Below, piece after piece: positions 1 to 45,472 of a DNA stretch of 45,472 nucleotides. The stretch spans positions 1 to 45,472 of the IMG/VR virus record IMGVR_UViG_3300042934_001340. One strand, written 5' to 3'. Position numbers and translations under genes: made by a program. The DNA comes from a virus. How positions within the stretch are numbered: position 1 is the stretch's first letter; the number at the start of each line of letters is the position of its first letter. The notes under the pieces are model-generated. The model did no database searches. It saw nothing but the letters and a program-made list of their open reading frames with translations, and had not been told where the DNA came from.

Positions 1-1464
1 ATGGCATTAACTACAATATTAAAAGAAAATAGAGAATTTAAAGAACTTATAAATAGCTCAATGCCCTCGAAGAAATCTTTTACAACAAATACAGGAAGAC
101 CACCTTTTTCAAGCAAAAATCCAATTATCGTTCCATATTCTCTTGATAATTCATATCAAGCCAGCTTGGTGGGGACTGCTTCTGACTATATGTTTCGTTT
201 TATAATAGCGAAAACCGTAAGTAGTAACAAAGAAGATGTCATTAAAGATCTTGTTGCAGAAAAAGGCCTACAACGATTAACAACAAGACTATATAAGAAA
301 TTTAACCTTGGAAAAGACGATGAAACAAACGATAAAATAAAAAGCGGATTAGAAAAAAGAAATGCTTATTTTGATAAATGTAAGGATACTATAAAAAGGT
401 ATATTAATGGTGATGAACAACTTTTTTATTTTCTTATTACAACTAGTATATGGTTTGCACAACTTGATGCCGTTTTTCGAAACAAATTGGATGATAGTAT
501 CAAGATTGCCTTTATGAAAGAAAAGGAGCCATTAGTAGAGAAAGAAGTAATGCTACTTTGTGAGGTCTTTATAGAAACCTTTATTAATAGCAATATTGTA
601 ACATCAGACAGTGACGTAGTTTTCAATCCCACATTTGGTGAGTGGAGCAAAAAAGTCGGTGGAGCTGATGCGGATATTTTTATTGATGGTACCCTCTATG
701 ATTTTAAATGTACTAAGGATGTATCTTTGCAATGGGATTATTGCGCACAAATTTTTTCTTACTATATTTTGGGATTACTGGATAAGCAGAACGGGTGTAT
801 CGGAAGTCTCGCAGAACGAGAAATTAAAAATATATCATTATATTATTCGAGATTTGGCTTAATCAATACATGTTATTTAGCCACAAGTGACGCAAAATAT
901 GATGCAGATTTTCTGAAAAGTACTAAGGATATAATTGAACAGGAGTATAATGAATTAGAAGCCTTCAACAATGCAGCAATTTCTCTGAATGGTTTTAAAC
1001 CATCATTCCCGGAGTTTACTAATGATTATATTGATAAAGAAAAGTATGGAGCCCTTACAGTTGAGGACTATTTGTCCCGCGCTTTTCCTTCTTATGAAGA
1101 GTGTGGCATACCTACTATATTGCAAAAACCAATATTTTGGTCTGGATGTAATATTCCGGATATTGTAAATAAGGAAAAGCTTTTTTATATAATTCGATTC
1201 AAAGCTTGCTTTTATATTAAGGAGGGTTACGAACCTTTTGTATATAATAGAGTTAGCTTTTTATACCCAATTGATAAGGCTCTAGCTTCTTCTGAAGTAT
1301 ATGATTGTAAGACGGGAAAATGCTATGATAAATATGTAAACTCAGACGGAAGTGTGGTTAAATCTCGTCCTATATTAACATTAACTAAAGAAGACTATCT
1401 TCTATTTCTGAAGTATTATAAAACAAGTGATCTAGAAATTATGGATGGTTGCTACTTTAAATGA
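1..1464 (+). CDS. RecB/Cas4-like PD-(D/E)XK nuclease-fold protein
   Basis: 487 residues. Around residues 56-70 the stretch GTASDYMFRFIIA resembles the helix that precedes the catalytic core in RecB/Cas4-like nucleases. The core itself is visible: E189/E192 on a helix, GGADAD at 220-225, the strand YDFK at 233-236 (D234, K236), and a QxxxY motif at Q250-Y254. These are the metal- and DNA-binding positions of the RecB-type PD-(D/E)XK fold, so DNA cleavage is the inferred activity. The rest matches nothing I can name. The ATG is the first base of the window, so its ribosome binding site and any upstream partner are not visible and the true start could lie outside. A small reading frame overlaps its stop by four bases. 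It lies in a mobile/defence neighbourhood, which suggests a defence or element-maintenance role, but this is inference. Confidence 0.75.
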   Translation: MALTTILKENREFKELINSSMPSKKSFTTNTGRPPFSSKNPIIVPYSLDNSYQASLVGTASDYMFRFIIAKTVSSNKEDVIKDLVAEKGLQRLTTRLYKKFNLGKDDETNDKIKSGLEKRNAYFDKCKDTIKRYINGDEQLFYFLITTSIWFAQLDAVFRNKLDDSIKIAFMKEKEPLVEKEVMLLCEVFIETFINSNIVTSDSDVVFNPTFGEWSKKVGGADADIFIDGTLYDFKCTKDVSLQWDYCAQIFSYYILGLLDKQNGCIGSLAEREIKNISLYYSRFGLINTCYLATSDAKYDADFLKSTKDIIEQEYNELEAFNNAAISLNGFKPSFPEFTNDYIDKEKYGALTVEDYLSRAFPSYEECGIPTILQKPIFWSGCNIPDIVNKEKLFYIIRFKACFYIKEGYEPFVYNRVSFLYPIDKALASSEVYDCKTGKCYDKYVNSDGSVVKSRPILTLTKEDYLLFLKYYKTSDLEIMDGCYFK

Positions 1465-1676
1465 AATTGAGCATAATTTTTTTGTTGAAAGATATGAGGT
1501 ATAATTATGCCATTGCCTATGATTTTGTATATAACATTGACAAGGTTACTTCAGAGTCATTTAACCAAAATCCTATTTCAGTTCAAAAAATTCCAGAGAT
1601 TGGTTCTCGAGTTACTAATCATATAAATATCGGGATTGATATTTGCGGCAATATAATAACGGCTTTTGATTTGTAG
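1461..1676 (+). CDS. small hypothetical protein, doubtful
   Basis: 71 residues, starting at an ATGA overlap with the stop of the nuclease-like gene, an arrangement typical of translational coupling. The product has no recognisable motif, signal or membrane segment. The second half (VQKIPEIGSRVTNHINIGID) looks protein-like rather than random, so it could be a genuine small partner or the tail of a decayed gene. There is no independent ribosome binding site. I keep it only because of the coupled start. Confidence 0.35.
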   Translation: MKLSIIFLLKDMRYNYAIAYDFVYNIDKVTSESFNQNPISVQKIPEIGSRVTNHINIGIDICGNIITAFDL

Positions 1677-1844
1677 ATTGTTCAGCATCATCGATACAGA
1701 TATATTGCATTCAAAAAGAATAAAGTGTGTGTAAGAATGGTTTTTGATGAGTTTTTTTATGCTGAAGTAATATGGTGGTTGTATTCGATAAAATAATGAT
1801 TTTGGCGATGAATTATTATTAATAAGTAATGGAGGTAACATGGG

Positions 1845-4529
1845 ATGGACGACACTGTGGAAAAACTGAAAAAAGATGGTCTTTTTCTGAGACAGATACC
1901 GAAAAAGGATCAGACAATAAAAATGTGTAAAGCGGCTATCAGTCAAAATCCCAAGGCACTGAAATATGCATCCAGAAAATGTATTGATGTAGATATTTGT
2001 TTAGCTGCAGTTCAAAAGGATGGAAATGTATTTCGATATGTTCCAGAACAGTTTATTACCATAGAAATGTGTTTGTTGGCTGTTCAGGCAAACGCAGATT
2101 TACTTAACAATGTCCCTACTGAATGGAGAACCAAGGAAATCTGTTTGCTTGCAATAACAAAGAAAGCAGAGACTTTGTCATATGTTCCCATTGAGAAAAG
2201 ATATGAGATATTTAATGAAGAATCTCCTGCGGAACTTTTAGAGAGTATAATTGAATTTAGCATAAATGGGTTAATCTATATGCCGAATTGCAGAAATGGA
2301 ATTGATATATGTTTAGCGTGTATTAAGAAAGACTTCTCTGCCTCTATGTATTTACCTGAAAGTATAAAAAAGAATAGAGAGATTTTGGAGTTTCAGAAAT
2401 TACAAGGGAAAATCAGAATCCTTTACAAACAGTACAATTCGGAAACGAATTTATTCGTGGCAAATGTAAAAGTGTTTTATAATGGAAGACCATCTATTTT
2501 TGATGAAAGCAAATTAATAGGTGATTCATATTCAGTCATGATTGAATTCCAGAACTTTGATGAGTTTTACAGCTTCTTGGATGGCAATCTATATGATGCA
2601 GAATTACGGACATATAAATTTGAAGGCTTCGACCTAAAACAATACAACATTGAAGGAGCGGTGATTCATCAAGATGTTCTGGTAAAACAAGGGCTGTTTG
2701 ACGGTAGCTATTTCGAAGGACTGAAAAAACGCATAGAGTGCATGGATTTAACTGAGATGGAGAAAAATGAAATCTGTCTTTTGACAGGATTCAATTATCC
2801 AAAACCAGTTGATGAGGATGGACATGAACAGTTTGATTACAGCCAAGTACCGTTTTTCTATGTAAGCGACATTCATCTGTGCCATAGGGTTTTACATAAG
2901 TTTAAACTGAGAGCAACAAAGGAAGAAATAAGAGGATATGTTAAATTCCTGGCACGAAAAATGTTGGAATCGGTAGGAACAGTTCCTTATTATAGCTATC
3001 TTCTAATTGCTGGAGATACTTCTTCTGAATTTGAGATGGCAAAAATATTCTATGAGGAGTTGGTACGTTTTTGGGAACCTCAAAGAATTATTGTAATCCA
3101 TGGCAATCATGAACTTTGGGATCCATGGGATGAAATGGAAAACAATATTCAGGTATATCGTGATTATTTCAAAGAGTTGGGGATAACATTTTTGCAAAAT
3201 GATTTTCTTTTGGTGAATCACTACCATCAGCATTTTATACTTAACGAAGAGAAAATCCTCAAACTGAGCGAAGAACAAATAAGGGGGCTAGCACAGGAGT
3301 GTTCAATTGCAGTACTTGGAGGCATTGGATTTAGTGGATTAAATGAAAAATATAATGCTGTGAATATGCGTTATGGAAAATCTTTTGAGGAATCAGAATC
3401 TGCGGAAGTGGCTCTGCTAAGAGATATTTCTGAAGCTCGTAGATTTAATAACATATATCGGAAACTATTACAGACTCTTCCACAGAACAAGGTTATAGTA
3501 ATTACACATATGCAGAAATGGGACTGGAATGCAGATCCACATAATCCGAACTGGATTTACGTAAACGGACATAACCATCGTAATTACTTTGATATCAGCG
3601 ATAACAAGGTTATATATGCAGATAATCAAATTGGTTATAAAACAGAAAAAATAGGACTGAAATACTTTTATATCGATAATGAATATGACATTTTTGCATA
3701 TTTAGAAGAAGGCATTCATGAGATAACAAAGAGTCAGTACACAGATTTCAATAAGGGTAAACTGGTGCAGATGTCATTTGGAAGAGAAGATGGACAGATT
3801 TACATGGTAAAGAAGAACGGAAAGTATATGTTCTTTCTTTATTGTTTATATTCCAATCGGTCAAAAAATAAATGTCTTTACCTTTTGAATGGAGGTAGAC
3901 CGAGCAAATTGCTACAGAATAGCCTAGAGGATTTACAATATTATTATGCTACTCTTGATACCTATACGGATAATGTTCACCAACTGTTAGACCGATACAC
4001 AGGTGGGCAGAAGAAAATTTCAGAGTTCGTTAAAGGACTTGGAGGATCCGGAAAGATTCATGGGAGCATAATAGATGTGGAAAAACCGAGTAATTTTGAA
4101 GCATATTCTTATTGCCACTTGTTTGTCAATCCGATAGATGGAAAGGTTACACCTTATTTTGCATATGACGTGAAATCCAGAATTGTTTATAAAGATTTCA
4201 AGGCGTTACTGGAATCACAGGAGTCTTGTAAATTGTTGCAGGATAATTACACAAGACATGAAAATGGACAAAATTTAAATATGCCTGCCCTACAGTACTC
4301 TAACCAGTTGGAGGAATGGGGGGATGAAAGTTCCTTGTATGATGAAGGAGGCTATCTGTATAAGATATCTAGAATAATAAAAAGTCTACAGTATTTAACT
4401 GATAAAAACATTATTCGCATATGGAATCTGGATCTACTAAATTATGATTTTGTTAGTCATATTAAGAAAGCATGCAGAATTGAAGACATGATTGAGGATA
4501 CACTCATTCTTGATATTGACGGTGAGTAG
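1845..4529 (+). CDS. DUF4116-repeat metallophosphoesterase
   Basis: 894 residues. The first about 180 residues contain repeated units of the DUF4116 type, with the recurring pattern ICLAAVQK...YVP (for example near residues 44-64, 68-88 and 92-112). The middle holds a calcineurin-like phosphoesterase core with its metal ligands in order: SDIH (D342, H344), GD (D391), GNHE (420-423), a TH motif in VIVITHMQ, and GHNH (575-578). Such enzymes hydrolyse phosphoesters with two metal ions; the substrate here is unknown. About 250 residues after the core have no recognisable domain. GGAGG at 1831-1835 is spaced 9 nt from the ATG at 1845, which rules out the out-of-frame ATG at 1840. No signal peptide or membrane segment is visible, so it is probably cytoplasmic. 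A defence role is possible but unproven. Confidence 0.8.
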   Translation: MDDTVEKLKKDGLFLRQIPKKDQTIKMCKAAISQNPKALKYASRKCIDVDICLAAVQKDGNVFRYVPEQFITIEMCLLAVQANADLLNNVPTEWRTKEICLLAITKKAETLSYVPIEKRYEIFNEESPAELLESIIEFSINGLIYMPNCRNGIDICLACIKKDFSASMYLPESIKKNREILEFQKLQGKIRILYKQYNSETNLFVANVKVFYNGRPSIFDESKLIGDSYSVMIEFQNFDEFYSFLDGNLYDAELRTYKFEGFDLKQYNIEGAVIHQDVLVKQGLFDGSYFEGLKKRIECMDLTEMEKNEICLLTGFNYPKPVDEDGHEQFDYSQVPFFYVSDIHLCHRVLHKFKLRATKEEIRGYVKFLARKMLESVGTVPYYSYLLIAGDTSSEFEMAKIFYEELVRFWEPQRIIVIHGNHELWDPWDEMENNIQVYRDYFKELGITFLQNDFLLVNHYHQHFILNEEKILKLSEEQIRGLAQECSIAVLGGIGFSGLNEKYNAVNMRYGKSFEESESAEVALLRDISEARRFNNIYRKLLQTLPQNKVIVITHMQKWDWNADPHNPNWIYVNGHNHRNYFDISDNKVIYADNQIGYKTEKIGLKYFYIDNEYDIFAYLEEGIHEITKSQYTDFNKGKLVQMSFGREDGQIYMVKKNGKYMFFLYCLYSNRSKNKCLYLLNGGRPSKLLQNSLEDLQYYYATLDTYTDNVHQLLDRYTGGQKKISEFVKGLGGSGKIHGSIIDVEKPSNFEAYSYCHLFVNPIDGKVTPYFAYDVKSRIVYKDFKALLESQESCKLLQDNYTRHENGQNLNMPALQYSNQLEEWGDESSLYDEGGYLYKISRIIKSLQYLTDKNIIRIWNLDLLNYDFVSHIKKACRIEDMIEDTLILDIDGE

Positions 4530-4564
4530 AAGGTCGATATATTTCCTCGTACCGTCATTTCCTA

Positions 4565-4590
4565 AAAATCACCGAAAACCGGTGGCTATG
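4565..4590 (-). terminator. possible terminator, minus strand
   Basis: Read on the minus strand, a CACCG/CGGTG stem (4580-4584 with 4570-4574) with a five-base loop is followed by ATTTTT. It is short. With the stronger hairpin at 4716-4747 it would end the leftward recombinase operon. Confidence 0.35.
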
Positions 4591-4715
4591 TTTCGTTGGA
4601 AAGATAACGGGTATTTTTGTATAGTTGTGGAGACAGGATGGATGTAGAGGGGGAACAGAACAACCTTGAAGCAAAAGAATCATTTGCATGGCAAAATAAA
4701 TACCAAAATAAACAT

Positions 4716-4747
4716 GAAACCCTGCATTTTTAATACAGCAGGGTTTC
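4716..4747. terminator. 10-bp perfect stem-loop after DUF6551 gene
   Basis: GAAACCCTGC (4716-4725) pairs perfectly with GCAGGGTTTC (4738-4747) across a 12-base A+T-rich loop. It begins 7 bases after the stop of the leftward operon. The following minus-strand bases are only moderately T-rich, so efficiency is uncertain. It sits between two convergent genes and may act in both directions. Confidence 0.55.
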
Positions 4748-4754
4748 GTATATA

Positions 4755-5639
4755 TTATTTGTCGCAAGAATTTAATATATCAAGTTGGCCCTCAGCGATT
4801 GAATTTATATTGCTGTCGGATTCATCCTCTTGTTCTTCAGATGCAATAGATTTTGTTTTGAGTGCATATAATGTTTCCCATTTTAATGGATTATGGGATT
4901 TTTTATTGTAAGCAAGAAGAAGAGCCTCTGCAAAACCGAGTGATCCCGCTTTTCGTTCTTTGGCGGTTCTGCTGATTTCTTTTACCGATATTCGGCCAAC
5001 TTTTTCTTTGAATACATCATCCTTCAGAGAATCACCGTAGGTTTCAAGTAGAATTACTAAGCCATTTAGCATATTTCCGCTAAAAGATTGTGGGGTACCT
5101 TCCCAAGTTCCGATACAAAGGCGCAGAACACGATCTAGTGTATGAAAACCGTATTTGTCATATATCTTTTCTAAGGAATAAACAGCACAAATGCCACCGG
5201 GTCTGGAGCTTTGAGTAAGGAATAAACCATAAGATTCAACTAAATCTTTTATAATCAGTTGTTTATCATTGCCGGCTTCAATATTAGCCATAAAGATTTC
5301 ATAAGGCAAGAGCGGTTTAACATACTTCATCTGGTTAGCAAAGATATCTGCTTCATGCGAATATTCCAAGTCATCGTATATCATACACCATACTGGTGTT
5401 TCGCGAGAACCGGATACCAATGCAATGATTTCTATGGTATGCTGGCCGTTAAAAACGTAATTGATTCCATTGCGGCGACTGACTTTTACTGGATTGACCT
5501 GATACGGATCAAAGTTGTCAGCGGCCCTTTGTACATGATTAATTGACAGGTTTCGTTGGTATTCTTGGTTGGATACAAGGTTCTTTATTGGTATCTGTTC
5601 AAAATGTACATTCGGTACATACTTAAGTAATTCGTCCAT
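4755..5639 (-). CDS. ParB-fold DUF6551-type protein
   Basis: 294 residues, last gene of the leftward operon. The N-terminal half has a ParB/Srx-like nuclease-fold layout: IPIKNLVSNQEYQRNLS, then a strand and VFNGQHTIEII (near residues 62-72), matching the GQHR-type nucleotide-binding motif of ParB-like proteins. The rest is a helical region without a recognised motif and an acidic C-terminal tail. I assign it to the DUF6551 group from memory of its overall layout. Its ATG shares one base with the stop of the upstream ParB-like gene (TAATG), so the two are probably translationally coupled and their products may act together. DNA binding or CTP binding is a family expectation, not something shown here. 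Confidence 0.7.
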   Translation of the reverse strand: MDELLKYVPNVHFEQIPIKNLVSNQEYQRNLSINHVQRAADNFDPYQVNPVKVSRRNGINYVFNGQHTIEIIALVSGSRETPVWCMIYDDLEYSHEADIFANQMKYVKPLLPYEIFMANIEAGNDKQLIIKDLVESYGLFLTQSSRPGGICAVYSLEKIYDKYGFHTLDRVLRLCIGTWEGTPQSFSGNMLNGLVILLETYGDSLKDDVFKEKVGRISVKEISRTAKERKAGSLGFAEALLLAYNKKSHNPLKWETLYALKTKSIASEEQEDESDSNINSIAEGQLDILNSCDK

Positions 5640-6595
5640 TATTTTTCCTCCTCAAGGGCATTTAGCATACTTTCAATCGTATTTTTAAGGTCGACTAACT
5701 GGTTTTGTAATTTGTTTCGTGCACCATCGGATACATGCCTGAGATTAGCAGATAATCGGGTACGTTTTATGGAGCTAACCCAGGATGGAATAGTAAGCAT
5801 AAGGCTAGAAATATCAGCATCCGGGTCATACTTTGGCATCTGCTTGATTTGAATGTCCGTATGAGCTGATGGTTTGATTGGTGGGGAAGGTAGTCTTTTC
5901 CATTGCAGTTCATGGCGCATTTCTGAGTAGCTGATATGTTCTATTTGTTCACTGGAAAGATAACTGTTCAAATTTTTGATATTCTCCTTTGGAAGTCGTG
6001 ATAGTTCTATAAGATTTTCATGCGATATTTTTAATTTACCGGAGAGTATTTTTCTTGCAATATCAGTATCTTTTTCAGAAATTATATCAATTGTTCTTGC
6101 GTAGACACCATATTTATAAATTGTGTTTTGTGAGATGTTATACTCTTTTCCGAGCTGAAGGGCTGTTGTGTTGCTGTTGTTTTCGTCGTTCAACAACATG
6201 GTAGAAAACTCTTTTTCTGAATAAGGATTACTGCCAATGGTGGGGTATTTTGCACCGATTGTTTTTTCAGCATCATATCGTTTTCCAATTAAATATTTTT
6301 TTGTTTCATCAGATATGTTTTTCGTACATAATTGATTGGAACATATCCATGCTATTACATCTTCCCGTTTATTGAAGTCCATTGCTAATACTTCAAATGA
6401 AATATTACAGTGATGACATATTTCGTATCGATTGTGTCCGTCAATTATTATTTCATTCCATATTACTATGGCTTCGCGACAGCCTCCATTTATTAGATTT
6501 TGTTTTAGCTCCTCATACTCATTATGAGAAAGCGGTGGAATTAGGTTCTTGAATTCCTCATCTATTTTAAGGTTATGAATACGATAGTCGTTCAT
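5639..6595 (-). CDS. ParB N-terminal domain protein
   Basis: 318 residues from the ATG at 6595, chosen because AGAGGA precedes it at good spacing; a TTG at 6613 would add six residues but has no proper site. The N-terminus carries a ParB-like fold: FKNLIPPLSHNEYEELKQNL, then IIIDGHNRYEICH, the equivalent of the GxHR nucleotide-binding motif. A central helix-turn-helix-like region (ALQLGKEYNISQNTIYKYG) could bind DNA. The C-terminal 50 residues look helical. It lies 10 bases after the preceding small gene and overlaps the next ParB-fold gene by one base. No ParA is present, so plasmid-type partition is unlikely; a regulatory or recombination-accessory role is inferred. Confidence 0.8.
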   Translation of the reverse strand: MNDYRIHNLKIDEEFKNLIPPLSHNEYEELKQNLINGGCREAIVIWNEIIIDGHNRYEICHHCNISFEVLAMDFNKREDVIAWICSNQLCTKNISDETKKYLIGKRYDAEKTIGAKYPTIGSNPYSEKEFSTMLLNDENNSNTTALQLGKEYNISQNTIYKYGVYARTIDIISEKDTDIARKILSGKLKISHENLIELSRLPKENIKNLNSYLSSEQIEHISYSEMRHELQWKRLPSPPIKPSAHTDIQIKQMPKYDPDADISSLMLTIPSWVSSIKRTRLSANLRHVSDGARNKLQNQLVDLKNTIESMLNALEEEK

Positions 6596-6605
6596 ACTTT
6601 TTCCT

Positions 6606-6992
6606 CTATTCAATATTATCTTGTGTTTCGTTCATTAAAACAAAGTCATTCATTGAAAACTGTGCAATCCCTTCTTTCTGAATTAAATCACCATAAATTC
6701 GGTATGCCTTTTTATTCTGCCATCCGCAATTTACATTTCGTAAAGTTCGAAGAAGGTCACTACTATAAATTTCACAACAATTTTTAGTTGATAGCATTTG
6801 AGGTTTAATATGATGGGCCAAATGATCTTCACGAATACTACGTCTTAAAGCAATGATTCGAGCAGAAGGATTTACAAGTAATTGGATATATTCGGGATCT
6901 CCCAACATATGTAGTGTTGATTTGTGAATTCTTATACGATTTTTCTTAAGATCGATAGATAGAATCGGTTGTAAGGAAGGTTGATTAATCAT
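6606..6992 (-). CDS. recombinase-associated small protein, short paralogue
   Basis: 128 residues. It appears to be a shortened copy of the domain found in the next upstream protein and in the C-terminus of the recombinase. It has the strand-rich segment IQLLVNPSARIIALRRS (compare VQILVNPDEKKLAVRPC and IEMLVHPTKLLFAVRPC) followed by CGWQNKKAYRIYGDLI (compare MGWNPNYRYKLLGKLI and FGWNPTCKYRVIGVL). No catalytic residues stand out. It overlaps the upstream gene by eight bases and is followed after 10 bases by the ParB-like gene. Function is unknown; conservation beside the recombinase suggests an accessory role in recombination or its control. Confidence 0.65.
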   Translation of the reverse strand: MINQPSLQPILSIDLKKNRIRIHKSTLHMLGDPEYIQLLVNPSARIIALRRSIREDHLAHHIKPQMLSTKNCCEIYSSDLLRTLRNVNCGWQNKKAYRIYGDLIQKEGIAQFSMNDFVLMNETQDNIE

Positions 6993-7722
6993 TTTGTTTT
7001 ACCTCACTTTCCGTTACTTCAATATCAGAAGAGGAAAAATTCCTCCTGTTTTCCTGGATACCAAAGACTGCATAACCGTCAAAAATATTTACCTGAATGG
7101 ATTTTTGATGTTCCTCCACAGGTAAACCGAACTGATTCTTCCATTCAGCAGGGTATGCGGGAGTACGTGACATTTTTGGCTTTTCCCCCTCTTTGGCCGT
7201 ACTCATATATATTTCAGGTGTTGTAAGATCAAAAATAAAAAGAAGTTCATTATCAGAACTTATTAGTTTTCCCAATAACTTATATCTATAATTGGGGTTC
7301 CAACCCATGAGTGAGATAACCTTTGCAAAAAACATTCTACACGTAATCTGCTTTGGAGAACGTTTCTTTTCACTGGCAGAACACCAACGAAAGGAATCCT
7401 TTTCATCTTCTGAGCAAGGTCTGACAGCCAATTTTTTTTCATCAGGATTTACAAGAATTTGTACGAAATCAACATCAGGCAGCTTTTTTATACAAGCGGT
7501 ATTTAAGGAGACCTTGCAGTTACTTAAAGTGAAGGATGGTTCATATGTATGTGCAAAAAACTCTCCACGAACGACCTGATAACCATCATAACTAAAAGCA
7601 TCCTCTTCAATTATTTCAATCTCCCTTGAGGTTGTTTTCTGTTTTGGGTTGTAGGTATTATTCATAATTTCATTACTTGTGTTCTGAATAATATTATCAT
7701 TCAACATGGTTATTTCGTTCAT
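6985..7722 (-). CDS. recombinase-associated protein sharing the recombinase C-terminal domain
   Basis: 245 residues. From about residue 44 onward it aligns over most of its length with the recombinase C-terminal domain: FSYDGYQVVRGEFF, VQILVNPDEKKLAVRPC, FRWCSASE, LMGWNPNYRYKLLGKL, a strand plus EIY, then AYPAEWKNQFG near residue 195. The start is secure: AGGAGG lies six bases before the ATG at 7722, inside the end of the recombinase gene (26-base overlap). No enzyme motif is visible. A DNA- or protein-binding accessory module is inferred. Confidence 0.7.
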   Translation of the reverse strand: MNEITMLNDNIIQNTSNEIMNNTYNPKQKTTSREIEIIEEDAFSYDGYQVVRGEFFAHTYEPSFTLSNCKVSLNTACIKKLPDVDFVQILVNPDEKKLAVRPCSEDEKDSFRWCSASEKKRSPKQITCRMFFAKVISLMGWNPNYRYKLLGKLISSDNELLFIFDLTTPEIYMSTAKEGEKPKMSRTPAYPAEWKNQFGLPVEEHQKSIQVNIFDGYAVFGIQENRRNFSSSDIEVTESEVKQND

Positions 7723-9601
7723 GGTTAACCTCCTGTTTCATATCATTCATTAATTTGTCGATGCTTTTACAAATATCATCTGAATCGGTTATCTGCAATT
7801 CGGATTCTTTATACGGAACTCCATTCAGGTGAACACCCCATTCTTTATTATTTGAAAAAGCGGCAAGTTCACGAGCCTGCGAATGGCTATAATAGTTGTT
7901 ACCAAATCCATTTACCCAATCTGCTGGATAAGCAAGGACATTCTTCTTTACACCTTCAGTAAATGGAAGTATATCTTCCAATGGCTTTTTTGATTCTTGT
8001 TCTTTTTTATCGGCTGAATCAAGAACATCACTTGGAATTAAGATCTCCGTTTCGTGTAAATTAAATATTATGAGTGATGTATTTTCATTTTTTTTAAGAA
8101 CTCCTATTACGCGGTATTTGCAGGTTGGATTCCATCCGAATATATCATATAAAGTGGATAAATAGGCAGTACCACTGACAAGGCGAGGCTTAATCCGACC
8201 ATTTTGAGGACTGGCCCATTGTACGGAATTTCTGTTTTCGTTTGTACAAGGACGTACAGCAAATAGGAGTTTGGTTGGATGCACCAGCATTTCAATACCG
8301 ACAATATCATTTAACTTACGAATAGCCTCTGTACTGAATTTGATTCCATTAATAGAAAATGTCATACTGATTCGATCAGCGGTATCGAAAAACTGTGCTC
8401 GTGCTATTTCAAAACCACGAAGATCAAAATCTCCAGATTGAGCTGTTATACAGGAGGATGATATTGAGTTGACATCTTCAGTAACACTTTCTGATGCTGC
8501 TTTATAATCTTTTGATTTGAATCCTGCCCATCTTGGATGGATAGGAACAAATCCTTTTAAAACACCGTCGGTAATGACATGAAGTTCCGGAAGGAGTCCT
8601 TTATTTCCGTATTTTGCGTTGCTAATTAGGTGTTGAACAGCAATGAAATCGTCTCTTGAGATAATTGGCTCATGATGATTACGCTGACGATACTGGTTTC
8701 TGTCCTGTTTGTTCTTCTTTGATTTATGGTCAAGGTAACTTGGGGTCCAGGTTTTCCGAGCAAGAACATCTCCACAGTGCCTTTCATTCTGAAGAATTTG
8801 CAAAATAGAATTTACCGACCAGGTTGTATTATCCTTTTTAGTACGACATCCAAGGTTGGTAAGCGTGTCGGCAATCTGCTGGCAAGTGTAGCCGTATAGG
8901 TACATAAAAAATGTCAATCGTACAATTTTAGCTTCCTCCTCATTTATGATAAGATTACCATCATTATCCTGGTCATAGCCAAGAAGTGGCGGTGTGAGAA
9001 AAATACCTCTTCTGAAACGCATTTCGATTGAAGCATTCATAATTTCACTTTTATTATGGCTTTCTTCCTGGGCTAATGTAGAAATGAAGGATAAACTCAT
9101 TTCGCTCGTACTGTTCAAGGTGTAAATATTCTCGGTTTCAAAAAATACTCCCACCGGTGGTTGCAAAGCAGCGAGCTGCCTAACATATCCGATACAGTCA
9201 ACAACATTTCGGGCAAAACGTGAAACGCTCTTTGTAACAATTAAGTCTATCTTCCCTGCCTTACAGTCAGTAATCATTTTTACAAATGCATCCCTGTGCT
9301 GGAGAGAGGTGCCGGAAATGCCTTCATCGGCATATATTTCAATGAGTTTCCAGTCTGGACGGCGGCTGACAACATCATGATAATGGTATTTCTGTAATTC
9401 ATATGACGATGTTTGTCTTGGATCATCGGTTGATACTCTGGCATAGACAGCTACACGCTTTTCCCTTTGATTATCATAAAAATCTTCTTGTGGCAAAGCG
9501 GGAATAATATCTAGTTCATCTGAATTTATGCCTTTATATCGTTCTCGGATTTTTGATTTTTGTATAGCAATGCTTTCTTGCTTTATCTCATTTTCAGTCA
9601 T
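7697..9601 (-). CDS. large serine recombinase with an extra C-terminal domain
   Basis: 634 residues. Residues about 48-200 form the serine resolvase/invertase catalytic domain: AVYARVSTDD with R55 and nucleophile S57, DEGISGTS, and SVSRFARN with the later catalytic arginines. Residues about 200-340 match the Recombinase (DNA-binding) domain typical of large serine integrases, with the zinc-ribbon region apparently missing or altered. Residues about 392-575 are an additional domain shared with the next two proteins. Such enzymes integrate, excise or invert DNA between short attachment sites. Translation starts at ATG 9601 after GGGAAGG. A promoter and an inverted repeat lie upstream. It could be the integrase of the neighbouring prophage or the motor of a separate element; no attachment-site pair was identified. 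Confidence 0.9.
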   Translation of the reverse strand: MTENEIKQESIAIQKSKIRERYKGINSDELDIIPALPQEDFYDNQREKRVAVYARVSTDDPRQTSSYELQKYHYHDVVSRRPDWKLIEIYADEGISGTSLQHRDAFVKMITDCKAGKIDLIVTKSVSRFARNVVDCIGYVRQLAALQPPVGVFFETENIYTLNSTSEMSLSFISTLAQEESHNKSEIMNASIEMRFRRGIFLTPPLLGYDQDNDGNLIINEEEAKIVRLTFFMYLYGYTCQQIADTLTNLGCRTKKDNTTWSVNSILQILQNERHCGDVLARKTWTPSYLDHKSKKNKQDRNQYRQRNHHEPIISRDDFIAVQHLISNAKYGNKGLLPELHVITDGVLKGFVPIHPRWAGFKSKDYKAASESVTEDVNSISSSCITAQSGDFDLRGFEIARAQFFDTADRISMTFSINGIKFSTEAIRKLNDIVGIEMLVHPTKLLFAVRPCTNENRNSVQWASPQNGRIKPRLVSGTAYLSTLYDIFGWNPTCKYRVIGVLKKNENTSLIIFNLHETEILIPSDVLDSADKKEQESKKPLEDILPFTEGVKKNVLAYPADWVNGFGNNYYSHSQARELAAFSNNKEWGVHLNGVPYKESELQITDSDDICKSIDKLMNDMKQEVNHERNNHVE

Positions 9602-9649
9602 AAGTAACCTTCCCTTGTTTAAGCAGTATGGCTCTATTATATTTTTTTC

Positions 9650-9678
9650 ATAAGAATTGAAAATAGACCATGAGTCAA
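9650..9678 (-). promoter_or_regulatory. promoter of the recombinase operon
   Basis: On the minus strand TTGACT (9678-9673) and TCTTAT (9655-9650) are separated by exactly 17 bases and lie about 50 bases before the recombinase ATG. The -35 is near consensus and the -10 matches four of six. Confidence 0.5.
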
Positions 9679-9700
9679 GTGTTTAACCTGTGGTCTATTT
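9661..9700. promoter_or_regulatory. inverted repeat, likely operator
   Basis: AAATAGACCA (9661-9670) and TGGTCTATTT (9691-9700) are a perfect 10-bp inverted pair with a 20-base spacer. One arm lies within the recombinase promoter spacer and the other just upstream of the -35 box. This is a suitable position for repression by the XRE protein encoded next door (9741-10109). A terminator hairpin for that gene is the alternative reading, but no T-run follows. Confidence 0.5.
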
Positions 9701-9740
9701 CCAAGTGCATATAAATCTGATAATAAGAAGTTTGCTATCG

Positions 9741-10109
9741 TTAATAATTGTCCTTTTTTTCAGTCAGTATCCAGCCGTTATTTCGCAATATGGATTTTGC
9801 GGCGCTGATATGTTCAAATATAAAACGTTTTTCTGATCCGGAACAGTCAGACATCAATAAATCTATGTCAGTTTGGTATTCAGTAGGATTATGAAGTTGA
9901 TTTCCATTTAGTAATTCATCAACGGTAACTCCAAGTACGTTAGAGATTCGAACCAAGGATTCTAGGCTTGCATGTTTTTTTGCATTTTCAATACAACAAA
10001 TATAGGAAACAGACATATCCGTTATCTCAGCAAGTTCAGCCTGTGTAAGATGCTGCTGGATGCGGGTTTCCTTTATACGCTTGCCGATAGTTTTATAGTT
10101 TACGTGCAT
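9741..10109 (-). CDS. XRE-family transcriptional regulator
   Basis: 122 residues. Residues about 7-62 are a Cro/CI-type helix-turn-helix: IGKRIKETRIQQHLTQAELAE, then MSVSYICCIENAKKHASLES as the recognition helix region, ending in LGVTVDELL. The C-terminal 50 residues are helical and could mediate dimerisation. GGAGAT precedes the ATG at 10109. It is transcribed toward the recombinase operon, from which it is separated by about 140 bases holding a promoter and an inverted repeat, so control of recombinase expression is the likeliest role. No peptidase domain is present. Confidence 0.85.
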   Translation of the reverse strand: MHVNYKTIGKRIKETRIQQHLTQAELAEITDMSVSYICCIENAKKHASLESLVRISNVLGVTVDELLNGNQLHNPTEYQTDIDLLMSDCSGSEKRFIFEHISAAKSILRNNGWILTEKKDNY

Positions 10110-10490
10110 TTTAATATCTCCAATCCATAAACAGGTGATGAGAAAGCCACAATAAGCTGCATTATCATTTGTATTATAGGATTTAAAAGAATGGGTATAT
10201 ACTTTTTTATATCTTGTATTAGCAAGCTAGGGATGTGGAGATAGGATTGTTATGGAAAACAGGTTGAGTTGATAAGAAACAATATGTTTTGGGAGAGGTT
10301 TATTTACAAGTCGTATACAATTGTATGAACATAAAAACATGACAAAAAGGGTGAAAATTTGCCTTTAAGGGTGGAAATAAGGACCTTCTTATGGTATGAT
10401 ATACAATAATGAACTATATAATTATTCAGCTAATTATTAAGCAATAATTATTCAGCTAATTATTCACCTTTTGTTTCGGAGGATTTATTG
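10110..10490. other. A+T-rich intergenic region between divergent regulators
   Basis: About 380 bases without a gene, between the leftward XRE gene and the rightward small XRE gene. It contains the 12-bp palindrome ATACAATTGTAT (10315-10326) and a 21-bp direct repeat near its right end. Promoters for both flanking genes should lie here, but I could not pick out convincing -35/-10 pairs. Confidence 0.6.
10418..10464 (+). repeat. two-copy 21-bp tandem direct repeat, likely operator
   Basis: A 21-base unit occurs identically at 10418-10438 and 10444-10464, with a 26-base period. Each copy holds an AATTA/TAATT inverted half-site pair around TTCAGC. The pair ends 26 bases before the start of the small XRE protein. 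Its position and two-site arrangement resemble C-boxes of controller proteins in restriction-modification systems. Confidence 0.6.
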
Positions 10491-10694
10491 ATGGCTATTA
10501 GTTATAAGAAGCTTTGGCATATTCTTCTGGATCGAGACTTACATAAAAAAGATCTGGTAAGCATGGCCGGAATAAGCGAATATACGGTAAAAAAACTTTC
10601 AAGGAACGAAAATGTGTCAACAGAAGTTCTGGGAAAGATTAGTAAGACGTTAGAATGCACAATTGATGATATTGTTGAATTCACAAAGGATTAA
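10491..10694 (+). CDS. small XRE helix-turn-helix protein, likely RM controller
   Basis: 67 residues, almost entirely one Cro/CI-like DNA-binding domain: ISYKKLWHILLDRDLHKKDL, SMAGISEYTVKKLSRNENVS as the helix-turn-helix, and CTIDDIVEF at the end. The start at ATG 10491 has GGAGG (10478-10482) eight bases upstream; the TTG directly before it is spaced too closely. It precedes two methyltransferase genes and follows a tandem repeat, so it is probably the controller of the restriction-modification operon. Autoregulation through the repeat is inferred. It could also be a phage-type Cro homologue. Confidence 0.8.
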   Translation: MAISYKKLWHILLDRDLHKKDLVSMAGISEYTVKKLSRNENVSTEVLGKISKTLECTIDDIVEFTKD

Positions 10695-10761
10695 ATCCGT
10701 AATAATGGACGTAGTTATTTGTAAAATAATGTGAAATACAGAGCTGGAAAGAGGATAACAA

Positions 10762-11871
10762 ATGGAACCATTTACTTGTGTGGATTTATTTTCAGGAGCG
10801 GGCGGGTTATCCAAAGGCTTCCTGGATGCCGGATATAATGTGATATTAGGTGTTGACCATGATGATGCTGCACTTAAGACTTTTAGTATGAATCATGGCG
10901 GCGCAGTTGCCATGAATTTGGATTTATTTGATCATAGCAATATTGATAAGGTTATCGAGTTTCTCGATGAACGAAAAATAAAATTGGATGTATTAATAGG
11001 CGGCCCTCCATGTCAAGGATTTTCATATGCCGGGGCTATGGATATAAATGATAGGAGAAATTTTTTATATCTTGCAATGGTAAAACTTACTGAACGCATA
11101 AAACCACAAGCCATTTTGCTTGAGAATGTCTTGGGAATGATAGAGGCAAGAGGAGGAGAAGGGGCAAAAAGAATTATTACGGATTTTGAAAAAATTGGAT
11201 ATAAAATGATACCAAAACTTTTATTTGCCCCAGATTATGGAATTCCTCAAATTCGTAAAAGAGTTTTCTTTGTCGGATTAAAAAATTTTGATGGAACATT
11301 TGAATTTCCCCCCGCCATTATGTGTCCTGAAAAATATGTGACCTGTGAAGATGCAATAAGCGATTTACCAACGTTACAAACAGAAAAAGGGGAAATCCTG
11401 CGTGGTGAAGCAATTCAAGATTACCGAGTCGCACCTTCAACAGACTATCAAAAATTGATGAGAAGACACTCGGATAAAGTTTACAACCATGTGGGCAGCA
11501 TACCGATTGAAAAAACAAAAAAGATGATTGCTTTAGTCCCTGAAGGGAAAAATTACCTTGCTCTTCCAGAAGAATACAGGGGAATGTATAAATATCATGA
11601 GGCATTAACACGGTATCATAGCAAGAAGCCTTCGCTTACAATAAATACGGGACACAGATCGCACTTTCACTATAAATATAACCGTATTCCGACTGTGAGA
11701 GAAAGCGCTCGATTGCAGAGCTTTCCAGATGATTTTATTTTTTATGGAAACCAATCACAACAGTATAAACAGGTTGGAAATGCTGTACCACCATTGCTAG
11801 GACAAGCTGTTGCTGAGGCATTAAAATCATACTTAAAACAAAGTAAAGAGGTTTATGAGCGTGAAATATAA
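10762..11871 (+). CDS. DNA cytosine-C5 methyltransferase 1 of the RM system
   Basis: 369 residues. The C5-methyltransferase motifs are in order: motif I DLFSGAGG (8-15), motif IV GGPPCQGFS with catalytic C84, motif VI ENV (121-123), motif VIII IRKRVFFVGL, and C-terminal motifs IX-X with SARLQSFPDDF and GNAVPPLLG. It transfers methyl from S-adenosylmethionine to carbon 5 of cytosine within a recognition site I cannot predict. It starts at ATG 10762 after AGAGGAT. It overlaps the next methyltransferase gene by 17 bases. With that second, different enzyme it probably methylates the two strands of an asymmetric site, as in LlaJI. Confidence 0.92.
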   Translation: MEPFTCVDLFSGAGGLSKGFLDAGYNVILGVDHDDAALKTFSMNHGGAVAMNLDLFDHSNIDKVIEFLDERKIKLDVLIGGPPCQGFSYAGAMDINDRRNFLYLAMVKLTERIKPQAILLENVLGMIEARGGEGAKRIITDFEKIGYKMIPKLLFAPDYGIPQIRKRVFFVGLKNFDGTFEFPPAIMCPEKYVTCEDAISDLPTLQTEKGEILRGEAIQDYRVAPSTDYQKLMRRHSDKVYNHVGSIPIEKTKKMIALVPEGKNYLALPEEYRGMYKYHEALTRYHSKKPSLTINTGHRSHFHYKYNRIPTVRESARLQSFPDDFIFYGNQSQQYKQVGNAVPPLLGQAVAEALKSYLKQSKEVYEREI

Positions 11872-13138
11872 AATGATTGATTTATTTGCTGGATGTGGTG
11901 GATTAGAAGATGGATTTCTTCAGAGTGGAAAATACGAGGATATTGCAGCAGTTGAATGGTTACAACCGCAAATTAATACATTAGTTAATCGATTAGAAAA
12001 AAAATGGCATATTGCGGATGCAAAAGAGCGAGTGATGTGTTTTGATATTCAGAGAGAGGAAGAATTGTTTTTAGGATGGAATATTGAGTCAGCTGCGCCG
12101 AAATCCGAAATTCTTCCAAGTGGGAAAAAGAGCCGTTACAAAACAGGCCCTTATGGAAATGGAAAAGGGTTGGACTATTATGTAAATAAAGCAAATGGAA
12201 TTGATATTATAATTGGTGGCCCTCCGTGCCAAGCATATTCTGTTGCTGGTCGTGTTAAAGATGGAAATGGTATGAAAGATGATTATAGAAATTATCTTTT
12301 TGAACATTATCTGAGTGTTGTAAACCGCTACAAACCAAAGGCTTTTATTTTTGAGAATGTTCCTGGATTATTAAGTGCAATCCCGGATGGAACGCCAATT
12401 ATTGATTTGATAAGAAAGGGATTTGGCAGCATAGGTTATGAAATAGTTGATGACATCAAAAAGTATGCAAAAATAAATGCAAGCGATTATGGTGTTCCAC
12501 AGCACAGAGAACGATTGATTATTCTCGGTCTTAGAAAAGATAATACAAAAAATTCACGAGAACTTTTGCATGATTTCTATTCTAAGATCTTGCCAAAATA
12601 CAAAGTCAAGCATAAAAAGACTGTGGGTGAAGCTATTGGAGATTTACCAGCTGCTTATCCATTGATTGATAAGCCATCGCCATCTGGTAGAATATCTTAC
12701 TCAAAGCCGGACTGTAAAACTACCTGGCATATTGCCAGGCGCCACAGCATACGAGATATTGAAATATACAGATTGCTTGCTGCTGATATTGAATCAGGAT
12801 GCAATGAATATACAAACAGCAAAGCATTAAGCGATTTGTATGAGGAACGTGTTGGAGCAAAATCGCCAATACATCGATATCATGTACTACGCAAGGATGA
12901 ACCGAGTACAACAATTATTTCACATTTAGACCGCGATGGAAACAGATTTATACATTTTGACCCAAAACAGGGTCGATGCATCACTCCGAGAGAGGCTGCA
13001 AGAATTCAGTCATTTGATGATGATTTTGACTTTATAGGGAACCAATCAGATGTCTATATAATGATTGGAAATGCGGTTCCCCCTGTGTTAGCAAAATGTA
13101 TTGCAATGGCAGTTTCGGAGGTATTAGAAAAACTCTAA
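11855..13138 (+). CDS. DNA cytosine-C5 methyltransferase 2 of the RM system
   Basis: 427 residues. Motif I DLFAGCGG (9-16), motif IV GGPPCQAYS with catalytic C125, motif VI FENVPGLL, motif VIII GVPQHRERLIILGL, and C-terminal AARIQSFDDDF and GNAVPPVLA. The spacing between motifs I and IV is longer than in its neighbour and includes a basic K/R-rich stretch. The two enzymes are clearly not recent duplicates. It begins inside the end of the first methyltransferase gene and lies 12 bases before the McrB-like gene, so all are one transcription unit. Role: protective methylation of host DNA, second strand or second site. Confidence 0.92.
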   Translation: MSVKYKMIDLFAGCGGLEDGFLQSGKYEDIAAVEWLQPQINTLVNRLEKKWHIADAKERVMCFDIQREEELFLGWNIESAAPKSEILPSGKKSRYKTGPYGNGKGLDYYVNKANGIDIIIGGPPCQAYSVAGRVKDGNGMKDDYRNYLFEHYLSVVNRYKPKAFIFENVPGLLSAIPDGTPIIDLIRKGFGSIGYEIVDDIKKYAKINASDYGVPQHRERLIILGLRKDNTKNSRELLHDFYSKILPKYKVKHKKTVGEAIGDLPAAYPLIDKPSPSGRISYSKPDCKTTWHIARRHSIRDIEIYRLLAADIESGCNEYTNSKALSDLYEERVGAKSPIHRYHVLRKDEPSTTIISHLDRDGNRFIHFDPKQGRCITPREAARIQSFDDDFDFIGNQSDVYIMIGNAVPPVLAKCIAMAVSEVLEKL

Positions 13139-13150
13139 TGAGGTATTGTT

Positions 13151-15910
13151 ATGACACATACTACAGAAAATTTGATAAAAGAACTGTGCGATGTAATTGA
13201 CAGTAATAAATATCTGATTCTATCTGGCGGAACAGCTGTTGGAAAATCATATATTGCAAATGAAATAACGAATATATGTCAGCTACCACAATATCAATCT
13301 CAAGGATGTATAGCGTCTCCAGAGGTTGGTTACAAGATTGAAAAAGAAATTGTGCAAATATATCCTTCATATTCTTATGAGGATTTTGTAGCCGGTATGT
13401 CGCTTGATACAAATGTGGACGGATTTTCGTTCGAGTATCATGATAAGATTTTCCTGTCAATTTTAAAGAAAGCAAATAAAAGCTGGGAGAAAAAAGAAGG
13501 TAAAAAATACTTTCTTATTTTGGAAGATATAGGGCGTGGCTACATTTCTGGCATTTTAGGAGATGTTTTACCTCTGCTTGAACCTCATGGAAATGAAAAG
13601 TTTATTATTACATCCCAGAATGGAACGAAACTAAGTATCCCACCCAATATATATATTATCGCAACGCTATGTACTACCGTGGATAGTGTGGAGCAAATGA
13701 ACTATGGATTCTTCCGACACTTTTATCACCAAATTATCGAGAGCGATTATCATTACATGAGCGATGTTGCTACGGAAGCGTACGGTGATTATGATATTTC
13801 TTCCAATGCGATGTTTTACAGATCGAAAAGAGTAGTTTTAGAAAATCTTCGCTATAGAAACCAGATTTCTCAATTCGATCGTGAAAAATATGTTATTGGG
13901 CATGGAGTATTTCGCCATGATGGAATAACCCAAGTAATGAGACATCAAGTTATTCCAACACTTAGGCAGTATATTAAAGATGGAATTGTAGATAAATCTG
14001 CAAAAGCAGGTATTGATATATTAGAGCATTTAGCTAATGGGAAATATAGTAAAGACCTCGCACTAGCTGATAACCATAGCATATGTGAGTATAGAACCAA
14101 TGTTACACCTGATATTTTCTATGAAGAGAATCTTACACATAGACCGATTGTAAACTTGGTTGCTCGCATTAAAACGCAAGGATTAGTTTGTGATATAGAT
14201 ATTATTGACACGATTTTATTAAACCCTGGCATATTGGTAAGAAAAAGTAGCAAACTGGACGGTCGTGACAGAACTTTTTCAACACCAGGTTATTTATATG
14301 TCAAAAGAGTTGATAGAGATGAATATTCGTATGGAACAACTAAGAAGGCGGATGGTACACCTAAGAATCCGAGATATTTTTATTCTTCAAACAAGGCTGA
14401 TATTTTGAAGATAAACGGAGTCGAATATGTTTCCGCATCTGAAATGCAACCGAAGGAATATACACGTTGGAGTGAGGATTTGAACGATGACAACTATATT
14501 AATGAAAGAGCATCATCGTCTCCTAACTCTATCATGTTCCGTATTCTCCGAAGCTATTACAAGTGTATAAATCAAAATTATTCGGAATACCTATCTGATT
14601 TTCCTAATGACAATAACATTAGAATACTTAGAGAATTTGCTAAAGCTGAATATGAAGATTTTCTCCAATATGTTCGTCAAATTGGTTCAGGGTCAGATGA
14701 AGCAGATGTGAATCTGGAAAGAAATAGGCAATTCAGAGAAAAAATCAAAGGTCTGAAACTATTTTGGGCAGATATTGGTGCTACTATAACTTGGAATGGA
14801 CAGACAATAAAAGTGGAAGGAGTCTACAAAGTGAGTACAACGGAAAAATACAAAGAATATGCAGATGCAATGGAAAATCTTCATATCCATCAGATGATAA
14901 TGCAAGGACCTCCGGGAACATCGAAGACTTATTCATCTCGGGAGTTTTTGAAGTTTATTGGTGAAAAGGAAGAAAGTGCAGAATACCTTTCCGATGATGA
15001 ATTGGATTCTATGCAGATTACAAGTTATGCGGAAGGCATTCCGATTACTGCATGGGAAAAAATGAATCCAGGCAAAGTGCCGCAAATAGCTTGGGATATC
15101 ATTCAATTTCATCCTTCGTATGGATACGAAGATTTCGTGCGTGGCATAGAAGTATCAACGCTGAAAGGAGAAGATGGAAAATCTTCCGCTATTTCATATG
15201 ATACCGTGAATAAAACATTAGGAAAAATTGCGGAAATCGCCTGTCGTAAAGCGTACGAAAATACCAAATTCTTTTTAGTTATCGATGAAATCAATCGTGC
15301 TAATTTAGCGACAGTTTTTGGTGAATTGATTTATGGCCTGGAATATAGAGGGAAGAGCGTAGCAACACCATATACTGTCGATGGTTCAAACAAAGTAGTT
15401 CTTCCAGATAATTTATATATTCTAGGTACAATGAATACTGCGGATAAATCCATTGGGGGAATTGATTATGCAATTAGGCGAAGATTCCTCTTTTTCTCAT
15501 TACTACCTAATAAGGAAATTATTACGACTTACAATTTAAGTGAATTAACGGACGAGCCATCCAAGGAAGCTCAGAGGATAACAAATGAAAGCGCTGTCCG
15601 TTTGTTTGAGGTAGTGGAAAAACTGTTTGCTCCAGGAAATTTAAATGCAGAGTATTACAAAGACGATGTTCAAATAGGGCATACATATTTTCTTGTTACA
15701 TCTAAGGAGCAGCTTTACCTTCGATTTAAATATCAGATATTGCCGGTTTTAAGGGAATATTATAAGGACGGGATGTTCCAAATTGAGCAAACCGATTCTG
15801 AAAATGATGCTTTTGGTGGCTTACGGGCTTGTATTTCTGGTGAGATTAATATCAATAGCGAAGAGGAACGTGTAAAAGAAATATTCAACAAATTACTGGC
15901 AGATAATTAG
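13151..15910 (+). CDS. tandem AAA+ McrB-like restriction NTPase
   Basis: 919 residues with two AAA+ modules. The C-terminal one is a canonical McrB GTPase: Walker A GPPGTSKT (about 586-593), FHPSYGYEDFVRGIE, Walker B with DEINRANLATVFGEL (about 712-726), and the MNTADKSI signature followed by DYAIRRRF. The N-terminal one keeps Walker A GGTAVGKS (26-33) and a YPSYSYEDFVAGM motif. It has EDIGRG (125-130) where DEINRA is expected and ATLCTTVD where the MNTAD signature is expected, so its hydrolysis is doubtful. About 250 residues between them may recognise DNA. It should form a ring NTPase that drives translocation and activates the McrC-like nuclease encoded next. It is unusually long for McrB-type subunits. 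Confidence 0.88.
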   Translation: MTHTTENLIKELCDVIDSNKYLILSGGTAVGKSYIANEITNICQLPQYQSQGCIASPEVGYKIEKEIVQIYPSYSYEDFVAGMSLDTNVDGFSFEYHDKIFLSILKKANKSWEKKEGKKYFLILEDIGRGYISGILGDVLPLLEPHGNEKFIITSQNGTKLSIPPNIYIIATLCTTVDSVEQMNYGFFRHFYHQIIESDYHYMSDVATEAYGDYDISSNAMFYRSKRVVLENLRYRNQISQFDREKYVIGHGVFRHDGITQVMRHQVIPTLRQYIKDGIVDKSAKAGIDILEHLANGKYSKDLALADNHSICEYRTNVTPDIFYEENLTHRPIVNLVARIKTQGLVCDIDIIDTILLNPGILVRKSSKLDGRDRTFSTPGYLYVKRVDRDEYSYGTTKKADGTPKNPRYFYSSNKADILKINGVEYVSASEMQPKEYTRWSEDLNDDNYINERASSSPNSIMFRILRSYYKCINQNYSEYLSDFPNDNNIRILREFAKAEYEDFLQYVRQIGSGSDEADVNLERNRQFREKIKGLKLFWADIGATITWNGQTIKVEGVYKVSTTEKYKEYADAMENLHIHQMIMQGPPGTSKTYSSREFLKFIGEKEESAEYLSDDELDSMQITSYAEGIPITAWEKMNPGKVPQIAWDIIQFHPSYGYEDFVRGIEVSTLKGEDGKSSAISYDTVNKTLGKIAEIACRKAYENTKFFLVIDEINRANLATVFGELIYGLEYRGKSVATPYTVDGSNKVVLPDNLYILGTMNTADKSIGGIDYAIRRRFLFFSLLPNKEIITTYNLSELTDEPSKEAQRITNESAVRLFEVVEKLFAPGNLNAEYYKDDVQIGHTYFLVTSKEQLYLRFKYQILPVLREYYKDGMFQIEQTDSENDAFGGLRACISGEININSEEERVKEIFNKLLADN

Positions 15911-15929
15911 CCAAAGCGGAGATGAGTCT

Positions 15930-17411
15930 ATGGTTCAAAACAGTTACTGGGAAGAAGGGTCAAAGCATCAATGGCTCTTTTGTGCCAATGATAATAGTTC
16001 ATTGGATAAGCTACAGGAAAAAGTTAATATTGACACGATACAGTATGCTGCAAATGATGAGCCAGTTAACTTGGGGATTAGAAGAGTAAATGGAAGAGTT
16101 TACTCTGGAAATTATGTTGGTTTGTGCAGACTGAAATGTGTAAATGGGAAAAATCTGTTATCTTATGATGGACGGGAAGTGATTTTGAGAATAGAACCAC
16201 GTTTTCCTGTTTCTGTTGTAGATATGCTCAATGCTTTAAGAGATGATGACGAGTTCGAACGATATCTGGCACCTCAAACAACTAGAATAGACACAGTTGA
16301 AAAAGAAATTGAAGATCTGAAAAACAACGAATTGTTTTACTTCTTTGACGGTGAAGATCCGATTTTTGTTGAAGATAACATAGCACTGAATAGTAGCATT
16401 ATTACAGCAAGTGTGTTCTTAAGCTTGTTGAAAGACCTTTGCAGCAGACCTCTTATGGGTAAAATGGTTATCAAAGAAGAAAATTTAGTTGGCAAGGCTA
16501 AAGGAAAAATTCTGTTCAAGAATAATATTCGAAACAATACACTTCGTGGGCGAAATGATCGTCTCTATTGTAGATATTTGCAATACTCTGAAGATATTCT
16601 CGAAAACCAGGTTCTTAAGGCGGCATTACATAAAGCAACATTGTTTCTTAATAGGTACTTTGGTTCTGCAAGTGGAAATAGTAATTCATTTCGTGAAATG
16701 ACAGCGTATTGCCAAAATGCATTACGGCATTTAACTTATACAAAAATTCTGCGTCAGGATCTGATTAAAATAAAGACAACAGGGTGTTATGTATACTATA
16801 AGCCTGTTATTAATGCTGCCAAAATGGTTTTGAATGAGATTACATTGGGTGCAAATGGTGATTCGAAATTTACATGTTATGTTATTCCATATGCCGTATC
16901 AATGGATAAACTCTTTGAAATGTATGTTAGAACATATTTAAAACAAGCCGGTATTAAGTCCTATTTGTCATCAGAGGAGGGACTTCATATGCTCAAATAT
17001 GATTACAAATCAAAGGTTTTGGAGCAGAGTGATAATTTGTATTCGAATTATATTAATGGAAATGTTAAACCGGATATTATTATTCATGATACAAAGAAAA
17101 ATAAATATGTTGTGTTTGATGTTAAATATAAAAATATTCAGAACCGCGGATATTCAAGAGCCGATAGATTACAGATTTTGGCATATGCTCTTATGTACGA
17201 TTGTGATAATGTTGGAATTGTGTTCCCTTCGCTAACAGGTGTGGAAAATGAATATTATGCTGGAAATGCAATTCAAAGCATTGAGAACCGAGAAAGATAC
17301 TATAACCAGTTAGAATTTTCTATAGATACAAATTGGCATTGCATTATAAAATCCAAAGATGGTCAAGAAGAAATTCCTCTTATTGATTATATCAAAAAAT
17401 TACTTGTTTAG
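15930..17411 (+). CDS. McrC-like nuclease subunit
   Basis: 493 residues. The N-terminal half contains the McrC-type layout with LRIEPRFPVSVVDML and a helical region. The C-terminal third has a PD-(D/E)XK core: KPDIII (about 380-385) followed by YVVFDVKYKN (about 394-403), giving the D...DxK catalytic set. It should be the DNA-cutting partner of the McrB-like NTPase, acting after methylation status or sequence is read. It starts 19 bases after the previous stop with GGAGATG before the ATG. It is followed by a good terminator, so it closes the operon. Confidence 0.88.
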   Translation: MVQNSYWEEGSKHQWLFCANDNSSLDKLQEKVNIDTIQYAANDEPVNLGIRRVNGRVYSGNYVGLCRLKCVNGKNLLSYDGREVILRIEPRFPVSVVDMLNALRDDDEFERYLAPQTTRIDTVEKEIEDLKNNELFYFFDGEDPIFVEDNIALNSSIITASVFLSLLKDLCSRPLMGKMVIKEENLVGKAKGKILFKNNIRNNTLRGRNDRLYCRYLQYSEDILENQVLKAALHKATLFLNRYFGSASGNSNSFREMTAYCQNALRHLTYTKILRQDLIKIKTTGCYVYYKPVINAAKMVLNEITLGANGDSKFTCYVIPYAVSMDKLFEMYVRTYLKQAGIKSYLSSEEGLHMLKYDYKSKVLEQSDNLYSNYINGNVKPDIIIHDTKKNKYVVFDVKYKNIQNRGYSRADRLQILAYALMYDCDNVGIVFPSLTGVENEYYAGNAIQSIENRERYYNQLEFSIDTNWHCIIKSKDGQEEIPLIDYIKKLLV

Positions 17412-17864
17412 AGCAAGATACCAGGCCGGATAAATGGAAATCTCCGATGCTAAGGTAGAACACATTTGGGTGGATGACTTGCCGTGGTGACCTTGATTGT
17501 GATCTGAACAATTTTAAAATCTTTTAGGTGACGGGATGCTTGGGTAATACCTTATTTAGCTTATGTTTTGTGCAACCTTTTTCATTGCCTAACAGAGGAA
17601 TAGGATATTAACGATATCCCTTTCTTCTGTTAGGTCTTTTTGTATATGCTATATTGTGCCATAAAAATATGAATGTTGTGGGAATTGAAGTAAGACTCTT
17701 GATAAGTCCATTTATAGATTTACTTTAGAATGGTATATGATTGCCACATTTCTATGTTATTAAATATTATTATTTTTGTGTAATTTTTCCAGTATGGATA
17801 TCATACTGTCTTTTGAATCTTATAAGGCAATATTTGCTAAAATCCCAAGTATAATATCCAAAAA
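17412..17864. other. intergenic region after the RM operon
   Basis: About 450 bases with no convincing gene on either strand. It holds the terminator at 17588-17640 and a 7-bp stem CAGTATG/CATACTG with loop GATAT (17790-17808), followed on the plus strand by TCTTTTG, a possible weak terminator. Nothing else stands out. Confidence 0.6.
17588..17640 (+). terminator. terminator of the RM operon
   Basis: CCTAACAGA (17588-17596) pairs perfectly with TCTGTTAGG (17626-17634). An inner GGATAT/ATATCC helix lies within, and TCTTTTTG follows. It is about 175 bases after the McrC-like stop. Confidence 0.8.
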
Positions 17865-18083
17865 TTACTCAAATAAATCATCCATTAATTTCTTAATTCT
17901 TTCTTTTCGGTTAAGAGTTTCATCCGAATCTATTTCAATTTTTCCGTCTTCATAAATAAGAATGCAGCTTCCTTCGTGAGCTTCCTCTGGGATAAGGCCC
18001 TTTTCAATATCAACCATTGTTCGATCACTCTGTTCACAAACAGCGTATATGCCTTCAAATCTGTCTATAATTAATCGCTTCAT
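17865..18083 (-). CDS. DUF3006 domain protein
   Basis: 72 residues from the ATG at 18083, which has AGGAG upstream; an earlier in-frame ATG at 18125 would overlap the preceding gene and lacks a site. The pattern KRLIIDRFEGIYAVCE, then a proline-containing EEAHEG turn, and a C-terminal RKERIKKLMDDLF match DUF3006. DUF3006 proteins are commonly encoded directly beside ComEC-like metallo-hydrolases, as here with a seven-base gap. Their role is unknown. Confidence 0.85.
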   Translation of the reverse strand: MKRLIIDRFEGIYAVCEQSDRTMVDIEKGLIPEEAHEGSCILIYEDGKIEIDSDETLNRKERIKKLMDDLFE

Positions 18084-18090
18084 ATGGCTC

Positions 18091-19134
18091 CTATTCTGGG
18101 GGATGGCACTTTTTACAAGGTTCATACCCCTTTGCTTTTGCTTCTTTCAAGGTCGTTTTTATTTTACTCTGATTCAGCATGGAACATGTGGCTTTATGAT
18201 ACTTCGTTCCGGTCTCAGTGATATAAACTATTGTTTTATTGTTAGCAGAAGTTGAGGTGTCTTTGCTGTCATTAAATTTTGTGGCAGTTGCATTAAATTT
18301 AATATTTGTACCGGTACTAGTAGCAACAATTGTACTGTTTTCATCTGTTCTATAAGTAGTAATTTTACTATTTGCCAACAAGCTTATTGTGTTTTCTCCG
18401 GGATGCCCATAACTATTCTTTCCGACAGAAATAACTGCATATTTTGGACTAATTGCTTTAAGCAGTTCTTTTGTGGTACTTGTATCGGAGCCATGGTGGC
18501 CACACATATACACGTCTGCTTTTAAACTTATCTTATTTTTCAGTATGTCATTAATGGCTTTGGTTTCATTATCCCCTATAAAGATAAAAGTGTTCTTACC
18601 ATTTGTTAATTTGATTCCTACGGAATAGTTATTAAGATTATCTCCATAATCATAACTGTTTGGCGCGATAATTGTGAATTTAGCCTTGCCAATTGCATAT
18701 TTTGTTCCAACAACCGGTTTCGTTATTTTTAGTCCTTTATTTTTGATTGCCTTTAATAAATCTTCATAAGTTTCAGTTGTATTGGATATGGCTGGTGCTA
18801 TTACTTTTCCTATGTCAAAAGTTTTAATAACATCGTCCATACCACCGATGTGGTCAGCATGGGGATGGGTGCAGATAACGTAATCAAGCTTCTTTATCTT
18901 CTTATTTTCTAAATAGTCTACTATATTATCACCATCGCCATTATTTCCAGCATCGATTAACATATATTTTCCATCGGATTGAATAAGGACGCAATCAGAT
19001 TCACCAACATCAATATAGTTTACATACATTTTGTAATATTTAGTTGCTGCATTAGTCTGCTGAGCACCAGATAGGGATACTAGAATTGACACTAAAAGAA
19101 GATAACATAGTATTCTTTTTATTCGAATTTTCAC
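18091..19134 (-). CDS. secreted ComEC-like metallo-beta-lactamase-fold hydrolase
   Basis: 347 residues from GTG 19134, chosen because AGGGGG lies nine bases before it; a TTG at 19143 directly abuts that site. A signal peptide is visible: basic KIRIKR, a hydrophobic core LCYLLLVSILVSLSG, and AQQTNAA as a cleavage region. The metallo-beta-lactamase fold follows: YIDVGESDC, the metal motif THPHADHIGG, IFIGDNE, and CGHHGSDTST with GHPG. The last about 45 residues (VYITETGTKYHKATCSML to CKKCHPP) are an Ada-like or competence-nuclease-type metal-binding tail with paired cysteines. ComEC-type hydrolases are thought to degrade nucleic acid or nucleotides; extracellular action is inferred. It forms an operon with DUF3006. 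Confidence 0.85.
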   Translation of the reverse strand: MKIRIKRILCYLLLVSILVSLSGAQQTNAATKYYKMYVNYIDVGESDCVLIQSDGKYMLIDAGNNGDGDNIVDYLENKKIKKLDYVICTHPHADHIGGMDDVIKTFDIGKVIAPAISNTTETYEDLLKAIKNKGLKITKPVVGTKYAIGKAKFTIIAPNSYDYGDNLNNYSVGIKLTNGKNTFIFIGDNETKAINDILKNKISLKADVYMCGHHGSDTSTTKELLKAISPKYAVISVGKNSYGHPGENTISLLANSKITTYRTDENSTIVATSTGTNIKFNATATKFNDSKDTSTSANNKTIVYITETGTKYHKATCSMLNQSKIKTTLKEAKAKGYEPCKKCHPPE

Positions 19135-19165
19135 AATAAACAACCCCCTAATATAATCTATTGCA

Positions 19166-19194
19166 ATTATAATTTTTTATAGAACAATTGTAAA
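19166..19194 (-). promoter_or_regulatory. promoter of the metallo-hydrolase operon
   Basis: On the minus strand TTTACA (19194-19189) and TATAAT (19171-19166) are separated by exactly 17 bases, about 30 bases before the GTG start. It is a near-consensus sigma-A promoter. Confidence 0.75.
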
Positions 19195-19262
19195 TACCAC
19201 TTTGTAGATTACTAACAATTTGCTAACAATTGAACAAAATACATATAATAAAATGTAAAATA

Positions 19263-19291
19263 TTGACAAGTATATAATCAAGTGATACAAT
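19263..19291 (+). promoter_or_regulatory. strong sigma-A promoter of the phage XRE gene
   Basis: TTGACA (19263-19268), a 17-base spacer and TACAAT (19286-19291), 45 bases before the ATG at 19337. Perfect -35 and five of six in the -10. Confidence 0.8.
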
Positions 19292-19305
19292 ATAAACATA
19301 AAAGC

Positions 19306-19320
19306 TTACATATTATGTAA
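19306..19320. promoter_or_regulatory. 15-bp palindrome, likely autoregulatory operator
   Basis: TTACATA-T-TATGTAA is a perfect inverted repeat about 15 bases after the -10 box, ending just before the AAGGTGGA ribosome binding site. A roadblock operator for the XRE protein itself is inferred. A single TTACATA half-site recurs at 19859-19865 before the next gene. Confidence 0.5.
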
Positions 19321-19336
19321 AAGGTGGATTAAATAC

Positions 19337-19747
19337 ATGATGAATATATTAGTGCCAAATGAATGTCACGTTTCGTTTGGAGAATATGTAAAAGCACGCA
19401 GAGAGGCGCTCGGCAAGTCGATACGTGGACTAGCTTTGGAACTGGATATGACACCGGCATATCTGAGCGATATTGAAAAAGGAAACCGCTATGCTCCGGA
19501 GAAATATCTCGAAAAAATGACAGAGGTATTGTGTATCGAAGGGGATGCTTCCTATTACTTCTACGATCTTGCAGGTAAAAGCAGAAATAATATTTATCCG
19601 GATTTGGTAGAGTATATAGGTAAGACGGAGATTGCTCGTGTGGCATTGCGAAGAGCACGAGATCTGAATATCTCTAATACTCAGTGGCAGGATTTTATTG
19701 ATCAAATTTGTGGTATTAAGAAGATGCAAGAGGAGGGGTGCCATTGA
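19337..19747 (+). CDS. XRE-family regulator, candidate phage repressor
   Basis: 136 residues. Residues about 13-70 form the helix-turn-helix domain: FGEYVKARREALGKSIRGLA, then MTPAYLSDIEKGNRYAPEKY as the recognition region. The C-terminal part is helical with no LexA-like peptidase motif. AAGGTGGA precedes tandem ATGs at 19337 and 19340. It is the first gene of the rightward phage block, with a strong promoter and a palindrome in its leader and a terminator 60 bases after its stop. It is therefore a monocistronic, self-regulated unit. It could be the lysogeny repressor or an activator of early genes. Confidence 0.82.
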   Translation: MMNILVPNECHVSFGEYVKARREALGKSIRGLALELDMTPAYLSDIEKGNRYAPEKYLEKMTEVLCIEGDASYYFYDLAGKSRNNIYPDLVEYIGKTEIARVALRRARDLNISNTQWQDFIDQICGIKKMQEEGCH

Positions 19748-19807
19748 ATCACCAACCAATGACAAAAGCTAAAAGATAATAACTGTACAGATATAAAAGC
19801 AGATTAC

Positions 19808-19836
19808 GCAGGATGAAATTGTCCTGCTATTTTATT
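19808..19836 (+). terminator. terminator after the XRE gene
   Basis: GCAGGA (19808-19813) pairs with TCCTGC (19822-19827) over an eight-base loop and is followed by TATTTTATT. It is a short but clean hairpin. Confidence 0.6.
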
Positions 19837-19891
19837 CTCATGGTGTTAACAAACTTGCTTACATAGGGACTACTAAAAGGAGAGATTGTAA

Positions 19892-20074
19892 ATGCATGAT
19901 ATAAAGTTTCCTATTGTAATAACCTGCCCTTGGTGTGGGACAGGAAAGACATTTGCAGATAAGCCGGCTGACATTAAGGTATCATGCCGGTGCCATGAAT
20001 GCGGTAAGATTTATCATATTAATTTTAATACCCAGAGGGCAGTGAAAGCAAAAGCAAATTCCAAAAATAAATAA
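19892..20074 (+). CDS. small zinc-ribbon protein
   Basis: 60 residues. Two CxxC pairs are visible, TCPWCGTGK near residues 11-19 and CRCHECGKIYH near residues 32-42, the layout of a single zinc ribbon, followed by a lysine-rich tail. AAGGAGAG lies before the ATG. Such small phage proteins often bind nucleic acid or RNA polymerase; no specific role can be assigned. It is the first gene downstream of the XRE terminator and is followed by the structured leader region. Confidence 0.75.
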   Translation: MHDIKFPIVITCPWCGTGKTFADKPADIKVSCRCHECGKIYHINFNTQRAVKAKANSKNK

Positions 20075-20104
20075 TAGAGCATGAATTACCGACTGAGTCA
20101 ATAG

Positions 20105-20180
20105 GGGCATATATCGCTTGGTACAACCTTCTACGCAAGGACGCCGCTCACGATTCTCCCGTAGAATATGCGATATAGAA
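20105..20180 (+). ncRNA. candidate structured leader RNA
   Basis: Two nested helices: TATATCGC (20110-20117) with GCGATATA (20170-20177), and inside it TTCTACG (20129-20135) with CGTAGAA (20160-20166), enclosing a G+C-richer apical loop. No gene overlaps it, and the terminator hairpin follows within 15 bases. CTTGG (20117-20121) could alternatively pair with CCAAG (20189-20193), overlapping the terminator base. It is not a family I recognise. It could be the aptamer-like part of a cis-regulatory element or an independent small RNA. Confidence 0.45.
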
Positions 20181-20190
20181 GCCACCACCC

Positions 20191-20238
20191 AAGACCGGGG
20201 TAACGCTGGAAACAGTGTTGCCTAGGTCTTATTTTTTT
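20191..20238 (+). terminator. strong terminator hairpin with GAAA tetraloop
   Basis: AAGACC (20191-20196) pairs with GGTCTT (20225-20230), and inside it GGTAACGCTG pairs with CAGTGTTGCC (two G-T wobbles) across a GAAA loop. Seven T residues follow. It lies 64 bases before the sigma-like gene, so it would end upstream transcription unless anti-terminated. Confidence 0.8.
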
Positions 20239-20251
20239 GCGCCTTTTTTCA

Positions 20252-20298
20252 GGTATCTCCTGTTTCCGGCTTGTCCGGCAGTAAAGAAAGGAGATACC
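20252..20298 (+). promoter_or_regulatory. hairpin sequestering the ribosome binding site
   Basis: GGTATCTCCT (20252-20261) is perfectly complementary to AGGAGATACC (20289-20298), which contains the ribosome binding site of the gene starting at 20302. A CCGG/CCGG pair (20266-20269 with 20275-20278) extends the helix internally. In this fold the site would be closed to ribosomes. Confidence 0.65.
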
Positions 20299-20301
20299 AG
20301 T

Positions 20302-20745
20302 ATGAAAATTAGGTACACATCAGTAACAGGACAAACTCATGAAATTGAGGTTTCAGAGGAGTGGGGAGAAATCATCCTCGAACTTGACCGGAAGGAATAT
20401 AACGTCAACCGGAAAGAAACCCGCCGTCATACTTCACTTGATGGTTATGACTATATCGATGGACAAGCAGATACCAATCCTCACTTATCTCGTGATGCTT
20501 TTGAGTTTAGAAACAGTATCTGCTCTGAAAGTGCTGAGATTGCTGCTGACTTAGAGAGTAAATACACAAGGCAGCATATCCGGAATACAGTGGACAGGCT
20601 GAAGCCGAAACAACGGGATCTTATCATTAACATTTATTATAACGGAGTATCCGTAAATGAATATGCAAAACGGGAGGGAGTGGATCATTCTGCAATATCT
20701 CACCGGTTACATACAGCTTATAAAGATTTGAAAAAACTTTTGTAA
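20302..20745 (+). CDS. sigma-70-like phage regulator
   Basis: 147 residues from ATG 20302, preceded by AAAGGAGAT; an upstream in-frame ATG at 20215 lies inside the terminator and is rejected. The N-terminal part is a small strand-rich region (IRYTSVTGQTHEIEVS). The C-terminal 60 residues are a sigma region 4-like helix-turn-helix: LKPKQRDLIINIYYNGVSVN, then YAKREGVDHSAISHRLHTAY. It probably redirects RNA polymerase or regulates early phage genes. Its ribosome binding site can be hidden in a hairpin. Confidence 0.8.
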   Translation: MKIRYTSVTGQTHEIEVSEEWGEIILELDRKEYNVNRKETRRHTSLDGYDYIDGQADTNPHLSRDAFEFRNSICSESAEIAADLESKYTRQHIRNTVDRLKPKQRDLIINIYYNGVSVNEYAKREGVDHSAISHRLHTAYKDLKKLL

Positions 20746-20826
20746 ATATCCTCACATCCTTTTCAGTCCGTGGCTGTTTAATGAAGGCAATATGAAATGA
20801 AGCCTTTGGAAAGGAAGGTACAACAT

Positions 20827-21030
20827 ATGAGACACACATTGCAGATCAGTGTTTCAAAAGAAACGCCGGGTGGTGGGATTATCAGCTGTCGTCATGTAAC
20901 AGTCAGAGAAAAGCTCCTACGCTTTCTTCTGGGTAAAAGGCAACGATTAACCGTCATCGTTCCAGGTGATAGCGTGGAATCGGTATCCATCAATGAGGTA
21001 GGTGGGAAAGGAGGCAAAGAGCATGAGTAA
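20827..21030 (+). CDS. small phage protein, unknown function
   Basis: 67 residues from ATG 20827, which has GGAAGG seven bases upstream; an in-frame ATG at 20797 has no site. A strand-rich, basic protein (REKLLRFLLGKRQRLTVIVPGD in the middle) with a glycine-rich tail. I do not recognise a family. It overlaps the next gene by eight bases and lies in the early phage operon. Confidence 0.65.
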   Translation: MRHTLQISVSKETPGGGIISCRHVTVREKLLRFLLGKRQRLTVIVPGDSVESVSINEVGGKGGKEHE

Positions 21031-21346
21031 AGTTAGTTTGTTATTGGATGTGGTCACTGAACTTAAGAAGTTGGCTGGGAGCCTGCAGACATTGGCAGAA
21101 ACTTTGGATACCAATGTATCAGCGGGTGAGGCACAGAAAGAAACACCAGCTCAGGTAACTGATACAAAGACTGCTGAGAAAAAAATTACACTTGAACAGG
21201 TCAGAGCGGTGCTGGCAGAGAAATCACATGACGGTTTTACAGCAGAGATCAGAACACTGCTTGAAAAGTATGGGGCAGATAAGCTGAGTAAGATCGCCCC
21301 GGCAAACTATGCTGCACTTTTAGCGGATGCGGAGGAATTGAAATGA
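21023..21346 (+). CDS. early phage protein, unknown function
   Basis: 107 residues from ATG 21023, following AAAGGAGG at good spacing; a GTG at 21002 is rejected. The N-terminal 35 residues look like an amphipathic helix (LLLDVVTELKKLAGSLQTLA). A flexible linker rich in T, E and K follows, and then a helical C-terminal domain from about residue 54 (ITLEQVRAVLAEKS). This layout, placed directly before DUF2800 and DUF2815, recurs in clostridial phages and may be a recombination or replication accessory. Its stop overlaps the DUF2800 start by four bases. Confidence 0.7.
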   Translation: MSKVSLLLDVVTELKKLAGSLQTLAETLDTNVSAGEAQKETPAQVTDTKTAEKKITLEQVRAVLAEKSHDGFTAEIRTLLEKYGADKLSKIAPANYAALLADAEELK

Positions 21347-22467
21347 GCACCCATGCAATCTTATCAGCATCCTCCGCCCATCGCTGGATGGTATGCACAC
21401 CATCAGCCAGATTGGAACAGGAGTTTAAGGATACTGCCAGTAAAGCAGCAGAAGAAGGCTCCGCTGCTCACGCCCTTGCGGAACACAAGTTGAGGAAAGC
21501 CCTGAAGATGCGCTCCAAGAAACCAGTATCAGAGTATGACTGTGATGAGATGGATGCACTTACGGATGATTATGTAAGCTTTATTCTGGAGCAGCTTTCC
21601 AAGGTTAAACTACAATGCCCGGACCCTCTTGTTCTTATTGAACAGAAATTGAACTTCTCAAATTATGTACCCGATGGCTTTGGTACCGGGGACTGCCTAA
21701 TTATAGCTGATGGTACTATGCACATCATCGATTTCAAATATGGACAGGGAATTCTGGTTGAAGCTGAGGAAAATCCACAGATGAAGCTGTATGCTCTTGG
21801 TGCACTGGAGTATTTCGATGACATCTATGACATCGATAATGTGTCCATGATCATATTCCAGCCAAGACGGGAGAATGTAAGCACATTCACGGTGCCAAAG
21901 GAAGCACTTTATCTGTGGGCGACAAAAGTACTGGTACCCACGGCCAAGATTGCCTTTGAAGGTGGCGGAGAATTTGTACCGGGTGAGCACTGCCAGTTCT
22001 GTCGTGCGCAGGTTAAATGCCGGGCAAGAGCGGAAGCAAAGCTAAAGCTTGCAGCTTTTGAGTTCGAATTACCACCCCTGCTTTCAGATGAGGAGATAGC
22101 CGAAATTCTCGAAAAACTGGATGATTTGGTTTCATGGGCTAACACAATAAAGGATTATGCTCTGGCAACAGCAATTGAAGGAAAGGAATGGCCAGGTTAC
22201 AAACTGGTGGAGGGACGTTCAAATCGCAGATATACCGATGAGGAAGCGGTAGCAGCGTCACTGAAGGCAGCAGGGTATCGTGATATTTACCGGCAGATAC
22301 TTATCACCATCACCGAGGCAGAGAAGCTACTTGGAAAGAAGAAGTTCAATGAAGTCCTTGGAGACTACATCATCAAACCACAAGGACGTCCGACCCTTGT
22401 GTCTGTCAGTGATAAGCGGCCGGCAATGAACCTATCGGCAAATCAGGATTTTAAGGAGGAAATATAA
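21343..22467 (+). CDS. DUF2800 Fe-S RecB/Cas4-like nuclease
   Basis: 374 residues. Core PD-(D/E)XK motifs: GTGDCLII and HIIDFKYG (D and K of the active site, about residues 118-134), then QMKLYALGAL, the QxxxY motif, near residue 146. A cysteine at residue 18 (MVCTPS) and the later HCQFCRAQVKC cluster give the CxxCxxxxxC arrangement of AddB/Cas4-type iron-sulphur nucleases. It probably resects DNA ends for phage recombination or replication together with the DUF2815 protein encoded one base downstream. The ATG overlaps the previous stop (ATGA). Confidence 0.85.
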   Translation: MSTHAILSASSAHRWMVCTPSARLEQEFKDTASKAAEEGSAAHALAEHKLRKALKMRSKKPVSEYDCDEMDALTDDYVSFILEQLSKVKLQCPDPLVLIEQKLNFSNYVPDGFGTGDCLIIADGTMHIIDFKYGQGILVEAEENPQMKLYALGALEYFDDIYDIDNVSMIIFQPRRENVSTFTVPKEALYLWATKVLVPTAKIAFEGGGEFVPGEHCQFCRAQVKCRARAEAKLKLAAFEFELPPLLSDEEIAEILEKLDDLVSWANTIKDYALATAIEGKEWPGYKLVEGRSNRRYTDEEAVAASLKAAGYRDIYRQILITITEAEKLLGKKKFNEVLGDYIIKPQGRPTLVSVSDKRPAMNLSANQDFKEEI

Positions 22468-22468
22468 A

Positions 22469-23047
22469 ATGTCAAATACAGCAAACAGTGTAAATCATAA
22501 TGAAAGCAAAAACCCTACAAAGGTTGTAACAGGTGTAGTTCGTCTTAGTTATGCAAATGTGTGGGAACCAAAAAGCATTAATGGAAATGCAGAAAAATAC
22601 AGTGTCAGTCTGATCATCCCCAAAAGTGATAAAAAGACGATTGCGGCTATTAATGCAGCAGTAAATGAAGCAATTGAAGAAGGAAAAGGTAAATTTGGTG
22701 GTAAGGTTCCAAATAAGGCTGCATTAAAACTTCCTCTCCGTGATGGGGACATTGACCGTCCCGATGATGAAGCTTATGCAGACAGCTTCTTTGTCAATGC
22801 AAATTCCAACACAGCACCGCAGATTGTAGATCGACAGGTACAACCTATATTGGATCGTTCAGAAGTCTATTCCGGTGTTTATGCAAGGGTATCAATTAAC
22901 TTTTATGCATTTAACTCAAACGGAAATAAGGGCATAGCCTGCGGCTTAGGTAACATTCAGAAGATAAAGGACGGAGAACCGTTAGGTGGTCGTTCTAACG
23001 CAGAGGATGACTTTGCTACTGATGTGGATGATGATTTCTTATCATGA
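22469..23047 (+). CDS. DUF2815 ssDNA-binding-like protein
   Basis: 192 residues. It has the layout of DUF2815: VTGVVRLSYANVWEPKSING, then YSVSLIIPK, a helix KKTIAAINAAVNEAIEEGK, and a strand-rich second half with YARVSINFYAFNSNGNKGI. It ends in an acidic tail (EDDFATDVDDDFLS), as single-strand binding proteins do. The family is predicted to be an OB-fold DNA-binding protein. AAGGAGG precedes the ATG. It overlaps the polymerase start by four bases. Confidence 0.85.
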   Translation: MSNTANSVNHNESKNPTKVVTGVVRLSYANVWEPKSINGNAEKYSVSLIIPKSDKKTIAAINAAVNEAIEEGKGKFGGKVPNKAALKLPLRDGDIDRPDDEAYADSFFVNANSNTAPQIVDRQVQPILDRSEVYSGVYARVSINFYAFNSNGNKGIACGLGNIQKIKDGEPLGGRSNAEDDFATDVDDDFLS

Positions 23048-25017
23048 GGGCACTATTTTTGGATTTGGAAACCTACTCGAGTGCAGACCTAAGTAAATGC
23101 GGTGTGTATCGTTATTCGGAATCACCAGACTTTGAGATTCTCCTATTTGGTTACAGCATAGACGGAGGTGAGGTATGTGTCATTGACCTCGCCTCCGGTG
23201 AAGTCATTCCGTTTGTAATCAAGGAAGCTTTAATGAATGAAAATATTATTAAGTGGGCACATAATGCACAGTTTGAACGGGTTTGCCTGTCACGGTGGCT
23301 GGAGCAGCAGGGCATAACATTTGCTTCATGGGATAAAAAATGCAGGTTTCTAAATCCAGTATCTTGGCGGTGTACCATGGTATGGTCTGCCTATTTGGGA
23401 TTGCCATTATCACTGGAACAGGCTGCAATTGTGACGGGAGCCGAGAAGAAAAAGCTATCCGAAGGTAAAGACCTCATCCGGTATTTCTGTTCACCCTGCA
23501 AACCAACGAAAGCAAACGGAGGAAGTACGAGAAACCTACCAAGCCATGCTCCGGATAAGTGGGAGCATTTTAAAGCTTATAATGCAAGGGACGTGGAAAC
23601 GGAGATGGCGATTGCAAGTAAATTTTTTAAGTTTCCGGTTCCGGAGGATGAGTGGAAATACTATCGCCTTGACCAAGAAATTAATGACAGAGGTATTCAG
23701 CTGGATATAGACCTTGTAAGGGAAGCAATCCGGTGTGATGAGCAGTCAAAGGAGGAGCTCACCAGAACCATGAGAGAAATCACTGATCTTGAAAATCCAA
23801 ATTCGGTCGTTCAGATGAAGGCATGGCTTGGAGAAAATGGGTTGGAAACAACTTCGCTTGGTAAAGAGGCAGTTAAGGAATTACTGAAGACTGCACCAGA
23901 GGAGCTTGCAGATGTATTGACAATGAGGCAGTCACTGGCGAAGAGCAGCGTGAAGAAATACACGGCAATGGAAAAGGCTATATGCAAAGACGGAAGGGTC
24001 AGAGGGCTGCTTCAATTCTATGGAGCCAACCGGACCGGAAGATTTGCAGGGCGGCTTGTGCAGGTGCAGAATCTCCCACAGAACCATCTTCCCGATTTGG
24101 CGCAGGCACGTAGTCTTTTGAAATTAAGGAATTTCGATGCCTTGGAATTGCTATACGACTCTGTTCCGGTTGTTCTTTCAGAACTGATAAGAACAGCATT
24201 TGTGCCAAAACCGGGTTATAAATTCATTGTGTCGGATTTCTCGGCAATTGAAGCTAGGGTCATTGCCTGGCTTGCAGGAGAGAGCTGGCGAAATGAGGTG
24301 TTTGCCACACATGGGAAGATTTATGAAGCGTCTGCAAGCCAGATGTTCCGTGTTCCAATTGAGGAGATTACGAAGGGCAGTCTTTTGCGGCAGAAAGGTA
24401 AGATTGCAGAACTGGCACTGGGCTATGGGGGATCCGTCGGGGCGTTAAAGGCTATGGGCGCCTTGGAGATGAGACTCACCGAAGAGGAGCTGCAGCCATT
24501 GGTGACGGCTTGGCGCACAGCCAATCCGAATATCGTGCAACTGTGGTGGGACGTGGATCGTGCTGCTGCAACTGCAGTCCGGGAGAGAAACAACGCTCAG
24601 ACACATGGGATACAGTTTGAATATCGCAGTGGTTTTCTTTTCATCATGCTTCCATCCGGAAGGCGCCTTGCATATGTGAAACCCAAAATTGCTTTAAACC
24701 GATTTGGCAACGAGACAGTGACCTATGAAGGCGTGGGTGCCACAAAGAAGTGGGAACGGATAGAAAGCTATGGCCCGAAGTTCGTGGAGAATATTGTTCA
24801 GGCAATCAGCCGTGATATCCTCTGTTATGCCATGCGACGTCTTAATAGTATCGGGCTTTCCATCGTAATGCATGTACATGATGAGGTGGTTATCGAAGCA
24901 TCTGAGGATATTTCAACGGAGATGGTCTGCAACTATATGGATGAGACACCACCTTGGGCTAATGGTCTTTTACTACGAGCTGATGGTTATAAATGTAAGT
25001 TTTATAAAAAGGATTAA
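23044..25017 (+). CDS. phage family A DNA polymerase
   Basis: 657 residues. An N-terminal 3'-5' exonuclease domain is suggested by FLDLETYSS (residues 4-12, DxE) and YNARDVETEMAIA near residue 180. The polymerase domain has motif A VSDFSAIEAR (D398), motif B LRQKGKIAELALGYGG, and motif C MHVHDEVVIE (H612, D613, E614). It replicates phage DNA. There is no 5'-nuclease domain, as usual for phage enzymes of this length. A 10-bp stem-loop lies after its stop. Confidence 0.92.
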   Translation: MRALFLDLETYSSADLSKCGVYRYSESPDFEILLFGYSIDGGEVCVIDLASGEVIPFVIKEALMNENIIKWAHNAQFERVCLSRWLEQQGITFASWDKKCRFLNPVSWRCTMVWSAYLGLPLSLEQAAIVTGAEKKKLSEGKDLIRYFCSPCKPTKANGGSTRNLPSHAPDKWEHFKAYNARDVETEMAIASKFFKFPVPEDEWKYYRLDQEINDRGIQLDIDLVREAIRCDEQSKEELTRTMREITDLENPNSVVQMKAWLGENGLETTSLGKEAVKELLKTAPEELADVLTMRQSLAKSSVKKYTAMEKAICKDGRVRGLLQFYGANRTGRFAGRLVQVQNLPQNHLPDLAQARSLLKLRNFDALELLYDSVPVVLSELIRTAFVPKPGYKFIVSDFSAIEARVIAWLAGESWRNEVFATHGKIYEASASQMFRVPIEEITKGSLLRQKGKIAELALGYGGSVGALKAMGALEMRLTEEELQPLVTAWRTANPNIVQLWWDVDRAAATAVRERNNAQTHGIQFEYRSGFLFIMLPSGRRLAYVKPKIALNRFGNETVTYEGVGATKKWERIESYGPKFVENIVQAISRDILCYAMRRLNSIGLSIVMHVHDEVVIEASEDISTEMVCNYMDETPPWANGLLLRADGYKCKFYKKD

Positions 25018-25028
25018 CAATTTAACGG

Positions 25029-25073
25029 ATATCCTCACAAGCAGCCGTTTTCATGGCTATGCAGTGAGGATAT
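25029..25073 (+). other. long intergenic mRNA stem-loop
   Basis: ATATCCTCAC (25029-25038) pairs perfectly with GTGAGGATAT (25064-25073), with an inner AGCC/GGCT helix. No T-run follows, so it is not a typical terminator. ATATCCTCAC also occurs just after the sigma-like gene (20746 onward). Confidence 0.55.
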
Positions 25074-25100
25074 TCATCAAATAAATTTCAGGAGGTATCT

Positions 25101-26165
25101 ATGAAAACAGGAAAAACATTGCAGGAACTGGCGGCAGAAATTGACCGTCAGGCAAAAGCAAAGCGGGACTTTGTTGCAGGCAGTCATTCCATGTTTATGG
25201 CAGATGAGGGAAGTTCTTTTCATCTTACCAATACCAAAGATGGTCATCCTGTATCATCTGAATTTAAGATGACGGCGCTGTTCCACCGACAGCTTGGCGC
25301 AAGCCTTGGAATTCCTGCCAAATACTACGATAAGATGTGGGAGGATTACCCTGACTTATTAATGCAGAATGTTAACGGATGGTTGGGGAAAGAACATTCT
25401 AAGCACACCATAAGGACTCTGGATGGAACAGCACGTGCATTTCTTTCTGACCGTTACCGCCGTATTGATAATGCAGATATTATGAGGTCAGTACTTCCCG
25501 TTATTGGAGAAATGAAAGGTGCGTTCGTGGAAAGCTGTGAAGTAACAGAAAGTCGTATGTATATCAAAGTGGTCAATACCAGACTTGAAATGGAGGTAAG
25601 AAAGGGAGATATCGTTCAGGCGGGTATTGTGATCAGTAACAGTGAGGTAGGACTTGGGAGCGTGCAGGTCATGCCGCTGGTTTACCGTCTGGTGTGTCTA
25701 AATGGCATGGTGGTAAACGACATGGGTAAGCGGAAATACCATATCGGGCGGGAAAACGAAGAAACATGGGAATTATTCTGTGATGAAACTCTACAAGCTG
25801 ATGATAAAGCATTCATGTTAAAGCTGAAAGATATCGTTCGGTCAGCTTTAGATGAAGCTAAGTTTTCCATGGTGGTTAATAAGCTGCGTGACGCAACAGA
25901 AGCGAGAATTACCGCCCGCGTTCCGGATGTAGTGGAACTAACCTCAAAGCAGTATGGCTTTACCGGTAGCGAGGAATCAGATATCCTTAAGTACTTAATT
26001 GAGGGAGGAGATCTATCACTTTATGGTTTATCCAATGCAGTTACTCGTACTTCACAGGACGTTCTTGATTATGATCGCGCCACAGTACTTGAAAGTGCTG
26101 GATGGGAGATTGCTGCTATGTCTCGAGATATTTGGAAAAGTCTCAATGCGGGGGTGTTAACATGA
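25101..26165 (+). CDS. DUF932 phage protein
   Basis: 354 residues. The family features visible are FHLTNTKDGHPVSSEFKMT near the start, ALFHRQLGASLGIPAKYYDKM, TIRTLDGTARAFLSDRYRRI and VYRLVCLNGMVV. These match DUF932, found beside polymerase genes in phages and plasmids. The biochemical role is unproven. It starts after AGGAGG at good spacing. Its stop overlaps the next start (ATGA). Confidence 0.85.
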   Translation: MKTGKTLQELAAEIDRQAKAKRDFVAGSHSMFMADEGSSFHLTNTKDGHPVSSEFKMTALFHRQLGASLGIPAKYYDKMWEDYPDLLMQNVNGWLGKEHSKHTIRTLDGTARAFLSDRYRRIDNADIMRSVLPVIGEMKGAFVESCEVTESRMYIKVVNTRLEMEVRKGDIVQAGIVISNSEVGLGSVQVMPLVYRLVCLNGMVVNDMGKRKYHIGRENEETWELFCDETLQADDKAFMLKLKDIVRSALDEAKFSMVVNKLRDATEARITARVPDVVELTSKQYGFTGSEESDILKYLIEGGDLSLYGLSNAVTRTSQDVLDYDRATVLESAGWEIAAMSRDIWKSLNAGVLT

Positions 26166-26611
26166 ATCTGCGTAACAGTGAAGGCTATCCAGACCCAACG
26201 GCAGCGGAGGCTTTGGCGAACGTAAGACGGGAAGAAAAGTTAAAGGAGTGGAAACCCTGCGTATTTATCTGCTCTCCCTATTCCGGAGATATTAGCCGGA
26301 ATACGCAGAATGCCCGGCGATACTTAAAATTCGCAGCAGATAAAGGTGCTATCCCTTTTGCATCTCACCTGATTTATCCTCTGGTACTGGATGACAACGA
26401 CCCCACTCAGCGAGAACTGGGGTTATTCTTTGGTATGGTGTGGCTTTGTAAGTGTGATGAGCTTTGGGCATTCGGTGATTATATATCCGCAGGGATGAAG
26501 GCTGAAATAGAAAAAGCAAAAAGACGCGGAATGCAAATACGGTATTTTACGGAAAATTGCGAGGAGGTGCAAACTTATGAAAATTGCAGTAGGCAACAGC
26601 CGCATGGATAA
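26162..26611 (+). CDS. DUF4406 protein
   Basis: 149 residues from ATG 26162, which overlaps the previous stop; an in-frame start at 26102 would run through the previous gene. The Rossmann-like nucleoside-2-deoxyribosyltransferase-type fold is visible: VFICSPYSGDISRNTQNARR, then FASHLIYPLVLDDND, and LWAFGDYISAGMKAEIEKAK. This fits DUF4406, a family related to nucleoside 2-deoxyribosyltransferases. A role in nucleotide metabolism during replication is inferred. The next gene starts 35 bases before its end. Confidence 0.82.
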   Translation: MNLRNSEGYPDPTAAEALANVRREEKLKEWKPCVFICSPYSGDISRNTQNARRYLKFAADKGAIPFASHLIYPLVLDDNDPTQRELGLFFGMVWLCKCDELWAFGDYISAGMKAEIEKAKRRGMQIRYFTENCEEVQTYENCSRQQPHG

Positions 26612-28922
26612 GAACTGGAAGAACAGGGATATTTCATGGGAGGATTTTAGGAATACCGTCCGGACAACGAAGCGTACCACAGAGACCGTGTCTGAATTTC
26701 GTAAGATGAGTCGTGCAAGGCAGGATTCCATCAAAGATGTAGGAGGATTTGTTGGCGGAGCCCTGCGTGAAGGTAAACGCAGGAATGGATATGTCCTATG
26801 CCGTTCCATGCTCACTCTTGATATGGATTATGCAAAACCGAGCATATGGGAGCAGATAGATTTACTTCATGACTGGCGCTGCCTAGCTTATTCCACACAC
26901 AAACATACACCGGAGGCTCCACGATTAAGACTCATCATTCCACTTTTGCGTGAGGTAGTCGAGGACGAATACCCTGCGTTGGGTCGTATGGTGGCAAAAG
27001 AGATCGGTATCGATCTTTTCGATGACACCACTTACGAAGCATCCCGGCTGATGTATTGGCCATCCACACCGGCTGATGGCGAGTTTGTGTTCAGGGAAAA
27101 GGATGGTGGGCTGCTTGATCCGGATGAATATCTTGCCAGATATGCCGACTGGCGTGATGCTTCCGTGTGGCCGGTATCCTCCAGACAGTCAGAGGTCGTG
27201 CGAAGGCAGATAATAAAGCAATCTGATCCACTTACGAAGGAAGGAATTATAGGAGTGTTCTGCAGGGCGTATTCCATAGAGGAAGCAATTGAAACTTTTC
27301 TTTCGGATGTATATGAACCAAGCGTTATGAATGGCCGTTATGATTATATTCCAGCCGATTCGTCTGCAGGCTTAGTAATATATGATGGTAAGTTTGCCTA
27401 CAGCCACCATGCCACTGACCCTGCTTGCGGTCGTTTGTTGAATGCCTTTGACCTTGTAAGAATACACCGTTTCATGGAACTTGATGATAAGGTTTCTGAT
27501 AATACACCGCCCGGAAAGCTTCCATCCTTCAAGGCAATGAATGAGCTTGCCGTAAAGGACGAGAGAGTCAGGGAACAATTTGCTGAAGAACGCAAAGTAC
27601 AGGCTGCATCGGAGTTTTGTGATGGGGATTGGCAGAAGCATCTTGACCTTGATAAAACAGGAACGGTAAAGAATACACTTCGTAATCTCACATTGATCCT
27701 AGAGAATGATCCGGTACTTGAGAGCATTGTGTTTAACCAGTTATCTGACGGTATGGAGATAAAAGGCGAGGTTCCATGGCCACATCCCTCAAGGTTCTGG
27801 CGTGATGCAGATGATGCGCAATTGATCAGCTATGTCGACGGACATTATGGTTCCTTCTCTGCCAGAAATTACGAGATTGCTGTGACTAAGGTAACCGACG
27901 ACCGTTCTTATCATCCGATCAGGGAGTTCATTGAAGCATTACCAGAATGGGATCAGATACCCCGAGTGGATACCCTTTTGGTGGATTATCTTGGTGCAAC
28001 GGATAATGCCTATGTTCGCTCAGTCACAAGGAAAACTCTTTGTGCAGCAATTGCGCGTATCCTGACTCCAGGCATTAAGTTCGATTCCATGCTGGTGCTT
28101 AACGGTCCACAGGGAGTTGGTAAAAGCACTCTTATTGCAAAGCTAGGAGGAGAATGGTTTTCTGACAGCCTTTCGCTATCGGACACCAAGGATAAAACAG
28201 CTGCTGAGAAATTACAGGGTTATTGGATATTAGAGATAGGAGAGCTTGCAGGGCTTAAGAAAGCAGAGCTAGAGACACTGCGCAGCTTTCTTTCCAGGCA
28301 GAACGACATCTACCGCGCCAGTTTTGGGCGACGTGCCACACCGCATTTGCGGCAGTGTGTGTTCTTTGGAACTACCAATGCCGAGAAAGGGTATCTTCGC
28401 GATACTACTGGTAACCGGCGGTTTTGGCCGGTTAAAACACCCGGAAGCAGTAAAAGACAGTCATGGCAGCTTACTAAGGAGGAAGCCCTTCAGATATGGG
28501 CAGAAGCACGTATTTATGTCAAAACGGGTGAAAAGCTGTACCTTGATTCGGCACTTGAAAAGCTTGCAAAGGAAGAACAGCGGGAAGCGATAGAGTCTGA
28601 TGAACGCGAAGGGTTGGTGCGTGATTTTCTTGAAAATCTCCTGCCCGAAGAATGGGACAGTATGGACTTATACGAACGCCGGGCATTTATAAGTGGTACG
28701 GAATTTGGGGAGAGTCACCGTATCGGTGTTCGTAAACGTGAGTCTGTATCCAACATGGAGATTTGGTGTGAATGCTTCGGTAAAGATCGCGCCAACCTTC
28801 GGAGACTGGACGGCAACGAGATTTCTGCGATTATGGCGGGGATCGGTGGCTGGAGTGGTCTTGTCAGGAAGGAGCGAATTCCACTCTATGGTCCTCAATG
28901 GCTCTATGTTCTCAAACCATGA
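26577..28922 (+). CDS. VapE-type primase-helicase
   Basis: 781 residues. The N-terminal about 200 residues carry a primase-like domain: RSMLTLDMDYAKPSI with LTLDMD (metal-binding acids), APRLRLIIPL and EASRLMYWPST. The C-terminal half is a VapE/superfamily 3-like helicase: Walker A NGPQGVGKST (about residues 507-516), LEIGELAGLKKAELE, and FFGTTNAEKGYLRDTTGNRR as motif C and sensor region. It should prime and unwind phage DNA. GAGGAGG precedes its ATG. A cluster of TGGAACA motifs begins eight bases after its stop. Confidence 0.88.
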   Translation: MKIAVGNSRMDKNWKNRDISWEDFRNTVRTTKRTTETVSEFRKMSRARQDSIKDVGGFVGGALREGKRRNGYVLCRSMLTLDMDYAKPSIWEQIDLLHDWRCLAYSTHKHTPEAPRLRLIIPLLREVVEDEYPALGRMVAKEIGIDLFDDTTYEASRLMYWPSTPADGEFVFREKDGGLLDPDEYLARYADWRDASVWPVSSRQSEVVRRQIIKQSDPLTKEGIIGVFCRAYSIEEAIETFLSDVYEPSVMNGRYDYIPADSSAGLVIYDGKFAYSHHATDPACGRLLNAFDLVRIHRFMELDDKVSDNTPPGKLPSFKAMNELAVKDERVREQFAEERKVQAASEFCDGDWQKHLDLDKTGTVKNTLRNLTLILENDPVLESIVFNQLSDGMEIKGEVPWPHPSRFWRDADDAQLISYVDGHYGSFSARNYEIAVTKVTDDRSYHPIREFIEALPEWDQIPRVDTLLVDYLGATDNAYVRSVTRKTLCAAIARILTPGIKFDSMLVLNGPQGVGKSTLIAKLGGEWFSDSLSLSDTKDKTAAEKLQGYWILEIGELAGLKKAELETLRSFLSRQNDIYRASFGRRATPHLRQCVFFGTTNAEKGYLRDTTGNRRFWPVKTPGSSKRQSWQLTKEEALQIWAEARIYVKTGEKLYLDSALEKLAKEEQREAIESDEREGLVRDFLENLLPEEWDSMDLYERRAFISGTEFGESHRIGVRKRESVSNMEIWCECFGKDRANLRRLDGNEISAIMAGIGGWSGLVRKERIPLYGPQWLYVLKP

Positions 28923-28929
28923 ATGGGTT

Positions 28930-29146
28930 TGGAACATATGGAACAACAATCGTCTATGGAACAACTACCGCCTGTTCCTATGAACTCTGAAACTCGTTTC
29001 GTTACATCACATGGGAACGGGCGGCAGCCATTATGTAGTATGGTGCATAATAATCCGTGTTCCATTGTTCCAATAATCATTATTTAAAATAATAGTAGTG
29101 ATAAAGAGCAATTGGGTGCACGCATACGCATATATACGCGCGTATA
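28930..29146. other. candidate phage origin with iteron-like repeats
   Basis: TGGAACA occurs at 28930, 28939 and 28957. The inverse TGTTCCA occurs at 29058 and 29066, with a TGTTCC at 28973. An A+T-rich 15-base near-palindrome (29079-29093) and a perfect 14-bp palindrome TATACGCGCGTATA (29133-29146) follow. No gene overlaps. Location right after the primase-helicase suggests a replication origin; this is inference. Confidence 0.45.
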
Positions 29147-29183
29147 GAGATTTTTTGGATTTGGGGAACAAGTGGAGGCGATC

Positions 29184-29474
29184 ATGAAAGAGAAATATAT
29201 TGAACAGAAACTGGTCAAAGAGGTCAAGGATGTCGGTGGTATTGCGTTAAAGTTTACATCTCCGGGCTTTGACGGAGTACCGGACAGATTAATATTACTT
29301 CCAGGTGGAAGAGCCACATTTGCTGAGGTAAAAAAGCATGGAATAAAACCCAGACCATTACAGTTACAAAGACATGGAATGTTACAACGTCTTGGATTTA
29401 AAGTGTTTGTTATTGATGATGAGGAGCAGATAAAGCCAATACTTACGGAGATTTTAGGAGGTGATGCCAAATGA
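29184..29474 (+). CDS. VRR-NUC domain nuclease
   Basis: 96 residues from ATG 29184 with GTGGAGG upstream. The compact VRR-NUC fold shows GIALKFTSPGFDGVPDRLIL with the catalytic D in PDR, then ATFAEVKKHG with the ExK pair, and LQLQRHGMLQRLGFKVFVID with the conserved glutamine. It is a PD-(D/E)XK structure-specific nuclease, probably resolving DNA intermediates. Its stop overlaps the start of the helicase gene by four bases. Confidence 0.9.
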   Translation: MKEKYIEQKLVKEVKDVGGIALKFTSPGFDGVPDRLILLPGGRATFAEVKKHGIKPRPLQLQRHGMLQRLGFKVFVIDDEEQIKPILTEILGGDAK

Positions 29475-30828
29475 AGTTCATACCACACACTTATCAGCAA
29501 TATACAATTGATTATCTTCTGGAGAAGCCAATTGCTGCGATATTCCTTGATATGGGCTTGGGTTGAGTAAAACTGCGATTACACTGACAGCAATTTTTGA
29601 TCTGACATTGGATTCCTTCCTGATCCGAAAAGTACTGGTGATCGCTCCTTTACGTGTAGCATCCATGACATGGCCTGCAGAGGTTGAAAAGTGGGATGAT
29701 TTAAAAGGATTAACCTATGCCATCGCTATTGGGAGTGAACATCAGCGGAAGGCTGCATTAATGAAGAGAGCGCAGGTTTACATTATCAACAGAGAAAATG
29801 TTGATTGGCTAGTGACAAAAAGTGGTATCCCCTTTGACTATGATATGGTGGTTATCGATGAACTGTCATCCTTCAAGGCATATGGTTCAAAACGTTTTCG
29901 AGCACTTCGGAAAGTGCGTCTGGGAATAAAAAGGATGGTAGGTTTAACCGGAACACCTGCTTCTAACGGTCTTATCGATCTTTGGGCAGAAATCGGTATT
30001 CTAGATATGGGACAGAGACTTGGACGGTATATCACACGCTTCAGGGATAACTTTTTCGAGCCGGATAAAAGAAACCAGCAGGTCATCTTCAGTTATAAAC
30101 CAAAACTGGGGGCTGAAGAAGCAATATATCACTTGATTTCAGATATCAGCATCAGCATGAAGAATACCGATTACTTAAAACTGCCGGAGCTAGTTGTGAA
30201 TGAAATTACGGTAAAGCTATCTGAGGAAGAAATGGGACATTACGAAACCTTAAAGAAGGAAATGGTGGTTTCCTTAAAAGATAAAGAGATTGATGTTGCC
30301 AATGCTGCCGCTTTAAGCAATAAGCTTCTCCAGATGGCAAATGGTGCAGTCTATGATGGAAATGGAAGTGTAGTACGTATCCATGACAGAAAACTAGATG
30401 CACTGGAGGATATAATTGAAGCAGCCAACGGAAAACCAGTTCTTATCGCATATTGGTATAAGCATGATCTTGAACGGATTTTGGAACGATTTCCGGCACA
30501 ACAGCTTATTTCAGCAGATAGCATTAAGCGGTGGAATGAAGGAGAGATACCTGTTGCAGTTATCCACCCAGCTTCTGCCGGACATGGTCTTAATCTTCAG
30601 ACCGGAGGTTCCACACTTGTGTGGTTTGGACTGACATGGTCATTGGAGTTATATCAGCAGACAAATGCAAGACTGTGGAGACAGGGGCAGAGATATACGG
30701 TAGTAATACATCACATCATTACAAAAGGTACAATTGATGAGCAGGTAATGAACGCATTAAGGCATAAGGATAAAACCCAGACAGCACTGATTGATGCAGT
30801 AAAAGCAAACCTGAGGGGGTGTATGTAA
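29471..30828 (+). pseudogene. SNF2-type helicase, frameshifted in Walker A
   Basis: The reading frame opens at ATG 29471 (MKFIPHTYQQYTIDYLLEKP) and stops at 29564-29566. The same protein continues in another frame from about 29566 to 30828. The break falls in motif I, between AIFLDMGL and SKTAITLTAI. The rest is intact: VLVIAPLRVASMTWPAEVEK, VVIDELSSFKAYGS (motif II), GLTGTPASNGL (motif III), and TNARLWRQGQ (motif VI). Removing GGTTG (29561-29565) would restore the frame as DMGLSKT. No slippery heptamer is seen. Either the gene is inactive or the assembled sequence is wrong here. Intact relatives are SF2 ATPases in phage replication modules. Confidence 0.8.
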
Positions 30829-31224
30829 ATGACTAAAAAGGAATTGTCTCAGTTATATTACCTAAATCGTGAAATTGAGGAGCAGCAGCGAAGACTTCAT
30901 GAACTTGAGGATTTAGCTACATCCTATACAAGTAAGATAACTGGTATGCCCAAAGGCACCGATTGGATTGATAAAGTTGGAAAGTATGCAGCAGAAATTG
31001 CAGATTTAAAGGGGCTGCTTGATTTAAATTTAAAGAAATGCTTTTATGAACTTAATCGACTTAATCGGTACATTGAGAGTGTGGATGATAGCCAAATGCG
31101 CATGATATTAAGTCTTAGATATATTAATGGTCTTAGTTGGGAGCAGGTTGCTGCGAGTATCAGTCATTGCATAACTGGGGAAAGTGTTAGAAAAGCTCAT
31201 GATAGATTTTTAGAAGGTAAGTAG
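30829..31224 (+). CDS. DUF1492/ArpU-like sigma-related late regulator
   Basis: 131 residues. The N-terminal 80 residues are coiled-coil-like (YLNREIEEQQRRLHELEDLA). The C-terminus is a sigma region 4-like helix-turn-helix: QMRMILSLRYINGLSWEQVA followed by GESVRKAHDRFL. This layout fits DUF1492, whose members sit before the packaging genes of many Firmicutes phages and are thought to switch on late transcription. Its ATG directly follows the helicase stop. Confidence 0.85.
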   Translation: MTKKELSQLYYLNREIEEQQRRLHELEDLATSYTSKITGMPKGTDWIDKVGKYAAEIADLKGLLDLNLKKCFYELNRLNRYIESVDDSQMRMILSLRYINGLSWEQVAASISHCITGESVRKAHDRFLEGK

Positions 31225-31373
31225 ACATATTGATTTTTATTGTAATAATTTATTTCATGTTTGATTTTAGGCTAATGAAAATAATTGAATATAAAAGCCT
31301 TCAGAAGGGCACTATAAATCATGTAACAAAGTAATATTTTATTACACTTTATTTTAATTGATGGAGGTATAAG

Positions 31374-31643
31374 ATGTCCGTTAACAATCAAGTAAAAAAA
31401 CTAAGATCAGATGTTGAAAACCTAAAATCCGAAATGAAAACTGTCAAAACTGATGTAGCATCAATGAAGGAACGAAATGTTGTTGATGACCTAACAAAAG
31501 AGCGTTTTCCTGGCTCGGGTAAACCCCTTTTTACCTATGGTGAAATTGGGAAGCGAAACGGTGTTTCAGATGCAACAGTGGCAAGAGTAGCCGATAGGAA
31601 TGATTTATCACGACGAGAGAAGAGAAATCATGATATCAGCTAA
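31374..31643 (+). CDS. small coiled-coil plus HTH protein
   Basis: 89 residues. Residues about 5-40 are a coiled coil (VKKLRSDVENLKSEMKTVKT). A short helix-turn-helix-like segment follows (YGEIGKRNGVSDATVARVAD). TGGAGG precedes the ATG. A dimeric DNA-binding protein is plausible. I do not recognise the family. It lies between the late regulator and the HNH gene. Confidence 0.6.
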   Translation: MSVNNQVKKLRSDVENLKSEMKTVKTDVASMKERNVVDDLTKERFPGSGKPLFTYGEIGKRNGVSDATVARVADRNDLSRREKRNHDIS

Positions 31644-31710
31644 CAAAATTAAAAATTGTCCGTTTTGTCCGTCATGTAAGTGATAAACTAATAGTGTCAG
31701 ATATTGTGAC

Positions 31711-31747
31711 AAAGCCTTCCGGGGTCAGCCCTGTGAGGGCTTTTTCT
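31711..31747 (+). terminator. hairpin with T-run before HNH gene
   Basis: AAAGCCTT (31711-31718) pairs with AGGGCTTT (31736-31743, one wobble) and is followed by further T residues. It lies 26 bases before the HNH gene and probably separates early and late transcripts. Confidence 0.55.
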
Positions 31748-31772
31748 TTACCCAAAGAAAGGTGAATCCCCT

Positions 31773-32132
31773 ATGCCTTACAGACCTAAAAGACCGTGTT
31801 CCTACCCCGGCTGTCCTAACCTTACGGATGGCCGATTCTGTGAGCAACATGAAAAAGAAGAAGCAAAACGTTATGAAAAGTATGATCGCGATCCGGCTGT
31901 TAAGAAGCGTTACAACAGGACGTGGAAGCGTATCCGTGACCGATACATTGCGACGCATCCGCTATGCGAACGATGTGAAAGGAATGGACGCATCACACCT
32001 GCAATGGAGGTTCACCACATCAAACCCCTCTCGCAGGGAGGAAGCAATGACTTTGCTAACCTTATGTCATTGTGTACTCCCTGTCATTCTGAGATTACTG
32101 CGAGAGATGGTGTAAGATGGGGAAGCAGATAA
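31773..32132 (+). CDS. phage HNH endonuclease
   Basis: 119 residues. Paired cysteines CSYPGC at residues 9-14, CERC in the middle and CTPC near the end bind zinc. The HNH core is EVHHIKPLSQGGSNDFANLM with a final histidine in CHSEI. HNH proteins beside the small terminase subunit are required for DNA packaging at cos sites in HK97-type phages such as HK97 gp74, so a packaging role is likelier than mobility. GAAAGGTG precedes the ATG. Confidence 0.88.
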   Translation: MPYRPKRPCSYPGCPNLTDGRFCEQHEKEEAKRYEKYDRDPAVKKRYNRTWKRIRDRYIATHPLCERCERNGRITPAMEVHHIKPLSQGGSNDFANLMSLCTPCHSEITARDGVRWGSR

Positions 32133-32239
32133 ATAATAAAATGTAGGTGTATTTCTGCGCCACATAAATTTGACTCTGCCAAGTATTTAACAATGTAAAA
32201 ATACATGATTATACTGACAAAGGCAAGTTGAAAGAGCAT

Positions 32240-32345
32240 GGAAGGGGCGGTCGAAATCTCTGTGACTTATTAATTGAGGAACGGGCGTGGAGTCACACGC
32301 ACAAAAATTACAGTTCAAACGGGGGATTGACCCAGGGAGGAGAAG
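32240..32345 (+). other. candidate cos region
   Basis: A G+C-rich block in an otherwise A+T-rich gap between the HNH and small terminase genes. It has GGGGCGG (32243-32249), a stem GCGTG/CACGC (32285-32289 with 32296-32300, loop GAGTCA), and a further G-run near 32320. A similar GTGGAGTCACACGC stretch is familiar from this position in Firmicutes cos phages. The cut position cannot be read from sequence alone. Confidence 0.4.
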
Positions 32346-32348
32346 GTT

Positions 32349-32936
32349 ATGGCTAAAGATGGAACTAACAGAGGCGGCCGCAGGGTTCGTGCCGGTGATA
32401 AACCGAAAGCTCTTGCAGATAAAATCCCTTTAGGGAAGGCGGCTAAGGTTTTGGAGGTTCCGGACTTACATCCCGAGTCAATGTTGGAAGCTGATGATTT
32501 GGAGGATGCAGCTGATTTGAATGGGGAGGATATGCCAGAACCAAGTGAATACCTAAGCACAAGGCAGAAGGATGGAAGACCGCTTGGTGCAGATGCGCTA
32601 TTTAAAGAAACTTGGAGGTGGCTAAAGGATCGCGGGTGTGAGAAATTCGTTAATCCCAGGCTGATTGAAGCCTATGCCCAGGCATTCACCCGTTATATTC
32701 AATGCGAGGAAGCCATAAGTACTTACGGGCTTTTAGGAAAACACCCAACTACGGGAGGCGCCATTGCAAGCCCATTCGTACAGATGAGCCAATCGTTTCA
32801 GAAACAGGCAAATCTCATCTGGTATGAGATTTTTGACATAGTGAAACAAAATTGTACCACAGCTTTTACCGGTAATCCGCAGGATGATATCATGGAGGCT
32901 CTGCTGTCGGGAAGGAAAGGACGGTATAACGTATGA
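32349..32936 (+). CDS. terS: terminase small subunit, P27 family
   Basis: 195 residues. An N-terminal basic, glycine-rich tail (MAKDGTNRGGRRVRAGDK) is followed by an acidic linker and a helical core: FKETWRWLKDRGCEKFVNPR, then YAQAFTRYIQCEEAISTYGL and SPFVQMSQSFQKQANLIWYE. This fits the P27-type terminase small subunit, which recognises the packaging site. GGAGG lies upstream at good spacing. Unusually, the large subunit gene is not next but about 5.8 kb away. Its end overlaps the adjacent methyltransferase start (ATGA). Confidence 0.85.
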   Translation: MAKDGTNRGGRRVRAGDKPKALADKIPLGKAAKVLEVPDLHPESMLEADDLEDAADLNGEDMPEPSEYLSTRQKDGRPLGADALFKETWRWLKDRGCEKFVNPRLIEAYAQAFTRYIQCEEAISTYGLLGKHPTTGGAIASPFVQMSQSFQKQANLIWYEIFDIVKQNCTTAFTGNPQDDIMEALLSGRKGRYNV

Positions 32937-34174
32937 ACACAACGGAACGCTTTGAAAAAGTAAATATAGACCGGCTTGTGCCATATGCAAGGAATGCACG
33001 TACACATAGTAAGGAGCAGATACTCCAACTTCGATCCTCCTTGCGTGAATTTGGATTTGTAAATCCTGTCATCGTAGATAAAGACCTGAACATTATAGCA
33101 GGCCATGGACGAATCCTTGCTGCAAAGGAAGAAGGAGTAACGGAAGTGCCCTGTGTGTTTGCTGAGCATCTGACAGAAGCCCAGAAAAGAGCTTACATAC
33201 TTGCCGATAACCGCCTTGCTATGAATGCGGGATGGGATGAGCAAATGTTATCGGTGGAGATTGCTGATTTACAAGCTGCCGACTTTGATGTGTTACTCCT
33301 GGGCTTCGACGATGCAGAATTAAATAAACTTATGGGTACTGTTGATGATGTCAAGGATGATGACTTTGATGTTGATAGCGAACTACAAAAACCTGCGGTA
33401 ACAAAGCCCGGTGACTTATGGCTTTTGGGCAGACACAGACTTGTTTGTGGTGACAGCACAAGGCAGGAAACCTACGACCTACTTATGGATGGAAACATGG
33501 CTAACCTTGTGGTCACGGATCCACCGTATAATGTCAACTACGAAGGAACAGCGGGCAAGATTAAAAACGACAATATGGCGGATGAGAAATTTTATAAGTT
33601 CCTATTGGACGCGTTCTCCCTCACTGAAAAGGTGATGGCTAAGGACGCGTCTATTTATGTATTCCATGCAGATACCGAGGGATTGAATTTCCGAAGAGCG
33701 TTTGCAGATGCAGGGTTCTATCTATCGGGAACGTGCATTTGGAAGAAGCAGTCACTGGTTCTAGGGCGATCTCCTTATCAGTGGCAGCATGAACCGGTGC
33801 TCTTTGGTTGGAAGAAGGCAGGAAAGCACGCTTGGTACTCCGACCGCAAGCAATCGACTATATGGGAGTTTGATAAACCGAGGAAAAACGCAGACCATCC
33901 TACCATGAAGCCGGTACCGCTTTTAGCTTATCCAATACTAAATTCCAGTATGACCGGATGTATTGTTCTTGATCCATTTGGAGGAAGCGGATCTACACTT
34001 ATTGCCTGCGAGCAGACAGGTAGGAACTGCTACATGACAGAGCTTGATGAGAAGTTCTGTGATGTTGTGGTAAGACGGTATATTGAACAGGCAGGAAATA
34101 CAGAAAATGTATATCTTATCCGAGGTGGTAATAAAGTACATTTTGATGATGTGGAGGTGCCAGCCCATGAATAG
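32933..34174 (+). CDS. ParB-domain fused N4/N6 DNA methyltransferase
   Basis: 413 residues. Residues about 1-105 are a ParB-like domain (RLVPYARNARTHSKEQILQL, then IIAGHGRILAAKEEG with the GHGR motif). Residues about 185-400 are an amino-methyltransferase of the beta type: TDPPYNVNYEG (D196) first, and the SAM-binding DPFGGSGSTLIA near residue 347. It methylates adenine-N6 or cytosine-N4; which one cannot be told. It overlaps the terminase small subunit gene by four bases. Phages use such orphan enzymes to evade host restriction, an inference here since no nuclease partner is present. Confidence 0.88.
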   Translation: MNTTERFEKVNIDRLVPYARNARTHSKEQILQLRSSLREFGFVNPVIVDKDLNIIAGHGRILAAKEEGVTEVPCVFAEHLTEAQKRAYILADNRLAMNAGWDEQMLSVEIADLQAADFDVLLLGFDDAELNKLMGTVDDVKDDDFDVDSELQKPAVTKPGDLWLLGRHRLVCGDSTRQETYDLLMDGNMANLVVTDPPYNVNYEGTAGKIKNDNMADEKFYKFLLDAFSLTEKVMAKDASIYVFHADTEGLNFRRAFADAGFYLSGTCIWKKQSLVLGRSPYQWQHEPVLFGWKKAGKHAWYSDRKQSTIWEFDKPRKNADHPTMKPVPLLAYPILNSSMTGCIVLDPFGGSGSTLIACEQTGRNCYMTELDEKFCDVVVRRYIEQAGNTENVYLIRGGNKVHFDDVEVPAHE

Positions 34175-35852
34175 TCAGCTTACCCTCGGGTCACTTTTTT
34201 CCGGAAGCGGTGGGTTTGAGCTGGGAGGACTCCTTAACGGTATTAAACCCGTCTGGAATTCAGAAATTGAACCTTTTCCCATAAGGGTAACTACTAAACG
34301 ATTCCCATGGGTATGTCATCTTGGTGACATTTCGGCAATCGATGGTTCGAAGATTGAGCCGGTAAATATTATTACTTTTGGTTCACCATGCACTGACATG
34401 AGCATCGCAGGAAAACGAACAGGGTTGGACGGAAAGCAATCAGTACTGTTTTATGAAGCAATTAGAATAATAAATGAAATGAGGTGTGCTACTGATGGCA
34501 ACTATCCAAGATTTATATTGTGGGAAAACGTGCCAGGTGCGTTCTCATCAAACCAAGGAGAAGACTTCAAGGCAGTCCTCAATGCAATTATTCAGATTGC
34601 AGAACCGGATGCCGAGGTGCCTTCGTCTGGTAAGAGCGGATGGCCATATGCCGACATTTATGTGGGTAACGGATGGAGCCTGGCTTACCGAACTGTCGAT
34701 GCGCAATATTTCGGAGTCGCCCAACGGCGCAAAAGAATCTACCTTGTCACAGATTTTGGAAGCGAACGTGCCGGAGAGATTCTCTTTGAGTCCCAAGGCT
34801 TGTCAAGGAATTTTACGCCGTGCTTCGGCACGGGGCAAACAGTTGCCGCAGGTTCTGAGGGAAGCATTGGAGAGCCAATCTGTGTCTTGAACGATCAGGG
34901 CGGTTCTTATATAACGGTTAAGGAAGGAATGACTGCCACGCTTCGTGCGGAGGAACACGGGCATCAGCCTATCGTATTTGAATCGGGTGCGTCATCCAGG
35001 GTTGGCGGTCATGTTGATGATAATATGGCAGGAACACTTCGTGCCTGTATGGGTGATAATCAACTGGCGGTAGTAGTAGAAAATCATCCGGCAGACAGCA
35101 GGGTAAAATTAAATAGAAGTGGTAAAGTACAGTCCCTTACTTCCCGAATGGGAACAGGCGGCAACAATGTTCCGTTGACATTGAAAATTCGATCCGGATG
35201 CGAGGGTGGTGGTAAGGGAGCACTGTTGCAGGAAGATAAATCGGCGACACTTTCAACAGTCAATGACCAGTCAGTTTTTGTACCGAAGCCGATGAGCATT
35301 GCAGGCAATATTATTGACCGCTCGGAAAAAAGTGGTGGTAACGGACTTGGAGTCAATGAAGATATTTCTTTTACACTTAATACAGCAGATCGTCATGCTG
35401 TGGTTTATTCCATGCCAGATGTTCCATTCCACACAACATTCAGTGAAAACATAGCATCAACATTGCTTAACAGGGATTATAAAAGTGCTCCGCTGGTTTC
35501 GTACGGCATTGACCGTGCAGTAGCAAAGCCTGAGAAATCAAAGTATATCGTGAGAAGGCTCACTCCCACCGAATGCGCAAGGTTGCAAGGTTTTCCTGAC
35601 TGGTGGTGTGAAGGACTTGAAACATCGGACCCTACGGAGGAGGAAATTGGCTGGTGGTCTGAAGTGTTTGAAACTCATCGTCGTATCTGTTGTACTTCTA
35701 CGAAAGCTAAGACCAGAAAGCAGATAATAAAATGGCTTCAAAATCCCCATTCTGATTCATCGGAATATAAAATGTGGGGGAATGGAGTTGCTCTTCCTTG
35801 CGTCTGCTTTGTTATGCGTGGGATTGTTGAGGCAACACAAAGAGGAATGTAA
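34167..35852 (+). CDS. phage cytosine-C5 methyltransferase with repeated insert
   Basis: 561 residues from ATG 34167 (GTGGAGG upstream), overlapping the previous gene by eight bases. Motif I SLFSGSGGFE near residue 9, motif IV GSPCTDMS with catalytic C75, motif VI WENVPGAF, motif VIII QYFGVAQRRKRIYLV, and C-terminal ECARLQGFPDWW with GNGVALPC. Between motif VIII and motif IX lies about 220 residues with at least five loose copies of a TLxxxxxxxxAVV-type unit (for example GTLRACMGDNQLAVV, FTLNTADRHAVV). It is an orphan modification enzyme, with no partner nuclease beside it. Confidence 0.88.
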   Translation: MNSQLTLGSLFSGSGGFELGGLLNGIKPVWNSEIEPFPIRVTTKRFPWVCHLGDISAIDGSKIEPVNIITFGSPCTDMSIAGKRTGLDGKQSVLFYEAIRIINEMRCATDGNYPRFILWENVPGAFSSNQGEDFKAVLNAIIQIAEPDAEVPSSGKSGWPYADIYVGNGWSLAYRTVDAQYFGVAQRRKRIYLVTDFGSERAGEILFESQGLSRNFTPCFGTGQTVAAGSEGSIGEPICVLNDQGGSYITVKEGMTATLRAEEHGHQPIVFESGASSRVGGHVDDNMAGTLRACMGDNQLAVVVENHPADSRVKLNRSGKVQSLTSRMGTGGNNVPLTLKIRSGCEGGGKGALLQEDKSATLSTVNDQSVFVPKPMSIAGNIIDRSEKSGGNGLGVNEDISFTLNTADRHAVVYSMPDVPFHTTFSENIASTLLNRDYKSAPLVSYGIDRAVAKPEKSKYIVRRLTPTECARLQGFPDWWCEGLETSDPTEEEIGWWSEVFETHRRICCTSTKAKTRKQIIKWLQNPHSDSSEYKMWGNGVALPCVCFVMRGIVEATQRGM

Positions 35853-35880
35853 TATCTTTCATTCTTATCAAATAAAACAC

Positions 35881-35913
35881 TTGCTATATAACAGATTTAG
35901 AGTGATATATGTA
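35881..35913 (+). promoter_or_regulatory. candidate promoter, copy 1 of a repeated element
   Basis: TTGCTA (35881-35886), 17 bases, GATATA (35904-35909). The -10 lies in an 18-base block TTTAGAGTGATATATGTA (35896-35913) that is repeated exactly at 37006-37023 before the amidoligase gene. Confidence 0.5.
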
Positions 35914-35942
35914 ACTACCAAATTGAAAGGTAGGTAATTGAA

Positions 35943-36710
35943 ATGATAGCTCATTACAACTTAAGAAGCACAAACCGTAAGGAACTAGCCATAGCGATCA
36001 GTGAAATTATGAATAAACCGTTGGAATACAAAGGTGCACCATCCTTTGATTATGCCGTTGGAGAGTTTACCGTTGGTAAGTACGGAGAACTTTCCGGGGA
36101 TCTTGCGCAGGAGCTGTTAGATGCTCTGGCAGAGAGGGGATTTGTTGATCCCGAAAGTGGTAGAGCATTTATTCTTGAAGAACTTATGGAGGAACCGGTA
36201 GAGATTTACATACCGGAGTTGGCACCACAGAGGAATTATAACTGCGATTATTATTACGATGGTCCATCACCTAATGATGCCCCAGAAATGCTCGCAATTG
36301 AAATGCCATTGGAGGGCTTTAATGAAAATTCTCTATCAAACCTGGAACGGATGATTGCCAGTAAGTCTGAACTTATCAAGAAAGCCATTGATACCGAGGA
36401 ACTCTCAATCCAAAAAACGGATACCTCAATTAAGTTTCCTTGGTTTTCAGCAGAAGCTACAGGCGATGAGGTGAATGCGTATTCTCATTTTGTTAGTGCT
36501 TTGTGTAAAGCGGCTAAGGAACATTCCAGAGTGACAGCAAAGGAGAAACCGGTAGAGAATGAGAAGTTCGCCTTTCGAGTTTTCCTTATAAGACTGGGGT
36601 TTGTAGGTAATGAGTATAAAGTTGCCCGTAAGATTTTGCTTCGAAACCTTACAGGAAGCAGTGCCTTCAAGAATGGAAAATCAAAGACGGAGGTGGGCAT
36701 AGATGAATAG
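35943..36710 (+). CDS. virulence-related phage protein, unknown function
   Basis: 255 residues, matching the group commonly labelled virulence-related protein in clostridial phages; that label carries no function. The N-terminal part has KELAIAISEIMNKPLEYKGA and a strand YAVGEFTVGKYGELSG. The C-terminal 45 residues (ENEKFAFRVFLIRLGFVGNE, then RKILLRNLTGSSAF) closely resemble the tail of the amidoligase encoded downstream. A repeated promoter-like block precedes it. It overlaps the DUF4314 gene by eight bases. Confidence 0.75.
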   Translation: MIAHYNLRSTNRKELAIAISEIMNKPLEYKGAPSFDYAVGEFTVGKYGELSGDLAQELLDALAERGFVDPESGRAFILEELMEEPVEIYIPELAPQRNYNCDYYYDGPSPNDAPEMLAIEMPLEGFNENSLSNLERMIASKSELIKKAIDTEELSIQKTDTSIKFPWFSAEATGDEVNAYSHFVSALCKAAKEHSRVTAKEKPVENEKFAFRVFLIRLGFVGNEYKVARKILLRNLTGSSAFKNGKSKTEVGIDE

Positions 36711-36927
36711 GTTTCCATCAAAGGAAATTGTAGAACAGCTCCGCAGAGAATACCCCGTTGGAACACGTATTGAATTGATACACATGGATGATCCCTATTC
36801 CAAGCTTAAGCAAGGTGATTTGGGTACAGTACGGACAGTTGATGATATCGGAACTATTTTCTGCAACTGGGACTGTGGCTCATCTCTTGGGGTAGTGTAT
36901 GGAGAGGATATCATAAGAAAGCTTTAA
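36703..36927 (+). CDS. DUF4314 protein
   Basis: 74 residues. A short helix (KEIVEQLRREYPVGTRIELI) leads into a small beta barrel: DPYSKLKQGDLGTVRTVDDI, then IFCNWDCGSSLGVVYGED. This matches DUF4314, common in the cargo of Lachnospiraceae phages. The function is unknown. The gene begins inside the end of the virulence-related gene and has its own AGG-rich site. Confidence 0.85.
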   Translation: MNRFPSKEIVEQLRREYPVGTRIELIHMDDPYSKLKQGDLGTVRTVDDIGTIFCNWDCGSSLGVVYGEDIIRKL

Positions 36928-36990
36928 AAGTACACACATTTTAAGTCTGTTCTGGCAATATGATTGTGTCTTTTATTGCCTCTATATTGC

Positions 36991-37023
36991 TTGATATTAT
37001 CCCCTTTTAGAGTGATATATGTA
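36991..37023 (+). promoter_or_regulatory. candidate promoter, copy 2 of a repeated element
   Basis: TTGATA (36991-36996), 17 bases, GATATA (37014-37019), inside the same 18-base block (37006-37023) as before the virulence-related gene. Confidence 0.55.
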
Positions 37024-37078
37024 CATGCGAAGAACAACAGCATTGCAAAAACACATCACTTCAAGGAGGAAAACGACA

Positions 37079-37978
37079 ATGTTTACAAGCAGATTTGGAA
37101 TTGAAATTGAATTCACAGGAATTACGAGAAAGGAAGCTGCAAGGGTAACCGCGGAGTTCCTAAACGGAACAGTAACTGAGGTGGGAGATTACTATGACAC
37201 AAAGAAGGTAACCGCTCCGGACGGCAGGGTGTGGAAGCTCATGTATGACGGAAGCATAGCTTGCCAGAAGAAACAAGGCGGCTCCAAAGCAAATACAGGT
37301 AAGGAATACAGCGTGGAGTTGGTCAGCCCTGTGCTAACTTACAAGGAGGATATTGAAACCCTACAAGAACTGGTAAGACAGCTTAGACACGCAGGTGCTT
37401 TTGCAAACTCCTCCTGCGGGATACACATACACCTCGATGGGGCAAATCATACACCAAGGAGCATTCGTAACTATATAAATATTATCGCAAGCAAGAACGA
37501 TCTTTTTTATAAGGCATTGCAGATTGAACCTGCGAGAATGGGTTACTGCAAAAAGATGGATAGCATTTTGGTAGAAAAGATGAACCGAAAGAAACCAAAG
37601 ACAATGCGTGCGATTGAGGAAATCTGGTATGAAGGATATAGTGAAACACGTAGCCAGCACTACCATCAAAGTCGATACCACTTCCTAAACCTCCACAGTT
37701 TCTTTACCGGAAACCACACGGTGGAACTCAGGGGATTTAATTCGGAGCTTCATGCAGGTAAGATTAGGAGTTACATTGTTCTTGCCCTTGCCCTAAACAA
37801 TCAGGCTTTGACACAGAAATGTGCATCAGCAAGAAAACCGCAGACGGAGAATGAGAAGTTTGCTATGCGGACCTATTTAAACCGCATCGGATTTATCGGT
37901 GACGAATTTGCAAACTGCCGTGAACACTTGATAGCGCATTTGGATGGGTCTGCGGCATGGCGATTTCGGGCAGCCTGA
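37079..37978 (+). CDS. amidoligase-family protein
   Basis: 299 residues from ATG 37079, after AAGGAGG; a start at 37019 would fall within the promoter block. The ATP-grasp-like amidoligase motifs are FGIEIEFTGI near the N-terminus (E residues for Mg/ATP), KEYSVELVSPVL, CGIHIHLDGA, and TVELRGFNSELHAGKI. Such enzymes form amide or isopeptide bonds, often with glutamate. The C-terminal 40 residues (ENEKFAMRTYLNRIGFIGDE) resemble the tail of the virulence-related protein. The gamma-glutamylcyclotransferase gene lies 31 bases downstream, a pairing known for this family. Confidence 0.85.
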   Translation: MFTSRFGIEIEFTGITRKEAARVTAEFLNGTVTEVGDYYDTKKVTAPDGRVWKLMYDGSIACQKKQGGSKANTGKEYSVELVSPVLTYKEDIETLQELVRQLRHAGAFANSSCGIHIHLDGANHTPRSIRNYINIIASKNDLFYKALQIEPARMGYCKKMDSILVEKMNRKKPKTMRAIEEIWYEGYSETRSQHYHQSRYHFLNLHSFFTGNHTVELRGFNSELHAGKIRSYIVLALALNNQALTQKCASARKPQTENEKFAMRTYLNRIGFIGDEFANCREHLIAHLDGSAAWRFRAA

Positions 37979-38009
37979 AAAAGCGAAAGAATGATGGAGG
38001 AAAACGAGA

Positions 38010-38474
38010 ATGGATAAGAATATAAAATTGTATCTTGCCTACGGGTCGAATTTGAATTTAAAACAAATGGCACATCGATGCCCCACGGCAAGAGTCGTCG
38101 GGACAAGTGAAATGAAGGATTATAGACTTCTTTTTCGAGGTGCTCATGCAGGAGCGGTGGCAACCGTAGAACCATTCAAAGGCGGAAGTGTTCCGGTATT
38201 AGTTTGGGAGACGACATCTGCCGATGAAGCTTCTCTTGATCATTATGAGGGGTGGCCATTTCTTTACCGAAAGGAAACGGTTCAGGCGAAACTGAAAGGA
38301 AAGTCCATCAAGGCTTTTGTTTATATTATGAATGATGGAAGACCATTGGGGATGCCAAGCTGCTATTATTATAATACAATAATGGAAGGCTATAAGGATG
38401 CTGGTTTCAATTTAGATATCCTGCGTCAGGCAGCAAAGGATTCCAATGAATCAGAGGATGTTGCATATGAATGA
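38010..38474 (+). CDS. gamma-glutamylcyclotransferase-like protein
   Basis: 154 residues. YGSNL at 11-15 is the substrate-binding loop of the GGCT/AIG2 fold. E80 in DHYEGWP is the probable catalytic acid, and FVYIMNDG fits the core strand. The family releases 5-oxoproline from gamma-glutamyl amines. Next to an amidoligase it probably reverses or trims a gamma-glutamyl-type modification, whose substrate is unknown. It overlaps the DUF5049 gene by eight bases. Confidence 0.88.
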   Translation: MDKNIKLYLAYGSNLNLKQMAHRCPTARVVGTSEMKDYRLLFRGAHAGAVATVEPFKGGSVPVLVWETTSADEASLDHYEGWPFLYRKETVQAKLKGKSIKAFVYIMNDGRPLGMPSCYYYNTIMEGYKDAGFNLDILRQAAKDSNESEDVAYE

Positions 38475-38652
38475 AAAGGTAAGAGAACAGATATTGGCCA
38501 TACGAAGCAGTGGTATCACAAATATGTTTGATGTCCCGAGAGTGCAATACATTGCAAATGAGCTAGGATATTATGAACTCGTAGTGTATCTTATAGAACA
38601 CAAGGCGGATTACAGCCGGTTTATTTTAACGGGAAAGGCAGACGGAAATTAA
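38467..38652 (+). CDS. DUF5049 protein
   Basis: 61 residues from ATG 38467, with AGAGGATG upstream inside the previous gene. A compact helical protein: VREQILAIRSSGITNMFDVP, then QYIANELGYYELVVYLIEH. This fits DUF5049, another small cargo gene of clostridial phages, with no known function. A strong terminator follows 20 bases after its stop and closes the cargo cassette. Confidence 0.8.
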   Translation: MNEKVREQILAIRSSGITNMFDVPRVQYIANELGYYELVVYLIEHKADYSRFILTGKADGN

Positions 38653-38672
38653 ATTATCAACAACTAAAAACG

Positions 38673-38719
38673 GGCAAAAGCAAAGGGCTTCAGTGTAGGC
38701 TCTTTGCTTTTGCCTGTTT
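38673..38719 (+). terminator. terminator before the terminase large subunit
   Basis: GGCAAAAGCAAAG (38673-38685) pairs perfectly over 13 bases with CTTTGCTTTTGCC (38702-38714), followed by TGTTTT. It ends the cargo transcript just before the large terminase gene, which must then depend on read-through or an internal promoter. Confidence 0.85.
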
Positions 38720-38738
38720 TATTAGAGGAGATGGTGTT

Positions 38739-40340
38739 TTGCGGAGATTGAAAAAGTACAAACCGACTGCCTTTATGTGCAAAGATTCTTATTATGACAA
38801 GAAGGCTGCTGATTATGCGGTTTCATTTATTGAAGCACTATCCCATACGAAGGGGTCCTGGGCAGGGAAGCCTTTTGAACTTATTGATTGGCAGGAGCAG
38901 ATAGTCAGGGATTTGTTTGGGATACTTAAACCTAACGGTTATCGGCAGTTCAATACAGCTTATGTGGAAATTCCAAAGAAGATGGGAAAGAGTGAACTTG
39001 CTGCTGCAATCGCCCTTCTTCTTACTTGCGGAGATGGGGAGGAGCGGGCAGAGGTGTATGGTTGTGCTGCGGATCGCCAACAGGCATCCATCGTGTTTGA
39101 GGTAGCCGCTGATATGGTGCGGATGTGTCCGGCTCTTTCAAGGAGGGTAAAGCTTTTAGCTTCCACTAAGCGCTTGGTATATCTTCCCACCAACAGCTTC
39201 TATCAGGTGCTTTCTGCAGAAGCATATTCCAAGCATGGTTTTAACATACACGGGGTAGTATTTGATGAACTCCATACTCAGCCTAACCGAAAGCTGTTTG
39301 ATGTCATGACAAAAGGTTCGGGAGATGCAAGAATGCAGCCGCTGTATTTTCTAATCACTACAGCCGGAACAGACACACAAAGCATTTGTTATGAAACCCA
39401 CCAAAAGGCACTGGATATTTTGGAAGGTCGCAAAAAAGATATGACCTTTTACCCTGTTATTTACGGAGCTAAAGAGGATGAGGACTGGACGGATCCTAAG
39501 GTGTGGAAGAAAGCCAACCCATCTCTTGGAATTACAGTCGGGATTGATAAGGTTAAGGTAGCTTGTGAGTCAGCGAAGCAGAACCCTGCAGAGGAGAACA
39601 GCTTCCGTCAGCTTCGACTCAACCAGTGGGTGAAGCAGGCAGTCCGTTGGATGCCTATGGCAAGATGGGATGCCTGTGCTTTTCCTAATGATGCACAAAG
39701 CCTTGAAGGCAGAGTTTGTTACGGTGGATTGGATCTTTCTTCCACCACAGACATCACTGCTTTTGTATTGGTATTCCCACCATTAACAGAAAATGAGAAA
39801 TATGAAATCCTACCCTTCTTCTGGATACCGGAGGATAACATTGATTTAAGGGTTCGCCGTGATCATGTTCAGTATGATTTGTGGGAAAAGCAGGGACACC
39901 TCATGACCACGGAGGGGAATGTGTTACATTACGGTTTTATCGAACGCTTCATAGAGGAATTGGGAGTCAAATTTAACATCCGTGAAATTGCCTTTGACCG
40001 ATGGGGTGCAGTACAGATGGTTCAGAATCTGGAAGGCTTAGGCTTCACAGTGGTTCCTTTTGGGCAGGGATTTAAGGACATGAGTCCTCCAACCAAGGAA
40101 CTGATGAAGCTGACATTGGAAGAGAAAATTGCTCATGGCGGTCACCCAGTACTACGATGGATGATGGATAACATTTTTATTCGAACCGATCCTGCAGGTA
40201 ATATTAAACCGGATAAGGAAAAGAGCACGGAGAAGATAGATGGAGCGGTTGCAACCATCATGGCTCTTGACCGTGCCCTTCGATGTGGGTTAGGAGGAGG
40301 TGAGTCTGTATACGAAAAAAGAGGTTTGCTTATTTTATAA
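38739..40340 (+). CDS. terL: terminase large subunit
   Basis: 533 residues. Walker A PKKMGKS (79-85), Walker B VVFDELH (D176, E177), coupling motif LITTAGT, and the nuclease domain beginning GGLDLSSTTD near residue 327 with later acids DRWGA and KIDGAVATIMALDRA. It is the ATP-driven motor and nuclease that packages DNA into the prohead. The start is TTG 38739, eight bases after AGAGGAG; no in-frame ATG fits. The terminator directly upstream and the distance from the small subunit are unusual. Confidence 0.92.
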   Translation: MRRLKKYKPTAFMCKDSYYDKKAADYAVSFIEALSHTKGSWAGKPFELIDWQEQIVRDLFGILKPNGYRQFNTAYVEIPKKMGKSELAAAIALLLTCGDGEERAEVYGCAADRQQASIVFEVAADMVRMCPALSRRVKLLASTKRLVYLPTNSFYQVLSAEAYSKHGFNIHGVVFDELHTQPNRKLFDVMTKGSGDARMQPLYFLITTAGTDTQSICYETHQKALDILEGRKKDMTFYPVIYGAKEDEDWTDPKVWKKANPSLGITVGIDKVKVACESAKQNPAEENSFRQLRLNQWVKQAVRWMPMARWDACAFPNDAQSLEGRVCYGGLDLSSTTDITAFVLVFPPLTENEKYEILPFFWIPEDNIDLRVRRDHVQYDLWEKQGHLMTTEGNVLHYGFIERFIEELGVKFNIREIAFDRWGAVQMVQNLEGLGFTVVPFGQGFKDMSPPTKELMKLTLEEKIAHGGHPVLRWMMDNIFIRTDPAGNIKPDKEKSTEKIDGAVATIMALDRALRCGLGGGESVYEKRGLLIL

Positions 40341-40343
40341 GAA

Positions 40344-40598
40344 TTACAACCAAACAGCAGTTGTTGTAGTGTTTCCAGCAATATTAATTGATTTTTCATA
40401 ACTAAATGTTATGCCCAGTAGATGGGAATTCCTTTTTAAAAATTTACCAAACTGCGCATTAGGAGAATTCGCTGGAGACATACCATGGTTGATTGTATAG
40501 TTTCCAGTTAAAAGTTGTATGATTTTGACCGTAGTAAGCTCGTTTCCGGAGAGACGTAACCCGTTGATAATGGTTCGAATGGATTGAATATTATTCAT
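40344..40598 (-). CDS. small minus-strand protein in a late-operon insertion
   Basis: 84 residues. The sequence looks like a small winged-helix-type fold (IRTIINGLRLSGNELTTVKI, then a threonine-rich end) but I cannot name a family. GGAGG lies before the ATG on the minus strand. It is downstream of the HTH gene at 40642-41088 and probably cotranscribed. It converges on the large terminase gene, with four bases between the stops. Confidence 0.65.
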   Translation of the reverse strand: MNNIQSIRTIINGLRLSGNELTTVKIIQLLTGNYTINHGMSPANSPNAQFGKFLKRNSHLLGITFSYEKSINIAGNTTTTAVWL

Positions 40599-40641
40599 TA
40601 AACTGCCTCCATATAATTGTTATTTAAAAAGTGTCAATTAC

Positions 40642-41088
40642 TTATACCTCTACTTCCGGCGGAACATAACCTTTACGAAGTGCACTGTCTCTACGAGCTG
40701 TTACATTACTAATAGAGCATCCGAGTTCCTCTGCCGTTGCACGAAGGGACATTTTTTTATTAAAGACACAATCAACAACGCGTTGTTCAACCTCGGATAA
40801 TTCAGCTTTTTGAACTTCAAGATATCCGTACTTAACAAGCCAATTATAATACTTTTTTACCTGAGCCATGCTGACTCCGAGTTCTCTGGCAGTACCTGAA
40901 TGAGTCCCTCCATTAACATAAGATGCCAAAGCTTTTGCATAATTCTCATTTTCAGGCAGAGGTTTAATTGGGCTATTGGGTGATGTGTTCTGCTGAGGAC
41001 CTTCAAAATCAGACAATCTTTGAATAATTTTTACTTCTGCTGCAGAAAGTTCTTCTTTTATTATTTGGATTATTTGTGACATTTCCAT
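40642..41088 (-). CDS. two-HTH regulator of a minus-strand cassette
   Basis: 148 residues from ATG 41088 (AAAGGAAA upstream), rather than the ATG at 41106. Two helix-turn-helix-like segments are visible: GGTHSGTARELGVSMAQVKK near residue 75 and MSLRATAEELGCSISNVTAR near residue 120. The N-terminal helix (IIQIIKEELSAAEVKIIQRL) may dimerise. Its promoter contains an embedded operator-like box and two more copies follow, so it probably represses itself. It is transcribed against the late operon, typical of a cargo gene active in the lysogen. Confidence 0.75.
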   Translation of the reverse strand: MEMSQIIQIIKEELSAAEVKIIQRLSDFEGPQQNTSPNSPIKPLPENENYAKALASYVNGGTHSGTARELGVSMAQVKKYYNWLVKYGYLEVQKAELSEVEQRVVDCVFNKKMSLRATAEELGCSISNVTARRDSALRKGYVPPEVEV

Positions 41089-41120
41089 ATGGCATTTTCC
41101 TTTCATGTTTTGTTTATGTG

Positions 41121-41191
41121 TTCACACAGTGTTGTAATGTATAACCTGACACTGTGTAGGTGATATGATGTACATTATAACACTGTGTGAA
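41121..41191. promoter_or_regulatory. three operator-like boxes
   Basis: TTCACACAGTGTT (41121-41133) is the exact reverse complement of AACACTGTGTGAA (41179-41191). A third copy of the core ACACTGTGT lies at 41149-41157. The boxes surround the start region of the minus-strand cassette. Confidence 0.7.
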
Positions 41192-41202
41192 TGTAATGTA
41201 AA
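41174..41202 (-). promoter_or_regulatory. promoter of the minus-strand cassette
   Basis: On the minus strand TTTACA (41202-41197) and a perfect TATAAT (41179-41174) are spaced by 17 bases. The third box (41179-41191) lies in the spacer. Confidence 0.75.
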
Positions 41203-41234
41203 TAGAAAAATAAAATATTTTGAGGTGATATCTA

Positions 41235-42461
41235 TTGAATATATTTTTAAGATTATTTCAATCCAGAGATAAGCCTAAGAACCGCTTAGGAATCGGTTCA
41301 TCCTTTTTGTTTGGCAGTACCAGCAGTGGTAAGAGTGTCAACGAACGTACTGCCATGCAGACGACTGCAGTGTATGCCTGCGTGAGGATACTTTCAGAAG
41401 CCATTGCGGGACTCCCGCTTCATGTGTACCGATATCGTTCTGATGGTGGAAAGGAAAAGGTTCCTTCCCAACCACTGTATTACCTTCTTCATGATGAACC
41501 AAATCCTGAGATGACCTCATTCGTGTTTCGAGAGACACTGATGGGTCATCTTTTAATTTGGGGAAACGCTTATGCTCAAATACTTCGAAATGGACGTGGG
41601 CAGGCAGTAGCACTATACCCTTTATTGCCGAGCAAGATGGAAGTGAGTCGTAGTGCGAGTGGTGCACTTGTTTATACCTATTACCGTGATGCAGATGAAA
41701 GCGGAATTAATCCCAAAGGAGGTTATATTACCCTCAGAAGTGATGAAATTCTGCATATTCCCGGCTTGGGTTTTGATGGGCTTATCGGTTACAGCCCCAT
41801 TGCTATGGCTAAGAATGCTATTGGCATGTCACTGGCTACCGAGGAATATGGAGCATCCTTTTTTGCCAACGGAGCAAATCCTGGCGGTGTACTTGAACAC
41901 CCCGGCGTTGTAAAAGATCCGGACCGCTTACGTGAAAGCTGGCATGCACAATTCTCCGGAGCTAATGCCCACAAGGTGGCAGTACTTGAGGAGGGTTTGA
42001 AGTTTCACCAGATGTCCATACCTCCGGAACAGGCACAATTTCTTGAAACACGTAAGTTTCAGATTAATGAAATTGCCCGTATATTCAGAGTACCTCCACA
42101 TATGGTTGGTGATTTAGAAAAGTCCAGCTTCAGCAATATTGAGCAACAATCCCTGGAATTCGTAAAATACACCCTAGATCCATGGGTAGTTCGATGGGAA
42201 CAGGCATTGCAACAGTCCTTGCTCATGCCATCTGAGAAATCGTCTCTGTTTATAAAATTCAATCTTGATGGCCTTCTCCGAGGTGACTATCAAAGCCGAA
42301 TGACAGGTTATGCAACAGGACGACAGAACGGGTGGTTATCCGCCAATGACATAAGAGAGCTTGAGAACATGAACCGTATCTCGGCGGAGGAGGGCGGTGA
42401 CTTATATCTGATCAACGGTAATATGACGAAACTGGTCGATGCGGGAGCGTTTGTAAAATAA
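41235..42461 (+). CDS. phage portal protein, HK97-like
   Basis: 408 residues. Family features: NERTAMQTTAVYACVRILSE near residue 36, LPLHVYRYRSDGG, GHLLIWGNAYAQILRNGRGQ, EILHIPGLGFDGLIGYSPI, and ARIFRVPPHMVGDLEKSSFS with NIEQQSLEFVKYTL. It forms the dodecameric ring at the capsid vertex through which DNA enters. The start is TTG 41235, five bases after GAGGTGAT. It is the first late gene after the minus-strand insertion and must be transcribed across or from within that region. Confidence 0.9.
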   Translation: MNIFLRLFQSRDKPKNRLGIGSSFLFGSTSSGKSVNERTAMQTTAVYACVRILSEAIAGLPLHVYRYRSDGGKEKVPSQPLYYLLHDEPNPEMTSFVFRETLMGHLLIWGNAYAQILRNGRGQAVALYPLLPSKMEVSRSASGALVYTYYRDADESGINPKGGYITLRSDEILHIPGLGFDGLIGYSPIAMAKNAIGMSLATEEYGASFFANGANPGGVLEHPGVVKDPDRLRESWHAQFSGANAHKVAVLEEGLKFHQMSIPPEQAQFLETRKFQINEIARIFRVPPHMVGDLEKSSFSNIEQQSLEFVKYTLDPWVVRWEQALQQSLLMPSEKSSLFIKFNLDGLLRGDYQSRMTGYATGRQNGWLSANDIRELENMNRISAEEGGDLYLINGNMTKLVDAGAFVK

Positions 42462-42507
42462 GGTGGTAAAAACGCTGAGAATAATACAAAAAAGATGATT
42501 ATTATGA

Positions 42508-42966
42508 ATGCCATCTCATAATTCCAAAGTGTTTCATCTTGACAAAGAAGTTATTGGTATTCTGCAAGGCCATAATTGGAGAGTGGATATAAAAGGATAC
42601 GTTCGTTGTGGGCACTCAGGTTTATTACACAGATTAATATTGTTACCGGATAAAAATGAGGTTATAGATCACATCAATGGAAATCCATCTGATTGTAGAA
42701 GATTTAATTTAAGGATTGGAACTCAGAGAGAGAATAGTTATAACACTAGATTAGGTAAAAATAACCGGACTGGGTATAAAGGCGTAAGTTGGGATAAATA
42801 CAGAGGAAAATATGTGGCATGCATATGTGTTAATAGGAAAACCATTCATCTGGGAAGGTATGGAACAACGGAAGAGGCTGCAAATGCTTATGACAATGCA
42901 GCTACTATTTATTTTGGTCAGTATGCTTTATTAAACAAAGAGATTAAGGAGGCAAAGCTGGTATGA
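42508..42966 (+). CDS. HNH/AP2 homing-type endonuclease
   Basis: 152 residues. An HNH_3-type core (LLHRLILLPDKNEVIDHING, then NPSDCRRFNLRIGTQRENSY) is followed by a C-terminal AP2-like DNA-binding domain: TGYKGVSWDKYRGKYVACIC, IHLGRYGTTEEAANAYDNAA. This pair is typical of free-standing homing endonucleases. It is wedged between the portal and protease genes, which are adjacent in most relatives, so it probably arrived by homing. It has only a weak ribosome binding site and overlaps the protease start by four bases. Confidence 0.85.
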   Translation: MPSHNSKVFHLDKEVIGILQGHNWRVDIKGYVRCGHSGLLHRLILLPDKNEVIDHINGNPSDCRRFNLRIGTQRENSYNTRLGKNNRTGYKGVSWDKYRGKYVACICVNRKTIHLGRYGTTEEAANAYDNAATIYFGQYALLNKEIKEAKLV

Positions 42967-43682
42967 AAAGAAAGTTTTGGAATTGGGTAAGAAATGAGAA
43001 CAAAGATGAGTTTGGAAGTGATAGAACTCTTTTCTTAAATGGTGAAATTTCGGATGAAACTTGGTATGGAGACGAAATTACACCTAAATTGTTTCGTAGT
43101 GAACTAGAAAAAGGAACAGGAAATATTACAGTATGGATTAATAGTCCGGGAGGCGATGTGTTTAGTGCGGCACAGATATATAACATGCTCATGGATTATA
43201 AAGGTCGTGTTACCATTAAGATTGACGGATTGGCAGCCTCAGCAGCAAGTGTCATTGCTATGGCAGGCGGTGATGTGTATATGACACCTGTCTCCATGAT
43301 TATGATCCATAATCCATCCACCATCGCAATAGGTGACAGCGAGGAAATGCTTCGTGCAAAAACACTCCTAGATGAGGTGAAGGAAAGCATCATTAATGCA
43401 TATGAGCTAAAGTCTGGACTTTCGCGCACGAAGCTCTCACACCTTATGGATGAAGAGACCTGGATGAATGCCAATAAAGCAGTTGAGCTTGGCTTTGCAG
43501 ATAAGGTTCTGTTTATAGAGGACCATGAACGCACACCAGTTGATATGGAAGGACTTATTTTTTCCAGATCAGCCGTTACCAACTCCCTACTTGGGAAAAT
43601 CCCTAAACAGCAGAAAGCAAAACCGAAAACCGGAACCCCAATTGAGTCGCTTTATCAGCGACTTTCTTTAATTTCTCACTAA
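42963..43682 (+). CDS. ClpP-like prohead protease
   Basis: 239 residues. The ClpP fold is seen in INSPGGDVFSAAQIYNML (oxyanion region), GLAASAASVIAMAG with catalytic S93, MIMIHNPST with H116, and an acid in LDEVKES near residue 140. It cleaves scaffold and capsid N-termini during head maturation. It lies directly before the capsid gene as expected. Confidence 0.92.
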   Translation: MKRKFWNWVRNENKDEFGSDRTLFLNGEISDETWYGDEITPKLFRSELEKGTGNITVWINSPGGDVFSAAQIYNMLMDYKGRVTIKIDGLAASAASVIAMAGGDVYMTPVSMIMIHNPSTIAIGDSEEMLRAKTLLDEVKESIINAYELKSGLSRTKLSHLMDEETWMNANKAVELGFADKVLFIEDHERTPVDMEGLIFSRSAVTNSLLGKIPKQQKAKPKTGTPIESLYQRLSLISH

Positions 43683-43702
43683 ATTCAAGGAGGATAACAA
43701 CT

Positions 43703-44899
43703 ATGAGTGAAATTTTAAAACTTCGTGAAAAGCGTGCAAAAGCATGGGATGCAGCGAAGGCATTTCTCGATACGAAAAGAGGAAACGATGGACTTTTGTC
43801 AGCTGAAGATACAGCCACCTATGACAGAATGGAAACAGATGTTGTAGCACTTGGTCATGAGATTGAGCGTTTAGAGCGACAGGCTGTGATTGATGCGGAA
43901 CTGGATAAAGTCACCGGAAAACCTATCATCAATGACCCAGCAAAGAATACCGAGGAAAAGGTAGGAAGGGCTTCGGGCGAGTATAAGAAAGCCTTCTGGA
44001 ATGCAATGCGTTCCCAGAAACCCAAATACGAAGTGTTGGATGCACTGCAGATAGGTACTGACTCTGAAGGTGGGTACCTTGTACCGGATGAGTTTGAACG
44101 GACACTAGTAGCAGCATTGGAGGAAGAGAACATCTTCCGCTCCCTGGCGAATGTAATCAACACTTCTTACGGCGACCGCAAGATTTCCGTAGTGGCTACG
44201 AAGGGTTCAGCTAGTTGGGTTGAGGAAGAGGGTGTAATCCCGGAAAGTGACGACAGCTTCGGGCAGGTGTCTATCGGAGCATATAAACTGGCTACCTTAA
44301 TGAAGGTATCAGAGGAGCTCTTAAACGACTCCGTGTTTAACTTGGAAACGTATATCACAAGGGAATTTGCCCGCCGTATTGGTAACAAGGAGGAAGAAGC
44401 CTTCTTTACAGGCGATGGCTCAGGTAAGCCTACCGGCATTCTGGCTGCCTCAGGAGGTGCCCAGGTTGGAGTAACAGCGGCGGCTGCTGCAGCTGTCACG
44501 ATTGATGAAGTACTGGATCTTTTCTATTCCCTGAAAGCTCCTTACCGGAACAGGGCAGTTTTTGTGCTAAATGATGCCACCATTAAAGCCATCCGTAAAC
44601 TGAAGGACGGTAACGGACAGTATCTGTGGCAGCCTTCCATTCAGGCGGGAACTCCTGATACAATCCTGAACAGACCGATACGTACTTCCGCGTATATGCC
44701 TGTTCTGGCTGCATCCGCTAAGAGTATCGTATTTGGTGATTTCAGCTATTATTGGGTTGCCGACAGGCAAGGTAGGGCATTCAAACGGCTTAACGAGCTT
44801 TACGCAACTACAGGTCAGGTTGGTTTCCTTGCCACACAGCGCGTAGACGGTAAGCTGATTCTGCCGGAAGCCATCAAGGTTCTCCAGCAGCATGCTTAA
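43703..44899 (+). CDS. HK97-family major capsid protein
   Basis: 398 residues. The first about 100 residues form a charged, helical scaffolding delta domain (LKLREKRAKAWDAAKAFLDT). The HK97 fold follows from about residue 110: TDSEGGYLVPDEFERTLVAA, ISVVATKGSASWVEEEGVIP, LATLMKVSEELLNDS, GDGSGKPTGIL, and a C-terminal VFGDFSYYWVADRQG. The delta domain would be removed by the upstream protease. AGGAGG precedes the ATG. Confidence 0.93.
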   Translation: MSEILKLREKRAKAWDAAKAFLDTKRGNDGLLSAEDTATYDRMETDVVALGHEIERLERQAVIDAELDKVTGKPIINDPAKNTEEKVGRASGEYKKAFWNAMRSQKPKYEVLDALQIGTDSEGGYLVPDEFERTLVAALEEENIFRSLANVINTSYGDRKISVVATKGSASWVEEEGVIPESDDSFGQVSIGAYKLATLMKVSEELLNDSVFNLETYITREFARRIGNKEEEAFFTGDGSGKPTGILAASGGAQVGVTAAAAAAVTIDEVLDLFYSLKAPYRNRAVFVLNDATIKAIRKLKDGNGQYLWQPSIQAGTPDTILNRPIRTSAYMPVLAASAKSIVFGDFSYYWVADRQGRAFKRLNELYATTGQVGFLATQRVDGKLILPEAIKVLQQHA

Positions 44900-44912
44900 G
44901 GAGGTCTGATTT

Positions 44913-45125
44913 ATGAGCTATAACTCAAAGAATTATATGCAACAAGGCGCTGAGAAGTGGGTAATCGGAGGAACACTTGAAATACTTCCGGGGGCAACGG
45001 TAACCGGGCTCCCGGTTGCTGAAAATCAGACAAACAGCGTAGCCACAGATGTGGCAGGATTAGTCACAGATTTTAATGCACTGCTTGCAAAGTTGAAAGC
45101 TGCCAGGCTTATGGAAGCTGAATAA
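44913..45125 (+). CDS. head fibre-like protein
   Basis: 70 residues. NYMQQGAEKWVIGGTLEILP, then GATVTGLPVAENQTNSVATD and a short helix LVTDFNALLAKLKAARLM match the small head-fibre-type proteins (Phage_fiber_2) encoded after capsid genes in Firmicutes phages. AAGGAGG precedes the ATG. The role is probably surface decoration. Confidence 0.75.
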   Translation: MSYNSKNYMQQGAEKWVIGGTLEILPGATVTGLPVAENQTNSVATDVAGLVTDFNALLAKLKAARLMEAE

Positions 45126-45151
45126 ATTTGAGCGAATAGGAGGCAGACGGT

Positions 45152-45472
45152 ATGGCATTAGCAGATAATCTCTTACCAAGGGTCAAAGCGAATCTGATCT
45201 TGGCACATGATCAGGATGATGAACTTCTCATAAGCTACATTACTGCTGCTGTTAACTATGCGGAAAGCTATCAACACATTGTTACCGGATGGTACGAGAC
45301 TCATACGATGCCGCCAACCACTGAGCAGGCTGTTATTATGCTGTCTGGCCATTTCTACGAAAGTAGGGATGGCTCGACAGCAGGCTTTTTTGCCGACAAT
45401 GTGCAGGCGAGTCAGCAGGTATGGAACACAGTTAATATGCTTTTGAGACTGGATCGGGAATGGAGTGTTTGA
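45152..45472 (+). CDS. head-tail connector, gp6-like
   Basis: 106 residues, ending exactly at the window edge with a TGA. The helical fold is typical of gp6-like connectors: LLPRVKANLILAHDQDDELL, ISYITAAVNYAESYQHIV, and TTEQAVIMLSGHFYESRDGS with a C-terminal VNMLLRLDREWSV. It should bind the portal ring and complete the head. AGGAGG lies upstream. Confidence 0.85.
   Translation: MALADNLLPRVKANLILAHDQDDELLISYITAAVNYAESYQHIVTGWYETHTMPPTTEQAVIMLSGHFYESRDGSTAGFFADNVQASQQVWNTVNMLLRLDREWSV

Follow-up and report, generated by a model that had tools for sequence, protein, structure and literature searches.

The question raised by this locus is what a 198-nt structured leader does in front of a small sigma-like regulator gene and the replication genes that follow it. 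The window, that is, the whole stretch of DNA analysed here, comprises 45,472 bases (positions 1-45,472 of IMG/VR virus record IMGVR_UViG_3300042934_001340), and its source is a temperate phage, a virus of Clostridia-type bacteria. The original prediction saw in the leader both transcriptional and translational elements ahead of a phage regulator, and this has held up, as the helices covary and the layout recurs in homologous loci. We consider it reasonably probable that the leader serves the phage as a two-lock, delayed-early gate in front of its replication operon, one lock being an intrinsic terminator and the other a hairpin that hides the Shine-Dalgarno (SD) sequence of the sigma-like gene.

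First of all, the setting of the leader defines what such a gate could control (coordinates are on the plus strand unless marked (-)). The regulated gene (20302..20745, ATG at 20302) encodes a small protein with a conserved N-terminal domain, whose 45 residues are the part best conserved among relatives, and a C-terminal domain resembling region 4 of sigma factors, the domain that binds the -35 element. Its product matches PHROG 11138 (E 2e-32) and, just below the cut-off, Pfam Sigma70_r4_2 (E 2e-5), and its best Foldseek match is ECF sigma region 4 (E about 0.003-0.01). Behind it (20797..25017) lies an operon identified by Pfam and PHROG matches, comprising PHROG 7234, PHROG 408, DUF2800, an Enc34-type ssDNA-binding protein and PolA, in an order shared by most of the related loci that offer enough sequence. 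Upstream are an HTH_3 regulator gene (19337..19747; Pfam HTH_3/HTH_31), a conserved upstream neighbour in several loci (L003, L005, L011, L113, L010, L020, L044 and L062), and the gene for a zinc-ribbon protein of 60 residues (CPWC...CRCHEC; 19892..20074), a candidate trans-acting factor. Judged by sequence, a promoter-like site (TTGACA-17-TACAAT with TG ahead of the -10; 19263..19291), which scores 11/12 in a consensus scan whose overall number of sites is near chance, is a candidate early promoter of the HTH gene, the zinc-ribbon gene, the leader and the replication genes. A gene for a metallo-beta-lactamase-fold protein (18091-19143, (-)) is divergent from the HTH/zinc-ribbon operon. Further out, a large serine recombinase with Resolvase and Recombinase domains (7697-9601, (-)) is the probable integrase of the element, and a row of two C5 cytosine methyltransferases, an AAA_5 (McrB-like) protein and a McrBC-component protein (10762-17411, +) has the appearance of a cassette for restriction-modification or methylation-dependent restriction, belonging to the phage or to a flanking island; downstream of the replication genes, a ParB_N/N6_N4 methyltransferase fusion is followed by a further C5 methyltransferase (32933-35852, +).

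Second, the leader structures are real. Folded over 20105-20301, the leader reaches -72 kcal/mol (z = -5.0), and none of 200 shuffles was as good. All the elements first proposed, namely two nested helices, a terminator with a GAAA loop and seven T residues and a 10-bp helix masking the SD, are present where they had been placed. The outer helix, P1, is formed by 20106-20108 with 20181-20183 and by 20110-20117 with 20170-20177 (span 20106..20183), and four of its pairs are changed on both sides in the distant relative L113. Within it, P2 (20129-20135 with 20160-20166; span 20129..20166) encloses a small P3 and the conserved loop CCRCTCA, and carries double compensations in L004 and L012. A conserved CCACCAC (20182..20188), kept in the window class of leaders and in L162 and L164, stands directly 5' of the intrinsic terminator, whose stem (20191-20230; hairpin -25 kcal/mol) has the GAAA tip and is followed by the seven T at 20232-20238. 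Finally, the SD-sequestering hairpin (20252..20298) pairs GGTATCTCCT (20252-20261) with AGGAGATACC (20289-20298) over a perfect 10 bp, hiding the AAAGGAG at 20287-20293 ahead of the ATG, and shows four double compensations between the window and L113. The leader has at its 5' edge the palindrome GACTGAGTC (20091..20099), unchanged throughout the window class and in L162; this palindrome was considered as a repeated operator and rejected, since the window holds a single exact copy. A leader peptide, MNYRLSQ, starting near 20082 was likewise rejected, its ATG being AAG in relatives.

The window class, from which the covariation is drawn, has few members: the window, L002, L003, L005, L011 (Anaerocolumna), L004, L012 and, more distantly, L113, with about 35% identity in the sigma-like protein. 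Even so, in the 5' domain 95% of cells are paired and 8 of the 20 pairs show double changes, which none of 500 shuffles reaches, and when the alignments are slid as a control the paired fraction drops to 21-49%; the helix covariation expected from the original prediction is thus found. What the class conserves as sequence are single-stranded motifs (GACTGAGTCAA, CCRCTCA and CCACCAC), parted by helices that change in sequence. The class is also narrowly distributed. Phage and plasmid records searched with the leader by blastn gave no match, a DNA search of 397 genomes of the family found the Anaerocolumna prophage as the sole window-class example, and a covariance model run over 391 genomes of the class Clostridia returned only the Anaerocolumna copy and nothing in the other leader classes. 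Pattern scans added no phage beyond those known and L162, the remaining matches being chance. In L012, which comes from a MAG, the sigma-like frame is interrupted (about 1240-1567) and the SD is changed to AAAAGAG, as if the locus were decaying.

Third, the arrangement extends well beyond this class. Profile searches of Clostridia phages and prophages yielded about 60 distinct leaders before homologous genes, falling into 12 sequence classes, and these share a common layout in mostly unrelated sequences: a terminator, then an SD hairpin, then the same replication operon. A shared sequence element across all 5' domains was sought and rejected, as none rose above shuffles. Five of the leaders (L006, L013, L014, L015 and L017) are identical over 200 nt and come from records named Fonticella, Thermoanaerobacterium, Thermoanaerobacter, Oscillospiraceae MAG and virus contig; they represent either a very recently spread element or cross-contamination. 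Near the L031 locus, the opposite strand carries a SAM riboswitch (3743-3840, (-)). A terminator-like hairpin with a T run is present in 57 of the 61 leaders with enough sequence, mostly at -110 to -60, at a loose threshold under which a few are weak. Over the wider region of the window, a terminator scan alone finds 5 against 4.2 expected, a number near chance, and the support for the terminator is therefore its conservation, which includes L113 and L162. The second element recurs in all 10 of the 10 classes that have an SD, and, compared with 213 other gene starts in these loci, the SD is more often paired (median unpaired 0.24 versus 0.48; p 2.5e-5 when tested on ten class means). Since this two-lock design is kept with different sequences in related viruses, it probably represents a genuine switch setting the onset of viral multiplication.

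It might be argued that the two elements are unconnected, with the HTH/zinc-ribbon operon ending in a plain terminator and the sigma-like gene having its own promoter together with a chance or mildly inhibitory hairpin. The region's near-chance numbers of terminator-like and promoter-like sites would agree with this, as would the moderate start structure of many phage genes among the control gene starts and the case of L162, in which the terminator module is present without the window-type SD hairpin, so that the two locks are separable. However, chance pairing is hard to reconcile with an SD that is paired in every SD-bearing class, a plain terminator with the conserved covarying domain ahead of it, and a separate promoter with a search for sigma-70-like sites between terminator and SD, which found 0 in 25 representatives (0.8 expected), as fits a gene reached by readthrough. 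Together with the matching of strands described below, this leaves the unconnected arrangement unlikely.

The two locks of the proposed gate also share complementary strands. In the window, strand 1 at the terminator tip (GCTGGAAACAG, 20205..20215) can form 11 bp with strand 3 on the loop side of the SD hairpin (CTGTTTCCGGC, 20260..20270), a match that is modest for a single leader (helix-length p 0.038, energy p 0.023). In L113 the strand 1:3 match is fully Watson-Crick and in L058 the pairing reaches 18 bp; within the window class it shows no covariation except one wobble. Across 31 leaders, the terminator region pairs far better with the 5' half of the SD hairpin of its own leader than with that of others (double-centred mean -8.2 kcal/mol, permutation sd 0.78, 0 of 20,000 permutations), a within-leader matching that speaks against unconnected elements; the signal is absent in one class (L007, L056, L107 and L095). 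An alternative pairing had originally been placed elsewhere, between CTTGG and a CCAAG at the terminator base. That pairing exists in the window (20117-20121/20189-20193), but a switch through it is unsupported, as it is broken in every close relative because CTTGG reads CCTGG in L003, L005 and L011 and CATGG in L004 and L012. The strand 1:3 pairing is the better alternative.

Trp-type attenuators use a four-strand design in which the strands pair in mutually exclusive ways. Similarly, strand 1 of the window pairs with strand 2, forming the terminator, or with strand 3, which in the window is also within the SD hairpin. Unlike the trp-type design, strand 3 is made after the terminator, and there is no conserved leader peptide. 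Because strand 3 is transcribed after the terminator, the 1:3 helix is not itself an antiterminator and cannot prevent termination, although it could report on or stabilise an open state. Furthermore, full-length RNA favours the locked form over the 1:3 form by about 21 kcal/mol, so an outside factor is needed.

The leader was also compared with known RNAs. It had been described as not assignable to a known family, and indeed Rfam gives no match at gathering thresholds and none up to E 10 over 19700-20900, so that no known family with another role was matched. The matter is nevertheless partly resolved, as the site is the one that RF02960 (DUF2800 RNA) occupies in other phages. RF02960, like the window leader, is the leader of a phage operon bearing DUF2800. 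The leaders of L025 and L063 match it at 109.7 and 87.7 bits and precede homologues of the window's sigma-like gene, RF02960 loci of other genomes likewise front this kind of operon, and in L153-L155 an SD hairpin directly follows the motif and strand 1:3 pairing is possible, as in the window. In contrast, the window leader does not reach the 60.2-bit threshold of the RF02960 covariance model, its 5' domain has an unrelated sequence, and its fold lacks the helix that encloses the terminator-like hairpin in the RF02960 consensus. Given the same operon position and no RF02960 match, the window leader is a syntenic counterpart of DUF2800 RNA and not a member.

A small-molecule riboswitch would account for the aptamer-like nested helices, the conserved loops and the adjoining expression platform. 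We consider it very improbable, as the leader controls a phage replication operon and not a metabolic gene, the 5' domain is exchanged for unrelated ones at the same site between phages and is mostly deleted in L162, and no Rfam riboswitch matches. Of the two halves of the suggested signal-sensing or protein-responsive RNA, nothing points to a small-molecule ligand, and the protein-responsive half appears likelier because a small zinc-ribbon gene lies directly upstream. The leader RNA might also act alone on RNA polymerase and suppress the terminator without any phage protein, like the put RNA of HK022. Conserved covarying stem-loops directly ahead of the terminator, and class-specific 5' domains before a constant terminator, are what such an RNA would look like, but P1b-P3 is mostly a short loop in L162, making most of the domain dispensable, and no sequence core is common to the classes; we regard this as quite improbable, if less so than a riboswitch.

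A protein is the favoured trigger for the two-lock gate, and the zinc-ribbon gene encodes the leading candidate. A small CxxC-CxxC open reading frame ending within 450 bases upstream of the start is present in 24 of 59 loci and 7 of 12 classes, against an expectation of 0.085 from other positions in the same loci; because the loci are related, the effective number is smaller than 24/59 suggests. It is present in 7 of the 7 window-class loci with enough upstream sequence and absent from 5 of the 12 leader classes. A profile search seeded with the window zinc-ribbon gene returns to W-type leaders, those of L162 and L164, in which the zinc-ribbon gene and the terminator are kept along with a leader core that is shortened. 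In both, the place of the sigma-like gene is taken by one that, on visual inspection, resembles a DeoR-type HTH regulator; DUF2800 comes next, and in L162 the Enc34-type ssDNA-binding gene as well. P1b-P3 of L162 is largely swapped for the short loop. The joint retention in L162 and L164 links the zinc-ribbon gene with the leader core plus terminator.

Phage Mu offers a precedent, in which Com activates mom by binding the mom leader and exposing the start region (PMC6483171). As in com-mom, a small zinc-ribbon gene here lies directly upstream of an mRNA with a hairpin-hidden ribosome site (PMC6483171); the window differs in that the two genes are parted by a terminator and it is a sigma-like regulator that is controlled. 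More specifically, the proposed trigger could be a translational activator of the Com kind, the zinc-ribbon protein binding the leader, melting the SD hairpin and possibly acting at the terminator. Its position immediately upstream in all window-class loci argues for this, and the zinc-ribbon copies of L036 and L092 match a PHROG translational regulator (PHROG 6417 at 6e-6, with gpCom at 6e-5, for L036; 4e-4 for L092). The window protein itself, on the other hand, misses the Com profile (Pfam PF10122, 9.2 bits against a cut-off of 22.9) and gives E 0.16 to PHROG 6417, some classes have no zinc-ribbon gene, and its retention in L162 and L164 without the SD hairpin points to the leader core and terminator as its site instead. 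We hold this version to be a genuine possibility, with less than an even chance of being right.

The two-lock gate that we infer would work as follows. Transcription would begin upstream, probably before the HTH gene, so that the HTH and zinc-ribbon proteins are made first. Most polymerases would then halt at the terminator, at 20238, and the readthrough transcripts that leak past it would be silent, with the SD of the sigma-like gene folded into the 10-bp hairpin. Opening of the gate would require strand 1 of the terminator to be held off its partner; in the readthrough RNA, strand 1 could then pair with strand 3 and help to free the ribosome site, a step for which the complementarity is weak in the window leader. 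The trigger would most likely be a protein that acts on the leader, the upstream zinc-ribbon protein being, by virtue of its position, the first candidate. The output would be the sigma-like regulator together with the DUF2800, ssDNA-binding and PolA replication genes. In phage lambda, the terminator of nutR-tR1 lies between early regulator genes and the replication genes and is passed only when a factor allows it. The terminator of the window leader is likewise placed between early regulator genes and replication genes and would likewise be passed conditionally; the window differs in having the SD hairpin as a second lock.

More broadly, the leaders might belong to a widespread module of Clostridia phages, in which an early zinc-ribbon protein opens a combined lock on terminator and ribosome site and DUF2800 RNA is one of many sequence-unrelated versions; we put this forward as a tentative and somewhat doubtful generalisation. 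If true, the zinc-ribbon-opened gate would do the work of lambda N/tR1 with other components. DUF2800 RNA, an orphan Rfam motif, gains a testable role and a wider family, with one operon position, many unrelated leaders and one layout. If the two-lock reading is right, a candidate regulator protein is named along with the exact base pairs to mutate, and the gate would be a commitment point to replication in temperate phages and prophages of Clostridia.
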